NCBI GenBank assembly: GCA_003255745.1
Contig: QKYL01000001.1
Coordinates: 1-64,000 of the forward strand
Direction: 5' to 3'
Length of the DNA: 64,000 nt
From: Paracoccus saliphilus
GTDB taxonomy: Bacteria > Pseudomonadota > Alphaproteobacteria > Rhodobacterales > Rhodobacteraceae
Translations under genes and position numbers: made by a program
Shown here: piece after piece, positions 1 to 64,000 of the stretch
Layout: each line of letters opens with the position of its first letter
Position numbering within the stretch: the first letter of the stretch is position 1
The notes under the pieces: model-generated
The model's input: only the letters and a program-made list of their open reading frames with translations
Told to the model about the DNA's origin: nothing
Databases searched by the model: none

Positions 1-487
1 ATGCTTGCGCGCCAGCCATTCTCCATCACCAGGAACTTGATCCCATTCGGCGCGGCACCTGGACCGATGGCGCTTGCGCCTCATTGTCGACCAGCAGGTT
101 CAGCGGGCCCGGCGCGCGGCGGTGGGGGATCTGAGCGGTGAGCGTCTTCTGTCTGCGGCTTGAGCCGTGGAGAAGTCCGGCACCGGCCGGTCCAGCCCCC
201 CCATTTTCAGGATGCCGGCCACCATGCCACCTCGCCATGGTCACTCGGACCAGTGGCGTTTCCCTGGCTCGGTTTGCCGGAGCGGCAGGCCAAAGAGCAC
301 CTTCCCCATGAGACAAAACCGGATGGCTGCATCGGAGAACACGGGCGGGCGGCCGGGACGTCCGGCCCCGTTCGCCAGCCACGCCATGTCCTTGTCCAGC
401 CGGATCAGCAGCGCGCCGCCGCCTCAGGACGTCATAGGAGGACGTCCAGTTCGTCGTGCGGTAGCGGACAGGCTCAGGTTCGCTCAT
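1..487 (-). pseudogene. IS5-family transposase, N-terminal part, several frameshifts
   Basis: The minus strand encodes pieces of a typical IS5-family transposase N-terminus in different frames. First comes RYRTTNWTSSYDVL from the start at 487, then LIRLDKDMAWLANGAGRPGR and PPVFSDAAIRFCLMGKVLFG in a second frame, ending at a stop near 241. GMVAGILKMGGLDRPVPDFS and RRQKTLTAQIPHRR follow, then GPLNLLVDN, and GDGEWLARKH in yet another frame at the edge. At least three frameshifts and one stop break the gene, so no active transposase can be made. The order of fragments matches the family, which makes the assignment firm. The catalytic C-terminal part lies beyond the left edge. Confidence 0.85.
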
Positions 488-556
488 GCAAGCACGCTTA
501 CCCTACCAGCCAGCCCCCGTGAATCCCGCGGCAGGCGGGAGTTCTGCAACAATGCC
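1..556 (-). mobile_element. Remnant of an IS5-family insertion sequence, cut by the window edge
   Basis: The right-hand end is suggested by GGCATTGTTGCAGAAC read on the minus strand from 556, which resembles terminal inverted repeats of IS427-group elements and sits about 70 bases before the transposase start, a usual spacing. The other end lies outside the window, so no inverted-repeat pair or target duplication can be checked. The element is decayed, see the transposase entry. Confidence 0.6.
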
Positions 557-614
557 TGGGGCATGTGACATGTCACTGAACCGTGTTGCCCCCGTGGCCT
601 TTTGGAAAGGCAGT

Positions 615-634
615 GGCGGCAGTTGCCTGCCGCC
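615..634 (-). terminator. Hairpin after the efflux operon
   Basis: GGCGGCAG-TTGC-CTGCCGCC is a perfect 8-bp stem with a 4-base loop, just beyond the stop of the outer-membrane factor gene. Only a weak T-run (CCTTTCC) follows on the minus strand, so it may be a weak terminator or an mRNA 3' stabiliser. Confidence 0.5.
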
Positions 635-642
635 CCTCCCGC

Positions 643-2028
643 TCAATCGGCGATCCGCCTCACGGCTGCACCCGCACCCGTCGCAATCTGCAAGGCAGCC
701 CATTCCTTGGCCGCGTCATTGCGGGCCGAGGCGGCCTGCAGGCGTGCCGCCGCGCGCTGGCGGTCGGCGTCCAGCAGATCGACCAGCGGCAGCGCCCCTG
801 CCTCAAAATTAGTGCGGGCCAGGTCATAGGCGCGGTCGAAGGCCACCGCCGCCTGGTCCAGCGCCTCGACCCGCTGCCGATATCGGCGCAGGTTCGACTG
901 GCTGCGCTGCACATCCTCGACCGCCGCGGCGACTTGGGACCGCCAGGCCAGGTCCGCCTGCCGCGCCTCGGACAGGCGCCGGGCGCGAGTTGCCTGCAGC
1001 AGCCCCTGGTTCGCCACCGGCAGGGAAAGGCGCGGGCCAAAGCCCCAGCTGTTCGCGCCGCCTGTATCGCTGATAGTTCCCGTCAGCGACAGCGACGGCA
1101 GCATGTCGGCGGTGGCGACGCCCACCGCGGCCAGGGCCTGCGACAGATCGGCCTGCGCAGCCCGCACGTCGGGACGGTTGCGCAGCAGGTCCGCCGGCAC
1201 CCCCGCGCCCGGACCCGGCGGGATGCGCAGTGCCGCCGATCCGCCTTGCATCCGTCCCATCAGCACAGCGGCCTGCTGGTTCAGCAACGTGGACAGGCGA
1301 TAGACCTGCGCGTTGAACTGCGCCTCGTAGTTCGGCAAGTCGGCCCGGGCGGTCTGCAGCAGCGCCTCGGTTTGGGCGATGTCGTAATCAGTCGCCAGCC
1401 CCAGGGACTGCATGTCCCGCGTGACGCCCAGGGTGCGCTGGCGCGCATCGATCGTGTCGCGGGTCAGCGCCAGCGCCTGCTGAAAGAACCGCGCATCGGA
1501 ATAGGTGCCGATCACCTCTGCCAGCCAAGCCAGGCGCGTGACCTGCGCCTGCGCCTCGGCCGAGGCATGGGCCGCGGCCGCGCCTTGCCGCGCACGCCGG
1601 GCGCCGCCGAACAGGTCGAAGACGAAGCCCGCCGACAGGTTGGCGCTGCTGGCATAGCCGGTGCTTTGGTTGTCGCCACCCGACCGGACCCGGCTGGCCG
1701 AGGCGGGTTCGCCGCCGATCTGCGCGGCCAGCGGCGCCGTGGCGCGCAGATCGGCCTCGGCCGCGCGAATGCGCTCATTGGCGGTGATGATGTCCAGGCT
1801 GGTCGCCAGACCTTCGGCAATCAGGCGCGACAGGGTCCGGTCCTGATAATTCGACCAGAAGGCATTGGCGCCGACCCGGCCCAGGGGCGCGGCCTCCCCT
1901 TCGGCAAAGCTGACCTGGACACGGGTTTCGGGCATTGCGTCGGGATCAGGTCCCACTGCCGCACAGGCGGTGATGGTCAGGGCCGCCATCAGCGACAGCG
2001 CCGCCCTTGCGGATCGGGGGAAGGTCAC
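643..2028 (-). CDS. Outer-membrane efflux lipoprotein, NodT/TolC family
   Basis: This 461-residue protein is the outer-membrane channel of the tripartite pump encoded by this operon. A lipoprotein signal is visible at the N-terminus: a hydrophobic stretch ending in TITAC, with the lipid-bearing cysteine at residue 22. The rest shows the two long repeated alpha-helical and beta regions of the outer-membrane factor family, including a conserved RPDVRAAQADLSQA segment in the middle. Length is normal for the family. Its start overlaps the stop of the pump gene by 4 bases (ATGA), so the two are translationally coupled. The substrate cannot be deduced. Confidence 0.93.
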   Translation of the reverse strand: MTFPRSARAALSLMAALTITACAAVGPDPDAMPETRVQVSFAEGEAAPLGRVGANAFWSNYQDRTLSRLIAEGLATSLDIITANERIRAAEADLRATAPLAAQIGGEPASASRVRSGGDNQSTGYASSANLSAGFVFDLFGGARRARQGAAAAHASAEAQAQVTRLAWLAEVIGTYSDARFFQQALALTRDTIDARQRTLGVTRDMQSLGLATDYDIAQTEALLQTARADLPNYEAQFNAQVYRLSTLLNQQAAVLMGRMQGGSAALRIPPGPGAGVPADLLRNRPDVRAAQADLSQALAAVGVATADMLPSLSLTGTISDTGGANSWGFGPRLSLPVANQGLLQATRARRLSEARQADLAWRSQVAAAVEDVQRSQSNLRRYRQRVEALDQAAVAFDRAYDLARTNFEAGALPLVDLLDADRQRAAARLQAASARNDAAKEWAALQIATGAGAAVRRIAD

Positions 2029-5000
2029 GAGGTCTTTTCCTTTCGGGTCAGCATTTGCCGCAGCTTCAGCACGGCGACATAGAAGACGGGGACAAGGAAG
2101 ATCCCGATGACCGCCGACGATGCCATGCCGCCCAGCACCCCGATCCCGATCGAGTTCTGCGCCCCCGCCCCGGCCCCCGATGCGATGGCTAGGGGCAGAA
2201 CCCCCAGCATGAAGGCAAAGGTGGTCATCAGGATCGGGCGCAGGCGCTGGCGCGCGGCGACAAGGGCGGCCTCGACCACCGACTTGCCCTCCTGCACCTG
2301 GGCTTGGGCGAACTCGACGATCAGGATCGCGTTGCGCGCCGCCAGGCCGATGGTCGTCAGCAGGCCCACCTTGAAGTAGACGTCGTTCGACTGTCCGAAA
2401 TACAGGGCCGCCAGCAGCGCCCCCAGGATGCCCACCGGCACGGTCAGCATCACGGCCAGAGGCACGGCCCAGCTTTCGTAAAGCGCGGCCAGGGACAGGA
2501 ATACGACCAGCGCCGACAGCGCGAACAGCAGCGGCGCCTGGTTGCCCGACAGACGCTCCTGATAGGAGAGGCCCGTCCAGGCGGCGCCATAGCCGCCCTC
2601 CAGATCGCCGACCAGTTCCTCCATCACGTCCATCGCGGCGCCTGACGACAGGCCTGGCGCGGCGGCTCCGCTGAGCTCCAACGCGCGTGTGCCGCCATAG
2701 CGGGCCACGGCATTCGGCTCCTGCTGCCAGTTCTGGTCCGAGAAGGCGCCGAATGACACCATCTCGCCCTGCGCGTTGCGGGCATACCAGCGGTTGATGT
2801 CCTCGGGCTGGGACCGGCTGGCGGCCTCGCCCTGCACGATGACGGGGCGCAGGTCGCTGCCCAGGGCAAAGTCGTTCACGTCGCGGCCCGCGAAGATCAC
2901 CGATAGCATGGCGTTCACCTCGGGGATCGACAGGCCGAATGCCGCGGCCTTCTGCTGGTCGATCTGCAGCCGCAGCGAGGTCTGGGTGGCGGCCTCGTTG
3001 CCGCGCAGGTTGGTGACGCGGCCATCGGTGCGGGCATCGGCCACCAACTGGTCCGCGGCGGCGGTCAGCGCGTCCTGTCCGCGGCCCGACTGGTCGATCA
3101 GGTACATGCTGAAGCCGGATGACGTGCCCATGCCCTGGATCGCGGGCGGTTGCAGCACGAAGATCTGGCCTTGCCGGTTGGTCATGAAGAAGTGACCGTT
3201 GGCGCGCGCGACCAGCGAGGCGATGTCCAGCCCCTCGCGTTCCTCGTAGTCGCGCAGCTTGACGAAGACCATCGCGTTGTTCTGGCCCGATCCGCCAAAG
3301 CTGAACCCCAAAGCGGCAAAGACCGATTCAACCGTTTCGGTTTCCTCGTTCAGCAGATAGTCCTCGACCTTCTCGACCAGGGCCTGGGTCTGCTGGGTGG
3401 TCGATCCGTCGGGACCCTGGATGATGACCAGGGCCACGCCCTGGTCCTCGTCGGGCAGGAACGATCCCGGCAGGCGGTCGAACAGGGCAAAGACGCCAAA
3501 GCCGATCGCGACCAGCACCAGCAGCATCCGCAGCGGCCGCTTGACCAGCCGCGTGACGGTGCCGACATAGCCGTTCGTGGCGCGGTCCATGTTGCGGTTG
3601 AACCAGCGCGCGGGCGCGATGCCGTCGCCATGCTTGCGCGGCTTCAGCAGGCTGGCGCACATGGCGGGCGTCAGGATGACCGCCACGCCCAGGGACAGCA
3701 CCATCGCGGTGATGATGGTGATCGAAAACTGGCGATAGATGACACCGGTTGCCCCCGACATGAAGGCCATGGGCAGGAACACCGCCGACAGGACCAGCAC
3801 GATGCCGACCAGCGCGCTGGTGATCTCGTCCATGCTCTTTTCGGTGGCCTCGACAGGGCCCAGGCCCTCTTCCTCCATCACGCGTTCGACGTTTTCCACC
3901 ACCACGATGGCGTCGTCGACCAGCAGGCCGATGGCCAGGACCATCGCGAACATGGTCAGCGTGTTGATGGAATAGCCCGCCGCCGCCAGTACCGCAAAGG
4001 TGCCCAGCAGCACGACCGGGATCGCCACCACCGGGATGATGGTCGCGCGCCAGCTTTGCAGGAAGACAAGGATCACCAGGAAGACCAGCACCACGGCCTC
4101 GGCCAAGGTGTGATAGACTTGGTTGATCGATTCCTCGACAAAGGGAGAGGTGTCGTAGGGATAGACGATCTGCACGCCCTCGGGCAGGGCGCCGGCCAGG
4201 CCATTGATCGTGTTGCGGACCGCCTCGGCCGTGTCCACGGCATTCGCGCCGGTGGCAAGGTTGACGGCAAAGCCCGCCGCCGGGTTGCCATTGTGGCGCG
4301 AGGCGCCGCCATAGCTTTCCTGCCCGATCTCGATCCGGGCCACGTCGCCCAGGAAGACGGTCGAGCCGTCGGGATCGACGCGCAGCAGGATGCGCTCGAA
4401 CTCCTCCACGGTCGAGAACTGCGACTGTGCCGAAACGGGAATGGTCAGCCGCTGTCCCTGGGCCGCGGGCTGCGCGCCCAGGTCCCCGACAGTAACGTTG
4501 GTATTCTGCTGCGCTACCGCGCTGGTGACATCGGCGGGGGTGACCTGGTACTGGACCATCTTCATCGGGTCCAGCCAGATGCGCATGGCATAGCCCGACC
4601 CGAAGGTGTTGATCGACCCTACGCCGGGCGTGCGCTTGACCGGGTCCTCGATCAGCTGCGCGATCAGGTCGCCCAGTTCGACGCTGGAATAGCCGCCGTT
4701 GGGCGCGGTCAAGGCGCCGACAAGCAGGATCGAACTGGTCGAGCGTGCCACTTGAACGCCCTGCTGCTGGACCACGTCCGGCAGCTGCGGCGTGACCAGC
4801 TGCAGCTTGTTCTGAACCTGGACCTGCGCGATGTCGGCATCCACCGTATCGTCGAAGGTCAGCGACACCGAAGCCGAACCCGGCGTGGAGTTCGACGTCA
4901 TGTAGATCAGCCCGTCGATGCCGGTCATGGCATCTTCGATCACCGTGGTGACCGAGGCTTCGACGATCTCGGCCGAGGCTCCGCTATAGGCTGCACTGAC

Positions 5001-5132
5001 CCTGACGGTGGTCGGAGAGATCTGCGGATATTGCTCGATCGCCAGGCTGCTGAGGCCCAAGGCGCCAACCAGCATGGTGACCAGAGCAAGAACCCAGGCA
5101 AAGACCGGGCGGTGGATGAAGAAACGGGCCAT
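2025..5132 (-). CDS. RND multidrug efflux pump, HAE1 (AcrB/MexB) family permease
   Basis: This 1035-residue inner-membrane proton antiporter should expel drugs or other hydrophobic compounds through the partner channel. The N-terminus MARFFIHRPVFAWVLAL is the classical first transmembrane helix of HAE1 pumps. GLLVDDAIVVVENVERVM holds the paired aspartates D406 and D407, equivalent to the proton-relay pair of AcrB. The length and two large periplasmic loops fit the family, and the sequence is uninterrupted. The gene starts 6 bases after the adaptor stop and overlaps the channel gene, so the three are one transcript. Expression is probably controlled by the divergent TetR gene. RND substrate range cannot be read from sequence. 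Confidence 0.96.
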   Translation of the reverse strand: MARFFIHRPVFAWVLALVTMLVGALGLSSLAIEQYPQISPTTVRVSAAYSGASAEIVEASVTTVIEDAMTGIDGLIYMTSNSTPGSASVSLTFDDTVDADIAQVQVQNKLQLVTPQLPDVVQQQGVQVARSTSSILLVGALTAPNGGYSSVELGDLIAQLIEDPVKRTPGVGSINTFGSGYAMRIWLDPMKMVQYQVTPADVTSAVAQQNTNVTVGDLGAQPAAQGQRLTIPVSAQSQFSTVEEFERILLRVDPDGSTVFLGDVARIEIGQESYGGASRHNGNPAAGFAVNLATGANAVDTAEAVRNTINGLAGALPEGVQIVYPYDTSPFVEESINQVYHTLAEAVVLVFLVILVFLQSWRATIIPVVAIPVVLLGTFAVLAAAGYSINTLTMFAMVLAIGLLVDDAIVVVENVERVMEEEGLGPVEATEKSMDEITSALVGIVLVLSAVFLPMAFMSGATGVIYRQFSITIITAMVLSLGVAVILTPAMCASLLKPRKHGDGIAPARWFNRNMDRATNGYVGTVTRLVKRPLRMLLVLVAIGFGVFALFDRLPGSFLPDEDQGVALVIIQGPDGSTTQQTQALVEKVEDYLLNEETETVESVFAALGFSFGGSGQNNAMVFVKLRDYEEREGLDIASLVARANGHFFMTNRQGQIFVLQPPAIQGMGTSSGFSMYLIDQSGRGQDALTAAADQLVADARTDGRVTNLRGNEAATQTSLRLQIDQQKAAAFGLSIPEVNAMLSVIFAGRDVNDFALGSDLRPVIVQGEAASRSQPEDINRWYARNAQGEMVSFGAFSDQNWQQEPNAVARYGGTRALELSGAAAPGLSSGAAMDVMEELVGDLEGGYGAAWTGLSYQERLSGNQAPLLFALSALVVFLSLAALYESWAVPLAVMLTVPVGILGALLAALYFGQSNDVYFKVGLLTTIGLAARNAILIVEFAQAQVQEGKSVVEAALVAARQRLRPILMTTFAFMLGVLPLAIASGAGAGAQNSIGIGVLGGMASSAVIGIFLVPVFYVAVLKLRQMLTRKEKTS

Positions 5133-5138
5133 CCTGAG

Positions 5139-6359
5139 TTACTCCGCCGCCGGCGTGTCGGCGGACGCGGCCGGATCGCCACTGCCCGCGCTGTCGTCGG
5201 CCGGGGCCGGCGGGGCAGGGATGTCGCGGACAACGCCGTTTTCATCAAAGGTCACCGGCACCGGCGCGACATCCGCGCCTTCCGCCAGCCCGGTCAGGCC
5301 GTCCACGATCAGCTGGTCGCCTTCGGCCAGACCTTCGGTCACGATCCACTGCTGCTGATAGTTGCCGTCTTCGGTCAACTGGCGCTGGCTGGCCTTGCCG
5401 TCCTCGACCACCCAGGCTGTCAGGTTGCCGATCTTGTCGCGCCGCGCCGCAGATTGCGACACCAGAAAGGCGCGGGTCACGCCCAGTTCGACCTGCCCGC
5501 GCAGGAACATGCCCGGCAGGATCAGGTTGTCGGGATTGGCAAAACGGAACCGCGTGTCGATGGATCCGGTGGTGGTGGACACGGTGATGCCCGGCGCCAC
5601 CAGTTCCCCTTGGGCCTGATAGGTGCGGCCATTTTCCAGCGTCAGGCTGGCCCGCAGCTGATCGTTCAGGCGCAAGCTGCCGTCATCGATGTCGTCCAGA
5701 ACCCCCAGAAAGCGTGACGAGGGCTCGTACATGTCCACCTCGATCGGGTCCAGTTGGGTGACGGTGGCCATCGGATCGGCCTGGCCCGCCGTTACCAGGT
5801 CCCCGACTGATACGGCGGCGACGCTGGTTATGCCGGCGATGGGGCTGGTCACCGTGGTCCAGCCTAGGTCGGCTTCGGCCAGGGTGCGGGCGGCCTCGGC
5901 GGCCTGCTGCGCGGCACGCGCCTGGTCCAGGGTTGCCCGTCCGGCCTCGACCTGGGCCTGCGTGGTGCCGGATCCCAGCAATTGCTCGGTGCGGCTGAAG
6001 GCCGACTGCGCCTGCGTGACCTGTGCCGAAGCCGAGGCCACCTGCGCCTCGGCGCTGGCCAGGTTGGCGCGATAGGTGCCATCCTCGATCCGGAACATCG
6101 GCGCCCCGGCCTGAATATGCTTTCCGGGCTCGTAAAGGATTTCAGTCACCAGCCCCCCCACCCGCGGGCGGATGGCGGTGGCCGAGGCGGCGACGGCGCG
6201 GCCGGGCAGCGTTACCACCCGCGGGACATCCTGCGGCTGCACGGTAACCACGCCCACCTGCTTGGGCGGCATCTGCCCCGGATCCTGCGCCAGGGCAGGG
6301 GCCGTGATGAAAAGCCCCGCAGCCAGGGCTGCACCGGACCGAAATGTGAACTCGCGCAT
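5139..6359 (-). CDS. RND efflux periplasmic adaptor (membrane fusion protein)
   Basis: This 406-residue protein links the inner-membrane pump to the outer-membrane channel. The chosen start gives a clear Sec signal peptide (MREFTFRSGA and a hydrophobic run to PALAQ, cleavage near residue 24); an in-frame start 60 bases upstream would bury that signal and run into the operator region. The lipoyl-like half motif VGGLVTEILYEPGKHIQAG, a helical hairpin at about residues 80-150, the second lipoyl half and a C-terminal beta-barrel follow in family order. A Pro/Ala/Asp-rich tail of about 40 residues ends the protein. It is the first gene of the minus-strand operon. Confidence 0.94.
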   Translation of the reverse strand: MREFTFRSGAALAAGLFITAPALAQDPGQMPPKQVGVVTVQPQDVPRVVTLPGRAVAASATAIRPRVGGLVTEILYEPGKHIQAGAPMFRIEDGTYRANLASAEAQVASASAQVTQAQSAFSRTEQLLGSGTTQAQVEAGRATLDQARAAQQAAEAARTLAEADLGWTTVTSPIAGITSVAAVSVGDLVTAGQADPMATVTQLDPIEVDMYEPSSRFLGVLDDIDDGSLRLNDQLRASLTLENGRTYQAQGELVAPGITVSTTTGSIDTRFRFANPDNLILPGMFLRGQVELGVTRAFLVSQSAARRDKIGNLTAWVVEDGKASQRQLTEDGNYQQQWIVTEGLAEGDQLIVDGLTGLAEGADVAPVPVTFDENGVVRDIPAPPAPADDSAGSGDPAASADTPAAE

Positions 6360-6410
6360 GCTGTGATATCCCGCTATCCGCGCCCCACCGGGCGCCGTGT
6401 TGGTGCGCTC

Positions 6411-6437
6411 ATTGCACATTATTGCGGACTGTGCAAT
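6411..6437. promoter_or_regulatory. Palindromic operator between efflux operon and tetR
   Basis: ATTGCACA (6411-6418) and TGTGCAAT (6430-6437) form a perfect 8-bp inverted repeat with an 11-base spacer. It is the only strong dyad in the 113-base divergent spacer and is the likely binding site of the TetR protein, which would then control both itself and the efflux operon. TTGCAC inside each arm could also act as a -35 element in each direction. Confidence 0.7.
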
Positions 6438-6472
6438 ATTTGCTTTGACTGCATTCAGGAGTGGCCTGCCAC

Positions 6473-7054
6473 ATGACCATCAATCTTCGTGATCGCCGTC
6501 GTCGCCAGACGGCCCGTGACATCCAGCAGGCCGCGCTGCGCGTGGCGCTGCAGGCGGGCTATTGTGCGGCGACCACCGACGCGATTGCGGCCGAAGCCGG
6601 CATCAGTCCCCGCACCTTCTTCAACTATTACCCCAACAAGACGGCGGCGGTGCTGGGGCAGCCGCCGGTCCTGGACACGCAGGCGGGTGCCTGGATCGCG
6701 ACATCAGAGGCGCCGCTGGTTGACGACCTGGTGCGGTTGCTGGGACAGATGCTGAAGGACGACAGCCCCGACCGTCAGACCCTGCGCATGATCGAAAGGC
6801 TGATCGAGACGACGCCGGACATGCAGATACTGTTCCGCAAGTCCCTGGACGCGATCTCCTTTGCCCTTGCCGGCTTGCTGCAGGCGCGGCTTGGGGCGCA
6901 CCGGGCGCTGGAGGCCGACCTGATCGCCGCCATGTCCACCCATGCGCTGGCCAACGGGGTGCGCAGCTGGGCCGCCGATGAAGCGATGGACCTGGACGGG
7001 GTTCTGGACATGACGCGGGATCAGTTGCGAAGCGTCTGCGTGCTTCTGGGCTGA
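6473..7054 (+). CDS. TetR-family transcriptional regulator of the efflux operon
   Basis: This 193-residue protein has an N-terminal TetR helix-turn-helix: about residues 18-60 include TTDAIAAEAGISPRTFFNYYPNK, ending in the typical FFNYYPNK recognition-helix signature. The C-terminal helical part, which would sense the ligand, is variable and gives no substrate clue. The ATG at 6473 is preferred because AGGAG at 6457-6461 lies 11 bases upstream; the GTG at 6461 would overlap that ribosome-binding site. The gene is divergent from the RND operon and next to a perfect inverted repeat, the usual arrangement for a local repressor. It ends 7 bases from the convergent lacI-type gene. Confidence 0.92.
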   Translation: MTINLRDRRRRQTARDIQQAALRVALQAGYCAATTDAIAAEAGISPRTFFNYYPNKTAAVLGQPPVLDTQAGAWIATSEAPLVDDLVRLLGQMLKDDSPDRQTLRMIERLIETTPDMQILFRKSLDAISFALAGLLQARLGAHRALEADLIAAMSTHALANGVRSWAADEAMDLDGVLDMTRDQLRSVCVLLG

Positions 7055-7061
7055 CAGATTC

Positions 7062-8087
7062 CTATTCGCCCGGTGCGGGACCCGTGCTGTCCCGCACCAG
7101 AAGATCGACGCCAAGCGTTGTGCTGTCGATGATCGTCTCGCCCCGCATCCGGGCCAGCAGCAGTTCGGCCGCGCGGCGGCCAAGGCGGGCGCGATACTGG
7201 CGGATCGTGGTCAGCGGCGGCAGGCAATAGGCCGACATCTCGATGTTGTCGAAGCCCATGACCGAGATGTCCTGCGGCACCCGCAGGCCCCCGCAGATCA
7301 GCCCGTGGATCAGCCCGATGGCCATTTCGTCATTGTCGCAGAAGACCGCCGTCGGCCGGTTGCGCAGGTCCAGGATCTTTGCCGCAGCCTCGCGGCCAAA
7401 GCGGGCGGTGAAGTTGCCTTCGATGCTGTCGTCCGGGCCCGGGGCGGGCAGGGCCGCCTCGGCCAGTCCCTGAAGAAAGCCTTCGCGCCGCGCCACGGTC
7501 AGCGAATTGCCGCCCGGTCCGGTCAGATGCAGGATGCGGCGGTGGCCATGGCCGGCAAGATGCCGGGCCGCAAGCCGCCCGCCTTCGACATTGTCGGCCA
7601 GCACGCGGGGTGCGTCCAGGCCATCGATCCATTCGCAGGCCTGCACCAGCGGCGGGCAGCCGGGCTGGTCGAACAGGCGCGGGTCCAGGCTGCCGTCCAG
7701 CACGATCACCCCGTCCGAGCGTGACCTGTTCAGATAAGGGGCCAGCATCGTCATGGCCGGCTGTTCGGGCACCGCCGTTGTGTCCAGCACCAGCAGGCTG
7801 AGACCCTTGGTGCGCAGTACCTCTGAAATGCCGGACAGGATCTCGGAAAAGAACGGATTTGCCAGCTTGGGCACCAGCGCCAGCACCCCGCCCACCTGCT
7901 GCTGGCGCAGGTTCCGGGCTGTGAAGTTCAGCGTGTAGCCTGTCTGGGCAATGGCGGCCTCGACCGCCTTGCGCGTGTCTTTGGACACGATCGAGGGGTT
8001 TGATATGGCGCGGCTGACGGTGGCCACGGATACCCCCGCCAACTTGGCGACGTCATGGATGCGCGGCGGACGGGCTTGATCTGACAC
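7062..8087 (-). CDS. LacI-family transcriptional regulator of the carbohydrate locus
   Basis: This 341-residue regulator has the LacI helix-turn-helix at residues 10-30 (HDVAKLAGVSVATVSRAISN), a hinge helix with NFTARNLRQQQ, and a periplasmic-binding-protein-like sensor domain for a sugar or sugar derivative. It is divergent from the isomerase/oxidoreductase/ABC operon. Near-palindromic 14-bp sites lie between the two genes and recur upstream of the GMC operon and of the gene at 18136-18999. It is therefore the probable regulator of all three units and of itself. Whether it represses or activates, and which ligand it senses, cannot be told. Confidence 0.93.
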   Translation of the reverse strand: MSDQARPPRIHDVAKLAGVSVATVSRAISNPSIVSKDTRKAVEAAIAQTGYTLNFTARNLRQQQVGGVLALVPKLANPFFSEILSGISEVLRTKGLSLLVLDTTAVPEQPAMTMLAPYLNRSRSDGVIVLDGSLDPRLFDQPGCPPLVQACEWIDGLDAPRVLADNVEGGRLAARHLAGHGHRRILHLTGPGGNSLTVARREGFLQGLAEAALPAPGPDDSIEGNFTARFGREAAAKILDLRNRPTAVFCDNDEMAIGLIHGLICGGLRVPQDISVMGFDNIEMSAYCLPPLTTIRQYRARLGRRAAELLLARMRGETIIDSTTLGVDLLVRDSTGPAPGE

Positions 8088-8137
8088 CGGAATCTCGCTG
8101 TTGGGATAGGATCAGGCTTTAACGGAAAAAATGCGGT

Positions 8138-8151
8138 TGTAAACCTTTTCA
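8138..8151. promoter_or_regulatory. LacI-type operator, copy 1
   Basis: TGTAAACCTTTTCA fits the consensus TGTAAWSSKTTWCA shared by five sites in this locus. It lies 51-64 bases upstream of the lacI-type start, so it probably serves autoregulation. Confidence 0.65.
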
Positions 8152-8169
8152 TCCTGTGAGAGCCTCTGT

Positions 8170-8183
8170 TGAAACCGATTACA
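8170..8183. promoter_or_regulatory. LacI-type operator, copy 2
   Basis: TGAAACCGATTACA (TGTAATCGGTTTCA on the other strand) matches the same consensus. It lies 25-38 bases upstream of the ATG at 8209, a position suited to blocking transcription of the isomerase-ABC operon. Confidence 0.7.
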
Positions 8184-8208
8184 TGGAGGCAATCGGTTGG
8201 GGGGAATC

Positions 8209-9267
8209 ATGAAGACGATAAAGGGCCCGGGCCTGTTCCTGGCGCAGTTTGCAGGGCCGGCGGCGCCGTTCGACAGCTTTGACCGCATCACGGCCTGGGC
8301 GGCGGATTGCGGCTATCTGGGCGTGCAGGTGCCATCGGCGCAGGCGTCGCTGATCGACCTGGACCTTGCGGCGACCTCGGCTGTCTATTGCGACGAATTG
8401 TCGGGCCAGGCTCGTGCCAACGGGGTCCAGATCACCGAATTGTCTGCCCATGTCCAGGGCCAGCTGGTTGCGGTTCATCCCGCCTTCGATGCCGCCTTCG
8501 ACGGCTTTTCACCCGCCCATGTGCGCGGCAACCCGAAGGCGCGGCAGGCTTGGGCAGTTGAGCAGGTGATGAAGACCATCGACGCTTCGGCGCATCTGGG
8601 GCTGGACCGGATGGCGGCCTTTTCCGGCGCGCTGGCCTGGCCTTATCTTTACCCTTGGCCGCAGCGCCCGAAGGGACTGATCGAGGCTGCGTTTGACGAA
8701 CTGGCCGCGCGCTGGCGTCCCATCCTTGATCATGCCGAGAGCCGCGGCGTGGACATCTGCTTTGAGATCCATCCGGGCGAGGATCTGCATGACGGGATCA
8801 CCTTCGAGATGTTCCTGGACCGGGTGGACCAGCATCCGCGTGCCAAGATGCTTTATGATCCTTCGCATTACCTGCTGCAACAGCTGGATTACCTTGAGAA
8901 TATTGACATCTATGCCAGCCGTATCGGCATGTTCCATGTCAAGGATGCCGAGTTCAACCCGACAGGGCGGCAGGGGGTCTATGGCGGCTATCAGCCGTGG
9001 GTCGACCGCGCCGGCCGCTTCCGCAGTCCCGGTGACGGGCAGGTGGACTTCAAGGCGATCTTTTCGCGCCTGACGGCCGCAGGCTTTGATGGCTGGGCGG
9101 TGGTCGAGTGGGAGTGCGCGCTGAAGCACCCCGAGGACGGCGCCCGCGAAGGCGCGGCCTTTGTGCGCGATCACATCATCCGCGTGACAGACCGCGCCTT
9201 TGACGACTTTGCGGATGGCGGTGCGGATCAGGCGGCAAACCTTCGAATGCTGGGATTGGACCGATGA
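8209..9267 (+). CDS. Sugar phosphate isomerase/epimerase-like TIM-barrel protein, cytoplasmic
   Basis: This 352-residue protein belongs to the xylose-isomerase-like TIM-barrel (AP endonuclease 2) superfamily. Likely metal ligands sit in CFEIHPGEDLHDG, KMLYDPSHY, FHVKDAEF and VVEWECALKHPEDG. There is no signal peptide, so it acts in the cytoplasm. The ATG at 8209 follows a GGGGGGA ribosome-binding site; the in-frame TTG at 8197 lies before that site and is less likely. It is the first gene of an operon with an oxidoreductase and a sugar ABC importer. A role in isomerising or cleaving an imported keto-sugar is inferred from context. The exact substrate is unknown. Confidence 0.85.
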   Translation: MKTIKGPGLFLAQFAGPAAPFDSFDRITAWAADCGYLGVQVPSAQASLIDLDLAATSAVYCDELSGQARANGVQITELSAHVQGQLVAVHPAFDAAFDGFSPAHVRGNPKARQAWAVEQVMKTIDASAHLGLDRMAAFSGALAWPYLYPWPQRPKGLIEAAFDELAARWRPILDHAESRGVDICFEIHPGEDLHDGITFEMFLDRVDQHPRAKMLYDPSHYLLQQLDYLENIDIYASRIGMFHVKDAEFNPTGRQGVYGGYQPWVDRAGRFRSPGDGQVDFKAIFSRLTAAGFDGWAVVEWECALKHPEDGAREGAAFVRDHIIRVTDRAFDDFADGGADQAANLRMLGLDR

Positions 9268-10376
9268 CACCACTGGTTCCCATCCGTCTTGGGATGGTCG
9301 GCGGCGGCGCCGGCGCTATGATCGGCAATGTCCACCGCATCGCCGCGCGCCTGGACGGGCAGTTCGATCTTGTGGCCGGGGCGCTGTCATCGGATCCCGA
9401 TCGCGCAGCAGCCAGCGCAGCCGCGGCGGGCATCCGTCGCAGCTATGGCGATTACGCACAGATGGCGCGGGACGAGGCAGCCCGGCCTGACGGCATCCAG
9501 GCGGTTTCCATCTGCACCCCCAATCACCTTCATTTCCCGGTGGCGCGCGCCTTTCTGGCGCAGGGCATCCATGTCATCTGCGACAAGCCGATGACCGCGA
9601 CGCTGGACGAGGCGCGCCAACTGGCCGAAGCGGCGCGGGCGTCGAGCGCGCTGTTCATCCTGACGCACAACTATTCCGCCTATCCGCAGATCCGCCAGGC
9701 GCGCGCGATGATCGCGCGCGGCGATCTGGGCAGGCTACGGCTGGTGCAGGTCGAATACGCGCAGGATTGGCTGACCGAAGCCTCTGATAGCAAGCAGGCC
9801 GAATGGCGCGGCGATCCTGCACGGGCCGGGGCAGGGGGTGCCATCGGCGATATTGGCACGCATGCCTTCCAGTTGGCGCGCTTTGTTACGGATGAGTTGC
9901 CCGAGCGGCTGGCCGCCGATCTGACCAGCTTTGTTCCCGGCCGCAGGCTGGATGACAATGCGCATATTTTGTTGCGCTATTCGTCGGGGGCCAAGGGTAT
10001 GCTCTGGGCCTCGCAGGTGGCGCCGGGGACGGAAAACGGGCTGCGCCTGCGCGTTTATGGCGACAATGCCGGACTGGAATGGCAGCACGACACCCCCGAG
10101 ACGCTGAAATACACCCCTTTCGGTCAGCCTGCGCAGATCCTGCGCCGCGCCGGTCCCGGCAGCGTTGTGGGCGGCAGCCGCGTCCCCCCAGGCCACCCTG
10201 AGGGTTATCTTGAAGGGTTTGCGAACCTTTATGCAGAGGCCGCCGATGCGATACGCGGCGGCACCCATCCTGACACCCTTCCTGGCATCCGAGACGGGCT
10301 GGAGGGGTTGGCCTTCATCGACGCCTGCATCCGGTCAAACGACGCGGACGCGGCTTGGGTCCGGGTGATGCCATGA
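9264..10376 (+). CDS. Gfo/Idh/MocA-family NAD(P)-dependent sugar oxidoreductase
   Basis: This 370-residue protein has an N-terminal Rossmann fold beginning RLGMVGGGAGAMIGNVH, followed by CTPNHLHFPVA and the family signature DKPMTATLDEA that carries the catalytic lysine. GAIGDIGTHAFQLARF in the C-terminal domain holds the expected aspartate and histidine. Members interconvert hydroxyl and keto groups on sugars, inositols or their derivatives. It overlaps the preceding stop by 4 bases (ATGA) and is followed by the ABC ATPase with the same overlap. In this setting it may reduce or oxidise an imported 3-keto or epimerised sugar; that is inference. Confidence 0.92.
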   Translation: MTPLVPIRLGMVGGGAGAMIGNVHRIAARLDGQFDLVAGALSSDPDRAAASAAAAGIRRSYGDYAQMARDEAARPDGIQAVSICTPNHLHFPVARAFLAQGIHVICDKPMTATLDEARQLAEAARASSALFILTHNYSAYPQIRQARAMIARGDLGRLRLVQVEYAQDWLTEASDSKQAEWRGDPARAGAGGAIGDIGTHAFQLARFVTDELPERLAADLTSFVPGRRLDDNAHILLRYSSGAKGMLWASQVAPGTENGLRLRVYGDNAGLEWQHDTPETLKYTPFGQPAQILRRAGPGSVVGGSRVPPGHPEGYLEGFANLYAEAADAIRGGTHPDTLPGIRDGLEGLAFIDACIRSNDADAAWVRVMP

Positions 10377-11878
10377 CCGATCCCGTCCTGGCGCTGAACG
10401 GCGTCACCAAATCCTTTGGTCCCATCGAGATCCTGCACGGCGTCGATTTCGCCCTGCATCCCGGAGAAGTCCACGCCCTGATCGGCGAGAACGGCGCGGG
10501 TAAATCAACAACGATGAAGATCCTTGCCGGATACCTGGACCCCACGGGCGGACAGGTGACCTGGCAGGGCAAGCCCGTCGCCTTCAAGGGCTCGGATCAG
10601 GCCGAGGATCTGGGGATCATCATGATCCATCAGGAATTCAACTTGGCCGACCATCTGTCGGTGGACCAGAACGTTTTCCTGGGCCGCGAGCTGCGGCGCG
10701 GGCTGATGCTGGACCACAAGGCGATGCGGGCGCAGACTGCCGAGCTGCTGGGCCAGTTGCAATGCAGGGTGGACCCAGGCATGCCGGTGAACCGCATATC
10801 GGTTCCCGACAAGCAGATGGTGGAAATCGCCAAGGCGCTGTCGCGCAAGGCCCGCGTCCTGATCATGGACGAACCCACCGCCGTGCTGACCGAGCGCGAA
10901 ACCGAGGTGTTGTTCGCCCAGATCGAACGTTTGCGGGGCGAGGGGGTCGCGATCCTTTACACCTCGCACAAGCTGGGCGAGGTCAAGCGCATCGCCGACC
11001 GCGTAACGGTGCTGCGTGACGGAACAATGGTGCGCTCTGACCTGACTGCCGACGTGTCCGAGGACGACATGGCCGCGGCGATGGTGGGGCGCGAACTGTC
11101 CGACCTGTTCCCCCAAAAAACCTTTCAAGCAGCCGAGCCGATCCTGGAGGCGCAGGGCATCACCGTGCCGGGCGTGGTCCATGACGCGAGCCTTACCCTG
11201 CACCGGGGCGAGGTTCTGGGCATTGGCGGCCTGGTCGGATCGGGGCGGACCGAACTGGCCGAGGCCATCGCCGGCCTGCGCCCGCGCAGCGGCACGGTGC
11301 GCCTGAAGGGGCAGGACCTGCCCGGCAACGACGTGGCGCAGGCCATGCGCGCGGGACTGGTCTATCTGACCGAGGACCGCAAGGGCGCGGGCCTGCTGCT
11401 GGACAAGTCGCTGCGCGAGAACCTGACCTTGGGACAACTGGACCGTTTCGGCAGCCCCCTGATCGACCGCAAGCGCGAAGAGACTGCGCTTGACACGGCT
11501 ATCTCCGACTTCGCGATCCGCGCACCGGACCGCGATATGGCGGTGGGCGACCTGTCGGGCGGCAACCAGCAAAAGCTGCTGCTGGCAAAGACACTGCTGT
11601 CAGACCCGCAGGTCGTCATCATCGACGAACCGACGCGCGGCATCGATATCGGCACCAAGCAGCAGATCTATGCCCTGATCGCGCGGCTGGCGACAGAAGG
11701 GCGCAGCATCATCGTGATTTCGTCGGAAATGCCCGAGCTGATCGGCCTGGCCAGCCGCGTGGTCGTCATGCACGCGGGCCGGATCGCAGGCGAACTGGTC
11801 CAAGGGGCCGTGACCGAAGGCAATATCGTGCGTCTGGCCATGGGCATGGACGGACATGAGAAGGACAGCGCCGCATGA
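10373..11878 (+). CDS. Sugar ABC transporter ATP-binding protein, RbsA type (two nucleotide-binding domains)
   Basis: This 501-residue protein carries two fused ATPase domains, as in ribose and other monosaccharide importers. The first domain has GENGAGKST (Walker A) and VLIMDEPTAVLTE (Walker B). The second has a degenerate Walker A region (GGLVGSGRTELAE), the signature LSGGNQQKLLLAK and VVIIDEPTRGIDIGTK. The start at 10373 overlaps the preceding TGA (ATGA) and is preferred over an in-frame start 18 bases upstream. Its own stop overlaps the permease start. It energises uptake through the permease and binding protein encoded next. Confidence 0.95.
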   Translation: MTDPVLALNGVTKSFGPIEILHGVDFALHPGEVHALIGENGAGKSTTMKILAGYLDPTGGQVTWQGKPVAFKGSDQAEDLGIIMIHQEFNLADHLSVDQNVFLGRELRRGLMLDHKAMRAQTAELLGQLQCRVDPGMPVNRISVPDKQMVEIAKALSRKARVLIMDEPTAVLTERETEVLFAQIERLRGEGVAILYTSHKLGEVKRIADRVTVLRDGTMVRSDLTADVSEDDMAAAMVGRELSDLFPQKTFQAAEPILEAQGITVPGVVHDASLTLHRGEVLGIGGLVGSGRTELAEAIAGLRPRSGTVRLKGQDLPGNDVAQAMRAGLVYLTEDRKGAGLLLDKSLRENLTLGQLDRFGSPLIDRKREETALDTAISDFAIRAPDRDMAVGDLSGGNQQKLLLAKTLLSDPQVVIIDEPTRGIDIGTKQQIYALIARLATEGRSIIVISSEMPELIGLASRVVVMHAGRIAGELVQGAVTEGNIVRLAMGMDGHEKDSAA

Positions 11879-12870
11879 GCATGGCAACCACCGCCCCGAC
11901 CCGGCGTCCCAGGGTCAATCTTGCCATGATCGCGCCCGTGGTGGCGCTGGTCGTGCTGGTCCTGATCGGCATGGCGCTGAACCCGAATTTTCTCAGCTAT
12001 GCCAACATCACCAATGTGCTGGCCCGCTCGGCCTTCATCGGGATCATTGCCATCGGCATGACCTTTGTGATCACCGCAGGCGGGCTGGACCTGTCGGTCG
12101 GCTCGATGGCGGCCTTTGTGGCGGGTCTGATGATCCTGGTCATGAACCTTCTGACCGACAGCATGGGGGGCGGGCTGCCGGTCATCCTGCTGGGCGTTGC
12201 ACTGGCCCTGTTCGCGGGGCTGGCGGCCGGCTTTGTCAACGGCATCCTGATCACCCGCGCCGGGATCGAGGCATTCATCCTGACGCTTGGCACAATGGGC
12301 ATCTATCGCAGCCTGGTGACGTGGCTGGCCGATGGCGGCACACTGTCACTGGGCTATGAGATGCGGGAACTGTATCGCCCCGTCTATTACGGCGGCATCC
12401 TGGGGATCAGCTGGCCGATCATCGTCTTTGCCGTGCTGGCGATCCTGGGAGAGATCACCATGCGCCACACCGCCTTCGGTCGCCACTGCGCAGCCATCGG
12501 GTCCAATGAACGGGTCGCGCGCTATTCCTCCGTGGCGGTGCTGCGGGTGCGGCTCATGACCTATGTCCTGCTGGGCACGCTGGTGGGCATTGCGGTGGTC
12601 ATGTACGTGCCGCGCCTCGGGTCCGCCTCGGCCACCACGGGCCTGCTGTGGGAGCTGGAGGCCATCGCGGCCGTCATCATCGGCGGCACGCTGCTGAAGG
12701 GCGGCTTCGGACGGGTCTGGGGCACGGTCGTGGGCGTGCTGATCCTGTCGCTGATCGGCAACCTGTTGAACCTGACCGATTTCGTCAGCCCCTATCTGAA
12801 CGGTGCCATCCAGGGCGTCGTCATCATCCTTGCGGTCGTGCTGCAAAGGAACACCGGCGCTGCACGCTGA
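11875..12870 (+). CDS. Sugar ABC transporter permease, RbsC type
   Basis: This 331-residue inner-membrane protein has about 8-10 hydrophobic segments and the RbsC-type motif FVITAGGLDLSVGSMAAF near residues 62-79. GSNERVARYSSVAVLRVR in the cytoplasmic loop is the expected contact region for the ATPase, and LWELEAIAAVIIGGTLLKGG is the family's late signature. It is translationally coupled to the ATPase by an ATGA overlap and is followed 27 bases later by the binding-protein gene. The imported substrate is probably a monosaccharide-sized carbohydrate. Confidence 0.95.
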   Translation: MSMATTAPTRRPRVNLAMIAPVVALVVLVLIGMALNPNFLSYANITNVLARSAFIGIIAIGMTFVITAGGLDLSVGSMAAFVAGLMILVMNLLTDSMGGGLPVILLGVALALFAGLAAGFVNGILITRAGIEAFILTLGTMGIYRSLVTWLADGGTLSLGYEMRELYRPVYYGGILGISWPIIVFAVLAILGEITMRHTAFGRHCAAIGSNERVARYSSVAVLRVRLMTYVLLGTLVGIAVVMYVPRLGSASATTGLLWELEAIAAVIIGGTLLKGGFGRVWGTVVGVLILSLIGNLLNLTDFVSPYLNGAIQGVVIILAVVLQRNTGAAR

Positions 12871-12897
12871 GTTTCACCTGTGGGAGGAGTAACCACC

Positions 12898-13833
12898 ATG
12901 AGAAAGACCCTGATTGCCACGACCGCCCTGATGGGCCTGACAGCCGTCCCGGCGCTGTCGGAAACCATCGGCATTTCGATCCCGGCCGCGACGCATGGCT
13001 GGGCGGGGGCGCTGAACTTTCACGCCGAACGCACCGTCGCACGACTGTCCGAGGCGAACCCGGATATGGAATTCGTGCTGACGACCACCTCGGACCCCGG
13101 TCAGCAGGTGTCCGACCTGGAGGACATGGTGGCCACCCGCGGTATCGACGCGCTGGTTGTGCTGCCTTTTGAATCCGAGCCGCTGACCGGCCCCATCCAG
13201 CGCATTGCGGACAGCGGCGTCTGGGTCACCGTGGTCGACCGTGGCCTTTCGCAGGAAGGGATCGAGAACCTTTACGTCGCCGGCGACAATGACAGTTTCG
13301 GCCGCACGGCTGGCCAGTATTTCGCCGACACGCTGGATGAGGGCGCCAAGGTCGTCGTGATGCGCGGCATCGCATCCACCGTCGACAACGAGCGTGTGGC
13401 AGGTTTTGAAGCCGCGCTGGAGGGTTCGGGCATCGAGGTTCTGGCCATGGACCACGGCAACTGGAACCGCGACACCGCCTTTGGCCTGATGCAGGACTGG
13501 CTGTCCCGCTTTCCGGAAATCGACGCGGTCTGGGCGGCTGACGACGACATGGCCGTGGGCGCGCTGGCGGCCATTGACCAGGCGGGTCGCACCGACGAGA
13601 TGTTCGTGGTCGGCGGCGCCGGCATGAAGGAGATGGTTGACCGCATCCGCAACGAGGACCCCACGGTGCCGGTGAACGTGACCTATCCGCCGTCGATGAT
13701 TTCGACCGCGATCGAGATGACGGTTCTGGGCCTGACCTCGGGCGCGCCCATGTCGGGCGAGTTCATCATTGCCTCCGAACTGATCACGCCCGAAAACGCC
13801 GACAACTTCTATTTCGAAGACAGCCCTTATTGA
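12898..13833 (+). CDS. Sugar ABC transporter periplasmic substrate-binding protein
   Basis: This 311-residue protein has a Sec signal peptide (MRKTLIATTALMGLTAVPALS) and the ribose/galactose-type binding-protein fold. SIPAATHGWAGAL at the start of the mature chain, VVDRGL and AADDDMAVGALAAI fit that family. It captures the carbohydrate in the periplasm and hands it to the permease. The ATG at 12898 has a strong GGGAGGAG site 8-15 bases upstream. A 10-bp hairpin follows the stop and may protect the 3' end, a common feature of highly expressed binding-protein genes. Close relatives bind ribose, xylose or similar sugars; specificity is not predictable here. Confidence 0.93.
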   Translation: MRKTLIATTALMGLTAVPALSETIGISIPAATHGWAGALNFHAERTVARLSEANPDMEFVLTTTSDPGQQVSDLEDMVATRGIDALVVLPFESEPLTGPIQRIADSGVWVTVVDRGLSQEGIENLYVAGDNDSFGRTAGQYFADTLDEGAKVVVMRGIASTVDNERVAGFEAALEGSGIEVLAMDHGNWNRDTAFGLMQDWLSRFPEIDAVWAADDDMAVGALAAIDQAGRTDEMFVVGGAGMKEMVDRIRNEDPTVPVNVTYPPSMISTAIEMTVLGLTSGAPMSGEFIIASELITPENADNFYFEDSPY

Positions 13834-13842
13834 TCTGACATC

Positions 13843-13867
13843 GCGGCGCGGGTTTATCCCGCGCCGC
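13843..13867 (+). terminator. Perfect hairpin after the binding-protein gene
   Basis: GCGGCGCGGG-TTTAT-CCCGCGCCGC is a perfect 10-bp stem with a 5-base loop, 10 bases after the stop. There is no T-run, so it may be a partial terminator or an mRNA-stabilising 3' element rather than a full Rho-independent terminator. Confidence 0.55.
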
Positions 13868-13901
13868 AACCGACCCGGAGGAGGGTCGATCCGCCCCGCT
13901 G

Positions 13902-13915
13902 TGTAAACGGTTTCA
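13902..13915. promoter_or_regulatory. LacI-type operator, copy 3
   Basis: TGTAAACGGTTTCA lies 40-53 bases upstream of the exported isomerase gene, in the control region of the GMC dehydrogenase operon. It matches the other sites of the locus. Confidence 0.7.
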
Positions 13916-13954
13916 TTCTGGCGACCGGGGCCACCACACCAAGGGAGGAAGACC

Positions 13955-14842
<888 letters not shown>

Positions 14843-14878
14843 TCCCGCCTCAAGCAAGACCCAAAAAAGGAACGCCAG

Positions 14879-16567
14879 ATGGCAGAGAACATGCATTACG
14901 ACGCAATCGTCGTCGGATCGGGCATCAGCGGCGGTTGGGCCGCCAAGGAGCTGACCGAGCGAGGCCTGAAGGTCCTGATGCTGGAACGCGGCCGCAATAT
15001 CGAGCATCTGACCGATTATGTGAACGCCGACAAGGAAGCCTGGGACTATCCCCATCGCGGCACTGCGACGATCGGCATGAAGGACAACTATCCGGTCCTG
15101 TCGCGCGACTATCCGCTGAACGAGCAGACCTTTGGCATGTGGGCCAACGAGCAGGAGAACCCCTATACCGAGGCCAAGCGCTTTGACTGGTTCCGCGGCT
15201 ATCATGTGGGCGGGCGGTCGCTGATGTGGGGGCGCCAGTCCTATCGCCTGTCCGATACCGATTTCTCCGCCAACGAGCGCGAGGGGATCGCGACCGACTG
15301 GCCGATCCGTTACGCCGACATCGCGCCTTGGTACGACCATGTGGAGCGCTTTGCCGGAATTTCGGGCACGCGCGAAGGGCTGGACATCCTGCCGGACGGA
15401 GAGTTCCTGCCGCCGATCCCGCTGAACATCGTCGAAAAGGACGTGGCCGCCCGTCTGCAGAAGGCCTTCGGCGGCAAGCGCTATCTGATCAACGCGCGCG
15501 TGGCCAACATCACCGAGGCCAAGCCCGAGCAGAACCGCGTCGCCTGCCAGTATCGCAACAAGTGCTGGCTGGGCTGTCCCTATGGCGCCTATTTCAGCAC
15601 GCAGTCGGCCACGCTACCGGCGGCGATGGCGACGGGCAACCTGACGCTGCGCCCGTTCTCGATCGTGAAGGAGGTACTGTACGACAAGGACAGCAAGCGT
15701 GCCCGCGGGGTCGAGATCATCGATGCCGAAACCAACATGACCTATGAATACACCGCCGACGTGGTGTTCCTGAATGCCTCCAGCTTCAATTCGACCTGGC
15801 TGCTGATGAATTCGGCCACCGATGTGTGGGAAGGCGGTCTGGGGTCGTCGTCCGGGGAACTGGGACATAACGTCATGGACCACCACTTCCGCGTGGGCGC
15901 CGAGGGGCGGGTCGAGGGCTATGACGACAAGTACTATTTCGGTCGCCGACCGGCGGGTTTCTATATCCCGCGCTTTCGCAACACCGAGGGAGAGGAACGT
16001 CCCTATACCCGCGGCTTCGGCTATCAGGGATCGGCCAGCCGGCAGGGATGGCGGCGCGAGGTGGCGGAACTGAACATCGGCGCCGACATGAAGGAGGCGC
16101 TGTCCAAGCCGGGCGACTGGACCATCGGCATGACCGGTTTTGGCGAGATGCTGCCCTATCATGACAACTTCATCGCATTGGACCGCGGCACGACCGACAA
16201 GTGGGGCCTGCCGGTCCTGTCGATCAGCGTCGATCTGCGCGAAAACGAGATGCGCATGCGTCAGGACATGAAGCAGGACGCGGTGGACATCCTGGAGGCC
16301 GCCGGCGTCGTCGACGTCAAGCCCACCGAAAGCGATTACGCCCCCGGCATGGGCATCCACGAGATGGGAACGGCGCGGATGGGCCGCGATCCCGAAAGCT
16401 CGGTCCTGAATGGCAACAACCAGGTCTGGGACGCGCCCAACGTCTATGTGACGGACGGGGCCTGCATGACCTCGGCCAGCTGCGTGAACCCCTCGCTGAC
16501 CTATATGGCGCTGACTGCGCGGGCGGCCGAACACGCCGTCAACGCCCTGAAGAACGGAGATCTGTGA
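14879..16567 (+). CDS. GMC-family FAD dehydrogenase large subunit (glucoside 3-dehydrogenase type)
   Basis: This 562-residue flavoprotein has the FAD-binding motif VVGSGISGG at residues 11-19. The GMC C-terminal active site has H494 in HEMGTARMG and N537 in CVNPSLTYM. A cysteine group CQYRNKCWLGC (residues 223-233) is as seen in membrane-linked sugar dehydrogenases of this type. It lacks its own signal peptide, while the next gene, its small subunit, carries a Tat signal, so the pair is probably exported together already folded. The family oxidises sugars or glycosides, often at C3, passing electrons to a cytochrome c; no cytochrome gene is nearby. AAAGGAA precedes the start. Confidence 0.92.
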   Translation: MAENMHYDAIVVGSGISGGWAAKELTERGLKVLMLERGRNIEHLTDYVNADKEAWDYPHRGTATIGMKDNYPVLSRDYPLNEQTFGMWANEQENPYTEAKRFDWFRGYHVGGRSLMWGRQSYRLSDTDFSANEREGIATDWPIRYADIAPWYDHVERFAGISGTREGLDILPDGEFLPPIPLNIVEKDVAARLQKAFGGKRYLINARVANITEAKPEQNRVACQYRNKCWLGCPYGAYFSTQSATLPAAMATGNLTLRPFSIVKEVLYDKDSKRARGVEIIDAETNMTYEYTADVVFLNASSFNSTWLLMNSATDVWEGGLGSSSGELGHNVMDHHFRVGAEGRVEGYDDKYYFGRRPAGFYIPRFRNTEGEERPYTRGFGYQGSASRQGWRREVAELNIGADMKEALSKPGDWTIGMTGFGEMLPYHDNFIALDRGTTDKWGLPVLSISVDLRENEMRMRQDMKQDAVDILEAAGVVDVKPTESDYAPGMGIHEMGTARMGRDPESSVLNGNNQVWDAPNVYVTDGACMTSASCVNPSLTYMALTARAAEHAVNALKNGDL

Positions 16568-17208
16568 TGAACCGCCGCCAACTTCTGACGATGATCGCCG
16601 CCGTCACCGGCACGGCCATGCTGGGCGGGCAGCGCGCCTTTGCATATCTGCCGACGCCGGTGGGCGAGAACATCTTTTCGGACGCCGACGCCGCGTTTCT
16701 GGACGAGGTGGCCGAGACGATCATTCCCGCCACCGATACACCCGGTGCCAAGCAGGCAGGGGTGGGCGCCTTCATGACGCGCTTTGTCAGCGACTGCTAT
16801 ACCGTCGAAGAGCAGGCAGCTTTCCGCGAGGGGATGGAGACGCTGAAGGCCACGGCGCAAAAGGACTATGGCAAGCCCTTCGAGGAGCTGACGGCCGATG
16901 AGCGTCGCGAGATGCTGCAGGCCGCCTCGGTCGCCGCGCGCGAGGAATCGGCCCGCGCCCTGGCCGAGTTGGAGGAGCGGCGCGAGCAGTCGATCGACCA
17001 GCAGAGCGCGGCCGACACCGCCGCCGATGAGCAGCCCGAGGAGGCCGCCGAGCCGCGCATGCACTGGTTCACGCCCTTCCAGCAGTTGACCCTGTTCGGC
17101 TTCTTCACCTCCAAGGTGGGGGCCACGCAGGTGCTGCGCTATGAGCCCGTTCCGGGCGAATACATCGGCGACCTGGATTACAACGGCGAACCAGCCTGGG
17201 CCACCTGA
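16567..17208 (+). CDS. Gluconate 2-dehydrogenase subunit 3 family protein (small subunit of the GMC dehydrogenase)
   Basis: This 213-residue protein starts MNRRQLLTMIAAVTG, a Tat signal, and continues with FLDEVAETIIPATDTPGAKQ and FMTRFVSDCY, typical of the small subunit that accompanies GMC dehydrogenases. Its ATG overlaps the large-subunit stop (TGATG), which implies stoichiometric synthesis. It probably carries the signal-less flavoprotein through the Tat pore. Between about residues 120 and 160 there is a charged Glu/Ala/Gln-rich segment, followed by a conserved end with FTPFQQLTLFGFFTSKVGA. Confidence 0.9.
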   Translation: MNRRQLLTMIAAVTGTAMLGGQRAFAYLPTPVGENIFSDADAAFLDEVAETIIPATDTPGAKQAGVGAFMTRFVSDCYTVEEQAAFREGMETLKATAQKDYGKPFEELTADERREMLQAASVAAREESARALAELEERREQSIDQQSAADTAADEQPEEAAEPRMHWFTPFQQLTLFGFFTSKVGATQVLRYEPVPGEYIGDLDYNGEPAWAT

Positions 17209-17266
17209 ACCCCGCTTCGGCCCCGGCACGTCCGGGGCCGCATGCCTTTCAATCAAGGACATTGCC

Positions 17267-18016
17267 ATGAAACTGATGACATCGATTGCCGCGCTGCTGG
17301 CGCTGGCCGCCCCCGCCCTGGCACAGGACGCCAGCCCCGAAGAACGCCAGGCCCAGTCGCGCGTGACCGAGATCGCCGGTCCCGAACCACGCCTGGTGCA
17401 GACGCCCGAAGGCCAGCCTCCGTCGGATGCCGTTGTGCTGTTCGACGGCAGCAACATGGAGGCATGGGAATCAGTGGATGGCGGTCCGGCCGGATGGAGC
17501 GTCGAGGACGGCGCGATGCGCGTTACGCGCGGTTCTGGCGACATCCGCACCACCGACAGCTTCTGCGACGTGCAACTGCATGTCGAATGGCGGTCGCCCG
17601 CGAACAATGAAGGCCACGACGGGCAGGATCGCGGGAACAGCGGCATCTTCCTGCAGAGCCGTTACGAGGTGCAGGTTCTGGACAGCCATCAGAACCCCAC
17701 TTATGCGAACGGGCAGGCAGGGTCGATCTACAAGCAGCACCTGCCGCTGGTGAACGCTTCGCGCGCGCCCGAGGAGTGGCAAAGCTACGACATCATCTTC
17801 CAGGCGCCGGTCTTTGCGGATGACGGAACGCTGCGGCGTCCGGCCCATGTGACTGTCCTGCACAATGGTGTCGTGGTGCAGAACCACGCCCAGATCCAGG
17901 GCGCCACCGAATGGATCGGCTATCCCTCCTACAAGGCGCATGACTGCGCGCCGATCCAGTTGCAGGACCACGACGCGGATGTCAGCTTTCGCAACATCTG
18001 GGTTCGCCCGATGTGA
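17267..18016 (+). CDS. Secreted DUF1080-domain protein, probable 3-keto-glycoside hydrolase
   Basis: This 249-residue protein has a Sec signal (MKLMTSIAALLALAAPALAQ) followed by a DUF1080 concanavalin-like fold from about residue 50, with LFDGSNMEAWE, DVQLHVEWRSP, NSGIFLQSRYEVQVLDS and the C-terminal DVSFRNIWVRP. DUF1080 proteins have been linked to hydrolysis of 3-keto-disaccharides and glycosides produced by GMC or Gfo-type dehydrogenases. The genomic pairing here supports that role, but the activity of this protein is inferred. AAGGA precedes the ATG at 17267; an earlier in-frame start would overlap the previous gene and lose the signal. A terminator follows, so it ends the operon. Confidence 0.88.
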   Translation: MKLMTSIAALLALAAPALAQDASPEERQAQSRVTEIAGPEPRLVQTPEGQPPSDAVVLFDGSNMEAWESVDGGPAGWSVEDGAMRVTRGSGDIRTTDSFCDVQLHVEWRSPANNEGHDGQDRGNSGIFLQSRYEVQVLDSHQNPTYANGQAGSIYKQHLPLVNASRAPEEWQSYDIIFQAPVFADDGTLRRPAHVTVLHNGVVVQNHAQIQGATEWIGYPSYKAHDCAPIQLQDHDADVSFRNIWVRPM

Positions 18017-18037
18017 CAGCGCGCTACGCGCAACCGT

Positions 18038-18068
18038 GGCCCGTTCCGCATCCGGAGCGGGCCTTTTT
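18038..18068 (+). terminator. Rho-independent terminator of the GMC dehydrogenase operon
   Basis: GGCCCGTTCC-GCAT-CCGGAGCGGGCC forms a GC-rich stem with one G-T pair and a slipped base, followed directly by TTTTT. It lies 22 bases after the DUF1080 stop. Confidence 0.85.
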
Positions 18069-18083
18069 CATGATGAGGACATG

Positions 18084-18111
18084 AAAAGGGGCCGCGACGG
18101 ATCGTGGCCCC
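18084..18111 (-). terminator. Rho-independent terminator of the exported isomerase gene (minus strand)
   Basis: Read on the minus strand, GGGGCC and GGCCCC pair around an inner partly paired segment and are followed by TTTT. It faces the plus-strand terminator 15 bases away and closes the gene at 18136-18999. Confidence 0.8.
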
Positions 18112-18135
18112 AGTCAACCTGTCCAGCAGGGAGGT

Positions 18136-18999
18136 TCAGCGCGTGGCGCCATCCGGCAGGTTTTCAGTCAAGAAGGTCGCGCCGGTCATCACAACCTCGG
18201 CGGCATCTAGGGGCTGGTCATGTTCGATGATGTACCACTGCGTCCCGGCCTCCTCGGCGGCGGGCAGGATCGCGGCCCAATCCAGCGTGCCTTCCCCCAA
18301 GGCCTTGAAGCCGCGTTCGTCGGCCGCCTCGCCCTGGGGCGCATTGTCCTTGGCATGTATCGCAAAAATGCGGTCGTCAAAGCGGCCCAGGTATTCAACC
18401 GGGTTCAGGCCGCCACGCGCAACCCAAGCCAGGTCCAGTTCGGCCATGACGTCGTCGCCGGCTGCGTCCATCATGATTTCCAACGCGGTGCGGCCGTCGA
18501 ACTCGACCATCTCGAAATCGTGGTTGTGATAGGCCAGCGTCATGTCCTCGGCTTCAAGGGTCTTCGACAGCGCGGCCAGTTCCTCGCCCAAGGCGGTCCA
18601 GCCGGCGGCATCGGTGGGACGATCCTCTTCCGCCAGATAAGGAACCGTGATCGTGTCGTTGCCGATGGCCTTGTTGAAGTCGATCACCGCCTGCGGGTCG
18701 GACCGCAGATCAGCCAGTTGTGCATGGGTTGAAATGGCCTCGACCCCGTATTCGTCCAGCAGCGCCTTCAGATCTTCCGCGCTGCTGTCCTGCATGCCGA
18801 CTGTCTCGACGGCCGTGACCCCTGCAGCCTGCACAGCGGCCAGCTGTTCCTGCAGCGTGCCATGATCACGCAGCGTATACATCTGCACCGCGATCGGCAG
18901 TTCAGCGGTTTGCGGATCCTGTGCCAGGGCTGTCGTGCCCATCAGGGCAACGGCGATCAGCGGCAGGCTGCCGCTCTTGGCTAGGCGCGCATAAGTCAT
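18136..18999 (-). CDS. Exported sugar isomerase/epimerase-like TIM-barrel protein with Sec signal
   Basis: This 287-residue protein has an N-terminal Sec signal ending in GTTALAQ (cleavage near residue 26), then a xylose-isomerase-like TIM barrel. Metal-site motifs are TLAYHNHDFEM, MAELDLAWVARGG, IFAIHAKDNAP and WYIIEHDQP. It therefore works in the periplasm, like the Tat-exported relative in the facing operon. Such proteins are often found with DUF1080 proteins and sugar dehydrogenases, and some relatives cleave or isomerise 3-keto-glycosides. Two LacI-type sites lie 46-80 bases upstream, so it probably belongs to the same regulon although transcribed separately. A minus-strand terminator follows. 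Confidence 0.87.
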   Translation of the reverse strand: MTYARLAKSGSLPLIAVALMGTTALAQDPQTAELPIAVQMYTLRDHGTLQEQLAAVQAAGVTAVETVGMQDSSAEDLKALLDEYGVEAISTHAQLADLRSDPQAVIDFNKAIGNDTITVPYLAEEDRPTDAAGWTALGEELAALSKTLEAEDMTLAYHNHDFEMVEFDGRTALEIMMDAAGDDVMAELDLAWVARGGLNPVEYLGRFDDRIFAIHAKDNAPQGEAADERGFKALGEGTLDWAAILPAAEEAGTQWYIIEHDQPLDAAEVVMTGATFLTENLPDGATR

Positions 19000-19044
19000 G
19001 GAATTCTCCTCGCTAGGACCCCGCTCCTCTGGGGCTGGTGTGAA

Positions 19045-19058
19045 TGTAATGGGTTACA
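19045..19058. promoter_or_regulatory. LacI-type operator, copy 4
   Basis: TGTAATGGGTTACA is the most symmetric site of the set (arms TGTAA and TTACA), 46-59 bases upstream of the exported isomerase start at 18999. Confidence 0.65.
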
Positions 19059-19065
19059 CTTCGGA

Positions 19066-19079
19066 TGAAAAGGATTACA
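19066..19079. promoter_or_regulatory. LacI-type operator, copy 5
   Basis: TGAAAAGGATTACA (TGTAATCCTTTTCA on the other strand) is 7 bases from copy 4, giving a tandem pair with centres 21 bases apart, about two helical turns. Confidence 0.65.
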
Positions 19080-19234
19080 TCAAACGTATGGCAGGATTTT
19101 GCTTTGGTGCTGTTGCTGGGGAGGAGGCCCAACAGGTGCCGCTGTCGATCGGATAGTAGTCACAAAAATGTCGTGAAGGTTGATTATGGCGCCAATCCCG
19201 CCTAGGCACCCGCTGCCCCTACAAAGGACCCGCC

Positions 19235-20719
19235 ATGGCCCGGACCGACTTTGAAACCCGTCATCTCGAGACGCTCGACCGCGACCTCGGTCGCTTCTCG
19301 AACCTTGAAAATGCGACTGCTTATGTTTCTCGCCCTCTCGTGGCGCCGGGCGTGGCATTGGCCTTCGTTCTGCTGGCCGGGCTGGGCGCCATGCTGGCTT
19401 TTGGCGAGACAAGCAACACGCTGGTCGTCGCCATGGCGGCCGTGTTCGGAGCTTATATGGCGTTGAACATCGGGGCGAACGACGTGGCCAACAACATGGG
19501 TCCGGCGGTCGGCGCCAACGCACTGACCATGGGCGGGGCCATCGCGATTGCAGCGGTCTTCGAAACCGCCGGCGCCCTGATTGCTGGTGGCGATGTTGTT
19601 GGTACCATCTCGCGCGGGATCATCGCACCCGAAAGCATCGGCACGCAGTCGGTCTTTGTCTGGGCGATGATGGCTGCGCTGCTGTCCTCGGCGCTCTGGG
19701 TGAACCTGGCGACTTGGGTCGGTGCGCCGGTCTCGACCACGCATTCGGTCGTGGGCGGTGTCATGGGGGCAGGGATCGCTGCGGCGGGTTTTGGCGCCGT
19801 CAACTGGCCCACCATGGGCAAAATCGCCGCCAGCTGGGTCGTCTCTCCGCTGCTGGGCGGGCTGATCGCGGCGGGCTTCCTGTGGTTCATCAAGGCGCGC
19901 ATCATCTATCGCCACGACAAGATCGCCGCGGCCCGGGTCTGGGTGCCGGTCCTGGTGGGCATCATGGCCGGGGCCTTTTCGGCCTATCTGGCGCTGAAGG
20001 GTCTCAGCAAGGTGGTCAAGGTGTCGTTCGGGCATTCGCTGCTGATCGGTGCGGCTCTGGGCCTTTTCGTTTGGCTGGCGATGATCCCAGTGATCCGCCG
20101 CCAGTCGCAGGGGCTGGAAAACCGCAACAAGTCGCTGAAGGTGTTGTTCGGCATCCCGCTGGTCGTCTCGGCGGCACTTCTCAGCTTCGCGCATGGCGCC
20201 AATGACGTGGCCAACGCCGTCGGTCCGCTGGCCGCGATCGTGCAGGCCTCCGCCTCGGGCAGCGTGACCGAAGCGGTCTCAATTCCGCTGTGGGTGATGC
20301 TGATCGGCGCCTTCGGGCTGTCCTTCGGCCTGTTCCTCTTTGGGCCCAAACTGATCCGCATGGTGGGCAGCCAGATCACCAAGCTGAACCCGATGCGCGC
20401 CTATTGCGTGGCGCTGTCGGCGGCGCTGACGGTGATCGTTGCCAGTTGGCTGGGCCTGCCGGTCAGTTCGACCCATATCGCAGTCGGTGCGATCTTCGGC
20501 GTGGGCTTTTTCCGGGAATGGGACGCCGAACGGCGCCTGCGCGCCGCGCAGGGCAGCGTTCCGGAACGCCCGCGCCTCGGCCCCGAAGAGCGCAGCCGGC
20601 GCAAGCTGGTGCGCCGGTCGCATGTGATGACCATTGCGGCGGCTTGGGTTGTCACCGTTCCGGCGGCGGCGGCCTTGTCAGCCGCGCTGTTCCTGGTGCT
20701 GCGGCAGATCGGCGGCTAG
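19235..20719 (+). CDS. Low-affinity inorganic phosphate transporter, PiT family
   Basis: This 494-residue inner-membrane protein carries both PiT signature repeats, IGANDVANNMGPAVGA in the N-terminal half and HGANDVANAVGPLAAI in the C-terminal half, each with VSTTHS or VSSTHI later in the repeat. About ten hydrophobic helices are visible, with a charged cytoplasmic stretch near residues 430-465. It imports phosphate or metal-phosphate with protons or sodium. AAAGGA lies 7 bases before the ATG. The gene stands alone, and its stop overlaps that of the convergent hydrolase gene: both read TAG out of the shared palindrome CTAG. No convincing Pho box was seen upstream. Confidence 0.95.
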   Translation: MARTDFETRHLETLDRDLGRFSNLENATAYVSRPLVAPGVALAFVLLAGLGAMLAFGETSNTLVVAMAAVFGAYMALNIGANDVANNMGPAVGANALTMGGAIAIAAVFETAGALIAGGDVVGTISRGIIAPESIGTQSVFVWAMMAALLSSALWVNLATWVGAPVSTTHSVVGGVMGAGIAAAGFGAVNWPTMGKIAASWVVSPLLGGLIAAGFLWFIKARIIYRHDKIAAARVWVPVLVGIMAGAFSAYLALKGLSKVVKVSFGHSLLIGAALGLFVWLAMIPVIRRQSQGLENRNKSLKVLFGIPLVVSAALLSFAHGANDVANAVGPLAAIVQASASGSVTEAVSIPLWVMLIGAFGLSFGLFLFGPKLIRMVGSQITKLNPMRAYCVALSAALTVIVASWLGLPVSSTHIAVGAIFGVGFFREWDAERRLRAAQGSVPERPRLGPEERSRRKLVRRSHVMTIAAAWVVTVPAAAALSAALFLVLRQIGG

Positions 20720-21546
20720 GCGCGCGCCCGGCAGGCCTCCAGCCAGTCACGCAGCGCGGCAAGGGCAGGGGCCTCGTCCAGCCAAGGGATATGGGCGCGG
20801 CCGGGCACCTCGGTCACGGCCAAGTCGGGTCTGCGCCGCTGCATCTCGGCCACCACAGCGGAGGAAAGAAGGTCAGAGTTCGCCCCTCGGATCACCGCCA
20901 CCGGCAGCCCCGCCGTTGCGTCCCACAGCGGCCACAGATCGACCTGATCGCCCGCGAAGGCAGCCAGGAAGGCATCCCGCAGGGCGAGGTCATAGTTGAT
21001 CCGCAACCCTTCATCGGTCTCAATGTAATGGCGCTGCACGTCTTCCAGCCAGCGCCCCTCGGGAACGTCGTCGAACCCCGTCATCAGCGCGGGCAGCCGC
21101 GCGGCCAGCTCCGCGTAAGTCCGGGCCGCTGGATTGCGGCCCACATAGTCAAAGATCCTCTCCAGCCCCGCTTGCTCGATCTGGGGGCCCACGTCGTTCA
21201 GGCACAGCCCCAGCAACCGCTCCTGCGTTGTGGCGGCCAAGAACATGCCGTTCAAACCGCCGCGAGAAGTGCCCAGAACCGCCGCCCGCCCAATGCCCAG
21301 ATGGTCCAGCAGATCGACCGCATCGCGCGCCTCGCGCGGAACAGTATAGGTTTCTGCACCTGTCCAGTCAGAGCCGCCGCGCCCCCGGTAATCCATCCGG
21401 ATCAGACGATGTCCCGCCAGATGCGGTGCCAGATAATCGAAATCCGCCATCGTGCGGGTCAGACCTGCCAAACACAGCAGCGGCAGGCCCTCTCCCTCGT
21501 CAAGATAGGCCAGCCGGGCCCCGTCGCTTGCCAGAAACTCAGGCAT
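20716..21546 (-). CDS. Alpha/beta-fold hydrolase
   Basis: This 276-residue protein shows the alpha/beta hydrolase pattern. The nucleophile elbow is GTSRGG with the catalytic serine, preceded by RMDYRGRGGSDW, and the catalytic histidine is likely in GRAHIPWLDE near the C-terminus. The middle contains DVGPQIEQAGLERI, typical of the MhpC-like subgroup often found in Rhodobacteraceae. It has no signal and should be cytoplasmic. The ATG at 21546 follows GAAGGGG; an in-frame ATG at 21561 overlaps that site. It lies downstream of fabI in the same direction, separated by a GC-rich repeat hairpin. The substrate is unknown. Confidence 0.88.
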   Translation of the reverse strand: MPEFLASDGARLAYLDEGEGLPLLCLAGLTRTMADFDYLAPHLAGHRLIRMDYRGRGGSDWTGAETYTVPREARDAVDLLDHLGIGRAAVLGTSRGGLNGMFLAATTQERLLGLCLNDVGPQIEQAGLERIFDYVGRNPAARTYAELAARLPALMTGFDDVPEGRWLEDVQRHYIETDEGLRINYDLALRDAFLAAFAGDQVDLWPLWDATAGLPVAVIRGANSDLLSSAVVAEMQRRRPDLAVTEVPGRAHIPWLDEAPALAALRDWLEACRARA

Positions 21547-21563
21547 GTCGCACCCCTTCACTG

Positions 21564-21605
21564 TTGTGAAAATACCCCGGGGGTCCGGGGGCTGGCCCCC
21601 GGCGC
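21564..21605 (-). repeat. GC-rich intergenic hairpin repeat, copy 1
   Basis: Read on the minus strand it has GCCGGGGGC, a short loop, GCCCCCGG, then ACCCCCGGGGTATTTTC. The core stem is CCGGGGGC/GCCCCCGG at 21585-21602. The same layout occurs at 62856-62912. This kind of element, ending in GGGGTATTT, is frequent between genes in Rhodobacteraceae and may terminate or attenuate transcription; here it lies between fabI and the hydrolase gene. Confidence 0.7.
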
Positions 21606-21609
21606 TGCC

Positions 21610-22398
21610 TCACAGGTTCTCGCTCTGCGGCATGCCCAGAACGTGATAACCGCCGTCCACCGTCACGATCTCGCCCGTGGTGCAGGCGCCCCAGTCCGAC
21701 AGCAGCCAGACTGCCGTGCCCCCAATCGCCTCCAGCGTGGCATTTGCCCGCAGGGGCGCATTGGTTTCCGTGTGGCGGAAGGTCTTGCGCGCCCCGCCAA
21801 TGGCGGCACCCGCCAGCGTCTTCATCGGGCCGGGGCTGATCGCATTCACGCGGATGCCGTCAGGTCCAAGATCATTGGCCAGATAGCGTACGCTGCTTTC
21901 CAGCGCCGCCTTGGCGACGCCCATCACGTTGTAGAACGGCGTCACCCGGTTCGACCCGCCATAGGTCAGCGTGATGATCGATCCGCCCTCGGCCATCATC
22001 GGGTGGGCGCGGCGCGCCACCTCGATCAGGGAGTAACAGCTGATCTCCAGACTGCGCTTGAAGTTGGCGCGGCTGGTGTTCATGAACCGGCCGGTTAACT
22101 CGTCCTTGTTGGAAAAGGCGACGGCATGGACCAGGAAGTCCAGCTTGCCCCAACGCTCGGCGATCCGGCCAAAGGCTGCGTCCAGCGACGCGTCGTCGGT
22201 GACATCGACATCCACCAGAAGGTCCGACCCTACCGACGCGGCCAGCGGTTCGACCCGCTTGCCAAAAGCCTCGCCCTGATAGCTGAACGCCAGTTCGGCC
22301 CCTTCGGCCGCCACCGCACGGGCAATGCCCCAGGCAATGGACCGGTCGTTCGCGACCCCCATCACAAGGCCGCGTTTGCCCTTCAGAAGATCACTCAT
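21610..22398 (-). CDS. fabI: Enoyl-[acyl-carrier-protein] reductase (NADH)
   Basis: This 262-residue short-chain dehydrogenase reduces trans-2-enoyl-ACP, the last step of each fatty-acid elongation cycle. The FabI-type nucleotide site reads GVANDRSIAWGIA, and the catalytic pair is Y156 and K163 in FYNVMGVAK, the same numbering as E. coli FabI. ISPGPMKTLAGAAI is the flexible substrate-binding loop. It is the third gene of fabA-fabB-fabI, 23 bases after the fabB stop. Confidence 0.97.
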   Translation of the reverse strand: MSDLLKGKRGLVMGVANDRSIAWGIARAVAAEGAELAFSYQGEAFGKRVEPLAASVGSDLLVDVDVTDDASLDAAFGRIAERWGKLDFLVHAVAFSNKDELTGRFMNTSRANFKRSLEISCYSLIEVARRAHPMMAEGGSIITLTYGGSNRVTPFYNVMGVAKAALESSVRYLANDLGPDGIRVNAISPGPMKTLAGAAIGGARKTFRHTETNAPLRANATLEAIGGTAVWLLSDWGACTTGEIVTVDGGYHVLGMPQSENL

Positions 22399-22421
22399 TA
22401 CCGGCCCTCTATATTTTTATG

Positions 22422-23651
22422 TCATTCCAGATATCTGGACATCACCAGCGTTGCATTGGTGCCGCCGAAGCCGAAGCTGTTCGACAGGACCGAATCCAAC
22501 CCTGCGTTGTCTACACGGCTGGTGGCAATTTCACCCGGTTGAATCTCGGGGTCCAGCGTTTCGACGTTTGCCGAGGCGGCAATGAAGTCATTTTGCAACA
22601 TCAACAGGCTGTAGATCGCTTCGTGGACGCCCGTCGCGCCAAGCGAATGGCCGGTCAGCGACTTAGTCGAACTGATCGGCGGCGTCGCGCCCTTGCCAAA
22701 GATCCGCCGGATCGCGCGAACCTCGCCCATGTCACCGACCGGGGTCGATGTGCCATGCGCGTTGATATAGCTGACCTGACGCCCCTCGGGCAGGGTTTCC
22801 AGCGCAACGCGCATTGCGCGTTCACCGCCCTCGCCGGACGGCGCAACCATGTCGTAGCCGTCCGAGGTCGCGCCATAGCCCGTCACCTCGGCATAGATCT
22901 TGGCGCCGCGTGCGATGGCGTGGGACAACTCCTCCAGCACGACAACGCCGCCGCCGCCCGCGATCACGAAGCCGTCGCGCGTCGCGTCATAGGGGCGCGA
23001 TGCGGTCTGGGGCGTGTCGTTGTATTTTGACGACATGGCGCCCATCGCGTCGAACAGGCAGGACAGGGTCCAGTCAAGCTCCTCGCCGCCGCCCGCGAAG
23101 ACGATGTCTTGCTTGCCCATCTGGATCTGCTCCACCCCGTTGCCGATGCAATGGGCGCTGGTCGCGCAGGCCGAGGTGATGGAATAGTTCACGCCCTTGA
23201 TCTTGAAGGGCGTCGCAAGGCAGGCCGAATTGGTCGATGACATGCAGCGCGTCACCATGAAGGGGCCCATGCGCTTGGGCGCGCCCTTTTCGATGACGAT
23301 CTGGTGGGCCTCGAAGAAGTTCGAGGTCGACGGTCCGCCCGAGCCCATGATCAGGCCCGTGCGCGGGTTCGACACATCGCTTTCCTCCAGCCCGCTGTCC
23401 TTGATCGCCTGTTCCATGGCGATGAAGTTGTAGGCAGCCCCCGGACCCATGAAGCGCAGGTTGCGCTTGTCGACATGGTCCTCCAGCACGATCTGCGGCA
23501 TGCCGTGGATCTGGCTGCGAAAGCCGTGTTCTGCGTATTCAGGCGCAAAGACGATGCCCGAGCGCCCCGTGCGCAGGCTTTCGGTGACCTCATCGGCATT
23601 GTTGCCGATGGGCGAAACAATCCCGAGACCGGTGATGACGACGCGGCGCAT
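22422..23651 (-). CDS. fabB: 3-oxoacyl-[acyl-carrier-protein] synthase I
   Basis: This 409-residue condensing enzyme elongates fatty acids and is required for unsaturated chains made through FabA. The catalytic cysteine is C162 in TSACATSAH, and the two histidines sit in [12 protein letters not shown] and [13 protein letters not shown]. The length and the C-terminal [13 protein letters not shown] match FabB rather than FabF. It lies 21 bases downstream of fabA in the same transcript, the standard alphaproteobacterial arrangement. Confidence 0.97.
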
Positions 23652-23672
23652 AGGGGCCTCCTTCCGAATGTG

Positions 23673-24182
23673 TCAGTTGGCCGACAGGGCCACTTTCATG
23701 TCCTTGACCTGATAGATCAGCTCACCGTCGGCTTCCACCCGGCCATCCGCCACGCCCATGGTCAGACGGCGGGTTTGGACGGCCTTGGTGAAGTCGACGG
23801 TATAGCGCAACATCTTGCGGTCGGGGCGGACCATGCCGGTCAGCTTGACCTCGCCCACGCCCAAGGCATAGCCGCGCCCTTCCCAGCCCCGCCAGCCCAG
23901 GTTGAAGCCGGTCAGCTGCCACAGGCCGTCCAGGCCCAGGCAGCCGGGCATGATCGGGTTGCCGGGGAAATGGCAGGCGAAGAACCACAAATCGGGGGTG
24001 ATGTCGAATTCGGCGACGACATGGCCCTTGCCGTGTGCGCCCCGATCTTCGGAAATGTCGGTGATGCGGTCCATCATCAGCATGGGGGGCTCGGGCAACT
24101 GCGCATTGCCGGGGCCGAACAGTTCTCCGCGCGCGCAGGCAAGCAGATCGTCGCGGTCAAAGCTGGTCTTGGTCATTGCCAT
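23673..24182 (-). CDS. fabA: 3-hydroxydecanoyl-[acyl-carrier-protein] dehydratase/isomerase
   Basis: This 169-residue enzyme dehydrates beta-hydroxyacyl-ACP and isomerises the C10 intermediate, the branch point to unsaturated fatty acids. The active-site segment [14 protein letters not shown] carries H71, and D85 follows in CLGLDGLW. The ATG at 24182 has GGAAGG upstream and gives the normal family length. In-frame ATGs at 24176 and 24200 are possible alternatives, and 24260 is too far upstream. It is the first gene of the operon with fabB and fabI. Confidence 0.96.
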
Positions 24183-24287
24183 GCGGATCGTGCCTTCCAT
24201 CTGTGGCCTTGCGGCCGGTCGTGTGTTCAAGTTGCCGCAGGGTCTATCATCTGGGGTCAAGAACGCGCAAGGGCAAGGCTGGGCGCA

Positions 24288-25163
24288 TCAGAACCACTGG
24301 CCCGGCTCCATCAGGCCCAACTCCATCAGCTGCTGGCTGTTCCAGTCAAACCGGCACGAGTTGCGCCAGGTCATGTCGCGGATGCTGTCGCGGGAACCGG
24401 GATTGGTCGTCAGCGCCTTGGCCACCCGGAACGAGGCGATCGCGGCCGTCAGGTTGTGATGCCAAGGGCAGGCATATGTATTGTATTCCTCCACCGAAAA
24501 CCGGTGGTCGGGCAGGACCTTCAGCCCCGGCGCGGCACGGAACAGCGCGATCCGGTCGATCCGGCGGCGATCCGCCGGCAGAAGTTCCTCGTAGCGCCAG
24601 CGCAGGCCGCCATGGAAATCCAGCTGCCGCTCCTTGGCCTTGCCGTCAGGACCCGTGCGGCTTAACGCAAAGTATCCGGTCCGGTCGAACATTGCGTGGT
24701 CCGGATCGACGGCGTTGGGCGTCCGCGACAGGTCCGGCGCATAAAGATCCACCACATAGGTCAGCATGGCGCTGCGTCGTTCCTCGGCGTGAAAGGCCAG
24801 CATCTCGCCCACGGAACGCGTCTCGCAAAAGGGATAGAACAGAAATTCTGCGTTGAAGCAGTAATAGAGCCAGGTTCCCGCCGGCACGGCCGCGATCAGC
24901 GCGTTGACGGGATCCACATGGGCGTTAGGCCGGCGGGTATCGTGGCGCAGCTGCGTGACCCGTTCGGCCATGTCGGGCGGAAGGTCACAAGGCTGCCCCG
25001 ACAGCAACAGGACATGTTGAAAGCCCCGGCGCAGGTGATGAAGGACCGTCTCCTCCAGTGCCACCGCGTCCTCGGCCAGGATCAGCGCGATCGGCCCCGT
25101 CCGCAGCACCGCCGGCCTGGCGGCCAGAAAGGCGGCGACGTCGGGCATCGGCCGCGCGGGCAT
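24288..25163 (-). CDS. Conserved protein of unknown function, possibly glycosyltransferase-like
   Basis: This 291-residue protein is not firmly recognised. It has no signal peptide or transmembrane segment. The N-terminal part (ALILAEDAVALEETVLHHLR, then HVLLLSGQP) looks like the opening of a nucleotide-sugar or GT2-like Rossmann fold. The centre has TWLYYCFNAEFLFYPFCETR and MLTYVVDLYAPDL, rich in aromatic residues, as in Rhodobacteraceae proteins annotated as hypothetical or family-2 glycosyltransferase. The second half is rich in His, Trp and Asp (PWHHNLTAAIASFR). Its ATG overlaps the stop of the upstream Ala-rich gene (TGATG), so the two are coupled. Confidence 0.7.
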   Translation of the reverse strand: MPARPMPDVAAFLAARPAVLRTGPIALILAEDAVALEETVLHHLRRGFQHVLLLSGQPCDLPPDMAERVTQLRHDTRRPNAHVDPVNALIAAVPAGTWLYYCFNAEFLFYPFCETRSVGEMLAFHAEERRSAMLTYVVDLYAPDLSRTPNAVDPDHAMFDRTGYFALSRTGPDGKAKERQLDFHGGLRWRYEELLPADRRRIDRIALFRAAPGLKVLPDHRFSVEEYNTYACPWHHNLTAAIASFRVAKALTTNPGSRDSIRDMTWRNSCRFDWNSQQLMELGLMEPGQWF

Positions 25164-25882
25164 CAGCGCATCACGGCCTTGACCTGCGCCAGTGCGGCGC
25201 GAAGCAGTTCCGGATTGTCCGCCGAGGTTTCGACCAGCCGCTTCAGCGTGGCCTTTTGCGGATCGGGCAAACGGGACTGGTCGATGATCCGGTTCACCTC
25301 CACCCGGTCAAAGCCTTCGGGCGTCAGCACGGCCTCGATACGGGCGGCGACCGAGGCGGCATCGGCGGTGTCGGCCGCGGCGCTGGCGGCATCCAGTGCT
25401 GCGGTCGCAGCCACGTCGGCGGCCTCGGCCGGGGGCAGCGACGGCGCATCGCCCGTTCCCCCGGAGGCTGCGGCTGCGGCACGGTCAGCCGCGGCCAGGG
25501 CCGCCTCGGCCGCGGCTTCGGCCGCATCCGCGGCGGTATTGGCGGGCACGGTCCCGGTCTCGGTCGAAGCGCGTGCGGCCTCGGCAGCCGCATCGGCGGC
25601 AATGGCGGCCGCGTCGGCAGCCGCATCGGCGGCGGCGTCTGCCGCGGCCTCGCCTGCCGCCGGGTCGCCTGCCGGAACTGCGTCAGCCGTCTCGGCCGCG
25701 TCCTCGGCGTTCTCTGCGGCATCGTCGGCCCGCTGCGCGGCATCTCCCGCCGGTGTGGGCGGCAGCGGTTCGGCCCGATCGGCCATCAAGGCGTCGCTCT
25801 CGGCCTCGGCGTTTTGCATCCAGAACCAGCCGCCCCCGGCCAGCAGCACCAGAATCACGACAATCGGCAACAGTCTCGACAT
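25163..25882 (-). CDS. Membrane-anchored alanine-rich protein of unknown function
   Basis: This 239-residue protein begins with a single hydrophobic anchor (residues 5-22, IVVILVLLAGGGWFWM). About 150 residues of Ala with regularly spaced Asp and Glu follow, including runs of an AAAD four-residue period. A more normal C-terminal domain from about residue 180 (ARIEAVLTPEGFDRVEVNRI to the end) looks conserved and helical. The periodic part should form a long charged helix or coiled coil projecting into the periplasm. The start at 25882 places the anchor at the very N-terminus; the open frame extends upstream to 26386 but that part overlaps infC and is not credible. Function unknown. Confidence 0.8.
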   Translation of the reverse strand: MSRLLPIVVILVLLAGGGWFWMQNAEAESDALMADRAEPLPPTPAGDAAQRADDAAENAEDAAETADAVPAGDPAAGEAAADAAADAAADAAAIAADAAAEAARASTETGTVPANTAADAAEAAAEAALAAADRAAAAASGGTGDAPSLPPAEAADVAATAALDAASAAADTADAASVAARIEAVLTPEGFDRVEVNRIIDQSRLPDPQKATLKRLVETSADNPELLRAALAQVKAVMR

Positions 25883-26020
25883 CCGGCACCCCTGACCCAC
25901 GGCCTTGCTTTCCGTCTCTATGGCACAGGCACGGGGGCCAGAAAAGCCGCCCTTACCCCCCGGCGCGCCCCGGGCTGTACGATAGATGCCGTTTTCACGG
26001 CCGTGGTCTTTCAAATTCGG

Positions 26021-26048
26021 TTGAAACGGGACGCAGCTGGCCTTATTT
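26021..26048 (+). promoter_or_regulatory. Candidate sigma-70-type promoter of infC
   Basis: TTGAAA (26021-26026) and TTATTT (26043-26048) are separated by 16 bases. Transcription would start close to 26055, so the ATG at 26052 would not be inside the mRNA, which favours the ATA start at 26088. Confidence 0.45.
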
Positions 26049-26087
26049 TCTATGCACTTCCGCCTTGGCCATAAAAGGAGCAACGCC

Positions 26088-26627
26088 ATAGCCCGTCGAC
26101 CGCATAATGCACCGCCCACCCGCGACACCGGCCCCCGTACCAACGAACGGATCCGCGTGTCCGAGATCCGCCTGATTGGCGCTGACGGAGAGAATGTCGG
26201 CGTCGTGCCGCCTTCGGTCGGCCTCCAATTGGCGCAGGACGCCGGGCTGGATCTGGTCGAGATTTCGCCGAACGCGACCCCCCCGGTCTGCAAGGTCATG
26301 GACCTCGGCAAATACAAGTATGAAATGCAGAAGCGCGAGGCCGAGGCCCGCAAGAAGCAGAAGGTGATCGAGGTCAAGGAGATCAAGTTCCGTCCGGGAA
26401 CCGATACCCATGACTACGACGTCAAGATGCGCAGCGTGCTGAAGTTCCTGGAGGGCGGCGACAAGGTCAAGGTGACCCTGCGTTTCCGCGGCCGGGAAAT
26501 GGCCCACCAGGACCTGGGCTTGGAACTGTTGAACCGGGTCCGCGACGATGTGGGCGAGGCCGGCAAGGTCGAATCCATGCCCAAGCTGGAAGGCCGGCAG
26601 ATGGTGATGATGATCGCGCCCCGCTGA
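26088..26627 (+). CDS. infC: Translation initiation factor IF-3, apparent ATA start codon
   Basis: This 179-residue factor binds the 30S subunit and checks start-codon pairing. The N-terminal domain has [20 protein letters not shown] and [20 protein letters not shown]; the C-terminal domain has [17 protein letters not shown] and [19 protein letters not shown]. No ATG, GTG or TTG fits. AAAAGGAG (26073-26080) lies 7 bases before ATA at 26088, giving the family-typical start [11 protein letters not shown]. The upstream in-frame ATG at 26052 has no ribosome-binding site. infC genes are known for rare starts (AUU in E. coli) that let IF-3 repress its own synthesis. Confidence 0.93.
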
Positions 26628-26654
26628 TCCTTTGGCGGACTGCGACAATTTCGA

Positions 26655-26684
26655 GGCCGCGTGGGCATTGCCGCGCGGCCTTTT
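26655..26684 (+). terminator. Rho-independent terminator of infC
   Basis: GGCCGCG (26655-26661) and CGCGGCC (26674-26680) form a 7-bp stem around a 12-base loop, followed by TTTT. It lies 27 bases after the infC stop. Confidence 0.82.
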
Positions 26685-26704
26685 GCATTGCAAGGATGCG
26701 CCTC

Positions 26705-27184
26705 ATGAGCGACGCCCCCGTGATCCGACTGACGCGCCTGCCCGGGTTTGACCCGGCCTTGCCCTTACCGCGCTATCAGACGCGGGGCGCGGCGGGGGCC
26801 GATCTGTGTGCCAACCTGCCGCCCGATCTGCGCGTCGCCGGCATCACGCTGCCCCCTTCGGGCCGCGCGTTGATCCCCACCGGCCTTGCCCTGGCGATCC
26901 CCGATGGGTGGGAGGTGCAAATCCGCCCGCGGTCGGGGCTGGCGCTGAAGCATGGGGTGACCTTGCCCAACAGCCCCGGCACGATCGACAGCGACTATCG
27001 CGGGCCTTTGGGCGTGATCCTTCTGAACCTGGGGGAGGCGCCCTTTACCATCCGCCACGGCGACCGCATCGCCCAGATGGTCGTGGCCCCGGCGCCCCAG
27101 GCCGCGTTTCACCTTGTGGAAGCTCTGGACGACACACCGCGCGGCGCGGGCGGCTTCGGTTCCACCGGAACGGGGACCGCTTGA
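26705..27184 (+). CDS. dut: Deoxyuridine 5'-triphosphate nucleotidohydrolase (dUTPase)
   Basis: This 159-residue enzyme hydrolyses dUTP to dUMP and pyrophosphate, keeping uracil out of DNA and feeding dTMP synthesis. All five trimeric dUTPase motifs are present: [43 protein letters not shown] and [10 protein letters not shown]. The ATG at 26705 is preferred because the AAGG site is 8 bases upstream; the ATG at 26696 directly abuts that site. The stop overlaps the next start (TGATG). Confidence 0.96.
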
Positions 27185-28239
27185 TGCTGGGCCTTTGGCT
27201 GATCGTCCTGATGCTGATCCTGGGCCGCGTGCTGCGGCTGCCTTGGACGGTGACACTGGGGATGGTGTGCGCGCTGTGGCTGGGGATCCTGGCCCTGCAC
27301 CTGGTCGCGCCCGGTGGCGCGGCGGCAGAGTCCATCGGGGGCAACGCGGCGGGCTGGCTGGTGCTGGGCGCCTTTGCGGCGCTGGTGCTGGGATACCGCC
27401 GCCTGCTGGGCAGGCTGCGCAGCCGTGCAGTCGCGGCGCCCCAGCCTGCGTTGCGCCCTGACCCTGGCCTGTCCGAGGCTGAAATCGAGCGTTATTCCCG
27501 GCACCTGGTGCTGCACCAGGTCGGTGGGCCGGGGCAGATGCAACTGCGCGGGGCGCGGGTGCTGGTCATCGGCGCCGGTGGTCTGGGATCTCCGCTGTGC
27601 CTTTACCTGGCGGCTGCGGGGGTGGGACATATCACGCTGGCTGACGACGACACGGTGACCCTGTCGAACCTGCAAAGGCAGGTCATCTTCCGCGACGACC
27701 TGCGCGGCGAACCCAAGGCCTATGCCGCAGCCGAAGCGATGCTGAAGCTGAACCCGCATCTGGACGTGACGCCCCTGATCCGCCGCATCACCGAAGCCGA
27801 CACCGACCTGATCGCCGGCCATGACCTGGTCATCGAAGGGACCGACAGCTTTGCGGGCCGGGCGGCGATCAACCGGGCCTGCGTCGCAGCGGGCGTGCCA
27901 CTGATCTGGGGCGCCATCGGCCAGTGGGAGGGGCAGGTCACCCTGTTCGACCCGGCGCGCGGCGGTCCCTGCATGGCCTGCCTGTTCCCGCAGGCCCCCG
28001 AACGCGACGCGCCCTGCGCCGAGGCCGGCGTCATAGGCGCGCTGCCCGGCGTGATCGGCAGCATCATGGCGCTGGAGGCGATCAAGCACCTGACCGGCGC
28101 GGGGCAGGGGCTGCGCGGCCGCATGATGCTGTTCGACGGGCTTTACGGGGAAAGCCGGATGATCAGCACGGCGCGGAACCCGGATTGCCCGGTCTGCGGG
28201 GGAAAATCGGCTCTGGCACCCGGCGCGGCGCGATCCTAG
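27184..28239 (+). CDS. moeB: HesA/MoeB/ThiF-family adenylyltransferase with N-terminal membrane segments
   Basis: This 351-residue protein consists of about 75 hydrophobic residues (roughly three membrane segments) followed by a MoeB/ThiF E1-like domain. The domain starts with EAEIERYSRHLVLHQVGGPG, has the ATP site VLVIGAGGLGSP (G130, G132, G135) and two CxxC zinc pairs (CMAC and CPVC). Such enzymes adenylate the C-terminal glycine of a sulfur-carrier protein (MoaD or ThiS). No carrier gene is nearby, so the pathway is uncertain. The start overlaps the dut stop, which makes the membrane extension part of the real gene rather than a start error. Confidence 0.9.
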   Translation: MLGLWLIVLMLILGRVLRLPWTVTLGMVCALWLGILALHLVAPGGAAAESIGGNAAGWLVLGAFAALVLGYRRLLGRLRSRAVAAPQPALRPDPGLSEAEIERYSRHLVLHQVGGPGQMQLRGARVLVIGAGGLGSPLCLYLAAAGVGHITLADDDTVTLSNLQRQVIFRDDLRGEPKAYAAAEAMLKLNPHLDVTPLIRRITEADTDLIAGHDLVIEGTDSFAGRAAINRACVAAGVPLIWGAIGQWEGQVTLFDPARGGPCMACLFPQAPERDAPCAEAGVIGALPGVIGSIMALEAIKHLTGAGQGLRGRMMLFDGLYGESRMISTARNPDCPVCGGKSALAPGAARS

Positions 28240-28265
28240 GCTGACCCTTGATCAAGGAGGTCCCG

Positions 28266-30290
28266 ATGAACCGACAGCTGACCCATTGGACCGGCCCCGA
28301 AGGGCTGCCGCGCTTTGACCTGATAAGCGACACCGATTTCGCGCCCGCCTTTGACCGCGAACTGGCCGAGGCGCAGGCCGCGCATGAGGCGATCGCCGCC
28401 AATCCCGAACCGGCCAGCTTTGCCAACACGATCGCCGCGATGGAGGTGGCCGATGAGGGGCTGAACCGCCTGCTGTCGGTCTTCTACACGCTGGCGGGCG
28501 TGGATTCGAACGAGGCCCGCCAAGCTCTGCAGCGCGACTTTGCCCCGCGCCTGGCCGAATATGGCAGCCGCATCAGCATGGACCCGCGGCTTTACGCGCG
28601 GGTCAAGGCCGTCGCGGCCACGGCCGAGGCGCTGCCGCCCGAGGACCGGCGCATCACCGAACTGGCGCTGCGCGACCTGACGCGCGCCGGGGCCGGGCTG
28701 GACCAGGCCGGGCGCGTCCGGATGGCCGCGATACGGGCGCGGCTGGCGGTCCTGACAACCGAGTTCACCCAGAACGTGCTGACCGACGAGCGCGAATACG
28801 TTCTTTCGGTCCCTGACGACCAGCTGGACGGGCTGCCCGAGTGGCTGCTGCGCGCGATGCGTGCCGCCGCCCGCGAACGGGATCTAGAGGGGCAGGTCGT
28901 CACCCTGAACCGGTCGCTGATCGTGCCCTTCCTGGAACATGCCGCCGACCGGACGCTGCGCGAGACGGCCTTTCGCGCCTGGACCGCGCGCGGATCGGGG
29001 GCAGGGGCCGGAGGTCAGGCGACCTGCAACCTGCCGCTGGTGCAGGAGATCCTGGCCCTGCGCCATGAACGGGCACAGCTGCTGGGTCATTCCGATTTCG
29101 CGTCCTGGAAGCTGGAGACGCAGATGGCGGGGTCGGCCGAGCGGGTCGAGGAGTTGCTGTCGCAGGTCTGGACCGCCGCCCGCACCCGCGCAGCCGAGGA
29201 GGAAGCGCGCCTGACGGCCATGCTGCGGGCCGATGGCGTGAACGGGCCGCTGGAGCCGTGGGACTGGCGGCTTTATGCAGAGCGCCTGCGCCAGCAGGAC
29301 CATCAGGTCGATGCCGACGTGGTGGCGCCCTATCTGACGCTGGACGCGATGCTGGGCGCGGTTTTTGACGTGGCAGGGCGCCTGTTCGGGCTGGAGTTCC
29401 AGCCGTTCCGGGCGCCTCTGTGGGCGCCCGATGTGCGAAGCTGGCGGGTGATGCGGGACGGGCAGCTGATGGCGGTGTTCGTCGGCGACTATTTCGCGCG
29501 GCCGTCGAAACGGTCTGGTGCCTGGTGTTCGGCCCTGCAGTTGCAGCACAAGATCGGGCAGGGGCAGCGGCCGATCGTCGTCAATGTCTGCAACTTCACC
29601 CCGCCCGAGGAGGCCGGCGGCCCGGCCTTCCTGTCCTGGGACGACGCACGGACGCTGTTTCACGAATTCGGCCATGCGACGCATCACATCCTGTCGGACG
29701 TGACTTGGCCGTCGATCTCGGGGACCTCGGTGGCGCAGGATTTTGTCGAGCTGCCCAGCCAGCTTTACGAACACTGGCTGGAGCAGCCGACGGTGCTGGA
29801 CGCCCACGCCCGCCATCACCGGACGGGCGAGACGCTGCCGGCGGAGCTGCGCGACCGGCTGCTGGCGGCGGGCAAGGCCAATGCGGGATTTTCGACCGTG
29901 GAGTACTTGGAAAGCGCGCTGGTGGACCTGGCCTTCCATCGCGGCACACCGCCCGCCGATCCCATGGCCCGGCAAGCCCAGATCCTGGCGCAGCTGGGCG
30001 CACCCGATCCGATCCCGATGCGCCACGCGACGCCACATTTTGCGCATGTCTTTGCGGGGGACAGCTATGCCAGCGGCTATTACAGCTACATGTGGTCCGA
30101 GGTGATGGACGCGGATGCCTTTGCTGCCTTTGAGGAGACGGGCGATGTCTTTGATCCGGAGACGGCCCGGCGGCTGGAGGAAACGATCCTGTCGCGCGGC
30201 GGCTCGGCCCCGGCGGATGAGCTGTGGATGGACTTCCGTCAGCGGATGCCGGGGGTGGAGGCGCTGCTGAAGGGGCGTGGATTGGCCTGA
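28266..30290 (+). CDS. M3-family zinc oligopeptidase (oligopeptidase A / dipeptidyl carboxypeptidase type)
   Basis: This 674-residue cytoplasmic metallopeptidase cleaves short peptides. The zinc site is HEFGH (H466, E467, H470) within TLFHEFGHATHHI, and the third ligand is expected in the following VAQDFVELPSQLYEHW. The large N-terminal helical part and the end YASGYYSYMWSEVMDADAF are typical of M3A enzymes. AAGGAGG lies 5 bases before the ATG at 28266. It follows the moeB-like gene by 26 bases. OpdA and Dcp cannot be told apart by eye. Confidence 0.95.
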   Translation: MNRQLTHWTGPEGLPRFDLISDTDFAPAFDRELAEAQAAHEAIAANPEPASFANTIAAMEVADEGLNRLLSVFYTLAGVDSNEARQALQRDFAPRLAEYGSRISMDPRLYARVKAVAATAEALPPEDRRITELALRDLTRAGAGLDQAGRVRMAAIRARLAVLTTEFTQNVLTDEREYVLSVPDDQLDGLPEWLLRAMRAAARERDLEGQVVTLNRSLIVPFLEHAADRTLRETAFRAWTARGSGAGAGGQATCNLPLVQEILALRHERAQLLGHSDFASWKLETQMAGSAERVEELLSQVWTAARTRAAEEEARLTAMLRADGVNGPLEPWDWRLYAERLRQQDHQVDADVVAPYLTLDAMLGAVFDVAGRLFGLEFQPFRAPLWAPDVRSWRVMRDGQLMAVFVGDYFARPSKRSGAWCSALQLQHKIGQGQRPIVVNVCNFTPPEEAGGPAFLSWDDARTLFHEFGHATHHILSDVTWPSISGTSVAQDFVELPSQLYEHWLEQPTVLDAHARHHRTGETLPAELRDRLLAAGKANAGFSTVEYLESALVDLAFHRGTPPADPMARQAQILAQLGAPDPIPMRHATPHFAHVFAGDSYASGYYSYMWSEVMDADAFAAFEETGDVFDPETARRLEETILSRGGSAPADELWMDFRQRMPGVEALLKGRGLA

Positions 30291-30347
30291 ATGCGACAGA
30301 GGACGGCGAGCCGACCGATGGTCGGCGCCCTGCCGGGCAGGCCGGGG

Positions 30348-30369
30348 GCGCGCCGCTGACGCGGCGCGC
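30348..30369. terminator. Strong hairpin between convergent genes
   Basis: GCGCGCCGC-TGAC-GCGGCGCGC is a perfect 9-bp stem in the 90-base gap between the M3 peptidase and the convergent SH3 protein gene. No T-run follows on either strand, so it may stop transcription only partly or protect the 3' ends. Confidence 0.55.
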
Positions 30370-30380
30370 GGGCGGTCGGA

Positions 30381-30947
30381 TCAGTCGCGGATCTCCTTCG
30401 CATCGACGCCCCAGATGCTGGGCTTGGGCACCCAGCCCCGCTGCCCGCCGCCCGAGACGCGGCACCATTCCGGCTCACATTCGTTCAACCGCAGGATGGC
30501 TCCGGCCTCGGCGCGGGCAACCACGTCCGCGTCCGGATTAGGCCGGCTGCGCAATTCCAGCATGTCCTGTGTCACCAGCACCGTCCTGACACCCGACAGG
30601 AGCGCATAGTGGATCCAGCCCCCGGCGCCGTCGCGGTCCTCGACCCGGCGCCAGTGACCGAATTCGGCCACCACGCGCAGCGGCATCCCCGCATGGCGAA
30701 AAACCCAATCGATGCGGTGCGACAGGCTGGGCCCGCGACGGGCATTCCCTTCGGTTCCCTTGAGGCTGACATAGCGGGGCAGGGGCAGGTTCGTTACCGC
30801 CCCCCGTTGTTCCGTCTCGGCCTGCGCCAGCTCGATCGGCTGCCCAGTGACCGTCTGCGACTGTGCCGCGGGCGCAAGCGCCCCGACCAGCGCGGCCAGC
30901 ACCAGGGCCGATGTGACCCTGCCCAACCTGCCTGCCCATGATTTCAT
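30381..30947 (-). CDS. Exported protein with two bacterial SH3-like domains
   Basis: This 188-residue protein has a Sec signal (residues 1-31, ending PAAQSQ). Two SH3-like repeats follow: the first has YVSLKGTEGNARRGPSLSHR and FGHWRRVEDRDGAGGWIH, the second has ELRSRPNPDADVVARAEAGA and EWCRVSGGGQRGWV. Such proteins stay in the periplasm and may bind peptidoglycan. Two cysteines in NECEPEWCRV could form a disulfide. It is divergent from the 2-hydroxyacid dehydrogenase, with a 155-base spacer. Confidence 0.85.
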   Translation of the reverse strand: MKSWAGRLGRVTSALVLAALVGALAPAAQSQTVTGQPIELAQAETEQRGAVTNLPLPRYVSLKGTEGNARRGPSLSHRIDWVFRHAGMPLRVVAEFGHWRRVEDRDGAGGWIHYALLSGVRTVLVTQDMLELRSRPNPDADVVARAEAGAILRLNECEPEWCRVSGGGQRGWVPKPSIWGVDAKEIRD

Positions 30948-31102
30948 CTGCCGTCCGTTCCTGTCCTGGCTGGCGGCCGTAGATTACCGCCCCCTGCCGT
31001 CCCTCTGGGTCTTGTGCATGCCCCTTAACGCGGGCAGTTTGCCAAAAGCACCCCCCGATGGGAAGTGCAGCCCCGACACGACTTCGAGAAAATGAGGTGA
31101 TG

Positions 31103-32107
31103 ATGCCCGCCAGCCCGTCCTCGATGCGCCAGAAGCTGCGTGTGGCGGTGACCCGCCGGCTTCCTGAAGCCGTCGAAACCCGCATGTCCGAACTGTTCGA
31201 CGTGGTCCTGCGCGAGGACGACCGCAAGCTGACCCAGGACGAGCTGGTCGGCCTGATGCAGGGCGTGGATGTGCTGGTGCCGACGGTCACCGACCAGATC
31301 AACGCCAACATGCTGGCCCGCGCGGGAGAGCGGCTGAAGCTGATCGCGAATTTCGGCGCGGGCGTGGACCATATCGACGTGCTGTCGGCGCGCCAGCGCG
31401 GGGTGCTGGTGTCCAATACGCCCGGTGTGGTCACCGAGGACACGGCGGACATGACGCTGGCGCTGATCCTGGCAGTCACGCGCAAGATCCCCGAGGGCCT
31501 GGCCGAAATGCAGGCCGGCCGCTGGCAAGGCTGGTCGCCCACTGCCCATCTGGGCGGGCGCGTGGGCGGGCGCAGGCTGGGCATCCTGGGCATGGGCAGG
31601 ATCGGCCAGGCGGTCGCACGCCGCGCCAATGTCTTTGGCATGCAGGTGCATTATCACAACAGAAAGCGCCTGCGCCCCGAGGTCGAGGACCAGCTGCAGG
31701 CGACCTATTGGGACAGCCTGGACCAGATGCTGGCGCGCATGGACGTCATCAGCGTGAATGCGCCGCACACGCCCTCGACCTTTCACCTGCTGAACGCGCG
31801 GCGGCTGAAGCTGCTGAAGCCGACGGCGGTGGTGGTCAACACCTCGCGCGGGGAGGTCATCGACGAGAACGCGCTGACCCGGATGCTGCGCGCCGGAGAG
31901 ATTGCGGGCGCAGGTCTGGACGTCTTCGAGCACGGCCACGAGATCAATCCCCGCCTGCGCGAGTTGTCCAACGTGGTTCTGCTGCCGCATATGGGCAGCG
32001 CCACCGTCGAGGGCCGTGCCGAGATGGGCGAGAAAGTTCTAATCAACATCAAGACCTTTGCGGACGGGCACCGGCCGCCGGACCTGGTCGTGCCGTCGAT
32101 GCTCTAG
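31103..32107 (+). CDS. D-isomer-specific 2-hydroxyacid dehydrogenase (glyoxylate/hydroxypyruvate reductase type)
   Basis: This 334-residue NAD(P)-dependent enzyme has the substrate-domain motif IANFGAGVDHID, the cofactor fold LGILGMGRIGQAVARRA, VNTSRGEVIDENAL and the catalytic histidine in LPHMGSATVEGR. The layout matches D-glycerate dehydrogenases that reduce hydroxypyruvate or glyoxylate. The ATG at 31103 is chosen over the adjacent ATG at 31100 because GAGG at 31094-31097 is then 5 bases away. An MFS transporter gene follows after a single base, so they are probably cotranscribed. Confidence 0.92.
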   Translation: MPASPSSMRQKLRVAVTRRLPEAVETRMSELFDVVLREDDRKLTQDELVGLMQGVDVLVPTVTDQINANMLARAGERLKLIANFGAGVDHIDVLSARQRGVLVSNTPGVVTEDTADMTLALILAVTRKIPEGLAEMQAGRWQGWSPTAHLGGRVGGRRLGILGMGRIGQAVARRANVFGMQVHYHNRKRLRPEVEDQLQATYWDSLDQMLARMDVISVNAPHTPSTFHLLNARRLKLLKPTAVVVNTSRGEVIDENALTRMLRAGEIAGAGLDVFEHGHEINPRLRELSNVVLLPHMGSATVEGRAEMGEKVLINIKTFADGHRPPDLVVPSML

Positions 32108-32108
32108 C

Positions 32109-33257
32109 ATGAAGGTTTCGGCTTCCGTCCGCTGGGCGGTTTCGGTCCTGTTCTTCGTGAACGGCATGCTGGTGGGCAGCTGGGCGCCCAAGATCCCCGT
32201 GCTGATGGCGCGCCTGGAGATCGGCGAGGCGCTGGCGGGCGTGATCGTGCTGGCGCTGGGGGCGGGATCGATCTGCGTGATGCCGGTCTTTGGCGCGATG
32301 GTGGCCCGGGCGGGATCGGCCCGCGCGGTGACACTGGCCGCCTGGCTGGCGGCGCCTTCGCTGATCTGGATTTCGGTCGCGCCCGGCTTTGCGGCGGTGG
32401 CAACTGCGGTCTTTCTGTTTGGCGGGGTGATCGGCGGGATGGACGTGGCAATGAATGCCAATGCCGTCGCGGTGGAACGTGTGCGGGGGCGGGCGATCAT
32501 GTCGTCGTGCCATGGGTTCTGGAGCCTGGGCGCCTTTGCCGGCGCGGGCTTGGGGGGAATGCTGCTGCAGGCGCTGGGCGAGGTGGCGCATGCGGTTCTG
32601 GTCAGCGGGGTCTTTGCCGCGGCGCTGCTTTGGGGGCTGCCGCGGCTGCTGGGCGATGCGCCGGTGCCGGGTGCCGAGAAAGCGCCGCTGCGCCTGCCGC
32701 GCACGCCCTTGCCCTATCTGATCGGCCTTATGGCGCTGGCTGCGATGATCCCGGAAGGGGCGATCCTGGACTGGGCGGCGGTTTATCTGCAGCGCGAGAT
32801 GGGGGCGTCGCTGGCGCTGGCGGGCTGGGGCTTTGCGGCCTGTGCGGGCACGATGGCAGTGATGCGGTTCTTGGGCGACGGGCTGCGGCGACGGTTCGGG
32901 GCGGTGCAAACGCTGCGGGTCAGCACGGGGCTGGCGATGGCGGGGCTGGCGCTGGCGGGGCTGGCGGGCACGCCGGGGCCGGCCATCGCGGGATTTTCGC
33001 TGGCGGGGATCGGGATCGCCAACATGGTGCCGATCGCCTTTTCGGCGGCCGGGAACGTGCCGGGGCTGGCGGCGGGGATGGGCCTGTCGGTCGTCACGAT
33101 GATGGGCTACTCTGGCATTCTTCTGGCGCCCGGCAGCATCGGCTGGCTGGCCGAGCGGCTGAGCCTGGGGGTGATCTATCTGGCGCTGGCGGTGCTGCTG
33201 CTGGTGCCACTGGCGCTGTCGCACTTGGCGAGAACGGCCGATTTCGACATCGCCTGA
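32109..33257 (+). CDS. Major facilitator superfamily transporter
   Basis: This 382-residue inner-membrane protein has about 12 hydrophobic helices and the short N-terminal tail usual for MFS carriers. FFVNGMLVGSWAPKIPVLM in the first helix and GGMDVAMNANAVAVERVRGR between helices 4 and 5 are typical of the FucP/YbjJ-like group. Its start is one base after the preceding stop, so translation is probably coupled. The substrate is unknown; the neighbouring dehydrogenase might suggest a hydroxy acid, but that is a guess. Confidence 0.9.
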   Translation: MKVSASVRWAVSVLFFVNGMLVGSWAPKIPVLMARLEIGEALAGVIVLALGAGSICVMPVFGAMVARAGSARAVTLAAWLAAPSLIWISVAPGFAAVATAVFLFGGVIGGMDVAMNANAVAVERVRGRAIMSSCHGFWSLGAFAGAGLGGMLLQALGEVAHAVLVSGVFAAALLWGLPRLLGDAPVPGAEKAPLRLPRTPLPYLIGLMALAAMIPEGAILDWAAVYLQREMGASLALAGWGFAACAGTMAVMRFLGDGLRRRFGAVQTLRVSTGLAMAGLALAGLAGTPGPAIAGFSLAGIGIANMVPIAFSAAGNVPGLAAGMGLSVVTMMGYSGILLAPGSIGWLAERLSLGVIYLALAVLLLVPLALSHLARTADFDIA

Positions 33258-33429
33258 GGGCTTTGCAACGGCTGCGGACGTTGCAGGGCGGCGCCAAGCA
33301 ACACATGCACCGATCCGGTGCGGATCACGCCGGCAATTGCCGGGAATTCAGTTCGCACTGACCCTGCACCGGGAAGGCGCGCGCCGTACACCGCGCGTAC
33401 ACCGCTTGCGGGCGTTGCGCGGGTGGGGA
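33258..33429. other. Gap between convergent genes with short dyads
   Basis: The 172 bases between the MFS gene and panB hold small inverted repeats (CACCGATCCGGTG near 33308; CCGGCAATTGCCGG near 33330) and a repeated GTACACCGC. None is a clear terminator, and no open frame here is credible. Confidence 0.4.
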
Positions 33430-34239
33430 TCAGCGATAGACCTGCGTCGCGCCCGGAAATCTGCGGTCGCGGACGGCGGCGGCATAGGCGGCGATGGCCT
33501 CGTCCGCGCGGGGGGCAAGGTCGCCGAACTTCTGCACAAAGCGCGGGACCCGGCCTGACAGGCCCAGCATGTCGTCCAACACCAGGATCTGCCCGTCGCA
33601 GCGGGCCGAGGCGCCGATGCCGATGGTGGGCACCGCCACCGCCTCGGTGATGCGGTCGGCCAGTCCCTCCATCACGCCTTCCACCACCACCGAAAAGGCG
33701 CCCGCCTGGGCCACGGCGACGGCGTCGGCCACATGCGCGTCCCAGCTGGCGGGATCGCGCCCCTGGGTCTTGAACCCACCCATGACGTTGGTTGATTGCG
33801 GCGTCAGGCCGACATGGGCCATGACCGGGATGCCGCGGTCCACCAGGAAGCGGATCGTGGGGGCCATGCGCGCGCCCCCCTCCAGCTTGACGGCGCCGCA
33901 GCCGGTTTCGGCCATGACGCGGGCCGAGTTGCGGAACGCCTGTTCGGGGCTTTCCTCGTAGCTGCCGAAGGGCATGTCGATCACCACGGCGGCGCGGGTG
34001 CTGCCGCGCATCACGGCCTGGCCGTGCAGGATCATCATCTCCAGCGTGACGCCCAGGGTCGAGGGCAGGCCGTGGACCACCATGCCCAGGCTGTCGCCGA
34101 CCAGGATCAGGTCGGCATGCGCATCGACCAGCGCCGCCATCGGCGCGGTATAGGCGGTCAGGGCCACGATGGGCGTGGCGCCCTTGCGTTCGGCGATCTG
34201 GGGGACGGTGGCGCGCTTGATCTGGCCTTGGGCGGACAT
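33430..34239 (-). CDS. panB: 3-methyl-2-oxobutanoate hydroxymethyltransferase
   Basis: This 269-residue TIM-barrel enzyme makes ketopantoate from 2-oxoisovalerate and methylene-tetrahydrofolate, the first committed step of pantothenate and CoA synthesis. The family motifs [24 protein letters not shown] (metal site), [23 protein letters not shown] and [17 protein letters not shown] are all present. It lies 11 bases after panC, so the two are cotranscribed. Confidence 0.97.
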
Positions 34240-34250
34240 GGGCCTCTCCT

Positions 34251-35108
34251 TCAGGGATGGGCGACGCGCTGGTCGATCAGCAGGACGTCGCCAAAGCGGA
34301 CGGCCAGCAGGATCACCACGGGCCGGGCGATGGTCGCGACGCGCGACAGGTCAAGGGCATCGCGGATGTCGATGGAGCCGATCTGGGCGCGCGGCTCGGC
34401 TGCGATGGTGCGGCGCAGGCGGCTGCGAACCGCGGCCAGCGAGGCGCCTGCCGCGACCTGGGCCTGGGCCTGATCCAGCGCGCGGCCCAGGACTGGGGCG
34501 GCGGCGCGATCCTGGGGCGTCAGGCGCTGGTTGCGCGAGGACATGGCCAAGCCATCGGGTTCACGCACCGTGGGGACGGGCAGGATCTGAACGGGGATGT
34601 CCAGGTCCGCGACCATCTGCCGGATCAGCGTCAGCTGCTGATAATCCTTTTCGCCAAAGGCCGCCGCATCGGGCTGGACGATGTTGAACAGCTTGGTCAC
34701 GACCGTGGCCACACCACGGAAATGGCCTGGGCGCAGGCGTCCCATCAGCACCTGGCCCAGCTGAGCGACCTCGACATGGGTCTGGGCGCCAGGGCGGTAG
34801 ATGTCAGAGGCGGTGGGCAGGAAGGCCGCGTCGCAGCCCGCCCGGCGCAGGAGGGCCAGGTCGCCGGCCTCGTCACGGGGATACTTGTCCAGATCCTCGT
34901 TCGGGCCGAACTGTGTGGGGTTCACGAAGATCGAGGTGACGACCCGACCGCCGCCCTGCTCATCAACCCATTGCCGCGCCCGCGCCACCAGCGTCAGGTG
35001 GCCGCTGTGCAGCGCGCCCATGGTCGGCACCAGCGCGATGGGCTGGCCACCCAGGCGCCAGTCGCGCGTGCAGTCGCGCATCTCTTGCGTGCTGCGGCAG
35101 ATCTGCAT
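34251..35108 (-). CDS. panC: Pantothenate synthetase
   Basis: This 285-residue enzyme joins D-pantoate and beta-alanine using [18 protein letters not shown] carries the HxGH nucleotide motif, [20 protein letters not shown] the substrate loop, [16 protein letters not shown] the middle signature and [11 protein letters not shown] the KMSKS-like loop. It is the first gene of panC-panB. panD and panE are not in the window, while coaX, the next step of CoA synthesis, is about 25 kb away. Confidence 0.97.
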
Positions 35109-35240
35109 GGCGGCTCCCTTGAAAGGCGTGGGGCAACCTAGCGGCAGGGCAGGGGTTCATCAAGTGCCGCAACGCAGCATCGGCGCGGGCGTCGGCCATC
35201 TGACGTGGCGTCCGGATCGGGTGCCGGGAGGGGGAAAAGC

Positions 35241-35270
35241 AAAAGGCCGAACCCAAAGGTTCGGCCTTTT
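35241..35270 (-). terminator. Terminator after tRNA-Gly
   Basis: GGCCGAACC and GGTTCGGCC form a 9-bp stem with a CAAA loop. It is flanked by A and T runs on both sides, so it could work in both directions. It starts 6 bases beyond the tRNA 3' end. Confidence 0.85.
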
Positions 35271-35275
35271 TGTTT

Positions 35276-35350
35276 TGGAGCGGGCGATGAGATTCGAACT
35301 CACGACCCTAACCTTGGCAAGGTTATGCTCTACCCCTGAGCTACGCCCGC
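35276..35350 (-). tRNA. tRNA-Gly (anticodon GCC)
   Basis: The minus strand folds as a standard 75-base cloverleaf: acceptor GCGGGCG/CGCCCGC, D-arm GCTC...GAGC, anticodon stem TAACC/GGTTA around TTGCCAA with anticodon GCC, T-arm GTGAG-TTCGAAT-CTCAT, discriminator T and an encoded CCA end. It reads GGC and GGU codons. Confidence 0.98.
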
Positions 35351-35443
35351 ACTCCGTACCGTCTGCGAACCGTTTCCGTTTCCGGTGACCGTCTCGCCTT
35401 CGGTGAGCGGTGATTTACGGGAGGGTGCGGGGGGCTGCAAGGG

Positions 35444-35479
35444 AAAAAATGCGGGGCGGGACAATTTTTTTCGCCCCGC
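35444..35479 (-). terminator. Rho-independent terminator of uvrA
   Basis: Read on the minus strand, GCGGGGCG and CGCCCCGC pair around a loop containing a run of A, then ATTTTTT follows. It lies 25 bases after the uvrA stop. Confidence 0.82.
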
Positions 35480-35503
35480 CCGCCAAGGCCGTCGCAGGAG
35501 CCT

Positions 35504-38365
<2,862 letters not shown>

Positions 38366-38428
38366 GCGTGCCCCTCTGACCAGTCGCATCAGATAGGGAC
38401 GCGTGGCGGAAAAGCAAGTTCCAAAAGC

Positions 38429-38443
38429 GAACATAGGGGGAAC
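38429..38443 (-). promoter_or_regulatory. SOS box (LexA operator) upstream of uvrA
   Basis: GAAC-ATAGGGG-GAAC, which is GTTC-N7-GTTC in the uvrA direction, matches the direct-repeat LexA operator known for Rhodobacter-type alphaproteobacteria. It lies 64-78 bases upstream of the uvrA start. Confidence 0.85.
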
Positions 38444-38506
38444 ATGTCGCTGGTGTGCTTGTTTTGTCGCTCCTGAGCAGATGTTGAAGCAGATTGGAGC
38501 CAGTGC

Positions 38507-38534
38507 TTGCGCTGCGATGCAGCACCGCTAGGAT
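38507..38534 (+). promoter_or_regulatory. Candidate promoter of pyc
   Basis: TTGCGC (38507-38512) and TAGGAT (38529-38534) are spaced by 16 bases. They lie 28 bases before the pyc start, leaving room for the AAGGGGG ribosome-binding site at 38551. Confidence 0.5.
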
Positions 38535-38561
38535 GCCGCCCGCGAGGACCAAGGGGGACGC

Positions 38562-41500
38562 ATGTTCAATAAGATTCTGGTGGCCAACCGGGGCGAGATT
38601 GCCATTCGCGTGATGCGCGCTGCCAACGAGCTGGGCAAGAAGACGGTCGCCGTCTATGCCGAGGAAGACAAGCTGGGCCTGCACCGTTTCAAGGCGGACG
38701 AGGCTTATCGCATCGGCGAGGGCCTGGGACCGGTCGCAGCCTATCTGTCCATTCCCGAGATCATCCGCGTGGCCAAGGCCTGCGGCGCAGACGCGATCCA
38801 TCCCGGCTATGGCCTCTTGTCCGAAAACCCCGACTTCGTTGATGCCTGCACGGCGGCCGGGATCACCTTCATCGGTCCCCGCGCCGATACGATGCGCGCG
38901 CTTGGCGACAAGGCCAGCGCCCGCCGCGTCGCCATCGAGGCCGGCGTGCCGGTCATCCCCGCCACCGAGGTGCTGGGCGAGGATTTCGAGGCCATCAAGG
39001 CGGAAGCTGCGGCGGTCGGCTATCCCCTGATGCTGAAGGCCAGCTGGGGCGGCGGCGGTCGCGGCATGCGCCCGATCAACAGCGAGGCCGAGCTGGTCGA
39101 GAAGGTCCGCGAGGGCCGTCGCGAGGCCGAGGCCGCCTTCGGCAACGGCGAGGGTTATCTGGAGAAGATGATCCTGCGCGCCCGCCATGTCGAGGTGCAG
39201 CTGCTGGGCGATACGCATGGCGGGCTCTATCACCTCTACGAACGCGACTGCACGGTCCAGCGCCGCAACCAGAAGGTCGTAGAGCGCGCCCCGGCCCCCT
39301 ATCTGACCGAGGAACAGCGGGCCGAGGTCTGCGCGCTGGCGCTGAAGATCGGGCAAGCAGTGGGCTATCAGAACGCCGGCACGGTCGAGTTCCTGATGGA
39401 TATGGACAGCCAGCAGTTCTACTTCATCGAGGTGAACCCGCGCGTCCAGGTCGAGCATACCGTGACCGAGGAGGTCACCGGCATCGACGTGGTGCAGTCC
39501 CAGATCAAGATCGCCGAGGGCGCGACCTTGGCCGAGGCGACGGGCCATGCGCGGCAGGAGGACATCACCCTATCGGGCCACGCCCTGCAGTGCCGCGTCA
39601 CGACTGAGGACCCGCAGAACAATTTCATCCCCGACTATGGCCGCATCACCGCCTATCGCAGCGCGACCGGCATGGGCATCCGCCTGGACGGGGGCACCGC
39701 CTATGCGGGCGGCGTCATCACCCGCTATTACGATTCGCTGCTGGTCAAGGTCACGGCCTGGGCGCAGACGCCCGACCAGGCGATCAAGCGGATGGACCGC
39801 GCGCTGCGCGAGTTTCGGGTGCGCGGCGTTTCCACGAACATCGACTTTGTCATCAACCTGCTGAAGCACCCGACCTTCCTGGACGATACCTATACAACCA
39901 AGTTCATCGACACGACCGATGACCTGTTCACCTTCAAGAAGCGTCAGGATCGCGCGACCAAGATTCTGACCTACCTGGCCGATATCAGCGTGAACGGGCA
40001 CCCGGAAACCGCCGGCCGGCCGCTGCCGCCCGCGCAGGCGCGCGCCCCGATCCCGCCGGCGCCGAAAGCGCCGCCCGCGCCGGGTACCCGCCAGATGCTG
40101 GAAACCCAGGGCGCGCAGGCCGTGGCCGACTGGATGGCGGCGCAGAAACAGCTGCTGATCACCGACACGACGATGCGCGACGGGCACCAGTCGCTGCTGG
40201 CGACGCGGATGCGGTCGATCGACATGATCCGCGTGGCGCCCTCTTATGCCGCGAACCTGCCGCAGCTGTTCAGCGTGGAATGCTGGGGCGGGGCGACCTT
40301 CGACGTGGCCTATCGGTTCCTGCAGGAATGCCCCTGGCAGCGGCTGCGCGACATCCGGGCGGCGATGCCGAACCTGATGACGCAGATGCTGCTGCGCGCC
40401 TCCAACGGGGTGGGCTACACGAACTATCCCGACAACGTGGTGCAGTTCTTTGTCAAACAGGCCGCAGAAACCGGCGTCGACGTGTTCCGCGTCTTTGACA
40501 GCCTGAACTGGGTCGAGAACATGCGCATCGCGATGGACGCGGTGATCGACAGTGGCAAGATCTGCGAAGGCACGGTCTGCTATACCGGCAACATGCTGGA
40601 CCCCGAGCGGTCCAAGTACGACCTGAAGTACTATGTGGACACCGCACAGCAGTTGAAGGCCGCCGGCGCCCATGTGCTGGGCCTGAAGGACATGGCCGGG
40701 CTGCTGAAGCCCGCCGCGGCCCGCATCCTGATCAAGGCGCTGAAGGAAGAGGTCGGCCTGCCGGTCCATTTCCACACCCATGACACCAGCGGCATGGGCG
40801 GCGCCACGATCCTGGCCGCGGCCGAGGCCGGCGTGGATGCCGTCGACTGCGCCATGGACGCGCTGTCGGGCAACACCAGCCAGCCCACCATGGGTTCGGT
40901 GGTCGAGGCGCTGGCCATGACCGACCGCGATACCGGGCTGGACATCAAGGCGATCCGGGCAATCAGCAACTATTGGGAGCGGGTCCGCGAGAGCTATGCC
41001 GCCTTTGAGAGCGGGCTGCAGTCGCCAGCCTCGGAGGTCTATCTGCACGAAATGCCGGGGGGGCAGTTCACCAACCTGAAATCGCAGGCGCGCTCGATGG
41101 GGCTGGAGGATCGCTGGCACGAGGTGGCCCAGGCCTATGCCGACGTGAACCAGATGTTCGGCGATATCGTGAAGGTCACGCCTTCGTCCAAGGTGGTGGG
41201 CGACATGGCGCTGATGATGGTGGCGCAGAACCTGACGCCCCAGCAGGTGATGGACCCGGCGGTCGAGGTCAGCTTCCCGGATTCGGTCGTGGACATGATG
41301 CACGGCAACCTGGGCCAACCCCCGGGCGGATGGCCTGAAGTGATCCAGAGCAAGGTGCTGAAGGGCGAGGCGCCGATCACCGACCGTCCCGGCGCCCATC
41401 TGCCGCCGGCCGACCTGGAGGCGCTGCGCGCCAAGCTGTCGGCCGAACTGGGCGGCGTCGCGATCGACGACGAGGACCTGAACGGCTACCTGATGTATCC

Positions 41501-41996
41501 CAAGGTCTTCACGGAATATCGCGCGCGCCACGAGACCTATGGCCCCGTCCGCACCCTGCCGACGCGGACCTTCTTCTATGGCATGGAGCCGGGGCAGGAG
41601 ATCAGCGTCGAGATCGACCCCGGCAAGACGCTGGAGGTGCGGCTGCTGACCCTGGGTGAGACGGACGAGCAGGGCGAGGTCAAGGTCTTCTTCGAGCTGA
41701 ACGGCCAGCCCCGCCAGGTGCGGGTGCCGAACCGCAAGGCGGTCGGCGCGGCGGCGGCGCGCCCCAAGGCCGATCCATCAAACCCGGGCCATGTGGGCGC
41801 GCCGATGCCGGGCGTCGTGGCCACGGTCGGCGTCACGACCGGTCAGGCGGTCAAGCAGGGTGACCTGCTGCTGACCATCGAGGCCATGAAGATGGAAACC
41901 GGCCTGCATGCCGACCGCGACGGTTCCATCAAGGCGCTGCACGTGAGCCCCGGACAGCAGATCGACGCCAAGGACCTGCTGGTCGAGATCGAGTGA
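38562..41996 (+). CDS. pyc: Pyruvate carboxylase
   Basis: This 1144-residue biotin enzyme converts pyruvate, bicarbonate and ATP to oxaloacetate, refilling the TCA cycle. The biotin carboxylase domain (about 1-450) has KASWGGGGRGM and FIEVNPRVQVEHTVTEEVTG. The carboxyltransferase domain (about 530-810) starts LLITDTTMRDGHQSLLATRM and has HFHTHDTSGMGGATIL. A PYC/OADA region follows, then the biotinyl domain with biotin on K1110 in EAMKMETG. A Pro/Ala-rich linker at about 485-515 joins the first two domains. All modules are intact in one chain. AAGGGGG precedes the ATG. It is divergent from uvrA, and nuoA lies 277 bases downstream. Confidence 0.97.
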   Translation: MFNKILVANRGEIAIRVMRAANELGKKTVAVYAEEDKLGLHRFKADEAYRIGEGLGPVAAYLSIPEIIRVAKACGADAIHPGYGLLSENPDFVDACTAAGITFIGPRADTMRALGDKASARRVAIEAGVPVIPATEVLGEDFEAIKAEAAAVGYPLMLKASWGGGGRGMRPINSEAELVEKVREGRREAEAAFGNGEGYLEKMILRARHVEVQLLGDTHGGLYHLYERDCTVQRRNQKVVERAPAPYLTEEQRAEVCALALKIGQAVGYQNAGTVEFLMDMDSQQFYFIEVNPRVQVEHTVTEEVTGIDVVQSQIKIAEGATLAEATGHARQEDITLSGHALQCRVTTEDPQNNFIPDYGRITAYRSATGMGIRLDGGTAYAGGVITRYYDSLLVKVTAWAQTPDQAIKRMDRALREFRVRGVSTNIDFVINLLKHPTFLDDTYTTKFIDTTDDLFTFKKRQDRATKILTYLADISVNGHPETAGRPLPPAQARAPIPPAPKAPPAPGTRQMLETQGAQAVADWMAAQKQLLITDTTMRDGHQSLLATRMRSIDMIRVAPSYAANLPQLFSVECWGGATFDVAYRFLQECPWQRLRDIRAAMPNLMTQMLLRASNGVGYTNYPDNVVQFFVKQAAETGVDVFRVFDSLNWVENMRIAMDAVIDSGKICEGTVCYTGNMLDPERSKYDLKYYVDTAQQLKAAGAHVLGLKDMAGLLKPAAARILIKALKEEVGLPVHFHTHDTSGMGGATILAAAEAGVDAVDCAMDALSGNTSQPTMGSVVEALAMTDRDTGLDIKAIRAISNYWERVRESYAAFESGLQSPASEVYLHEMPGGQFTNLKSQARSMGLEDRWHEVAQAYADVNQMFGDIVKVTPSSKVVGDMALMMVAQNLTPQQVMDPAVEVSFPDSVVDMMHGNLGQPPGGWPEVIQSKVLKGEAPITDRPGAHLPPADLEALRAKLSAELGGVAIDDEDLNGYLMYPKVFTEYRARHETYGPVRTLPTRTFFYGMEPGQEISVEIDPGKTLEVRLLTLGETDEQGEVKVFFELNGQPRQVRVPNRKAVGAAAARPKADPSNPGHVGAPMPGVVATVGVTTGQAVKQGDLLLTIEAMKMETGLHADRDGSIKALHVSPGQQIDAKDLLVEIE

Positions 41997-42273
41997 AGAG
42001 CCGCGTCCCGGCCCAAGTTGGGGCGGGGCGCGGTGCCACCAGGCGCCGCCCTTGCCAGGGACCGGGACGGGCAGGACAGACGCGCGACCGTTGGCCTCCA
42101 GGTTCCCCGCACGGATGCGGGGGACATCCGGATGCTGCATCAATGCAACAATTCGCCGCGTATTTGGCCACCCGCGACCGTTGACCCCGCGACGCGCGGG
42201 GTCTACATCACGCCTAGCCAACCCGTCGCGGGGTGAGCCATGATCCCCGCGACCGACAAGGGGATCAAAGCCC
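41997..42273 (+). other. Leader region of the nuo operon
   Basis: No credible gene lies in these 277 bases. The start is GC-rich with imperfect dyads (GGGCGGGGCGC against GCGCCGCCC) that might end the pyc transcript. The last third holds the candidate nuo promoter and a GC-rich inverted repeat (CCCCGCG and CGCGGGG, 42185-42201) inside the promoter spacer. Confidence 0.45.
42181..42209 (+). promoter_or_regulatory. Candidate nuo operon promoter
   Basis: TTGACC (42181-42186) and TACATC (42204-42209) are separated by exactly 17 bases. The spacer contains a near-perfect CCCCGCG/CGCGGGG dyad that could bind a regulator. The nuoA start is 65 bases further on. Confidence 0.55.
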
Positions 42274-43163
<890 letters not shown>

Positions 43164-43165
43164 CG

Positions 43166-43783
43166 ATGGCCGTCTATCCCGATTTCGACGCGCTGGACCA
43201 ACTGGCCGAGCATATCAAGCTTCGTCGCCCCAACGAGGTGGTCGATGCCCAGGTCGCTCATGGCGAACTGTGCGTGACGGCAACCGCTGCGGGCATTCTT
43301 GACCTGATCGAGTTCCTGCGCACCGACAGTTCTTGCCGCTTTTCGACCTTGGTGGACATCACCGCAGTCGATTATCCGTCGCGGCCGCAGCGCTTCGACG
43401 TGGTCTGGCACTTTCTGTCGATGTACCAGAACCACCGCATCCGGGTGAAGGTCGCGATCCGCGAGGATGAGATGCTGCCGACGCTGACCGGGATCCACCC
43501 GTCGGCCAACTGGTTCGAGCGCGAGATCTTTGACATGTTCGGGATCCTGTTCACGGGCCATCCCGACATGCGGCGCATCCTGACCGACTACGGCTTTTCC
43601 GGTCATCCGCTGCGCAAGGATTTCCCGACCACCGGCTATGTCGAGGTCCGTTATGACGACGCCGAGAAGCGGGTGATCTACGAGCCTGTGAGCCTGGTGC
43701 AGGAATATCGCCAGTTCGATTTTCTTTCGCCCTGGGAAGGCGTGCAATACGCGCTGCCCGGCGACGAAAAGACAAAGGGGTAA
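43166..43783 (+). CDS. nuoC: NADH-quinone oxidoreductase subunit C
   Basis: This 205-residue hydrophilic subunit of the connecting module carries the 30-kDa signature: [20 protein letters not shown], then [19 protein letters not shown] and [14 protein letters not shown]. It is a separate gene, not fused to nuoD as in enterobacteria. It starts 2 bases after nuoB and ends 4 bases before nuoD. Confidence 0.97.
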
Positions 43784-43787
43784 GGCC

Positions 43788-45026
43788 ATGGACGGCGATA
43801 TCCGCACCAACCAATATGACGACGGCAGCCAGGACCTGCTGACCGGAGAGCAGCGCATCCGCAACTTCAACATCAACTTTGGCCCGCAACACCCTGCGGC
43901 GCATGGTGTTTTGCGGATGGTGCTGGAGCTGGACGGCGAGATTGTGGAACGGGCCGATCCGCATATCGGGCTGCTGCATCGCGGCACCGAAAAGCTGATG
44001 GAAAGCCGCACCTATCTGCAGAACCTGCCCTATTTCGACCGGCTGGACTATGTCTCGCCTATGAATCAGGAACATGCCTGGTGCCTGGCGATCGAACGTT
44101 TGACCGGCACGGTGATCCCGCGCCGTGCCAGCCTGATCCGGGTCCTGTATTCGGAAATCGGCCGCATCCTGAACCACCTGCTGGGCCTGACCACGGGTGC
44201 GCTGGACGTTGGCGCGCTGACGCCCCCGTTGTGGGGGTTCGAGGCGCGAGAGCAGCTGATGATCTTTTACGAGCGCGCGTCGGGGGCGCGTCTGCACGCG
44301 GCCTATTTCCGGCCCGGCGGCGTCCACCAGGACCTGCCGCCCGACCTGCTGAACGACATCGAGGCGTGGTGCGACCAGTTCCCCAAGGTTCTGGACGACC
44401 TGGACACGCTGCTGACCGAAAACCGCATCTTCAAGCAGCGGCTGGTCGGTATCGGCGTGGTCAGCGAGCAGGATGCGCTGGACTGGGGCTTTTCAGGCGT
44501 GATGGTGCGCGGTTCGGGCATGGCTTGGGACCTGCGCCGCAGCCAGCCCTACGAGTGCTATGACGAGTTCGACTTCAAGATCCCGGTCGGCACGAATGGC
44601 GACTGCTACGACCGCTTTCTGTGCAGGATGCAGGAAATGCGCGAGTCGACCAGCATCATGCGTCAGGCGATCCACAAGCTGCGCGCCGAGCCTGCGGGCG
44701 ACGTGCTGGCACGCGGCAAGCTGACTCCGCCCAAGCGCGGCGAGATGAAGCGCGACATGGAGAGCCTGATCCACCACTTCAAGCTGTACACCGAGGGCTT
44801 CCGGGTCCCTGCCGGCGAGGTCTATGCCGCGGTTGAGGCGCCCAAGGGCGAATTCGGCGTCTACCTTGTCAGCGACGGCACCAACAAACCCTATCGCGCC
44901 AAGTTGCGCGCGCCGGGCTTTCTGCACCTGCAATCCATGGACTGGATGTCCAAGGGCCATCTGCTGGCCGACGTCCCGGCCCTGATCGCCACCCAAGACA
45001 TCGTGTTCGGAGAGGTTGACCGCTGA
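43788..45026 (+). CDS. nuoD: NADH-quinone oxidoreductase subunit D
   Basis: This 412-residue 49-kDa-type subunit forms the quinone-binding cavity with subunit B. Conserved segments are [15 protein letters not shown] with the cavity histidines, [29 protein letters not shown] and the C-terminal [11 protein letters not shown]. The length is standard. Its stop overlaps the nuoE start (TGATG). Confidence 0.98.
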
Positions 45027-45931
45027 TGCTGCGCCGCCTTCACCCTGTCCAGCCGGACAGTTTCGAATTTACCCCCGCCAATCTGGAATGGGCGCGGGCG
45101 CAGATGACCAAGTATCCGGAAGGTCGCCAGCAATCGGCAATCATCCCGGTCCTGTGGCGTGCGCAGGAACAGGAAGGCTGGCTGTCGCGGCCGGCGATCG
45201 AATACTGCGCCGAGTTGCTGGGCATGGCTTATATCCGGGCGCTGGAAGTGGCGACATTCTACTTCATGTTCCAGCTGCAACCGGTTGGAAAAGTGGCCAA
45301 TATCCAGATTTGCGGAACCACGACCTGCATGATCTGCGGCGCAGAGGCGCTGATCGAGGTTTGCAAGCGCAAGATCGCGCCGACGCCGCATACCCTGTCG
45401 GCGGATGGCAAGTTCAGTTGGGAAGAGGTCGAGTGCCTGGGCGCCTGCGCCAACGCGCCGATGGCTCAGATCGGCAAGGATTACTATGAAGATCTGACGC
45501 CCGAGACCCTTGAGGTGCTGATCGACCGCATGTCGGCGGGCGAGGTGCCCCAGCCCGGATCGCAGACCGGCCGTTTCGCGTCCGAACCCGTCGTGGGGCT
45601 GACCAGCCTGGTGGATGCCAAGGGTCACAGCGCGATGAACGCCAGCGTGCAGCTGGCCACCGAATTGGGCGAGACGTTGAAGCGGATCGACGGGACCGAG
45701 GTGCCGATTCTGACCAAGTGGCGCGACAGTCCGCAGCCTGAGGCGGCGGCGGATGACCAGAGCGGGCGCGACACGGCGCCCGAGACCGAACCGCGGCCGT
45801 CGGAGGGCGATCCGGTGGACAAGACCGGCGTCACCGAGCAGGAGGCACACGCCAGTTCCGCCGCGCGTCCCGTATCGGCGCGCGAACCCGCCGGTGTGCG
45901 GGCCGAGGAAGCGGATGTGAAGAAGGACTGA
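45026..45931 (+). CDS. nuoE: NADH-quinone oxidoreductase subunit E, with long disordered C-terminal tail
   Basis: This 301-residue 24-kDa-type subunit carries the [2Fe-2S] cluster N1a in a thioredoxin-like fold. The ligands are C96, C101, C137 and C141, numbering identical to the Paracoccus Nqo2 protein. The core ends near residue 175. A further 125 residues are rich in Glu, Asp, Ala, Pro and Thr and look disordered, longer than in most homologues. Many Rhodobacterales carry a helix-hairpin-helix extension on this subunit; here such a domain is in the separate next gene. Confidence 0.96.
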
Positions 45932-45971
45932 TCGGGCAGCGGGCCGATAGCCTGCGGAAACGGAGCAGTGA

Positions 45972-46520
45972 ATGCCGGGCGCGATGCAAAGTTCTAGCGG
46001 AAAGACTGGCGTCGTGGTTGCGGCGCTTGTGGTACTGGGGCTTGGCCTCTTTGGTGCGGTCGGTTGGCTGGCCGCGCTGGTTCTGGGCTTGGTGGCGGGC
46101 GTGCTTTTAGGGTCGCTGCTGCACTGGCTGGTGCATGAGGGTGCAGAGCCGATGGACGCGGCGCATTGGGCCCCGGTTCCGCCGGCCGTGTCGGTTCCCC
46201 AGGCCCCTACCGTCAGCCGCGCGTTCAGGTCGCCGGTCGTACGCGCCAATCCTTCGGGGACGGATCACCAGGCTGCAAACCCGCAAAATGGGGATACGCA
46301 GTCCGAGGACGACCTGCGCCGGATCAGGGGCATCGGCCCCAAGGTCGAGGCGGCGCTGCATGCGGCAGGGGTGACGCGGCTGTCCCAGATCGCGGACTGG
46401 GACGAGGCGCGGATCGAGGAGGTGGCGCCCCGGATCGGGCGCGCAGCCTCGCGCATCCGCGGGGATGACTGGATCGGCCAGGCGCGGGACCTGGTCGTCG
46501 TGGACAGGGAGGGTGCGTGA
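45972..46520 (+). CDS. Membrane-anchored helix-hairpin-helix protein within the nuo operon
   Basis: This 182-residue protein has one or two N-terminal membrane helices (about residues 12-55, with GLGLFGAVGWLAALVLGLVA), a Pro-rich linker, and a C-terminal helix-hairpin-helix-type domain from about residue 112 (DDLRRIRGIGPKVEAALHAA, then GVTRLSQIADW and GDDWIGQARDL). The C-terminal domain is like that appended to NuoE or found in small nuo-linked proteins in Rhodobacteraceae. DNA binding is doubtful for a membrane-anchored protein in this setting; the domain may serve protein contacts. The stop overlaps the next gene (TGATG). GGAG lies 6 bases before the ATG. Confidence 0.82.
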   Translation: MPGAMQSSSGKTGVVVAALVVLGLGLFGAVGWLAALVLGLVAGVLLGSLLHWLVHEGAEPMDAAHWAPVPPAVSVPQAPTVSRAFRSPVVRANPSGTDHQAANPQNGDTQSEDDLRRIRGIGPKVEAALHAAGVTRLSQIADWDEARIEEVAPRIGRAASRIRGDDWIGQARDLVVVDREGA

Positions 46521-46729
46521 TGGCGGACCCTTCGCAGGATGCCCGCCAGATGCGGCTGGTCGCGATCGTGATCGCAGTGACCATGCTGCTCTGGCTCGCC
46601 ATTCAGGCGATCGGGCTGGAATATGGGTGGGCGGCGCGGTGGGCCTTTCTGGCAGACCTGGCCGCCATCGGCGCTTTTGTCTGGTCGCTGATCGTGACCT
46701 GGCGTATCTGGCGGCGCAGGAATGCGTGA
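46520..46729 (+). CDS. Small two-helix membrane protein, DUF5337-like
   Basis: This 69-residue protein has two membrane helices (IVIAVTMLLWLAIQAIG and FLADLAAIGAFVWSLIVTW) and a basic end, WRIWRRRNA. Small proteins of this shape sit before nuoF in other Rhodobacterales and are listed as DUF5337; the link is from memory, not a search. It is coupled to the upstream gene by TGATG and lies 24 bases before nuoF. Its role is unknown, perhaps assembly of complex I. Confidence 0.8.
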   Translation: MADPSQDARQMRLVAIVIAVTMLLWLAIQAIGLEYGWAARWAFLADLAAIGAFVWSLIVTWRIWRRRNA

Positions 46730-48049
<1,320 letters not shown>

Positions 48050-48150
48050 TCAGTACGGCGGGACATCACGCGGGGCGCACGCGCTCGTGTCGGGCGAAGG
48101 GCCGGACCGATGGTTATGTGGGAACACATGACCATCGAAAGGACCTTGCC

Positions 48151-48546
48151 ATGTTTCGCCCCCTGATCGCCGCCGCCCTGCTGGCCGCCACCCCCGCCGC
48201 CGCGCTGGAGCCGCTGTCGCAGAACGCCTATGTCAACGACCGGCTGGTGCAGGCCCGCGTGGCCGACCTGGTGCGGCGGGGCTGTCCCATGATCAACGCC
48301 CGGCTGATCCGCGCCTTTTCCGAGGCCCGTGCGCTGAAGCGTTACGCGCTGGAGCAGGGCTATAGTGAGACACAGATCGACGCCTTCCTGGACAGCCGGG
48401 AAGAGCGTCGTCGCATCTATGAAAAAGCCGACCGATACATGGTGGACAAAGGCGTGGTGAACGGCAAGCCGGACACGTTCTGCCGCCTCGGCCGGGATGA
48501 AATCGCACGGCAGACGGTCGCGGGATCGCTGCTGAGTGCCAGATAA
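48151..48546 (+). CDS. Exported small protein, DUF5333-like
   Basis: This 131-residue protein has a Sec signal ([18 protein letters not shown]) and a helical mature part with two cysteines, in [11 protein letters not shown] and [11 protein letters not shown], that could form a disulfide in the periplasm. The segments [20 protein letters not shown] and FLDSREE resemble Rhodobacterales proteins known as DUF5333, also found between nuoF and nuoG. GAAAGGA precedes the ATG. The stop lies 11 bases before nuoG. A periplasmic protein coded inside the NADH-module genes is unexpected; the function is unknown. Confidence 0.82.
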
Positions 48547-48556
48547 GGATGGAATC

Positions 48557-50569
48557 ATGGCCGAATTGCGGACAATCAAGATCGACGGCAGGGAAATCGC
48601 GGTCGATCCCAACCTGACCCTGATCCAGGCCTGCGAGCAGGCCGGGGTCGAGATCCCGCGATTCTGCTATCACGAACGGCTGTCGATCGCCGGCAACTGC
48701 CGCATGTGTCTGGTTGAGGTGGTGGGCGGCCCGCCCAAGCCCGCCGCCAGCTGCGCGATGCAAGTCAAGGACCTGCGTCCGGGGCCCGAAGGCGCGCCGT
48801 CCGAGATCCGCACCAACAGCCCGATGGTCAAGAAGGCCCGCGAGGGCGTGATGGAATTCCTGCTGATCAACCATCCGCTGGACTGCCCGATCTGCGACCA
48901 GGGCGGCGAATGCGACCTGCAGGACCAGGCGATGGCCTATGGCGTCGATTTCAGCCGCTATCGCGAGCCTAAGCGCGCCGCCGAGGAGCTGAACCTGGGG
49001 CCGCTGGTCGAAACGCACATGACCCGCTGCATCAGCTGCACCCGCTGCGTGCGCTTTACCAGCGAGGTGGCGGGCATCAGCCAGATGGGCCAGACCGGCC
49101 GCGGCGAGGACAGCGAGATCACCAGCTATCTGAACCAGACGCTGGCCTCGAACCTGCAGGGCAACATCATCGACCTCTGCCCGGTGGGGGCGCTGGTGTC
49201 CAAGCCCTATGCCTTCACGGCGCGGCCCTGGGAGCTGTCAAAAACCGAGAGCATCGACGTGATGGACGCCCTGGGCAGCGCGATCCGCGTGGACACCAAG
49301 GGGCGCGAGGTCATGCGCATCCTGCCGCGCAACCATGACGGCGTGAACGAGGAATGGATCAGCGACAAGACGCGCTTTGTCTGGGACGGGCTGCGCCGCC
49401 AGCGGCTGGACCGTCCTTATCTGCGCGAGAACGGCAAGCTGCGCCCGGCCACTTGGCCCGAAGCGCTGTCCGCCGCAGCGCGCGCAATGCAGGGGGCACA
49501 GGTCGCGGGCCTGGTGGGCGACCTGGCTTCGGTCGAGGCGGCCTTCAGCCTCAAGACGCTGGTCGAGGGTCTTGGCGGGCATGTCGAATGCCGCACCGAC
49601 GGCGCGCGCCTGCCGGCGGGCAACCGTTCCGCCTATGTCGGGAATGCGGTGATTGCCGATATCGACACGGCCGGCACGATCGTGCTGATCGGCACCAACC
49701 CGCGCGACGAGGCGCCGGTCCTGAACGCCCGCATCCGCCGGGCATGGACGCGCGGCGCCCAGGTCACGCTGGTGGGCGATGCGGTTGACCTGACCTATGA
49801 CTATGCCCATGCCGGCACCGACCGCGCGGCGCTGGCGCAGCTGCTGCGCGATGCCCAGCCCGGCGAGGGGCCGGGTCTGATCATCTTGGGGCAGGGGGCG
49901 CTGCGCGAGGCCGATGGCGAGGCTGTGCTGGCCCACGCCCAGGCCCTGGCCGAGGCGACCGGTGCGCGGCTTCTGGTGCTGCACACGGCTGCGTCCCGCG
50001 TGGGCGCCATGGACGTGGGCGCGGTGACGGATGGCGGACTGCCGGCGGCGATCGAGGGGGCGCAGGTGATCTTCAACCTGGGCGCCGACGAGGTCGAGAT
50101 CGACGCGGGCGCCACCGTGATCTATCAGGGCAGCCACGGCGACCGCGGCGCCCATCGCGCCGACATCATCCTGCCCGCCGCCTGCTATACCGAGGAAATG
50201 GGCCTGTTCGTGAACACCGAAGGCCGGCCTCAGCTGGCCATGCGCGCGAATTTCGCGCCGGGAGAGGCCAAGGAAAACTGGGCGATCCTGCGGGCGCTGT
50301 CGGCCGAATTGGGCCAGACGCTGCCGTGGGACAGCCTGACGCAGCTGCGCCGCAAGCTGGTCGAGGCCGTGCCGCATCTGGCGCGCGTCGACCAGATCGT
50401 GGAAAGCGAGTGGCAGCCCCTGCCGATGCGGGATCTGGGCCAAGCCAGCTTCGTCAACCCGATCCGCGATTTCTACCTGACCAACCCCATCGCGCGCTGT
50501 TCGCCGCTGATGGGAGAATTGTCCCGGATGTCAGCGGCGCGTCAGGCGCCCGCGCTTGCAGCGGAGTAA
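48557..50569 (+). CDS. nuoG: NADH-quinone oxidoreductase subunit G
   Basis: This 670-residue iron-sulfur subunit passes electrons from NuoE/F toward NuoI. The [2Fe-2S] ligands are in [20 protein letters not shown]. The [4Fe-4S] sites follow in [19 protein letters not shown] and [11 protein letters not shown] with a later LCPVGAL. The rest is a molybdopterin-oxidoreductase-like domain without cofactor. The ATG at 48557 follows AAGGATGGA and gives the family N-terminus; an in-frame start at 48536 overlaps the preceding gene. Confidence 0.97.
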
Positions 50570-50574
50570 TGATC

Positions 50575-51327
50575 ATGGTGGCCTTGGAACAGCGTCGATT
50601 GGGAATGGCGGCTCTTTTGGGGGCGGCCGTTCTGTTGTCGGCATGCAGCGACACAGACGGCGCGGGCACGGCCCGGCCCATGGCGGCCTCGCTGGCCTCG
50701 GGCGGGGCCGGCGAAACGGCAACGCTGAGCCGGGCCCGCATCTCGACCAAATCCGGTGAGATCCTGATCCTGGAAGCGGACGGCACCGTCACCACAATGG
50801 ATCTGGACAGCCCCGGCGGCCGCGACGCCTTTGCCGTGACCGAGGCCGACCTGGCCGCACTGAACAGCAACCTGGACCTGAAGCTGCCGGGCCTGCCCTT
50901 GGCCCCCGGCCCGCGCGAAAAGACCGCGCAGGAAAAGGCGCTGGAGGAATTCGCCGCCCGCACACAGCCGGCCCTGCCGGTAATGCGTCCGGAGGTCGAG
51001 ATTGACCCCGCGCAGTTCATCGCCGTCAAGGTGCAGACGCTGAGCGAAGGATCCAATGCCGATCTGGTCGAGGTGACCGCCAATCTGCGCGAAGGGGTGG
51101 ACGCCGATATCGCCTTCTCGTATGCCACCTGCGCGTTGGCCGGTTGGGCCAAGGACAACGGCGCTCCTTATGGGCGCCACATCCGCACCCTTCAGGCCAA
51201 GCGCGACGGCAAGCTGCTGATCGGTTCGGCCTTCACCTTGTCCCAGGACAAGCCTATGGGGCTGCGGGTGATGGAAACGGAAGAAACCCTGCGCGAGTGC
51301 AGGGCACGCGGCATTCCCGCGGCCTAA
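50575..51327 (+). CDS. Lipoprotein of unknown function between nuoG and nuoH
   Basis: This 250-residue protein has a lipoprotein signal, MAALLGAAVLLSAC with the lipid cysteine at residue 24, and should sit in a membrane facing the periplasm. The mature part has TLSRARISTKSGEILILEAD, a Pro-rich linker, and an end with two cysteines (SYATCALAGWAKDNG and LRECRARGI). GCGGAG lies 8 bases before the ATG at 50575; the ATG at 50569, overlapping the nuoG stop, is too close to that site. I do not recognise a family. Its place in the operon suggests a link with complex I assembly or the cell envelope. Confidence 0.8.
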   Translation: MVALEQRRLGMAALLGAAVLLSACSDTDGAGTARPMAASLASGGAGETATLSRARISTKSGEILILEADGTVTTMDLDSPGGRDAFAVTEADLAALNSNLDLKLPGLPLAPGPREKTAQEKALEEFAARTQPALPVMRPEVEIDPAQFIAVKVQTLSEGSNADLVEVTANLREGVDADIAFSYATCALAGWAKDNGAPYGRHIRTLQAKRDGKLLIGSAFTLSQDKPMGLRVMETEETLRECRARGIPAA

Positions 51328-51345
51328 GGAAGAGGAACAGGCATC

Positions 51346-52377
51346 ATGGCTGATTTTTGGACGTCTTCCTGGGGAATCGCGATCATCCTGCTGGCGCAGG
51401 GCCTGGCGATCATCGCTTTCGTCATGCTGTCGCTGGTGTACATGGTTTATGGTGATCGGAAGGTCTGGGCAGCCGTGCAGATGCGCCGTGGTCCCAACGT
51501 CGTCGGCCCTTGGGGTCTGCTGCAGACCTTCGCCGACGCGCTGAAATTCGTCGTCAAGGAAGTCGTGGTGCCGGCCGGGGCGGACAAGTTCGTCTTCTTC
51601 CTGGCGCCCTTTCTGTCGATGATGCTGGCGCTGCTGGCCTTTGTGGCAATTCCCTTCGCGCCGGGCTGGGTGATGGCGGATGTCAACGTGGGCATCCTGT
51701 TCATCTTTGCCGTCTCCTCGCTTGAAGTTTATGGCGTGATCATGGGGGGCTGGGCGTCGAACTCGAAGTTCCCGTTCCTGGGCTCGCTGCGTTCGGCCGC
51801 GCAGATGATCAGCTATGAGGTCAGCCTGGGGCTGATCATTATCGGTGTCATCATCTCGACCGGGTCGATGAACCTGACCCTGATCGTCGAGGCGCAGCGT
51901 GGGCTGGGCATCCTGTCCTGGTATTGGCTGCCGCATCTGCCGATGGTGGTGCTGTTCTTCATCTCGGCCCTTGCCGAGACCAACCGTGCGCCCTTTGACC
52001 TGCCGGAAGCCGAATCCGAGCTGGTTGCAGGCTTCATGACGGAATACTCCTCGACGCCTTACCTGCTGTTCATGGCCGGTGAATACATCGCCATGTGGCT
52101 GATGTGCGCGCTGATCACGCTGCTGTTCTTCGGCGGCTGGCTGTCGCCGATCCCCGGCCTTCCGGACGGGGCCATCTGGATGTTCCTCAAGATGGTCCTT
52201 TGGTTCTTCATGTTCGCGATGGTGAAGGCAATCGTCCCGCGCTATCGCTACGACCAGCTGATGCGGGTCGGCTGGAAGGTCTTCCTGCCGTTGTCCCTGG
52301 GCTGGGTGGTTATCGTCGCCTTCCTCGCCAAGTTCGAGGTATTCGGAGGCTTCTGGGCCCGTTGGGCGGGGGTGTGA
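51346..52377 (+). CDS. nuoH: NADH-quinone oxidoreductase subunit H
   Basis: This 343-residue membrane subunit joins the quinone cavity to the proton-pumping arm. It has about eight helices and conserved loops: [40 protein letters not shown] (with the quinone-cavity glutamates) and [20 protein letters not shown]. Length and motif order are standard. Confidence 0.98.
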
Positions 52378-52382
52378 GCCAA

Positions 52383-52568
52383 ATGGAATATTCCAACAAG
52401 ATCGCCCAGGTTCTGGCCCGCGCGACCGAGGCCGACAAGGCCGAGTTCGCCCATTTCCTGGCCAACAACCTGGACAGTGCCGAGCTGTCCCACGACAGCG
52501 CCAGGATCCGCGAATACGTGGCGGCCTTTGACCGCTTCGCCGCGCCCAAGCATGGAGAGCAGTTCTGA
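52383..52568 (+). CDS. Small protein of unknown function between nuoH and nuoI
   Basis: This 61-residue reading frame starts at an ATG 5 bases after the nuoH stop, and its stop overlaps the nuoI start (TGATG). That exact fit between two genes supports a real gene. It encodes a soluble, mainly helical protein: [19 protein letters not shown], then [15 protein letters not shown] and a C-terminal [13 protein letters not shown]. No motif is recognised. GGGGGTGTGAG upstream could serve as ribosome-binding site. Confidence 0.72.
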
Positions 52569-53059
52569 TGGCTTTCGACATCGCGCGTGCCACCAAGTAT
52601 TTCCTGATGGTGGACTTCATTAAAGGCTTTGGGCTGGGAATGCGCTATTTCTTCGCGCCCAAGGCCACGATCAACTATCCGCATGAAAAGGGCCCCCTGT
52701 CGCCGCGTTTCCGGGGCGAACATGCGCTGCGCCGCTATCCCAATGGCGAGGAACGCTGCATCGCCTGCAAGCTGTGCGAGGCGATCTGCCCCGCGCAGGC
52801 GATCACCATCGACGCCGAACCCCGCGACGACGGCTCGCGCCGCACGACGCGCTATGACATCGACATGACCAAGTGCATCTATTGCGGCTTCTGCCAAGAG
52901 GCATGCCCGGTCGATGCCATCGTCGAGGGGCCGAACTTCGAGTTTTCGACCGAGACCCGGGAAGAACTCTATTATGACAAGGAGCGCCTGCTGGACAACG
53001 GCGCCCGTTGGGAAGCCCAGATCGCACGCAACCTTGCCATCGACGCGCCCTACCGATGA
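52568..53059 (+). CDS. nuoI: NADH-quinone oxidoreductase subunit I
   Basis: This 163-residue ferredoxin-type subunit holds [4Fe-4S] clusters N6a and N6b. The ligands are C64/C67/C70/C74 in [12 protein letters not shown] and C103/C106/C109/C113 in [12 protein letters not shown]. The N-terminal helix lies along the membrane. The stop overlaps the following gene as ATGA. Confidence 0.98.
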
Positions 53060-53465
53060 CCGACGCATTCCAGAAGATGTTCCAGCAGATGCTGTCTCAG
53101 GGACAGGAGATGGCGCGGGCCTTCAACCCCGCGCTGGAGCATTTCGACCTGAAGGCCGTCGAGAAGATGTTCCCGACCATGCCGGCTGACATGCTGGAGA
53201 TGTGGTTCGGCAAGACCTTCAACCGCGACGGGCTTGACGCCAAGACGCGGCTTCTGGTGACCGTGGCTGCGATGACCGTGCAGGGCGCACTGGCCGAGCC
53301 GCAGCTGCGGATGACTATCCGCCACGCGATGGAGGCCGGCGCCACCCCGCGCGAGATCGCCGAGGTGATCTATCAGATGGGGATGTTCGGCGGCCTTCCG
53401 GCAATGCAGAAGGCGCTGGAGATCGCCCAGGGCGTCTTTACCGAATCCGAGGGGAGCAGCTCCGA

Positions 53466-53469
<4 letters not shown>
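53056..53469 (+). CDS. Carboxymuconolactone decarboxylase (AhpD-like) family protein in the nuo operon
   Basis: This 137-residue protein is an AhpD/CMD-fold helical protein: [38 protein letters not shown] and [17 protein letters not shown] are the family core. It has no cysteine, so it lacks the CxxC of peroxide-reducing AhpD and cannot work that way. The first 50 residues ([19 protein letters not shown]) are helical and look like an added interaction segment. It is coupled to nuoI by ATGA and overlaps nuoJ by 4 bases. It may help complex I assembly; that is inference. Confidence 0.87.
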
Positions 53470-54432
<963 letters not shown>

Positions 54433-54439
54433 GGAACCC

Positions 54440-56581
54440 ATGGCGCAATTCATTCTTTTCGCCCCGCTGCTGGGGGCGCTGATCGCCGGCTTTGGCTGGC
54501 GCGCCTTGGGCGAGCGCGGCGCGCAGATCCTGACAACGGCGATCCTGTTCGCGGCCGCCGCCTTCAGCTGGATCATCTTCCTGACCTTCGACGGCCAGCT
54601 GCGCCAGATCCCGGTGATGGACTGGGTGGTTTCGGGCGACTTCACCAGCGAATGGGCGATCCGGCTGGACCGGCTGACCGCGATCATGCTGATCGTGATC
54701 ACCTCGGTCTCGGCGTTGGTCCACCTCTACAGCTTCGGCTACATGGCGCATGACGAGAATTTCAGCGATGAGGAACCCTATCGGGCGCGCTTCTTCGCGT
54801 ATCTGTCGTTCTTCACCTTTGCCATGCTGATGCTGGTGACGGCCGACAACCTCTTGCAGATGTTCTTTGGCTGGGAGGGCGTGGGGGTCGCGTCATATCT
54901 GCTGATCGGCTTCTATTACAAGAAGCAGTCGGCGGGCGCCGCGGCCATGAAGGCCTTCATCGTGAACCGCGTCGGCGACTTCGGCTTCCTGCTGGGCATC
55001 TTCGGCATCTGGTGGCTGACCGGCTCGATCCAGTTCGATGAGATCTTTGCCCAGGTGCCGATGCTGGCGCAGACCGAGATGATCTTCCTGTGGCGCGATT
55101 GGAACGCGGCCAACGTGCTGGCAATCCTGCTGTTCATCGGTGCGATGGGCAAATCGGCACAGCTGTTCCTGCACACCTGGCTGCCCGACGCGATGGAAGG
55201 TCCCACCCCGGTGTCGGCGCTGATCCATGCCGCCACAATGGTCACTGCCGGCGTTTTCCTGGTCTGCCGGATGTCGCCGCTCTATGAATTCGCACCCGAA
55301 GCCAAGATGTTCATCGTGATCATCGGCGCCTCGACCGCCTTCTTTGCGGCGACAGTTGGCCTGGTGCAGAACGACATCAAGCGCGTGATCGCCTATTCGA
55401 CCTGTTCGCAGCTGGGCTACATGTTCGTGGCGGCGGGCGTGGGCGTCTATTCGGTCGCCATGTTCCACCTGTTCACGCATGCCTTCTTCAAGGCAATGCT
55501 GTTCCTGGGGGCCGGCTCTGTCATCCATGCGATGCATCACGAACAGGACATGCGGAACTATGGCGGGCTGCGGAAAAAGATCCCGCTGACCTTCTGGGCC
55601 ATGATGATCGGCACGCTGGCCATCACCGGTGTCGGCATCCCGCTGACCCATATCGGCTTCTCGGGCTACCTGTCCAAGGATGCCGTCATCGAGAGCGCCT
55701 ATGCCTCGGGCAGCGGCTATGCCTTCTGGCTGCTGGTTCTGGCGGCGCTGATGACCAGCTTCTACAGCTGGCGCCTGATGTTCATGACCTTCTTCGGCAA
55801 GCCGCGGGGCGACCATCACGCGCATGACCATGCCCATGAAAGCCCGCGCGTGATGACCATTCCGCTGGTCGTGCTGGCTTTTGGTTCGATCTTTGCGGGG
55901 ATGATCTGGTACAACAGCTTCTTCGAGGAAGAGGGCGTGCAGGGCTTCTTCGGCCTGCCGCAGATCGAAGCCGCGCATTCCGAGGCTGCGGCCGACGATC
56001 ACGGTGCCGGCGTTGCCGGGACCGAGACTGCGCTGGAAGGCAGCGTGGCCGAAGCCGATCATGCCGAGCCGCAGGGCGAGGCGCTGCATGGCGCTGCCGG
56101 TGCGGCCGAGAACCCGGCCGAGATCGCCGTGGGTCCCGGAGCGATCTTCATGCATCCCGACAACCACGTCATGCATGACGCCCACTACGTCCCGACCTGG
56201 GTCAAGCTGTCGCCCTTCATCGCCATGCTGATCGGCCTCTCGCTGGCCTGGCTGATGTATATCCGCCACCCCGAGGCCCCGGCTAAGCTGGCCCGCCAGC
56301 AACAGGGCCTTTACCAGTTCCTGCTGAACAAGTGGTATTTCGACCAAGCCTATGACGCGCTGTTCGTGCGTCCGGCCCGCTGGATTGGCCGCAAGCTGTG
56401 GACGGGCGGGGATGGAGCGGTTATCGACGGCGCCATCAACGGGCTGGCCTTGGGAATCATTCCGCGATTGACGCGCTTTGCGGGTCGGGTCCAGTCGGGT
56501 TTTCTGTTCCACTACGCCTTCGCGATGGTTCTGGGCATCGTGGGCTTGCTGATCTGGGTGATGATGCGGGGCGCGCAATAA
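54440..56581 (+). CDS. nuoL: NADH-quinone oxidoreductase subunit L
   Basis: This 713-residue antiporter-like subunit pumps protons and has a long lateral helix. [19 protein letters not shown] carries the key glutamate, [21 protein letters not shown] the channel lysine and [19 protein letters not shown] the conserved core. Between the core and the lateral helix lies an unusual hydrophilic insert, about residues 455-585. It starts with a His-rich stretch ([10 protein letters not shown]) and continues with Ala/Glu/His-rich sequence before [14 protein letters not shown]. The frame is intact. Confidence 0.97.
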
Positions 56582-56582
56582 C

Positions 56583-58136
56583 ATGACGAACCTTCTTTCG
56601 ATCATCACCTTCCTGCCGATCGTGGCGGCGGGGATCCTGGCGCTGTTCCTGCGCGGCGACGACGCCGCTTCGCAGAAGAACGCGAAATGGCTGGCGCTGA
56701 TCGCCACGGGCGCCACCTTTCTGATCTCGCTGTTCCTGCTGGCGGGCTTCGACGCCTCGAACACCGGCTTCCAGTTCGTGGAGGATCATGCCTGGATCAT
56801 GGGCCTGCGCTACAAGATGGGCGTGGACGGGATCTCGATTCTTTTCGTGATGCTGACCACCTTCCTGATGCCGCTGACCATCCTCTCTACCTGGGAGGTC
56901 AAGACGCGGGTCAAGGAATACATGATCGCCTTTCTGGTGCTGGAGGGGCTGATGATCGGCGTCTTCACGGCGCTGGATCTGATCCTGTTCTACCTGTTCT
57001 TCGAAGCCGGCCTGATCCCGATGTTCCTGATCATCGGCATCTGGGGCGGAGCGAACCGTATCTATGCCAGCTTCAAGTTCTTCCTCTATACCTTCATCGG
57101 CTCGGTTCTGATGCTGGTCGCGATGATCGCGATGGCGCGAACCGCCGGCACCACCGATATCGCGGAGCTGCTGGCCTTTGACTTCCCGTCGCAGACCATG
57201 CAGGTGCTGGGCTTCACGGTTGTCGGCGGCATGCAGACACTGCTGTTCCTGGCCTTTTTTGCCAGCTTCGCGGTCAAGATGCCGATGTGGCCTGTCCATA
57301 CCTGGTTGCCCGACGCGCACGTGCAGGCGCCCACCGCAGGTTCGGTGGTTCTGGCCGCCGTGCTGCTGAAGATGGGGGGCTACGGCTTCCTGCGCTTCAG
57401 CCTGCCGATGTTCCCGGTGGCGGCGGACCTGCTGCAGGGGCTGGTGCTGTGGATGTCGGCGATCGCCATCGTTTACACCTCGCTGGTGGCGCTGGCGCAG
57501 TCGGACATGAAGAAGCTGATCGCCTATTCGTCCGTCGCACACATGGGCTATGTCACCATGGGCATCTTCGCCGCCAACCAGCAGGGGCTGGACGGCGCGA
57601 TCTTCCAGATGCTGTCGCACGGCTTCATCTCCGGCGCGTTGTTCCTGTGCGTCGGCGTCATCTATGACCGGATGCACACCCGAGAGATCGACGCCTATGG
57701 CGGGCTGGTGAACCGGATGCCGGTCTATGCGCTGGTCTTCATGTTCTTCACCATGGCGAACGTGGGCCTGCCCGGCACCTCGGGTTTCGTGGGCGAGTTC
57801 CTGACCCTGATGGGGGCGTTCCGCGCCAACACCTGGGTGGCCTTCGTTGCGGCGACCGGCGTGATCCTGTCGGCGGCCTATGCGCTCTGGCTTTATCGCC
57901 GCGTCACCATGGGCGCGCTGATCAAGGAAAGCCTGCGGGCGATCACCGACATGACCCCGCGCGAAAAGTGGATCTTTGTTCCGCTGATCGCCATGACCCT
58001 GATCCTGGGCGTCTATCCGCGCCTGGTGACCGACATCACCGGCCCCTCGGTCGAGGCGCTGCTGGTGAATTTCCACGACGCTGTGCCCGCCGAGGCAGCC
58101 AGCGACGACCTGGCCCAGGCCAGCGTCAGCCATTGA
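56583..58136 (+). CDS. nuoM: NADH-quinone oxidoreductase subunit M
   Basis: This 517-residue antiporter-like subunit has about 14 helices. [20 protein letters not shown] carries the conserved glutamate, [19 protein letters not shown] the channel lysine and [20 protein letters not shown] the core signature. It starts 1 base after the nuoL stop and ends 10 bases before nuoN. Confidence 0.98.
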
Positions 58137-58146
58137 GGATAGCAAG

Positions 58147-59625
58147 ATGACCTCGCTCGATCTTTCGACCGTTCTGCCCGAGCTGTGGCTTGCGATCTTT
58201 GCGCTGGCGGCGCTGCTGGCGGGGGCCTATTTCGGCAAGGACCAGATCGCCCGCCCGATCCTCTGGGCCAGCGTGCTGGCGCTTCTGGTGGCGGGGATCT
58301 ATGTGGGTCTTGGCGACCGACCGCAGCAGCATGCCTTTTTCGGCATGTTCATCGACGACGCATTTGCGCGCTTCGCCAAGGTGACGGTGCTGCTGTCGGC
58401 TGCCGCCGTTTTGGCGATGAGTGCGGAATACCTGTCCCGCCACGGACTGATGCGGTTCGAATATCCGATCCTGATCGTGCTTTCGACGCTTGGCATGATG
58501 ATGATGGTGTCGGCGGGGGATCTGCTGTCGCTCTACATGGGGCTGGAGCTGCAGTCGCTGGCGCTTTACGTGCTGGCTGCCTCGCGGCGCGAAAGCGTCA
58601 AGTCGTCGGAAGCTGGTCTGAAGTACTTTGTGCTGGGCGCGCTCAGTTCGGGCCTGTTGCTCTACGGTGCGTCGCTGGTCTACGGCTTCTCGGGGACAAC
58701 CAGCTTTGCCGGCATCATCCAGGTCGTGACTGCCGGAGCGATGCCCTTGGGCCTGCTGTTCGGCCTGGTCTTCCTGCTGGTGGGCCTGGCGTTCAAGGTG
58801 TCGGCTGTTCCCTTCCACATGTGGACCCCGGACGTCTATGAGGGTGCACCGTCTCCGGTCACCGCCTTCATGGCGACCGCGCCCAAGGTGGCCGCCATGG
58901 CTCTGATCGCGCGGCTGATGTTCGACGCCTTCGGAAACGTGCCGGGCGAATGGACGCAGATCATCGCGCTGTTGGCGGTGCTGTCGATGTTCCTGGGCTC
59001 GATCGCCGGCATTGGGCAGCGCAACGTCAAGCGTCTGATGGCCTATTCCTCGATCGCGCACATGGGCTTTGCGCTGGTGGGTCTGGCTGCGGGCACGGCT
59101 TATGGCGTGCAGTCGATGCTGATGTATATGGCCATCTATGCGGTCATGAACGTGGGTACCTTTGCCTTTATCCTGTCGCTGGAGCGTGATGGCCGCCCTG
59201 TCACCGACCTGGAAAGCCTGAACCGCTTTGCGCAGGCCGAGCCGCTGAAGAGCTTTGCGGTCCTGTTCCTGATGTTCAGCCTTGCGGGTGTGCCGCCTTT
59301 CCTGGGCTTCTTCGCGAAATATGGCGTGCTGACGGCAGCCGTCGATGCGGGCATGTCCTGGCTGGCCATTCTGGGCGTGATCGCCTCGGTCATCGGGGCA
59401 TTTTACTATCTTCGCATCGTTTACTACATGTTCTTCGGCGCGGAATCCGAGCCGGTCGAAAGCCGCATGGGCGCGATGCAGTTCGCGGCGCTGATGGTGC
59501 CGGCGGCGGCGCTGCTGCTGGGCGCGGTGACGATGCTGGGTGTCGATCAGGCCGCCGCCACGGCTGCCCTGTCGCTGGTCGAGCCGGTGGTGATCATCGA
59601 CCCCGCCGTTGTCATCGTTGAATAA
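58147..59625 (+). CDS. nuoN: NADH-quinone oxidoreductase subunit N
   Basis: This 492-residue antiporter-like subunit shows [19 protein letters not shown] with the conserved glutamate, [20 protein letters not shown] with the lysine, and [20 protein letters not shown]. It completes the 14 complex I genes. Its end overlaps the birA start by several bases. Confidence 0.98.
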
Positions 59626-60391
59626 CCCACGCCAACCTGTTTGGCCCGAGGGCGTGGCGCGCCACGTCCTCGACCGCGTGGACAGCACCAATGCCGAGGC
59701 GTTCCGGCTGGCGCCCTCGATCAGCGGGCCGGCCTGGATCATGGCCCGCCGGCAGGAGGCGGGACGAGGACGCCGCGGCCGCGCCTGGAACGATCCGCCG
59801 GGCAATTTCGCGGCGACTTTGGTGATGCGGCCCGCGGGCGGTCCTGCGGATGCCGCGCGCCTGTCCTTCGTGGCCGCGCTTGCCGTTCATGACGCGCTGC
59901 ACCGCCTGTGCGGGCCGCAGCTGAACCTGGCGCTGAAATGGCCCAATGACGTGCTGCTGAACGGCGGCAAGCTGTCGGGCATCCTTCTGGAAAGCGCAGG
60001 GGCGGGGGGGCAGGTTGCTGTTCTGGCCATCGGCATCGGCGTGAACCTGGCCGCCGCGCCTGATCCGGCGCAGGTCGAGCCCCAAGCCCTGCGCCCCGTT
60101 AGCCTGGCCGGAGAAACGGGACTGCAGGTGACGCCCGATGACCTGCTGGACATCTTGGCCGCAGAATTCGCTGCCTGGCACCGGCAGATGACAGCCTATG
60201 GCTTTGGACCGATCCGCAATGCCTGGCTGGCGCGGGCAGCAAAGCTGGGCGAGACCATCACCGCCCGCACCGGCACCGCCGAGATCACCGGTCGTTTTGA
60301 GGGGATCGACGACAGCGGCGCGCTGATCCTGACAGGTCCCAAGGGGCGGCAGGCCATTCCCGCCGCCGACATCCATTTCAACGGGGGCTGA
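59609..60391 (+). CDS. birA: Biotin--[acetyl-CoA carboxylase] ligase, no DNA-binding domain
   Basis: This 260-residue enzyme attaches biotin to carboxylases such as the pyruvate carboxylase in this window. ATP and biotin sites are in [49 protein letters not shown] and [10 protein letters not shown]. There is no N-terminal helix-turn-helix, so it cannot act as the biotin repressor. The start is uncertain: TTG at 59609 or 59618, both inside the end of nuoN and without a clear ribosome-binding site. Coupling to nuoN is likely. A birA-like gene after nuoN is known in Paracoccus. Confidence 0.94.
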
Positions 60392-60396
60392 GGCCC

Positions 60397-61176
60397 ATGC
60401 TTCTGTGCATCGACACCGGCAACACCAACACGGTATTCTCCATCTGGGACGGGACCGGATTTCTGGCGCACTGGCGTATCCGCACCGATCACCGCCGAAC
60501 GGCCGATGAATACTATGTCTGGCTGTCCACGCTGATCGCCGTGCAAAAATTCAAGCTGCAGATTGACGCCTGCATCATCAGCGCCACCGCACCGCGCGTG
60601 GTCTTCAACCTGCGGGTGCTGTGCAATCGCTATTTCGACACAAGGCCGCTGGTCGTGGGCAAGCCGGATTGCCTGCTGCCGGTCGCGCCGCGCGTCGATC
60701 CGGGCACAACCGTCGGTCCGGACCGGCTGGTGAACACGGTTGGGGCCTTTGACCGGCACGGGCCGGACCTGATCGTGGTGGATTTCGGCACGGCCACGAC
60801 CTTTGACGTGGTGGACGTTGACGGCGCCTATATCGGCGGGGTGATTGCGCCGGGCGTCAACCTGTCGCTGGAGGCGCTGCACATGGGCGCAGCTTCGCTG
60901 CCGCATGTCGATATCACCATGCCCCCGAAGGTTGTCGGCACGAATACGGTTGCATGTATCCAGTCGGGCGTGTTCTGGGGATATGTGGGGTTGGTCGACG
61001 GTATTGTGGGACAGATCCGCGCCGAGCGCGACCGCCCGATGAAAGTAATAGCCACTGGCGGGCTTGCGCCATTGTTCGACCAGGGATTCGACCTGTTTGA
61101 TGCGATAGAAGACGATCTGACGATGCACGGGTTGCGTCTTATTCACGACTTTAACAAGGAGATGGGAAATGGCTGA
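60397..61176 (+). CDS. coaX: Type III pantothenate kinase
   Basis: This 259-residue enzyme phosphorylates pantothenate, the first step from pantothenate to CoA. The ASKHA-fold motifs are IDTGNTNTVFSIWDG at the N-terminus, GPDRLVNTVGAFDRHG, VVDFGTATTFDVVDVD with the catalytic aspartate, IGGVIAPGVNLSLEAL and VIATGGLAPLF. It starts 5 bases after birA and overlaps rnj by 8 bases. Confidence 0.97.
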   Translation: MLLCIDTGNTNTVFSIWDGTGFLAHWRIRTDHRRTADEYYVWLSTLIAVQKFKLQIDACIISATAPRVVFNLRVLCNRYFDTRPLVVGKPDCLLPVAPRVDPGTTVGPDRLVNTVGAFDRHGPDLIVVDFGTATTFDVVDVDGAYIGGVIAPGVNLSLEALHMGAASLPHVDITMPPKVVGTNTVACIQSGVFWGYVGLVDGIVGQIRAERDRPMKVIATGGLAPLFDQGFDLFDAIEDDLTMHGLRLIHDFNKEMGNG

Positions 61177-62845
61177 ACGCCTGATCTATCTGCCGCTCGG
61201 CGGAGCGGGCGAAATTGGCATGAACGCCTATGTCTACGGCTATGGCCTTCCCGGCAAGGAACGGCTGATCCTGGTCGACCTGGGGGTGACCTTCGGCGAC
61301 ATGGACGGAAGCCCCGGCATCGACCTGATCATGCCGGACCTGACCTGGCTGGAGCAGAACCGCCACCGGCTGGAGGCGATCTTTGTCACCCACGGGCATG
61401 AAGACCACATCGGCGCCATCGGGCATCTGTGGGGGCGTCTGGACGTGCCGATCTATGCCCGGCGCTTCACCGGCACGCTGGTACGGTTGAAGATGGAGGA
61501 GATGGGCCTGCCCGCCGAGGCGGTGAACATCACCGAGGCGCGCCCCGCGGTGACGCAGGTCGGGCCGTTCTCGGTCCAGTTCCTGCCGATCAGCCATTCG
61601 ATCCCCGAAAGCAGCGCGCTTATCATCGATACGCCCGCAGGTCGGATCGTGCATACGGGCGACTTCAAGATGGACGTGACCCCGGTCGTGGGCGATGCCT
61701 TCGACGCCGTGGGCCTGTCCGAGATCGCCTCCGAGGGCGAAGGCGTGAAGGTCCTGGCCTGCGACAGCACCAACATCTTCTCGACCCATCCCGGCCGGTC
61801 CGAGGCCGTATTGGCCACGCCGATCCTGGAATGGGTCATGGCGCAGCCGAACATGGTGGTGGCCACGACCTTTGCCAGCAACATCGCCCGCCTGAAAACG
61901 CTGGCCGATGCGGCGCGGGCGTCAGGGCGCAAGGTCTGCCTGCTGGGCCGCGCAATGCGGCGCATGGTCAGCGTTGGTTTCGACAGCGGCATCCTGAGCG
62001 ACTTCCCCGAAACGATCGGTCCGGAAGAGGCCGCCAAGCTGCCGCGCAACAAGGTCATGCTGCTGGTCACCGGCAGCCAGGGCGAACGCCGCGCCGCCAG
62101 CGCGCAGCTGTCGCGCGGGCGCTATCTGGGTCTGTCGCTGAAGGAAGGCGACAGCTTCCTGTTCAGTTCGAAAACCATTCCGGGCAATGAACGCTCGGTC
62201 GGGCGGATCATGAACGCCCTGAGCGAGCAGGGCGTCGAGGTCTATGACGCCGATGACGGGCTGTACCACGTGTCGGGTCATGCCAACAGGCCAGACATCG
62301 AGGCAGTCCACGACCTGCTGAAGCCCCGTACCGTCATCCCCATGCATGGCGAGCACCTGCACCTGCGCGAACATGCGCTGCTGGCGCGGGCCAAGGGAAT
62401 GCGGGCCGAGATCGTGACCAACGGCACGATGCTGGACCTGACCGGCGACGTCGCCCGTGTGGTGGACCAGGTCGAGACGGGGCGGCTGTACCTTGACGGC
62501 AACCGCCTGATCGGTGCGATGGACGGCGTTGTGCGTAACCGCATCCGGCTGGCGCTGAACGGGCATGCGATGGTCAGCGTGATCGTGGACGAGGACGACA
62601 AGGTTCTGCCCGATGCCTGGGTCGAGCTGATGGGCCTGCCCGAGCGGGGCCGCAACGGCGGCGACCTGGCGCGCCAGATCGAGAGTGAGCTGGCCGAGTT
62701 TCTGGAACGTGCCGATGCCCGCACGGTGCGCGACGACGGCAAGATGGACGAGGCGATCCGCAAGATCGCCCGCCAGGTGTCGATGGAAGAGATCGGCAAG
62801 AAGCCGGAAGTTACGGTGATCATTAGCCGGCTGATGGCCGACTGA
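61169..62845 (+). CDS. rnj: Ribonuclease J
   Basis: This 558-residue metallo-beta-lactamase-fold nuclease has both endonuclease and 5'-3' exonuclease activity in its family and acts in RNA maturation and decay. The catalytic motif is THGHEDHIGA (H75, H77, D79, H80), with further ligands in FLPISHSIPES, VHTGDFKMD and the late MHGEHLHLREHA. The beta-CASP part contains LLVTGSQGE and LYHVSGHA. GGAG lies upstream inside coaX. A GC-rich hairpin repeat follows 10 bases after the stop and probably ends the long nuo-birA-coaX-rnj array. Confidence 0.97.
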   Translation: MAERLIYLPLGGAGEIGMNAYVYGYGLPGKERLILVDLGVTFGDMDGSPGIDLIMPDLTWLEQNRHRLEAIFVTHGHEDHIGAIGHLWGRLDVPIYARRFTGTLVRLKMEEMGLPAEAVNITEARPAVTQVGPFSVQFLPISHSIPESSALIIDTPAGRIVHTGDFKMDVTPVVGDAFDAVGLSEIASEGEGVKVLACDSTNIFSTHPGRSEAVLATPILEWVMAQPNMVVATTFASNIARLKTLADAARASGRKVCLLGRAMRRMVSVGFDSGILSDFPETIGPEEAAKLPRNKVMLLVTGSQGERRAASAQLSRGRYLGLSLKEGDSFLFSSKTIPGNERSVGRIMNALSEQGVEVYDADDGLYHVSGHANRPDIEAVHDLLKPRTVIPMHGEHLHLREHALLARAKGMRAEIVTNGTMLDLTGDVARVVDQVETGRLYLDGNRLIGAMDGVVRNRIRLALNGHAMVSVIVDEDDKVLPDAWVELMGLPERGRNGGDLARQIESELAEFLERADARTVRDDGKMDEAIRKIARQVSMEEIGKKPEVTVIISRLMAD

Positions 62846-62855
62846 TCCCGAAGCG

Positions 62856-62912
62856 CCGGGGGACCTTGCGTCCCCCGGACCCCCTGCAGGGTATTTCGGC
62901 AACAAAGAAGCG
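62856..62912 (+). repeat. GC-rich intergenic hairpin repeat, copy 2
   Basis: CCGGGGGAC-CTTGC-GTCCCCCGG is a perfect 9-bp stem, followed by ACCCCCTGCAGGGTATTTCGG and AACAAAGAAG. The same layout, including the CCCCC...GGGTATTT tail, occurs at 21564-21605 in the opposite orientation. It follows the rnj stop and probably works as a terminator. Confidence 0.75.
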
Positions 62913-63194
62913 TGGCATGCCGCCATCTTTGGACGCCCCGTTGGATGCAGGTGAAATCTTGTGCAGGATCGGGCACGTGATCAGGTGCGGTCGTGTGTCC
63001 TGCCTCAAGACGCGGCCTGTCATGCGCCGCGGGCCCTTATGAAGATATGCAGGTCAGGACCAGTTCGCTTACCCACGCTCGGAGGCGCATCGGCGGCAAT
63101 GATGGCTCTCCTGACCTGGTTTCGTAACTGTGTGTCCTTACGTCCCAACGCTCCCTCGCACATCCGGCAACAGCCCGAGGACACCGGCCTATGC
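62913..63194. other. Non-coding stretch before the IS110 remnant
   Basis: No open frame with recognisable protein is seen. GGTCAGGACCAG (63054-63065) and CTCCTGACCTGG (63107-63118) form a loose inverted repeat about 50 bases apart; it may be debris of the mobile element next to it. Confidence 0.4.
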
Positions 63195-63575
63195 TGCCGC
63201 CATCGCCGGATCTCTTTAACCCTCTCCCTTGCGCAGCCATGTCCAAGCCGTGCGCGCCATGCGATTGGCCACCGCCACCAGCATCGGCGGCTTGCGGGCC
63301 AACATCCGGGCAAGCCAGGAGCCATGAGGTGCGCCTTTGCGTGCCGCCCATCGCACTTCGTGGCCGAGATCGCCGAGCGCTCCCCCAGTGATGTGCACTG
63401 GCGCAAGCCTCCATAGCCGCCACGCAAGGCGCCTGTGCCGCCATGAACTTCAGCAGCTGCGCCCGCGACAGCTTCCGGCGAGAGACCATCGCCCAATTAG
63501 CTGCAGCGCCATGCGCCTGAAACATGTTCTTGGCCAGATCCAGGTCGATGATGCCAACCTCTTCGATGGACGCCC
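63195..63575 (-). pseudogene. IS110-family transposase, internally deleted and frameshifted
   Basis: The minus strand encodes the N-terminus of an IS110 transposase (EEVGIIDLDLAKNMFQAHGA, RRKLSRAQLLKFMAAQ, CVAAMEACASAHHWG). A frameshift occurs at the GGGGG run near 63385. The new frame continues LGDLGHEVR and then jumps to the normal C-terminus (GSWLARMLARKPPMLVAVAN, RMARTAWTWL) before a stop. About 250 central residues, including most of the DEDD catalytic core, are missing, and the start codon has become ATC. The element cannot move. Confidence 0.85.
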
Positions 63576-63718
63576 CGTTTCGTAGCGGTGCTTCAACACC
63601 CACCACCATGGCACATTCGATGCCGCTGGGGGGCGCCCAGCCCATCGCTTACGGCGACCGCCGGATTTCCATGCCGGCGGGACTTGAAAACACTTCCTGC
63701 ATGCGGCAATCGGGCGGC

Positions 63719-64000
63719 ATGAGCAACACACCCCCCTCTGCTTTCGATCCGAACCCGCCCCGGCGCAACTTCTATGGCCGCCGTCACGGCAAAACCCTGC
63801 GGCAGAGCCAGAAGGGTTACCTGTCCGAGGACTTGGGCGACCTGCGTCCGCGTGGCATTACAGTCGAAGACAATCCCGAACGCAGGCCCATTGATCCGCA
63901 GGCGATCTTCGGCGACGACCGGCCCGTCTGGCTGGAAGTCGGGTTTGGCGGCGGCGAGCACATGGTGCATATGGCCCGCACATATCCCGGGATCGGGATC
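63719..64000 (+). CDS. trmB: tRNA (guanine-N7-)-methyltransferase, N-terminal part, cut by window edge
   Basis: The open frame runs off the right edge after 94 residues. The text matches the N-terminus of TrmB, which makes 7-methylguanosine at position 46 of tRNA: PPRRNFYGRRHGKTLRQSQ, YLSEDLGDL, then the S-adenosylmethionine site PVWLEVGFGGGEHMVHMA. The ATG at 63719 gives a usual N-terminus; an in-frame ATG at 63701 adds six residues (MRQSGG), and neither has a strong ribosome-binding site. It begins about 145 bases beyond the IS110 remnant, which is oriented away from it. Confidence 0.93.
   Translation, partial: MSNTPPSAFDPNPPRRNFYGRRHGKTLRQSQKGYLSEDLGDLRPRGITVEDNPERRPIDPQAIFGDDRPVWLEVGFGGGEHMVHMARTYPGIGI

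What the first reader, a model, noticed from the sequence alone, without database searches (positions are those of the whole stretch)
7062..18999. Candidate periplasmic 3-keto-glycoside pathway under one LacI regulator
The sequence shows a GMC dehydrogenase with a Tat-bearing small subunit, a secreted DUF1080 protein, two exported TIM-barrel isomerase-like proteins, a ribose-type ABC importer, and cytoplasmic TIM-barrel and Gfo/Idh/MocA enzymes. GMC/subunit-3 pairs include glucoside 3-dehydrogenases, and DUF1080 proteins have been linked to 3-keto-glycoside cleavage. I infer that a glycoside is oxidised at C3 outside the cytoplasm, split by the DUF1080 protein or an exported isomerase-like protein, then imported and finished inside. 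The particular combination, with two separate exported isomerases, is not one I recognise as described.
Basis: partly seen in the sequence, partly recalled or inferred. Interest (0 to 1): 0.85.

Follow-up and report, generated by a model that had tools for sequence, protein, structure and literature searches.

The report
Periplasmic oxidise-and-eliminate glycoside pathway operon
This bacterium carries a compact gene set that very probably breaks sugar conjugates by first oxidising them outside the cell membrane, snapping the bond, importing the sugar fragment and repairing it to glucose; the core chemistry is already known from Agrobacterium, but here it comes with two extra exported enzymes, one of them of unknown role, and a dedicated regulator.

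Summary
The cytoplasmic TIM barrel (HYD, 8209-9267) is 66% identical to the Agrobacterium 2-hydroxy-3-keto-glucal hydratase. The Sec-exported TIM barrel (OGE, 18136-18999) is 58% identical to the Agrobacterium O-glycoside beta-eliminase AtOGE, with all eight inspected active-site residues kept. The Gfo protein fits the 3-ketoglucose reductase. DUF1080 shares the fold of 3-keto-glycoside eliminase/hydratases. So this is the published oxidation-elimination-hydration-reduction pathway, merged with the DUF1080/TIM-barrel set described by Price et al. around lactose dehydrogenases: a new variant, not a new kind. New here: a five-site LacI operator set found nowhere else in the held 3.75-Mb genome, covering three promoters; a ribose-type ABC importer where many other lineages have a nucleoside-type permease; no c-type cytochrome gene in the cluster; and a Tat-exported Hyi-like TIM barrel (HYIx) recurring beside the dehydrogenase, function unproven, best guess a 3-keto-glycoside epimerase. 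HYD and Gfo form a back end with interchangeable front ends. Substrate and regiochemistry remain untested.

The parts
7062..8087 (-). LacI-family repressor, divergent from the operon
   Evidence: PF00356 1.7e-17, PF13377 8.8e-35; 79/51/55% identical counterparts in L008/L009/L149
8138..8183 (+). two LacI-type operator boxes (8138-8151 and 8170-8183), 32 bp apart, before HYD
   Evidence: conserved at the same place and spacing in L008 (3104, 3136)
8209..9267 (+). HYD: cytoplasmic TIM barrel, predicted 2-hydroxy-3-keto-glucal hydratase
   Evidence: 5.5e-164 to 8ro4; 66% identity over 350 aa
9264..10376 (+). GFO: Gfo/Idh/MocA, predicted 3-ketoglucose reductase
   Evidence: a GFO lies next to HYD in 33 of 34 other HYD loci of the window's class
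10373..11878 (+). ABCA: ribose-type ABC ATPase
   Evidence: PF00005 1.1e-52
11875..12870 (+). ABCP: ribose-type permease
   Evidence: PF02653 1.3e-33
12898..13833 (+). SBP: Sec-exported sugar-binding protein
   Evidence: PF13407 5e-43; leader
13902..13915 (.). LacI-type operator box between SBP and HYIx, suggesting a second promoter
   Evidence: found by the pattern, not used to make it
13955..14842 (+). HYIx: Tat-exported Hyi/OtnI-like TIM barrel, role unproven; best guess 3-keto-glycoside epimerase or isomerase
   Evidence: E174, D210, H213, H234, H236, E273 invariant in 49 sequences
14879..16567 (+). GMC flavoprotein dehydrogenase, large subunit, no leader seen
   Evidence: 77% to the GMC of the A. 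tumefaciens MAG operon L020
16567..17208 (+). GDH3: gluconate 2-dehydrogenase subunit 3-type small subunit with Tat leader
   Evidence: PF13618 1.3e-36, scanned as ORF 16201-17208; sequence
17267..18016 (+). DUF1080 (PF06439): Sec-exported, predicted 3-keto-glycoside eliminase/hydratase
18136..18999 (-). OGE: Sec-exported TIM barrel, predicted O-glycoside beta-eliminase
   Evidence: 5.8e-94 to AtOGE 8bvk, 58% identity; active site E65 H92 H158 H160 E187 D189 H215 E259
19045..19079 (-). two LacI-type operator boxes (19045-19058 and 19066-19079), 21 bp apart, before OGE
   Evidence: conserved in L008 (14173, 14194)

Best explanation
The locus is a LacI-controlled catabolic unit for glycosides. 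(1) The GMC flavoprotein is carried to the periplasm by its Tat-tagged small subunit and oxidises a glycosyl residue, most likely at C3. (2) The exported OGE, and probably DUF1080, expel the aglycone by beta-elimination, leaving 2-hydroxy-3-keto-glucal; DUF1080 may also hydrate it to 3-keto-glucose. (3) HYIx, a Tat-exported keto-sugar epimerase/isomerase-type enzyme, most likely converts other 3-keto-glycosides (for example the galacto form) into the one the eliminase accepts. (4) The ribose-type ABC importer brings in the glucal or 3-keto-glucose. (5) Cytoplasmic HYD hydrates the glucal, and (6) Gfo reduces 3-keto-glucose to glucose. Shown here: gene content, homology, active-site conservation, leader-like N-termini, operator set, recurrence. 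Inferred: the reactions, compartments in vivo, substrate, role of HYIx, cargo of the importer.
For: HYD 66% to 8ro4, deposited as 2-hydroxy-3-keto-glucal hydratase. OGE 58% to AtOGE, whose beta-elimination of 3-keto-phlorizin, structure and inactive H134A variant are in PMC10628242 (sections 7, 8, 14 read); all eight inspected residues kept. L020, an A. tumefaciens MAG, carries HYD-GFO-OGE-GMC-GDH3 with HYD 95% to 8ro4, OGE 93% to 8bvk and a GMC 77% identical to the window's. Its OGE also has a Sec-type leader behind a ribosome-binding site, so exported elimination is shared. DUF1080 fold neighbours 8v31, 8tda, 8rr2, 9fbe are titled 3-keto-2-hydroxy-glucal hydratase or 3-keto-glycoside eliminase/hydratase. 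Five operators, three promoters, no other site in the genome. HYD and GFO both present in 37 and both absent in 20 of 57 long loci; adjacent in 33 of 34 loci of the window's class. The importer class differs between loci while the enzymes stay.
Against: No substrate evidence; C3 regiochemistry rests on homology, and the GlycDH sequence itself was not available to compare. DUF1080 is only 17-20% identical (TM about 0.5) to the named eliminase/hydratases; the closest solved one (4qhz, 51%) is titled only 'putative glycosyl hydrolase'. HYIx falls nearest to hydroxypyruvate/2-oxo-tetronate isomerases, not to a known 3-keto-glycoside enzyme. No cytochrome gene in the cluster, although lactose 3-dehydrogenase is three-component. 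The SBP family lies near HYD in only 5 of 9 genomes of the class that have it, own included, with a divergent HYD-like gene in a sixth. 20 of 57 long loci with this GMC show no HYD or GFO in the stretch. Co-occurrence counts are not corrected for phylogeny; the operator pattern was made from four of the five sites; Palleronia has only one box and none before its OGE.
Confidence: 0.8

Rival explanations
1. Hydrolysis route: DUF1080 alone cleaves the 3-keto-glycoside in the periplasm to 3-keto-sugar, and OGE/HYD are secondary, as proposed for Caulobacter lactose use.
For: Price et al. propose a DUF1080 3'-ketolactose hydrolase from mutant fitness data (PMC9007349 section 10). DUF1080 is with HYD in 33 of 37 long loci.
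Against: A. tumefaciens-type loci L011 and L020 show OGE and HYD but no DUF1080 in their 21.7-kb stretches. The window OGE keeps the full AtOGE site. DUF1080 relatives are themselves titled eliminase/hydratase, so the two routes may be one chemistry.
Confidence: 0.3
2. Inositol-type catabolism: IolE-like TIM barrel, Gfo dehydrogenase and ribose-type ABC importer under LacI act on inositol or a related cyclitol.
For: HYD and OGE give IolE hits (TIGR04379 66.7 and 58.9 bits; solved IolE proteins 3cny 5.6e-10 and 9zmu 4.5e-04 for HYD; 9zmu 3.1e-05 for OGE); the gene types are those of inositol loci (recalled).
Against: TIGR04379 is far below its cut-off of 290 bits; HYD matches the hydratase 8ro4 at 5.5e-164 and OGE matches AtOGE at 5.8e-94; no further inositol gene among the eleven by name; the GMC pair and DUF1080 do not fit.
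Confidence: 0.04
3. HYIx is not an epimerase but a second eliminase (for example for alpha-glycosides) or a 3-keto/2-keto isomerase.
For: C-glycoside-acting DgpB-C (7drd) and the epimerase YcjR (6wn6) are both among its fold neighbours; its nearest family, Hyi/OtnI, moves a carbonyl between neighbouring carbons (family names; chemistry recalled).
Against: It keeps a Glu/Asp/His/Glu pattern of the Hyi/epimerase alignments rather than the HxH pair of OGE at the same place. This does not decide the reaction.
Confidence: 0.4

Closest known systems
A. tumefaciens GlycDH-AtOGE-AtHYD-Gfo glycoside pathway (Bitter et al. 2023, PMC10628242; structures 8bvk, 8ro4)
   Same: Same four enzyme types: GMC, OGE (58%), HYD (66%), Gfo; OGE has a Sec-type leader in the A. 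tumefaciens MAG locus L020 as well.
   Different: Window adds exported HYIx and DUF1080; its ABC importer is another one (ATPase/permease/SBP 34/31/25% to L011, 34/28/25% to L020); OGE has its own promoter.
Caulobacter crescentus lactose 3-dehydrogenase cluster (Price et al. 2022, PMC9007349)
   Same: Dehydrogenase with DUF1080, transporter, two 'epimerases' and a reductase. Indibacter alkaliphilus LW1, one of their example strains, is L060 here, with DUF1080, cytochrome, HYD, GFO, NUP, HYIx, GMC, GDH3 and OGEb; that this is the cluster of their Fig 6B is inferred.
   Different: Window has no cytochrome gene and an ABC importer; L060's GMC is 68% identical. The Caulobacter sequences were not compared.
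Bacteroides BT2157-type DUF1080 enzymes (PDB titles of 8tda, 8v31, 8rr2, 9fbe; 3osd = BT2157)
   Same: Same fold and family as the window DUF1080.
   Different: 17-20% identity in the fold search; the BT2158 family 'glycoside 3-dehydrogenase' (NF058561) matches the window's GFO, not its GMC.

Membership tests
A. tumefaciens-type oxidation-elimination-hydration-reduction pathway | beta-eliminase of the AtOGE family with its Mn site and catalytic His | tested here: met
   58% identity; H132/H134/D163/H189/E233 equivalents kept
A. tumefaciens-type oxidation-elimination-hydration-reduction pathway | 2-hydroxy-3-keto-glucal hydratase homologue | tested here: met
   66% over 350 aa to 8ro4
A. tumefaciens-type oxidation-elimination-hydration-reduction pathway | GlycDH-type GMC dehydrogenase and Gfo reductase in the same locus | tested here: met
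   77% and 64% to the GMC and GFO of L020; that L020's GMC equals the published GlycDH is inferred from the operon
A. tumefaciens-type oxidation-elimination-hydration-reduction pathway | C3 oxidation and beta-elimination activity | not testable with these tools
   needs enzymes and NMR/MS
LacABC lactose 3-dehydrogenase | GMC subunit plus small subunit | tested here: met
   PF00732/PF05199 and PF13618
LacABC lactose 3-dehydrogenase | three components (that the third is a cytochrome is recalled) | tested here: not met
   no CxxCH in any ORF of 60 aa or more touching 7062-18999 or in 5001-22000; a whole-genome search with L013's cytochrome was empty but without positive control, so a partner elsewhere is not excluded
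DUF1080 3-keto-glycoside eliminase/hydratase | PF06439 domain and fold | tested here: met
   9.7e-44; model pLDDT 78, matches 4qhz, 8tda, 8rr2
DUF1080 3-keto-glycoside eliminase/hydratase | catalytic residues of the characterised enzymes | tested here: inconclusive
   some conserved stretches (GNSGIF, E.QVLD, Q.H) are shared with 8tda in the printed alignment, but the catalytic residues are not known to me
3-keto-D-glucoside 4-epimerase (YcjR, 6wn6) | sequence and fold relation for HYIx | tested here: inconclusive
   7.1e-08 by profile, TMt 0.75, but Hyi/OtnI structures rank higher
Hydroxypyruvate / 2-oxo-tetronate isomerase | curated NCBIfam cut-off for HYIx | tested here: not met
   TIGR03234 96.8 bits against 353.45; NF043033 96.7 against 325; it also has a Tat leader

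The most novel reading that the evidence does not exclude
HYIx is a periplasmic 3-keto-glycoside epimerase, a new enzyme function: it funnels several oxidised glycosides, including 3-keto-galactosides from lactose, into the gluco form that one exported eliminase accepts. This would answer the published open question of the fate of 3-ketogalactose. The RbsABC-type importer carries 2-hydroxy-3-keto-glucal or 3-keto-glucose, and a genome such as G568 (perhaps G478, whose SBP reads in two frames), with importer-HYD-GFO but no GMC, GDH3 or OGE match, would live on keto-sugars released by neighbours.
Probability: 0.22. Interest if true: 0.7.

Novelty: new variant of a known kind. Interest (0 to 1): 0.48.

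Why it matters
It ties together two published lines that the texts read here do not connect: the Agrobacterium beta-elimination pathway and the lactose-dehydrogenase/DUF1080 clusters. Price et al. state that the fate of 3-ketogalactose is unknown; in the strain Indibacter alkaliphilus LW1 that they name, the TIM-barrel genes around the dehydrogenase (L060) now read as a 2-hydroxy-3-keto-glucal hydratase (71% to AtHYD), an OGE-type protein with the eliminase residues, and HYIx. The locus offers a compact, regulated, testable version, with a clear operator for finding further members and a sharply posed unknown enzyme.

Tried and rejected
Inositol catabolism was considered and set aside. A script for CG-centred palindromes and for one LacI half-pattern found no operator in the window; the boxes were seen by eye in the printed sequence and then tested. 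An empty-site comparison through the PiT gene was dropped because the same-genus genome G023 has only a 47% homologue. Whether the SBP marks HYD loci was tested and is only partly true: near HYD in 5 of 9 genomes (own included), a divergent HYD-like gene in a sixth, nothing in three. A whole-genome search for the Hymenobacter cytochrome was empty and uncontrolled, so it is not used as proof. DUF1080 hits down to 28 bits were counted; with a stricter limit the count would fall. Rows dropped before counts: 23 of 80 loci shorter than 19 kb were left out of the 57 used for co-occurrence. The crude signal rule mis-calls HYD (18 of 47 'SEC') and missed the leaders of the L008 and L020 OGE, which I read by eye; its first form also mis-called LacI and GMC. 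The operator scan of L174-L177 covered one strand only and was repeated on both. The pdb_via library could not be used. Literature searches; no listed paper that I opened joins the two pathways, but the library lacks most subscription papers. Seen: PMC9007349, section 10 whole plus passages; PMC10628242, abstract, outline, sections 7, 8, 14 and passages; PMC11003636 and PMC11501099, one passage each; PMC13273386, start of abstract and an empty term search; all others listings only. Recalled, not seen: Kastner et al. 2024, Nasseri et al. 2024, Arellano et al. 2010.
Full report
Observation. Exact starts: HYD 8209, GDH3 16567 (overlapping the GMC stop), DUF1080 17267. Leaders: Tat-type on HYIx and GDH3; Sec-type on SBP, DUF1080 and OGE; none read on GMC, HYD or Gfo. 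These calls are by a crude rule of mine and by eye.

What the parts are. Against solved structures, the cytoplasmic TIM barrel matches 8ro4, deposited as 2-hydroxy-3-keto-glucal hydratase, at 5.5e-164 (66% identity). The Sec-exported TIM barrel matches 8bvk, AtOGE, at 5.8e-94 (58%). Bitter et al. 2023 (PMC10628242; abstract, outline, sections 7, 8, 14 and passages seen) show that AtOGE cleaves 3-keto-phlorizin by beta-elimination and that an H134A variant is inactive, and propose the chain oxidation, elimination, hydration, reduction; they call their evidence for the hydratase step preliminary. All eight AtOGE residues that I checked (E39, H66, H132, H134, E161, D163, H189, E233) are kept in 10 of 10 aligned OGE sequences, the window's and AtOGE included. 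In a second group (OGEb; 19-33% identity to AtOGE), found mainly in Bacteroidota loci, six of the eight are kept in all 51 sequences aligned (those above 190 bits); E39 in 50 of 51 (one gap), E161 in 46 of 51. The Gfo protein matches 3v5n at 3.1e-137.

Compartment. The main text of that paper does not use the words periplasm, cytoplasm or signal peptide. In L020, an A. tumefaciens MAG with HYD 95% to 8ro4 and OGE 93% to 8bvk, the OGE frame extends upstream of the crystallised sequence into a Sec-type leader behind a GGAAAGGGAG ribosome-binding site with a TTG start (my reading). So exported elimination with cytoplasmic hydration and reduction seems to be the common design, and not peculiar to the window. 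A cytoplasmic hydratase implies that the elimination product itself, or a mixture with 3-keto-glucose, is imported (inference).

DUF1080. The AlphaFold model (pLDDT 78, pTM 0.75) finds 4qhz (51% identity) and, further down, 8v31, 8tda, 8rr2 and 9fbe, whose titles name 3-keto-2-hydroxy-glucal hydratases and 3-keto-glycoside eliminase/hydratases, at 17-20% identity and TM about 0.5. The window thus probably holds two exported cleaving enzymes and two hydratases, one on each side of the membrane.

HYIx. The model (pLDDT 86, pTM 0.83) is nearest to 3ngf and 1k77 (Hyi/OtnI family), with ketose epimerases, YcjR (6wn6) and DgpB-C behind them. The profile search agrees on 3ngf. E174, D210, H213, H234, H236 and E273 are invariant in 49 sequences; E174, D210, H234 and E273 align with acidic/His positions of 3ngf, and all but the last visibly with the ketose 3-epimerases too (that these are the metal site is recalled). 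It lies directly next to the GMC in 37 of 56 loci that have both. The function is unproven; an epimerase role is my best guess.

Recurrence. Of 57 loci of 19 kb or more: GDH3 55, HYIx 38, HYD 37, GFO 37, nucleoside-type permease 37, RbsA-like ATPase 1, cytochrome 32, DUF1080 36, OGE 4, OGEb 30. HYD and GFO go together without exception (37 both, 20 neither); HYIx with HYD 35 of 38, against 2 of 19 without HYIx. The loci that lack HYIx and HYD are mostly Bacteroidota loci with GMC, GDH3 and the permease only. These numbers are not corrected for relatedness. In the window's own family, 3 of 295 genomes have a GMC at E <= 1e-150, own included: the locus is patchy.

Back end and front ends. HYD homologues (E <= 1e-60) are in 33 of 385 genomes of the window's class, taken to be Alphaproteobacteria. 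In 33 of 34 fetched loci, own left out, a GFO is next to HYD; the exception lies on a 10-kb contig. Only 8 of the 32 other genomes have a GMC at E <= 1e-40, four of them at 47-50% in their best match. Of the 34 loci, three have a GMC above 400 bits in the stretch, four pair HYD-GFO with an OGE-like protein without a leader (L135, L153, L159, L164), and four with an RbsABC importer and no GMC (L131, L141, L152, L157). Of these last four genomes, G478 and G568 show no GMC, GDH3 or OGE match, G210 has only a 35% OGE-like protein in another locus, and G558 has a 28% GMC with a GDH3 elsewhere; G478's SBP reads in two frames, so its importer may be broken. The importer is less specific than I expected: 5 of 9 genomes with an SBP homologue, own included, have it near HYD, and G309 has a divergent HYD-like gene.

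Regulation. Reading the LacI-HYD and pre-OGE stretches of the window, P. liaowanqingii and Palleronia gave the pattern TGWAAHCSNTTWCA. In the window it matches at 8138, 8170, 13902, 19045 and 19066 (seven strand matches; mean 0.00 in 100 shuffles). In the whole held genome there is no other match, against one match of the reversed control pattern. The box at 13902 was not used to make the pattern. Spacings of 32 and 21 bp are about three and two helical turns. Boxes occur in L008 (four), L009 (one), L149 (two), L131 (three), L141 (two), L152 (one), L020 (two) and in the Halomonas locus L012 just before its OGE and near LacI; in 8 of the 36 fetched class loci and 9 of the 80 named loci in all, L021-L024 among them; none in L010, L011, L013, L157, L060 or L174-L177. 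So one LacI plausibly controls three promoters here: HYD to SBP, HYIx to DUF1080, and OGE.

Known or new. Price et al. 2022 (PMC9007349; section 10 read in full) describe lactose dehydrogenase with DUF1080, a transporter, two epimerases and a reductase, and call the fate of 3-ketogalactose unknown. Indibacter alkaliphilus LW1, which they name, is L060 here: HYD 71% to AtHYD, an OGEb in the residue alignment, HYIx, GMC 68%. The window is therefore a variant of known systems. The differences are the ABC importer, the absence of a cytochrome gene in the cluster, the true OGE with its own operators, and the pairing of OGE with DUF1080 and HYIx.

Noticed in passing
L152 and L157 (genomes G478, G568): GFO-HYD-SBP-permease-ATPase in genomes without any GMC, GDH3 or OGE match: possible scavengers of keto-sugars made by others. 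L152 has LacI and one operator box but its SBP reads in two frames; L157 has no box.
   Followed up: partly
L143, L146, L147: Three genomes of about 1.4 Mb keep HYD-GFO; in L143 beside a SBP_bac_1/BPD_transp_1 importer and Dak1/Dak2 dihydroxyacetone kinase genes.
   Followed up: partly
L135:7397-8155, L153, L159, L164: OGE-like proteins with the HNH motif but no leader, near HYD-GFO and, in L135, a SBP_bac_1-type binding protein: a possible cytoplasmic version of the front end.
   Followed up: partly
L083, L071, L053, L068, L014: Tandem GMC genes (two to five in a row) beside one GDH3 in Bacteroidota and Gemmatimonadota loci, perhaps dehydrogenases of different specificity sharing one small subunit.
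   Followed up: no
L012 (Halomonas sp. PA16-9): GMC, GFO and LacI each read in two or more frames in this record, so the set is broken there or the record has sequencing errors.
   Followed up: no
window 52001-60000: AT skew is strongly negative (-0.13 and -0.225) over a run of long + strand ORFs (54440-56581, 56583-58136, 58147-59625).
   Followed up: no
G000 contigs C13, C49, C154: Three further, distant GMC proteins (27-40% identity in the matched pieces) in the same genome.
   Followed up: no
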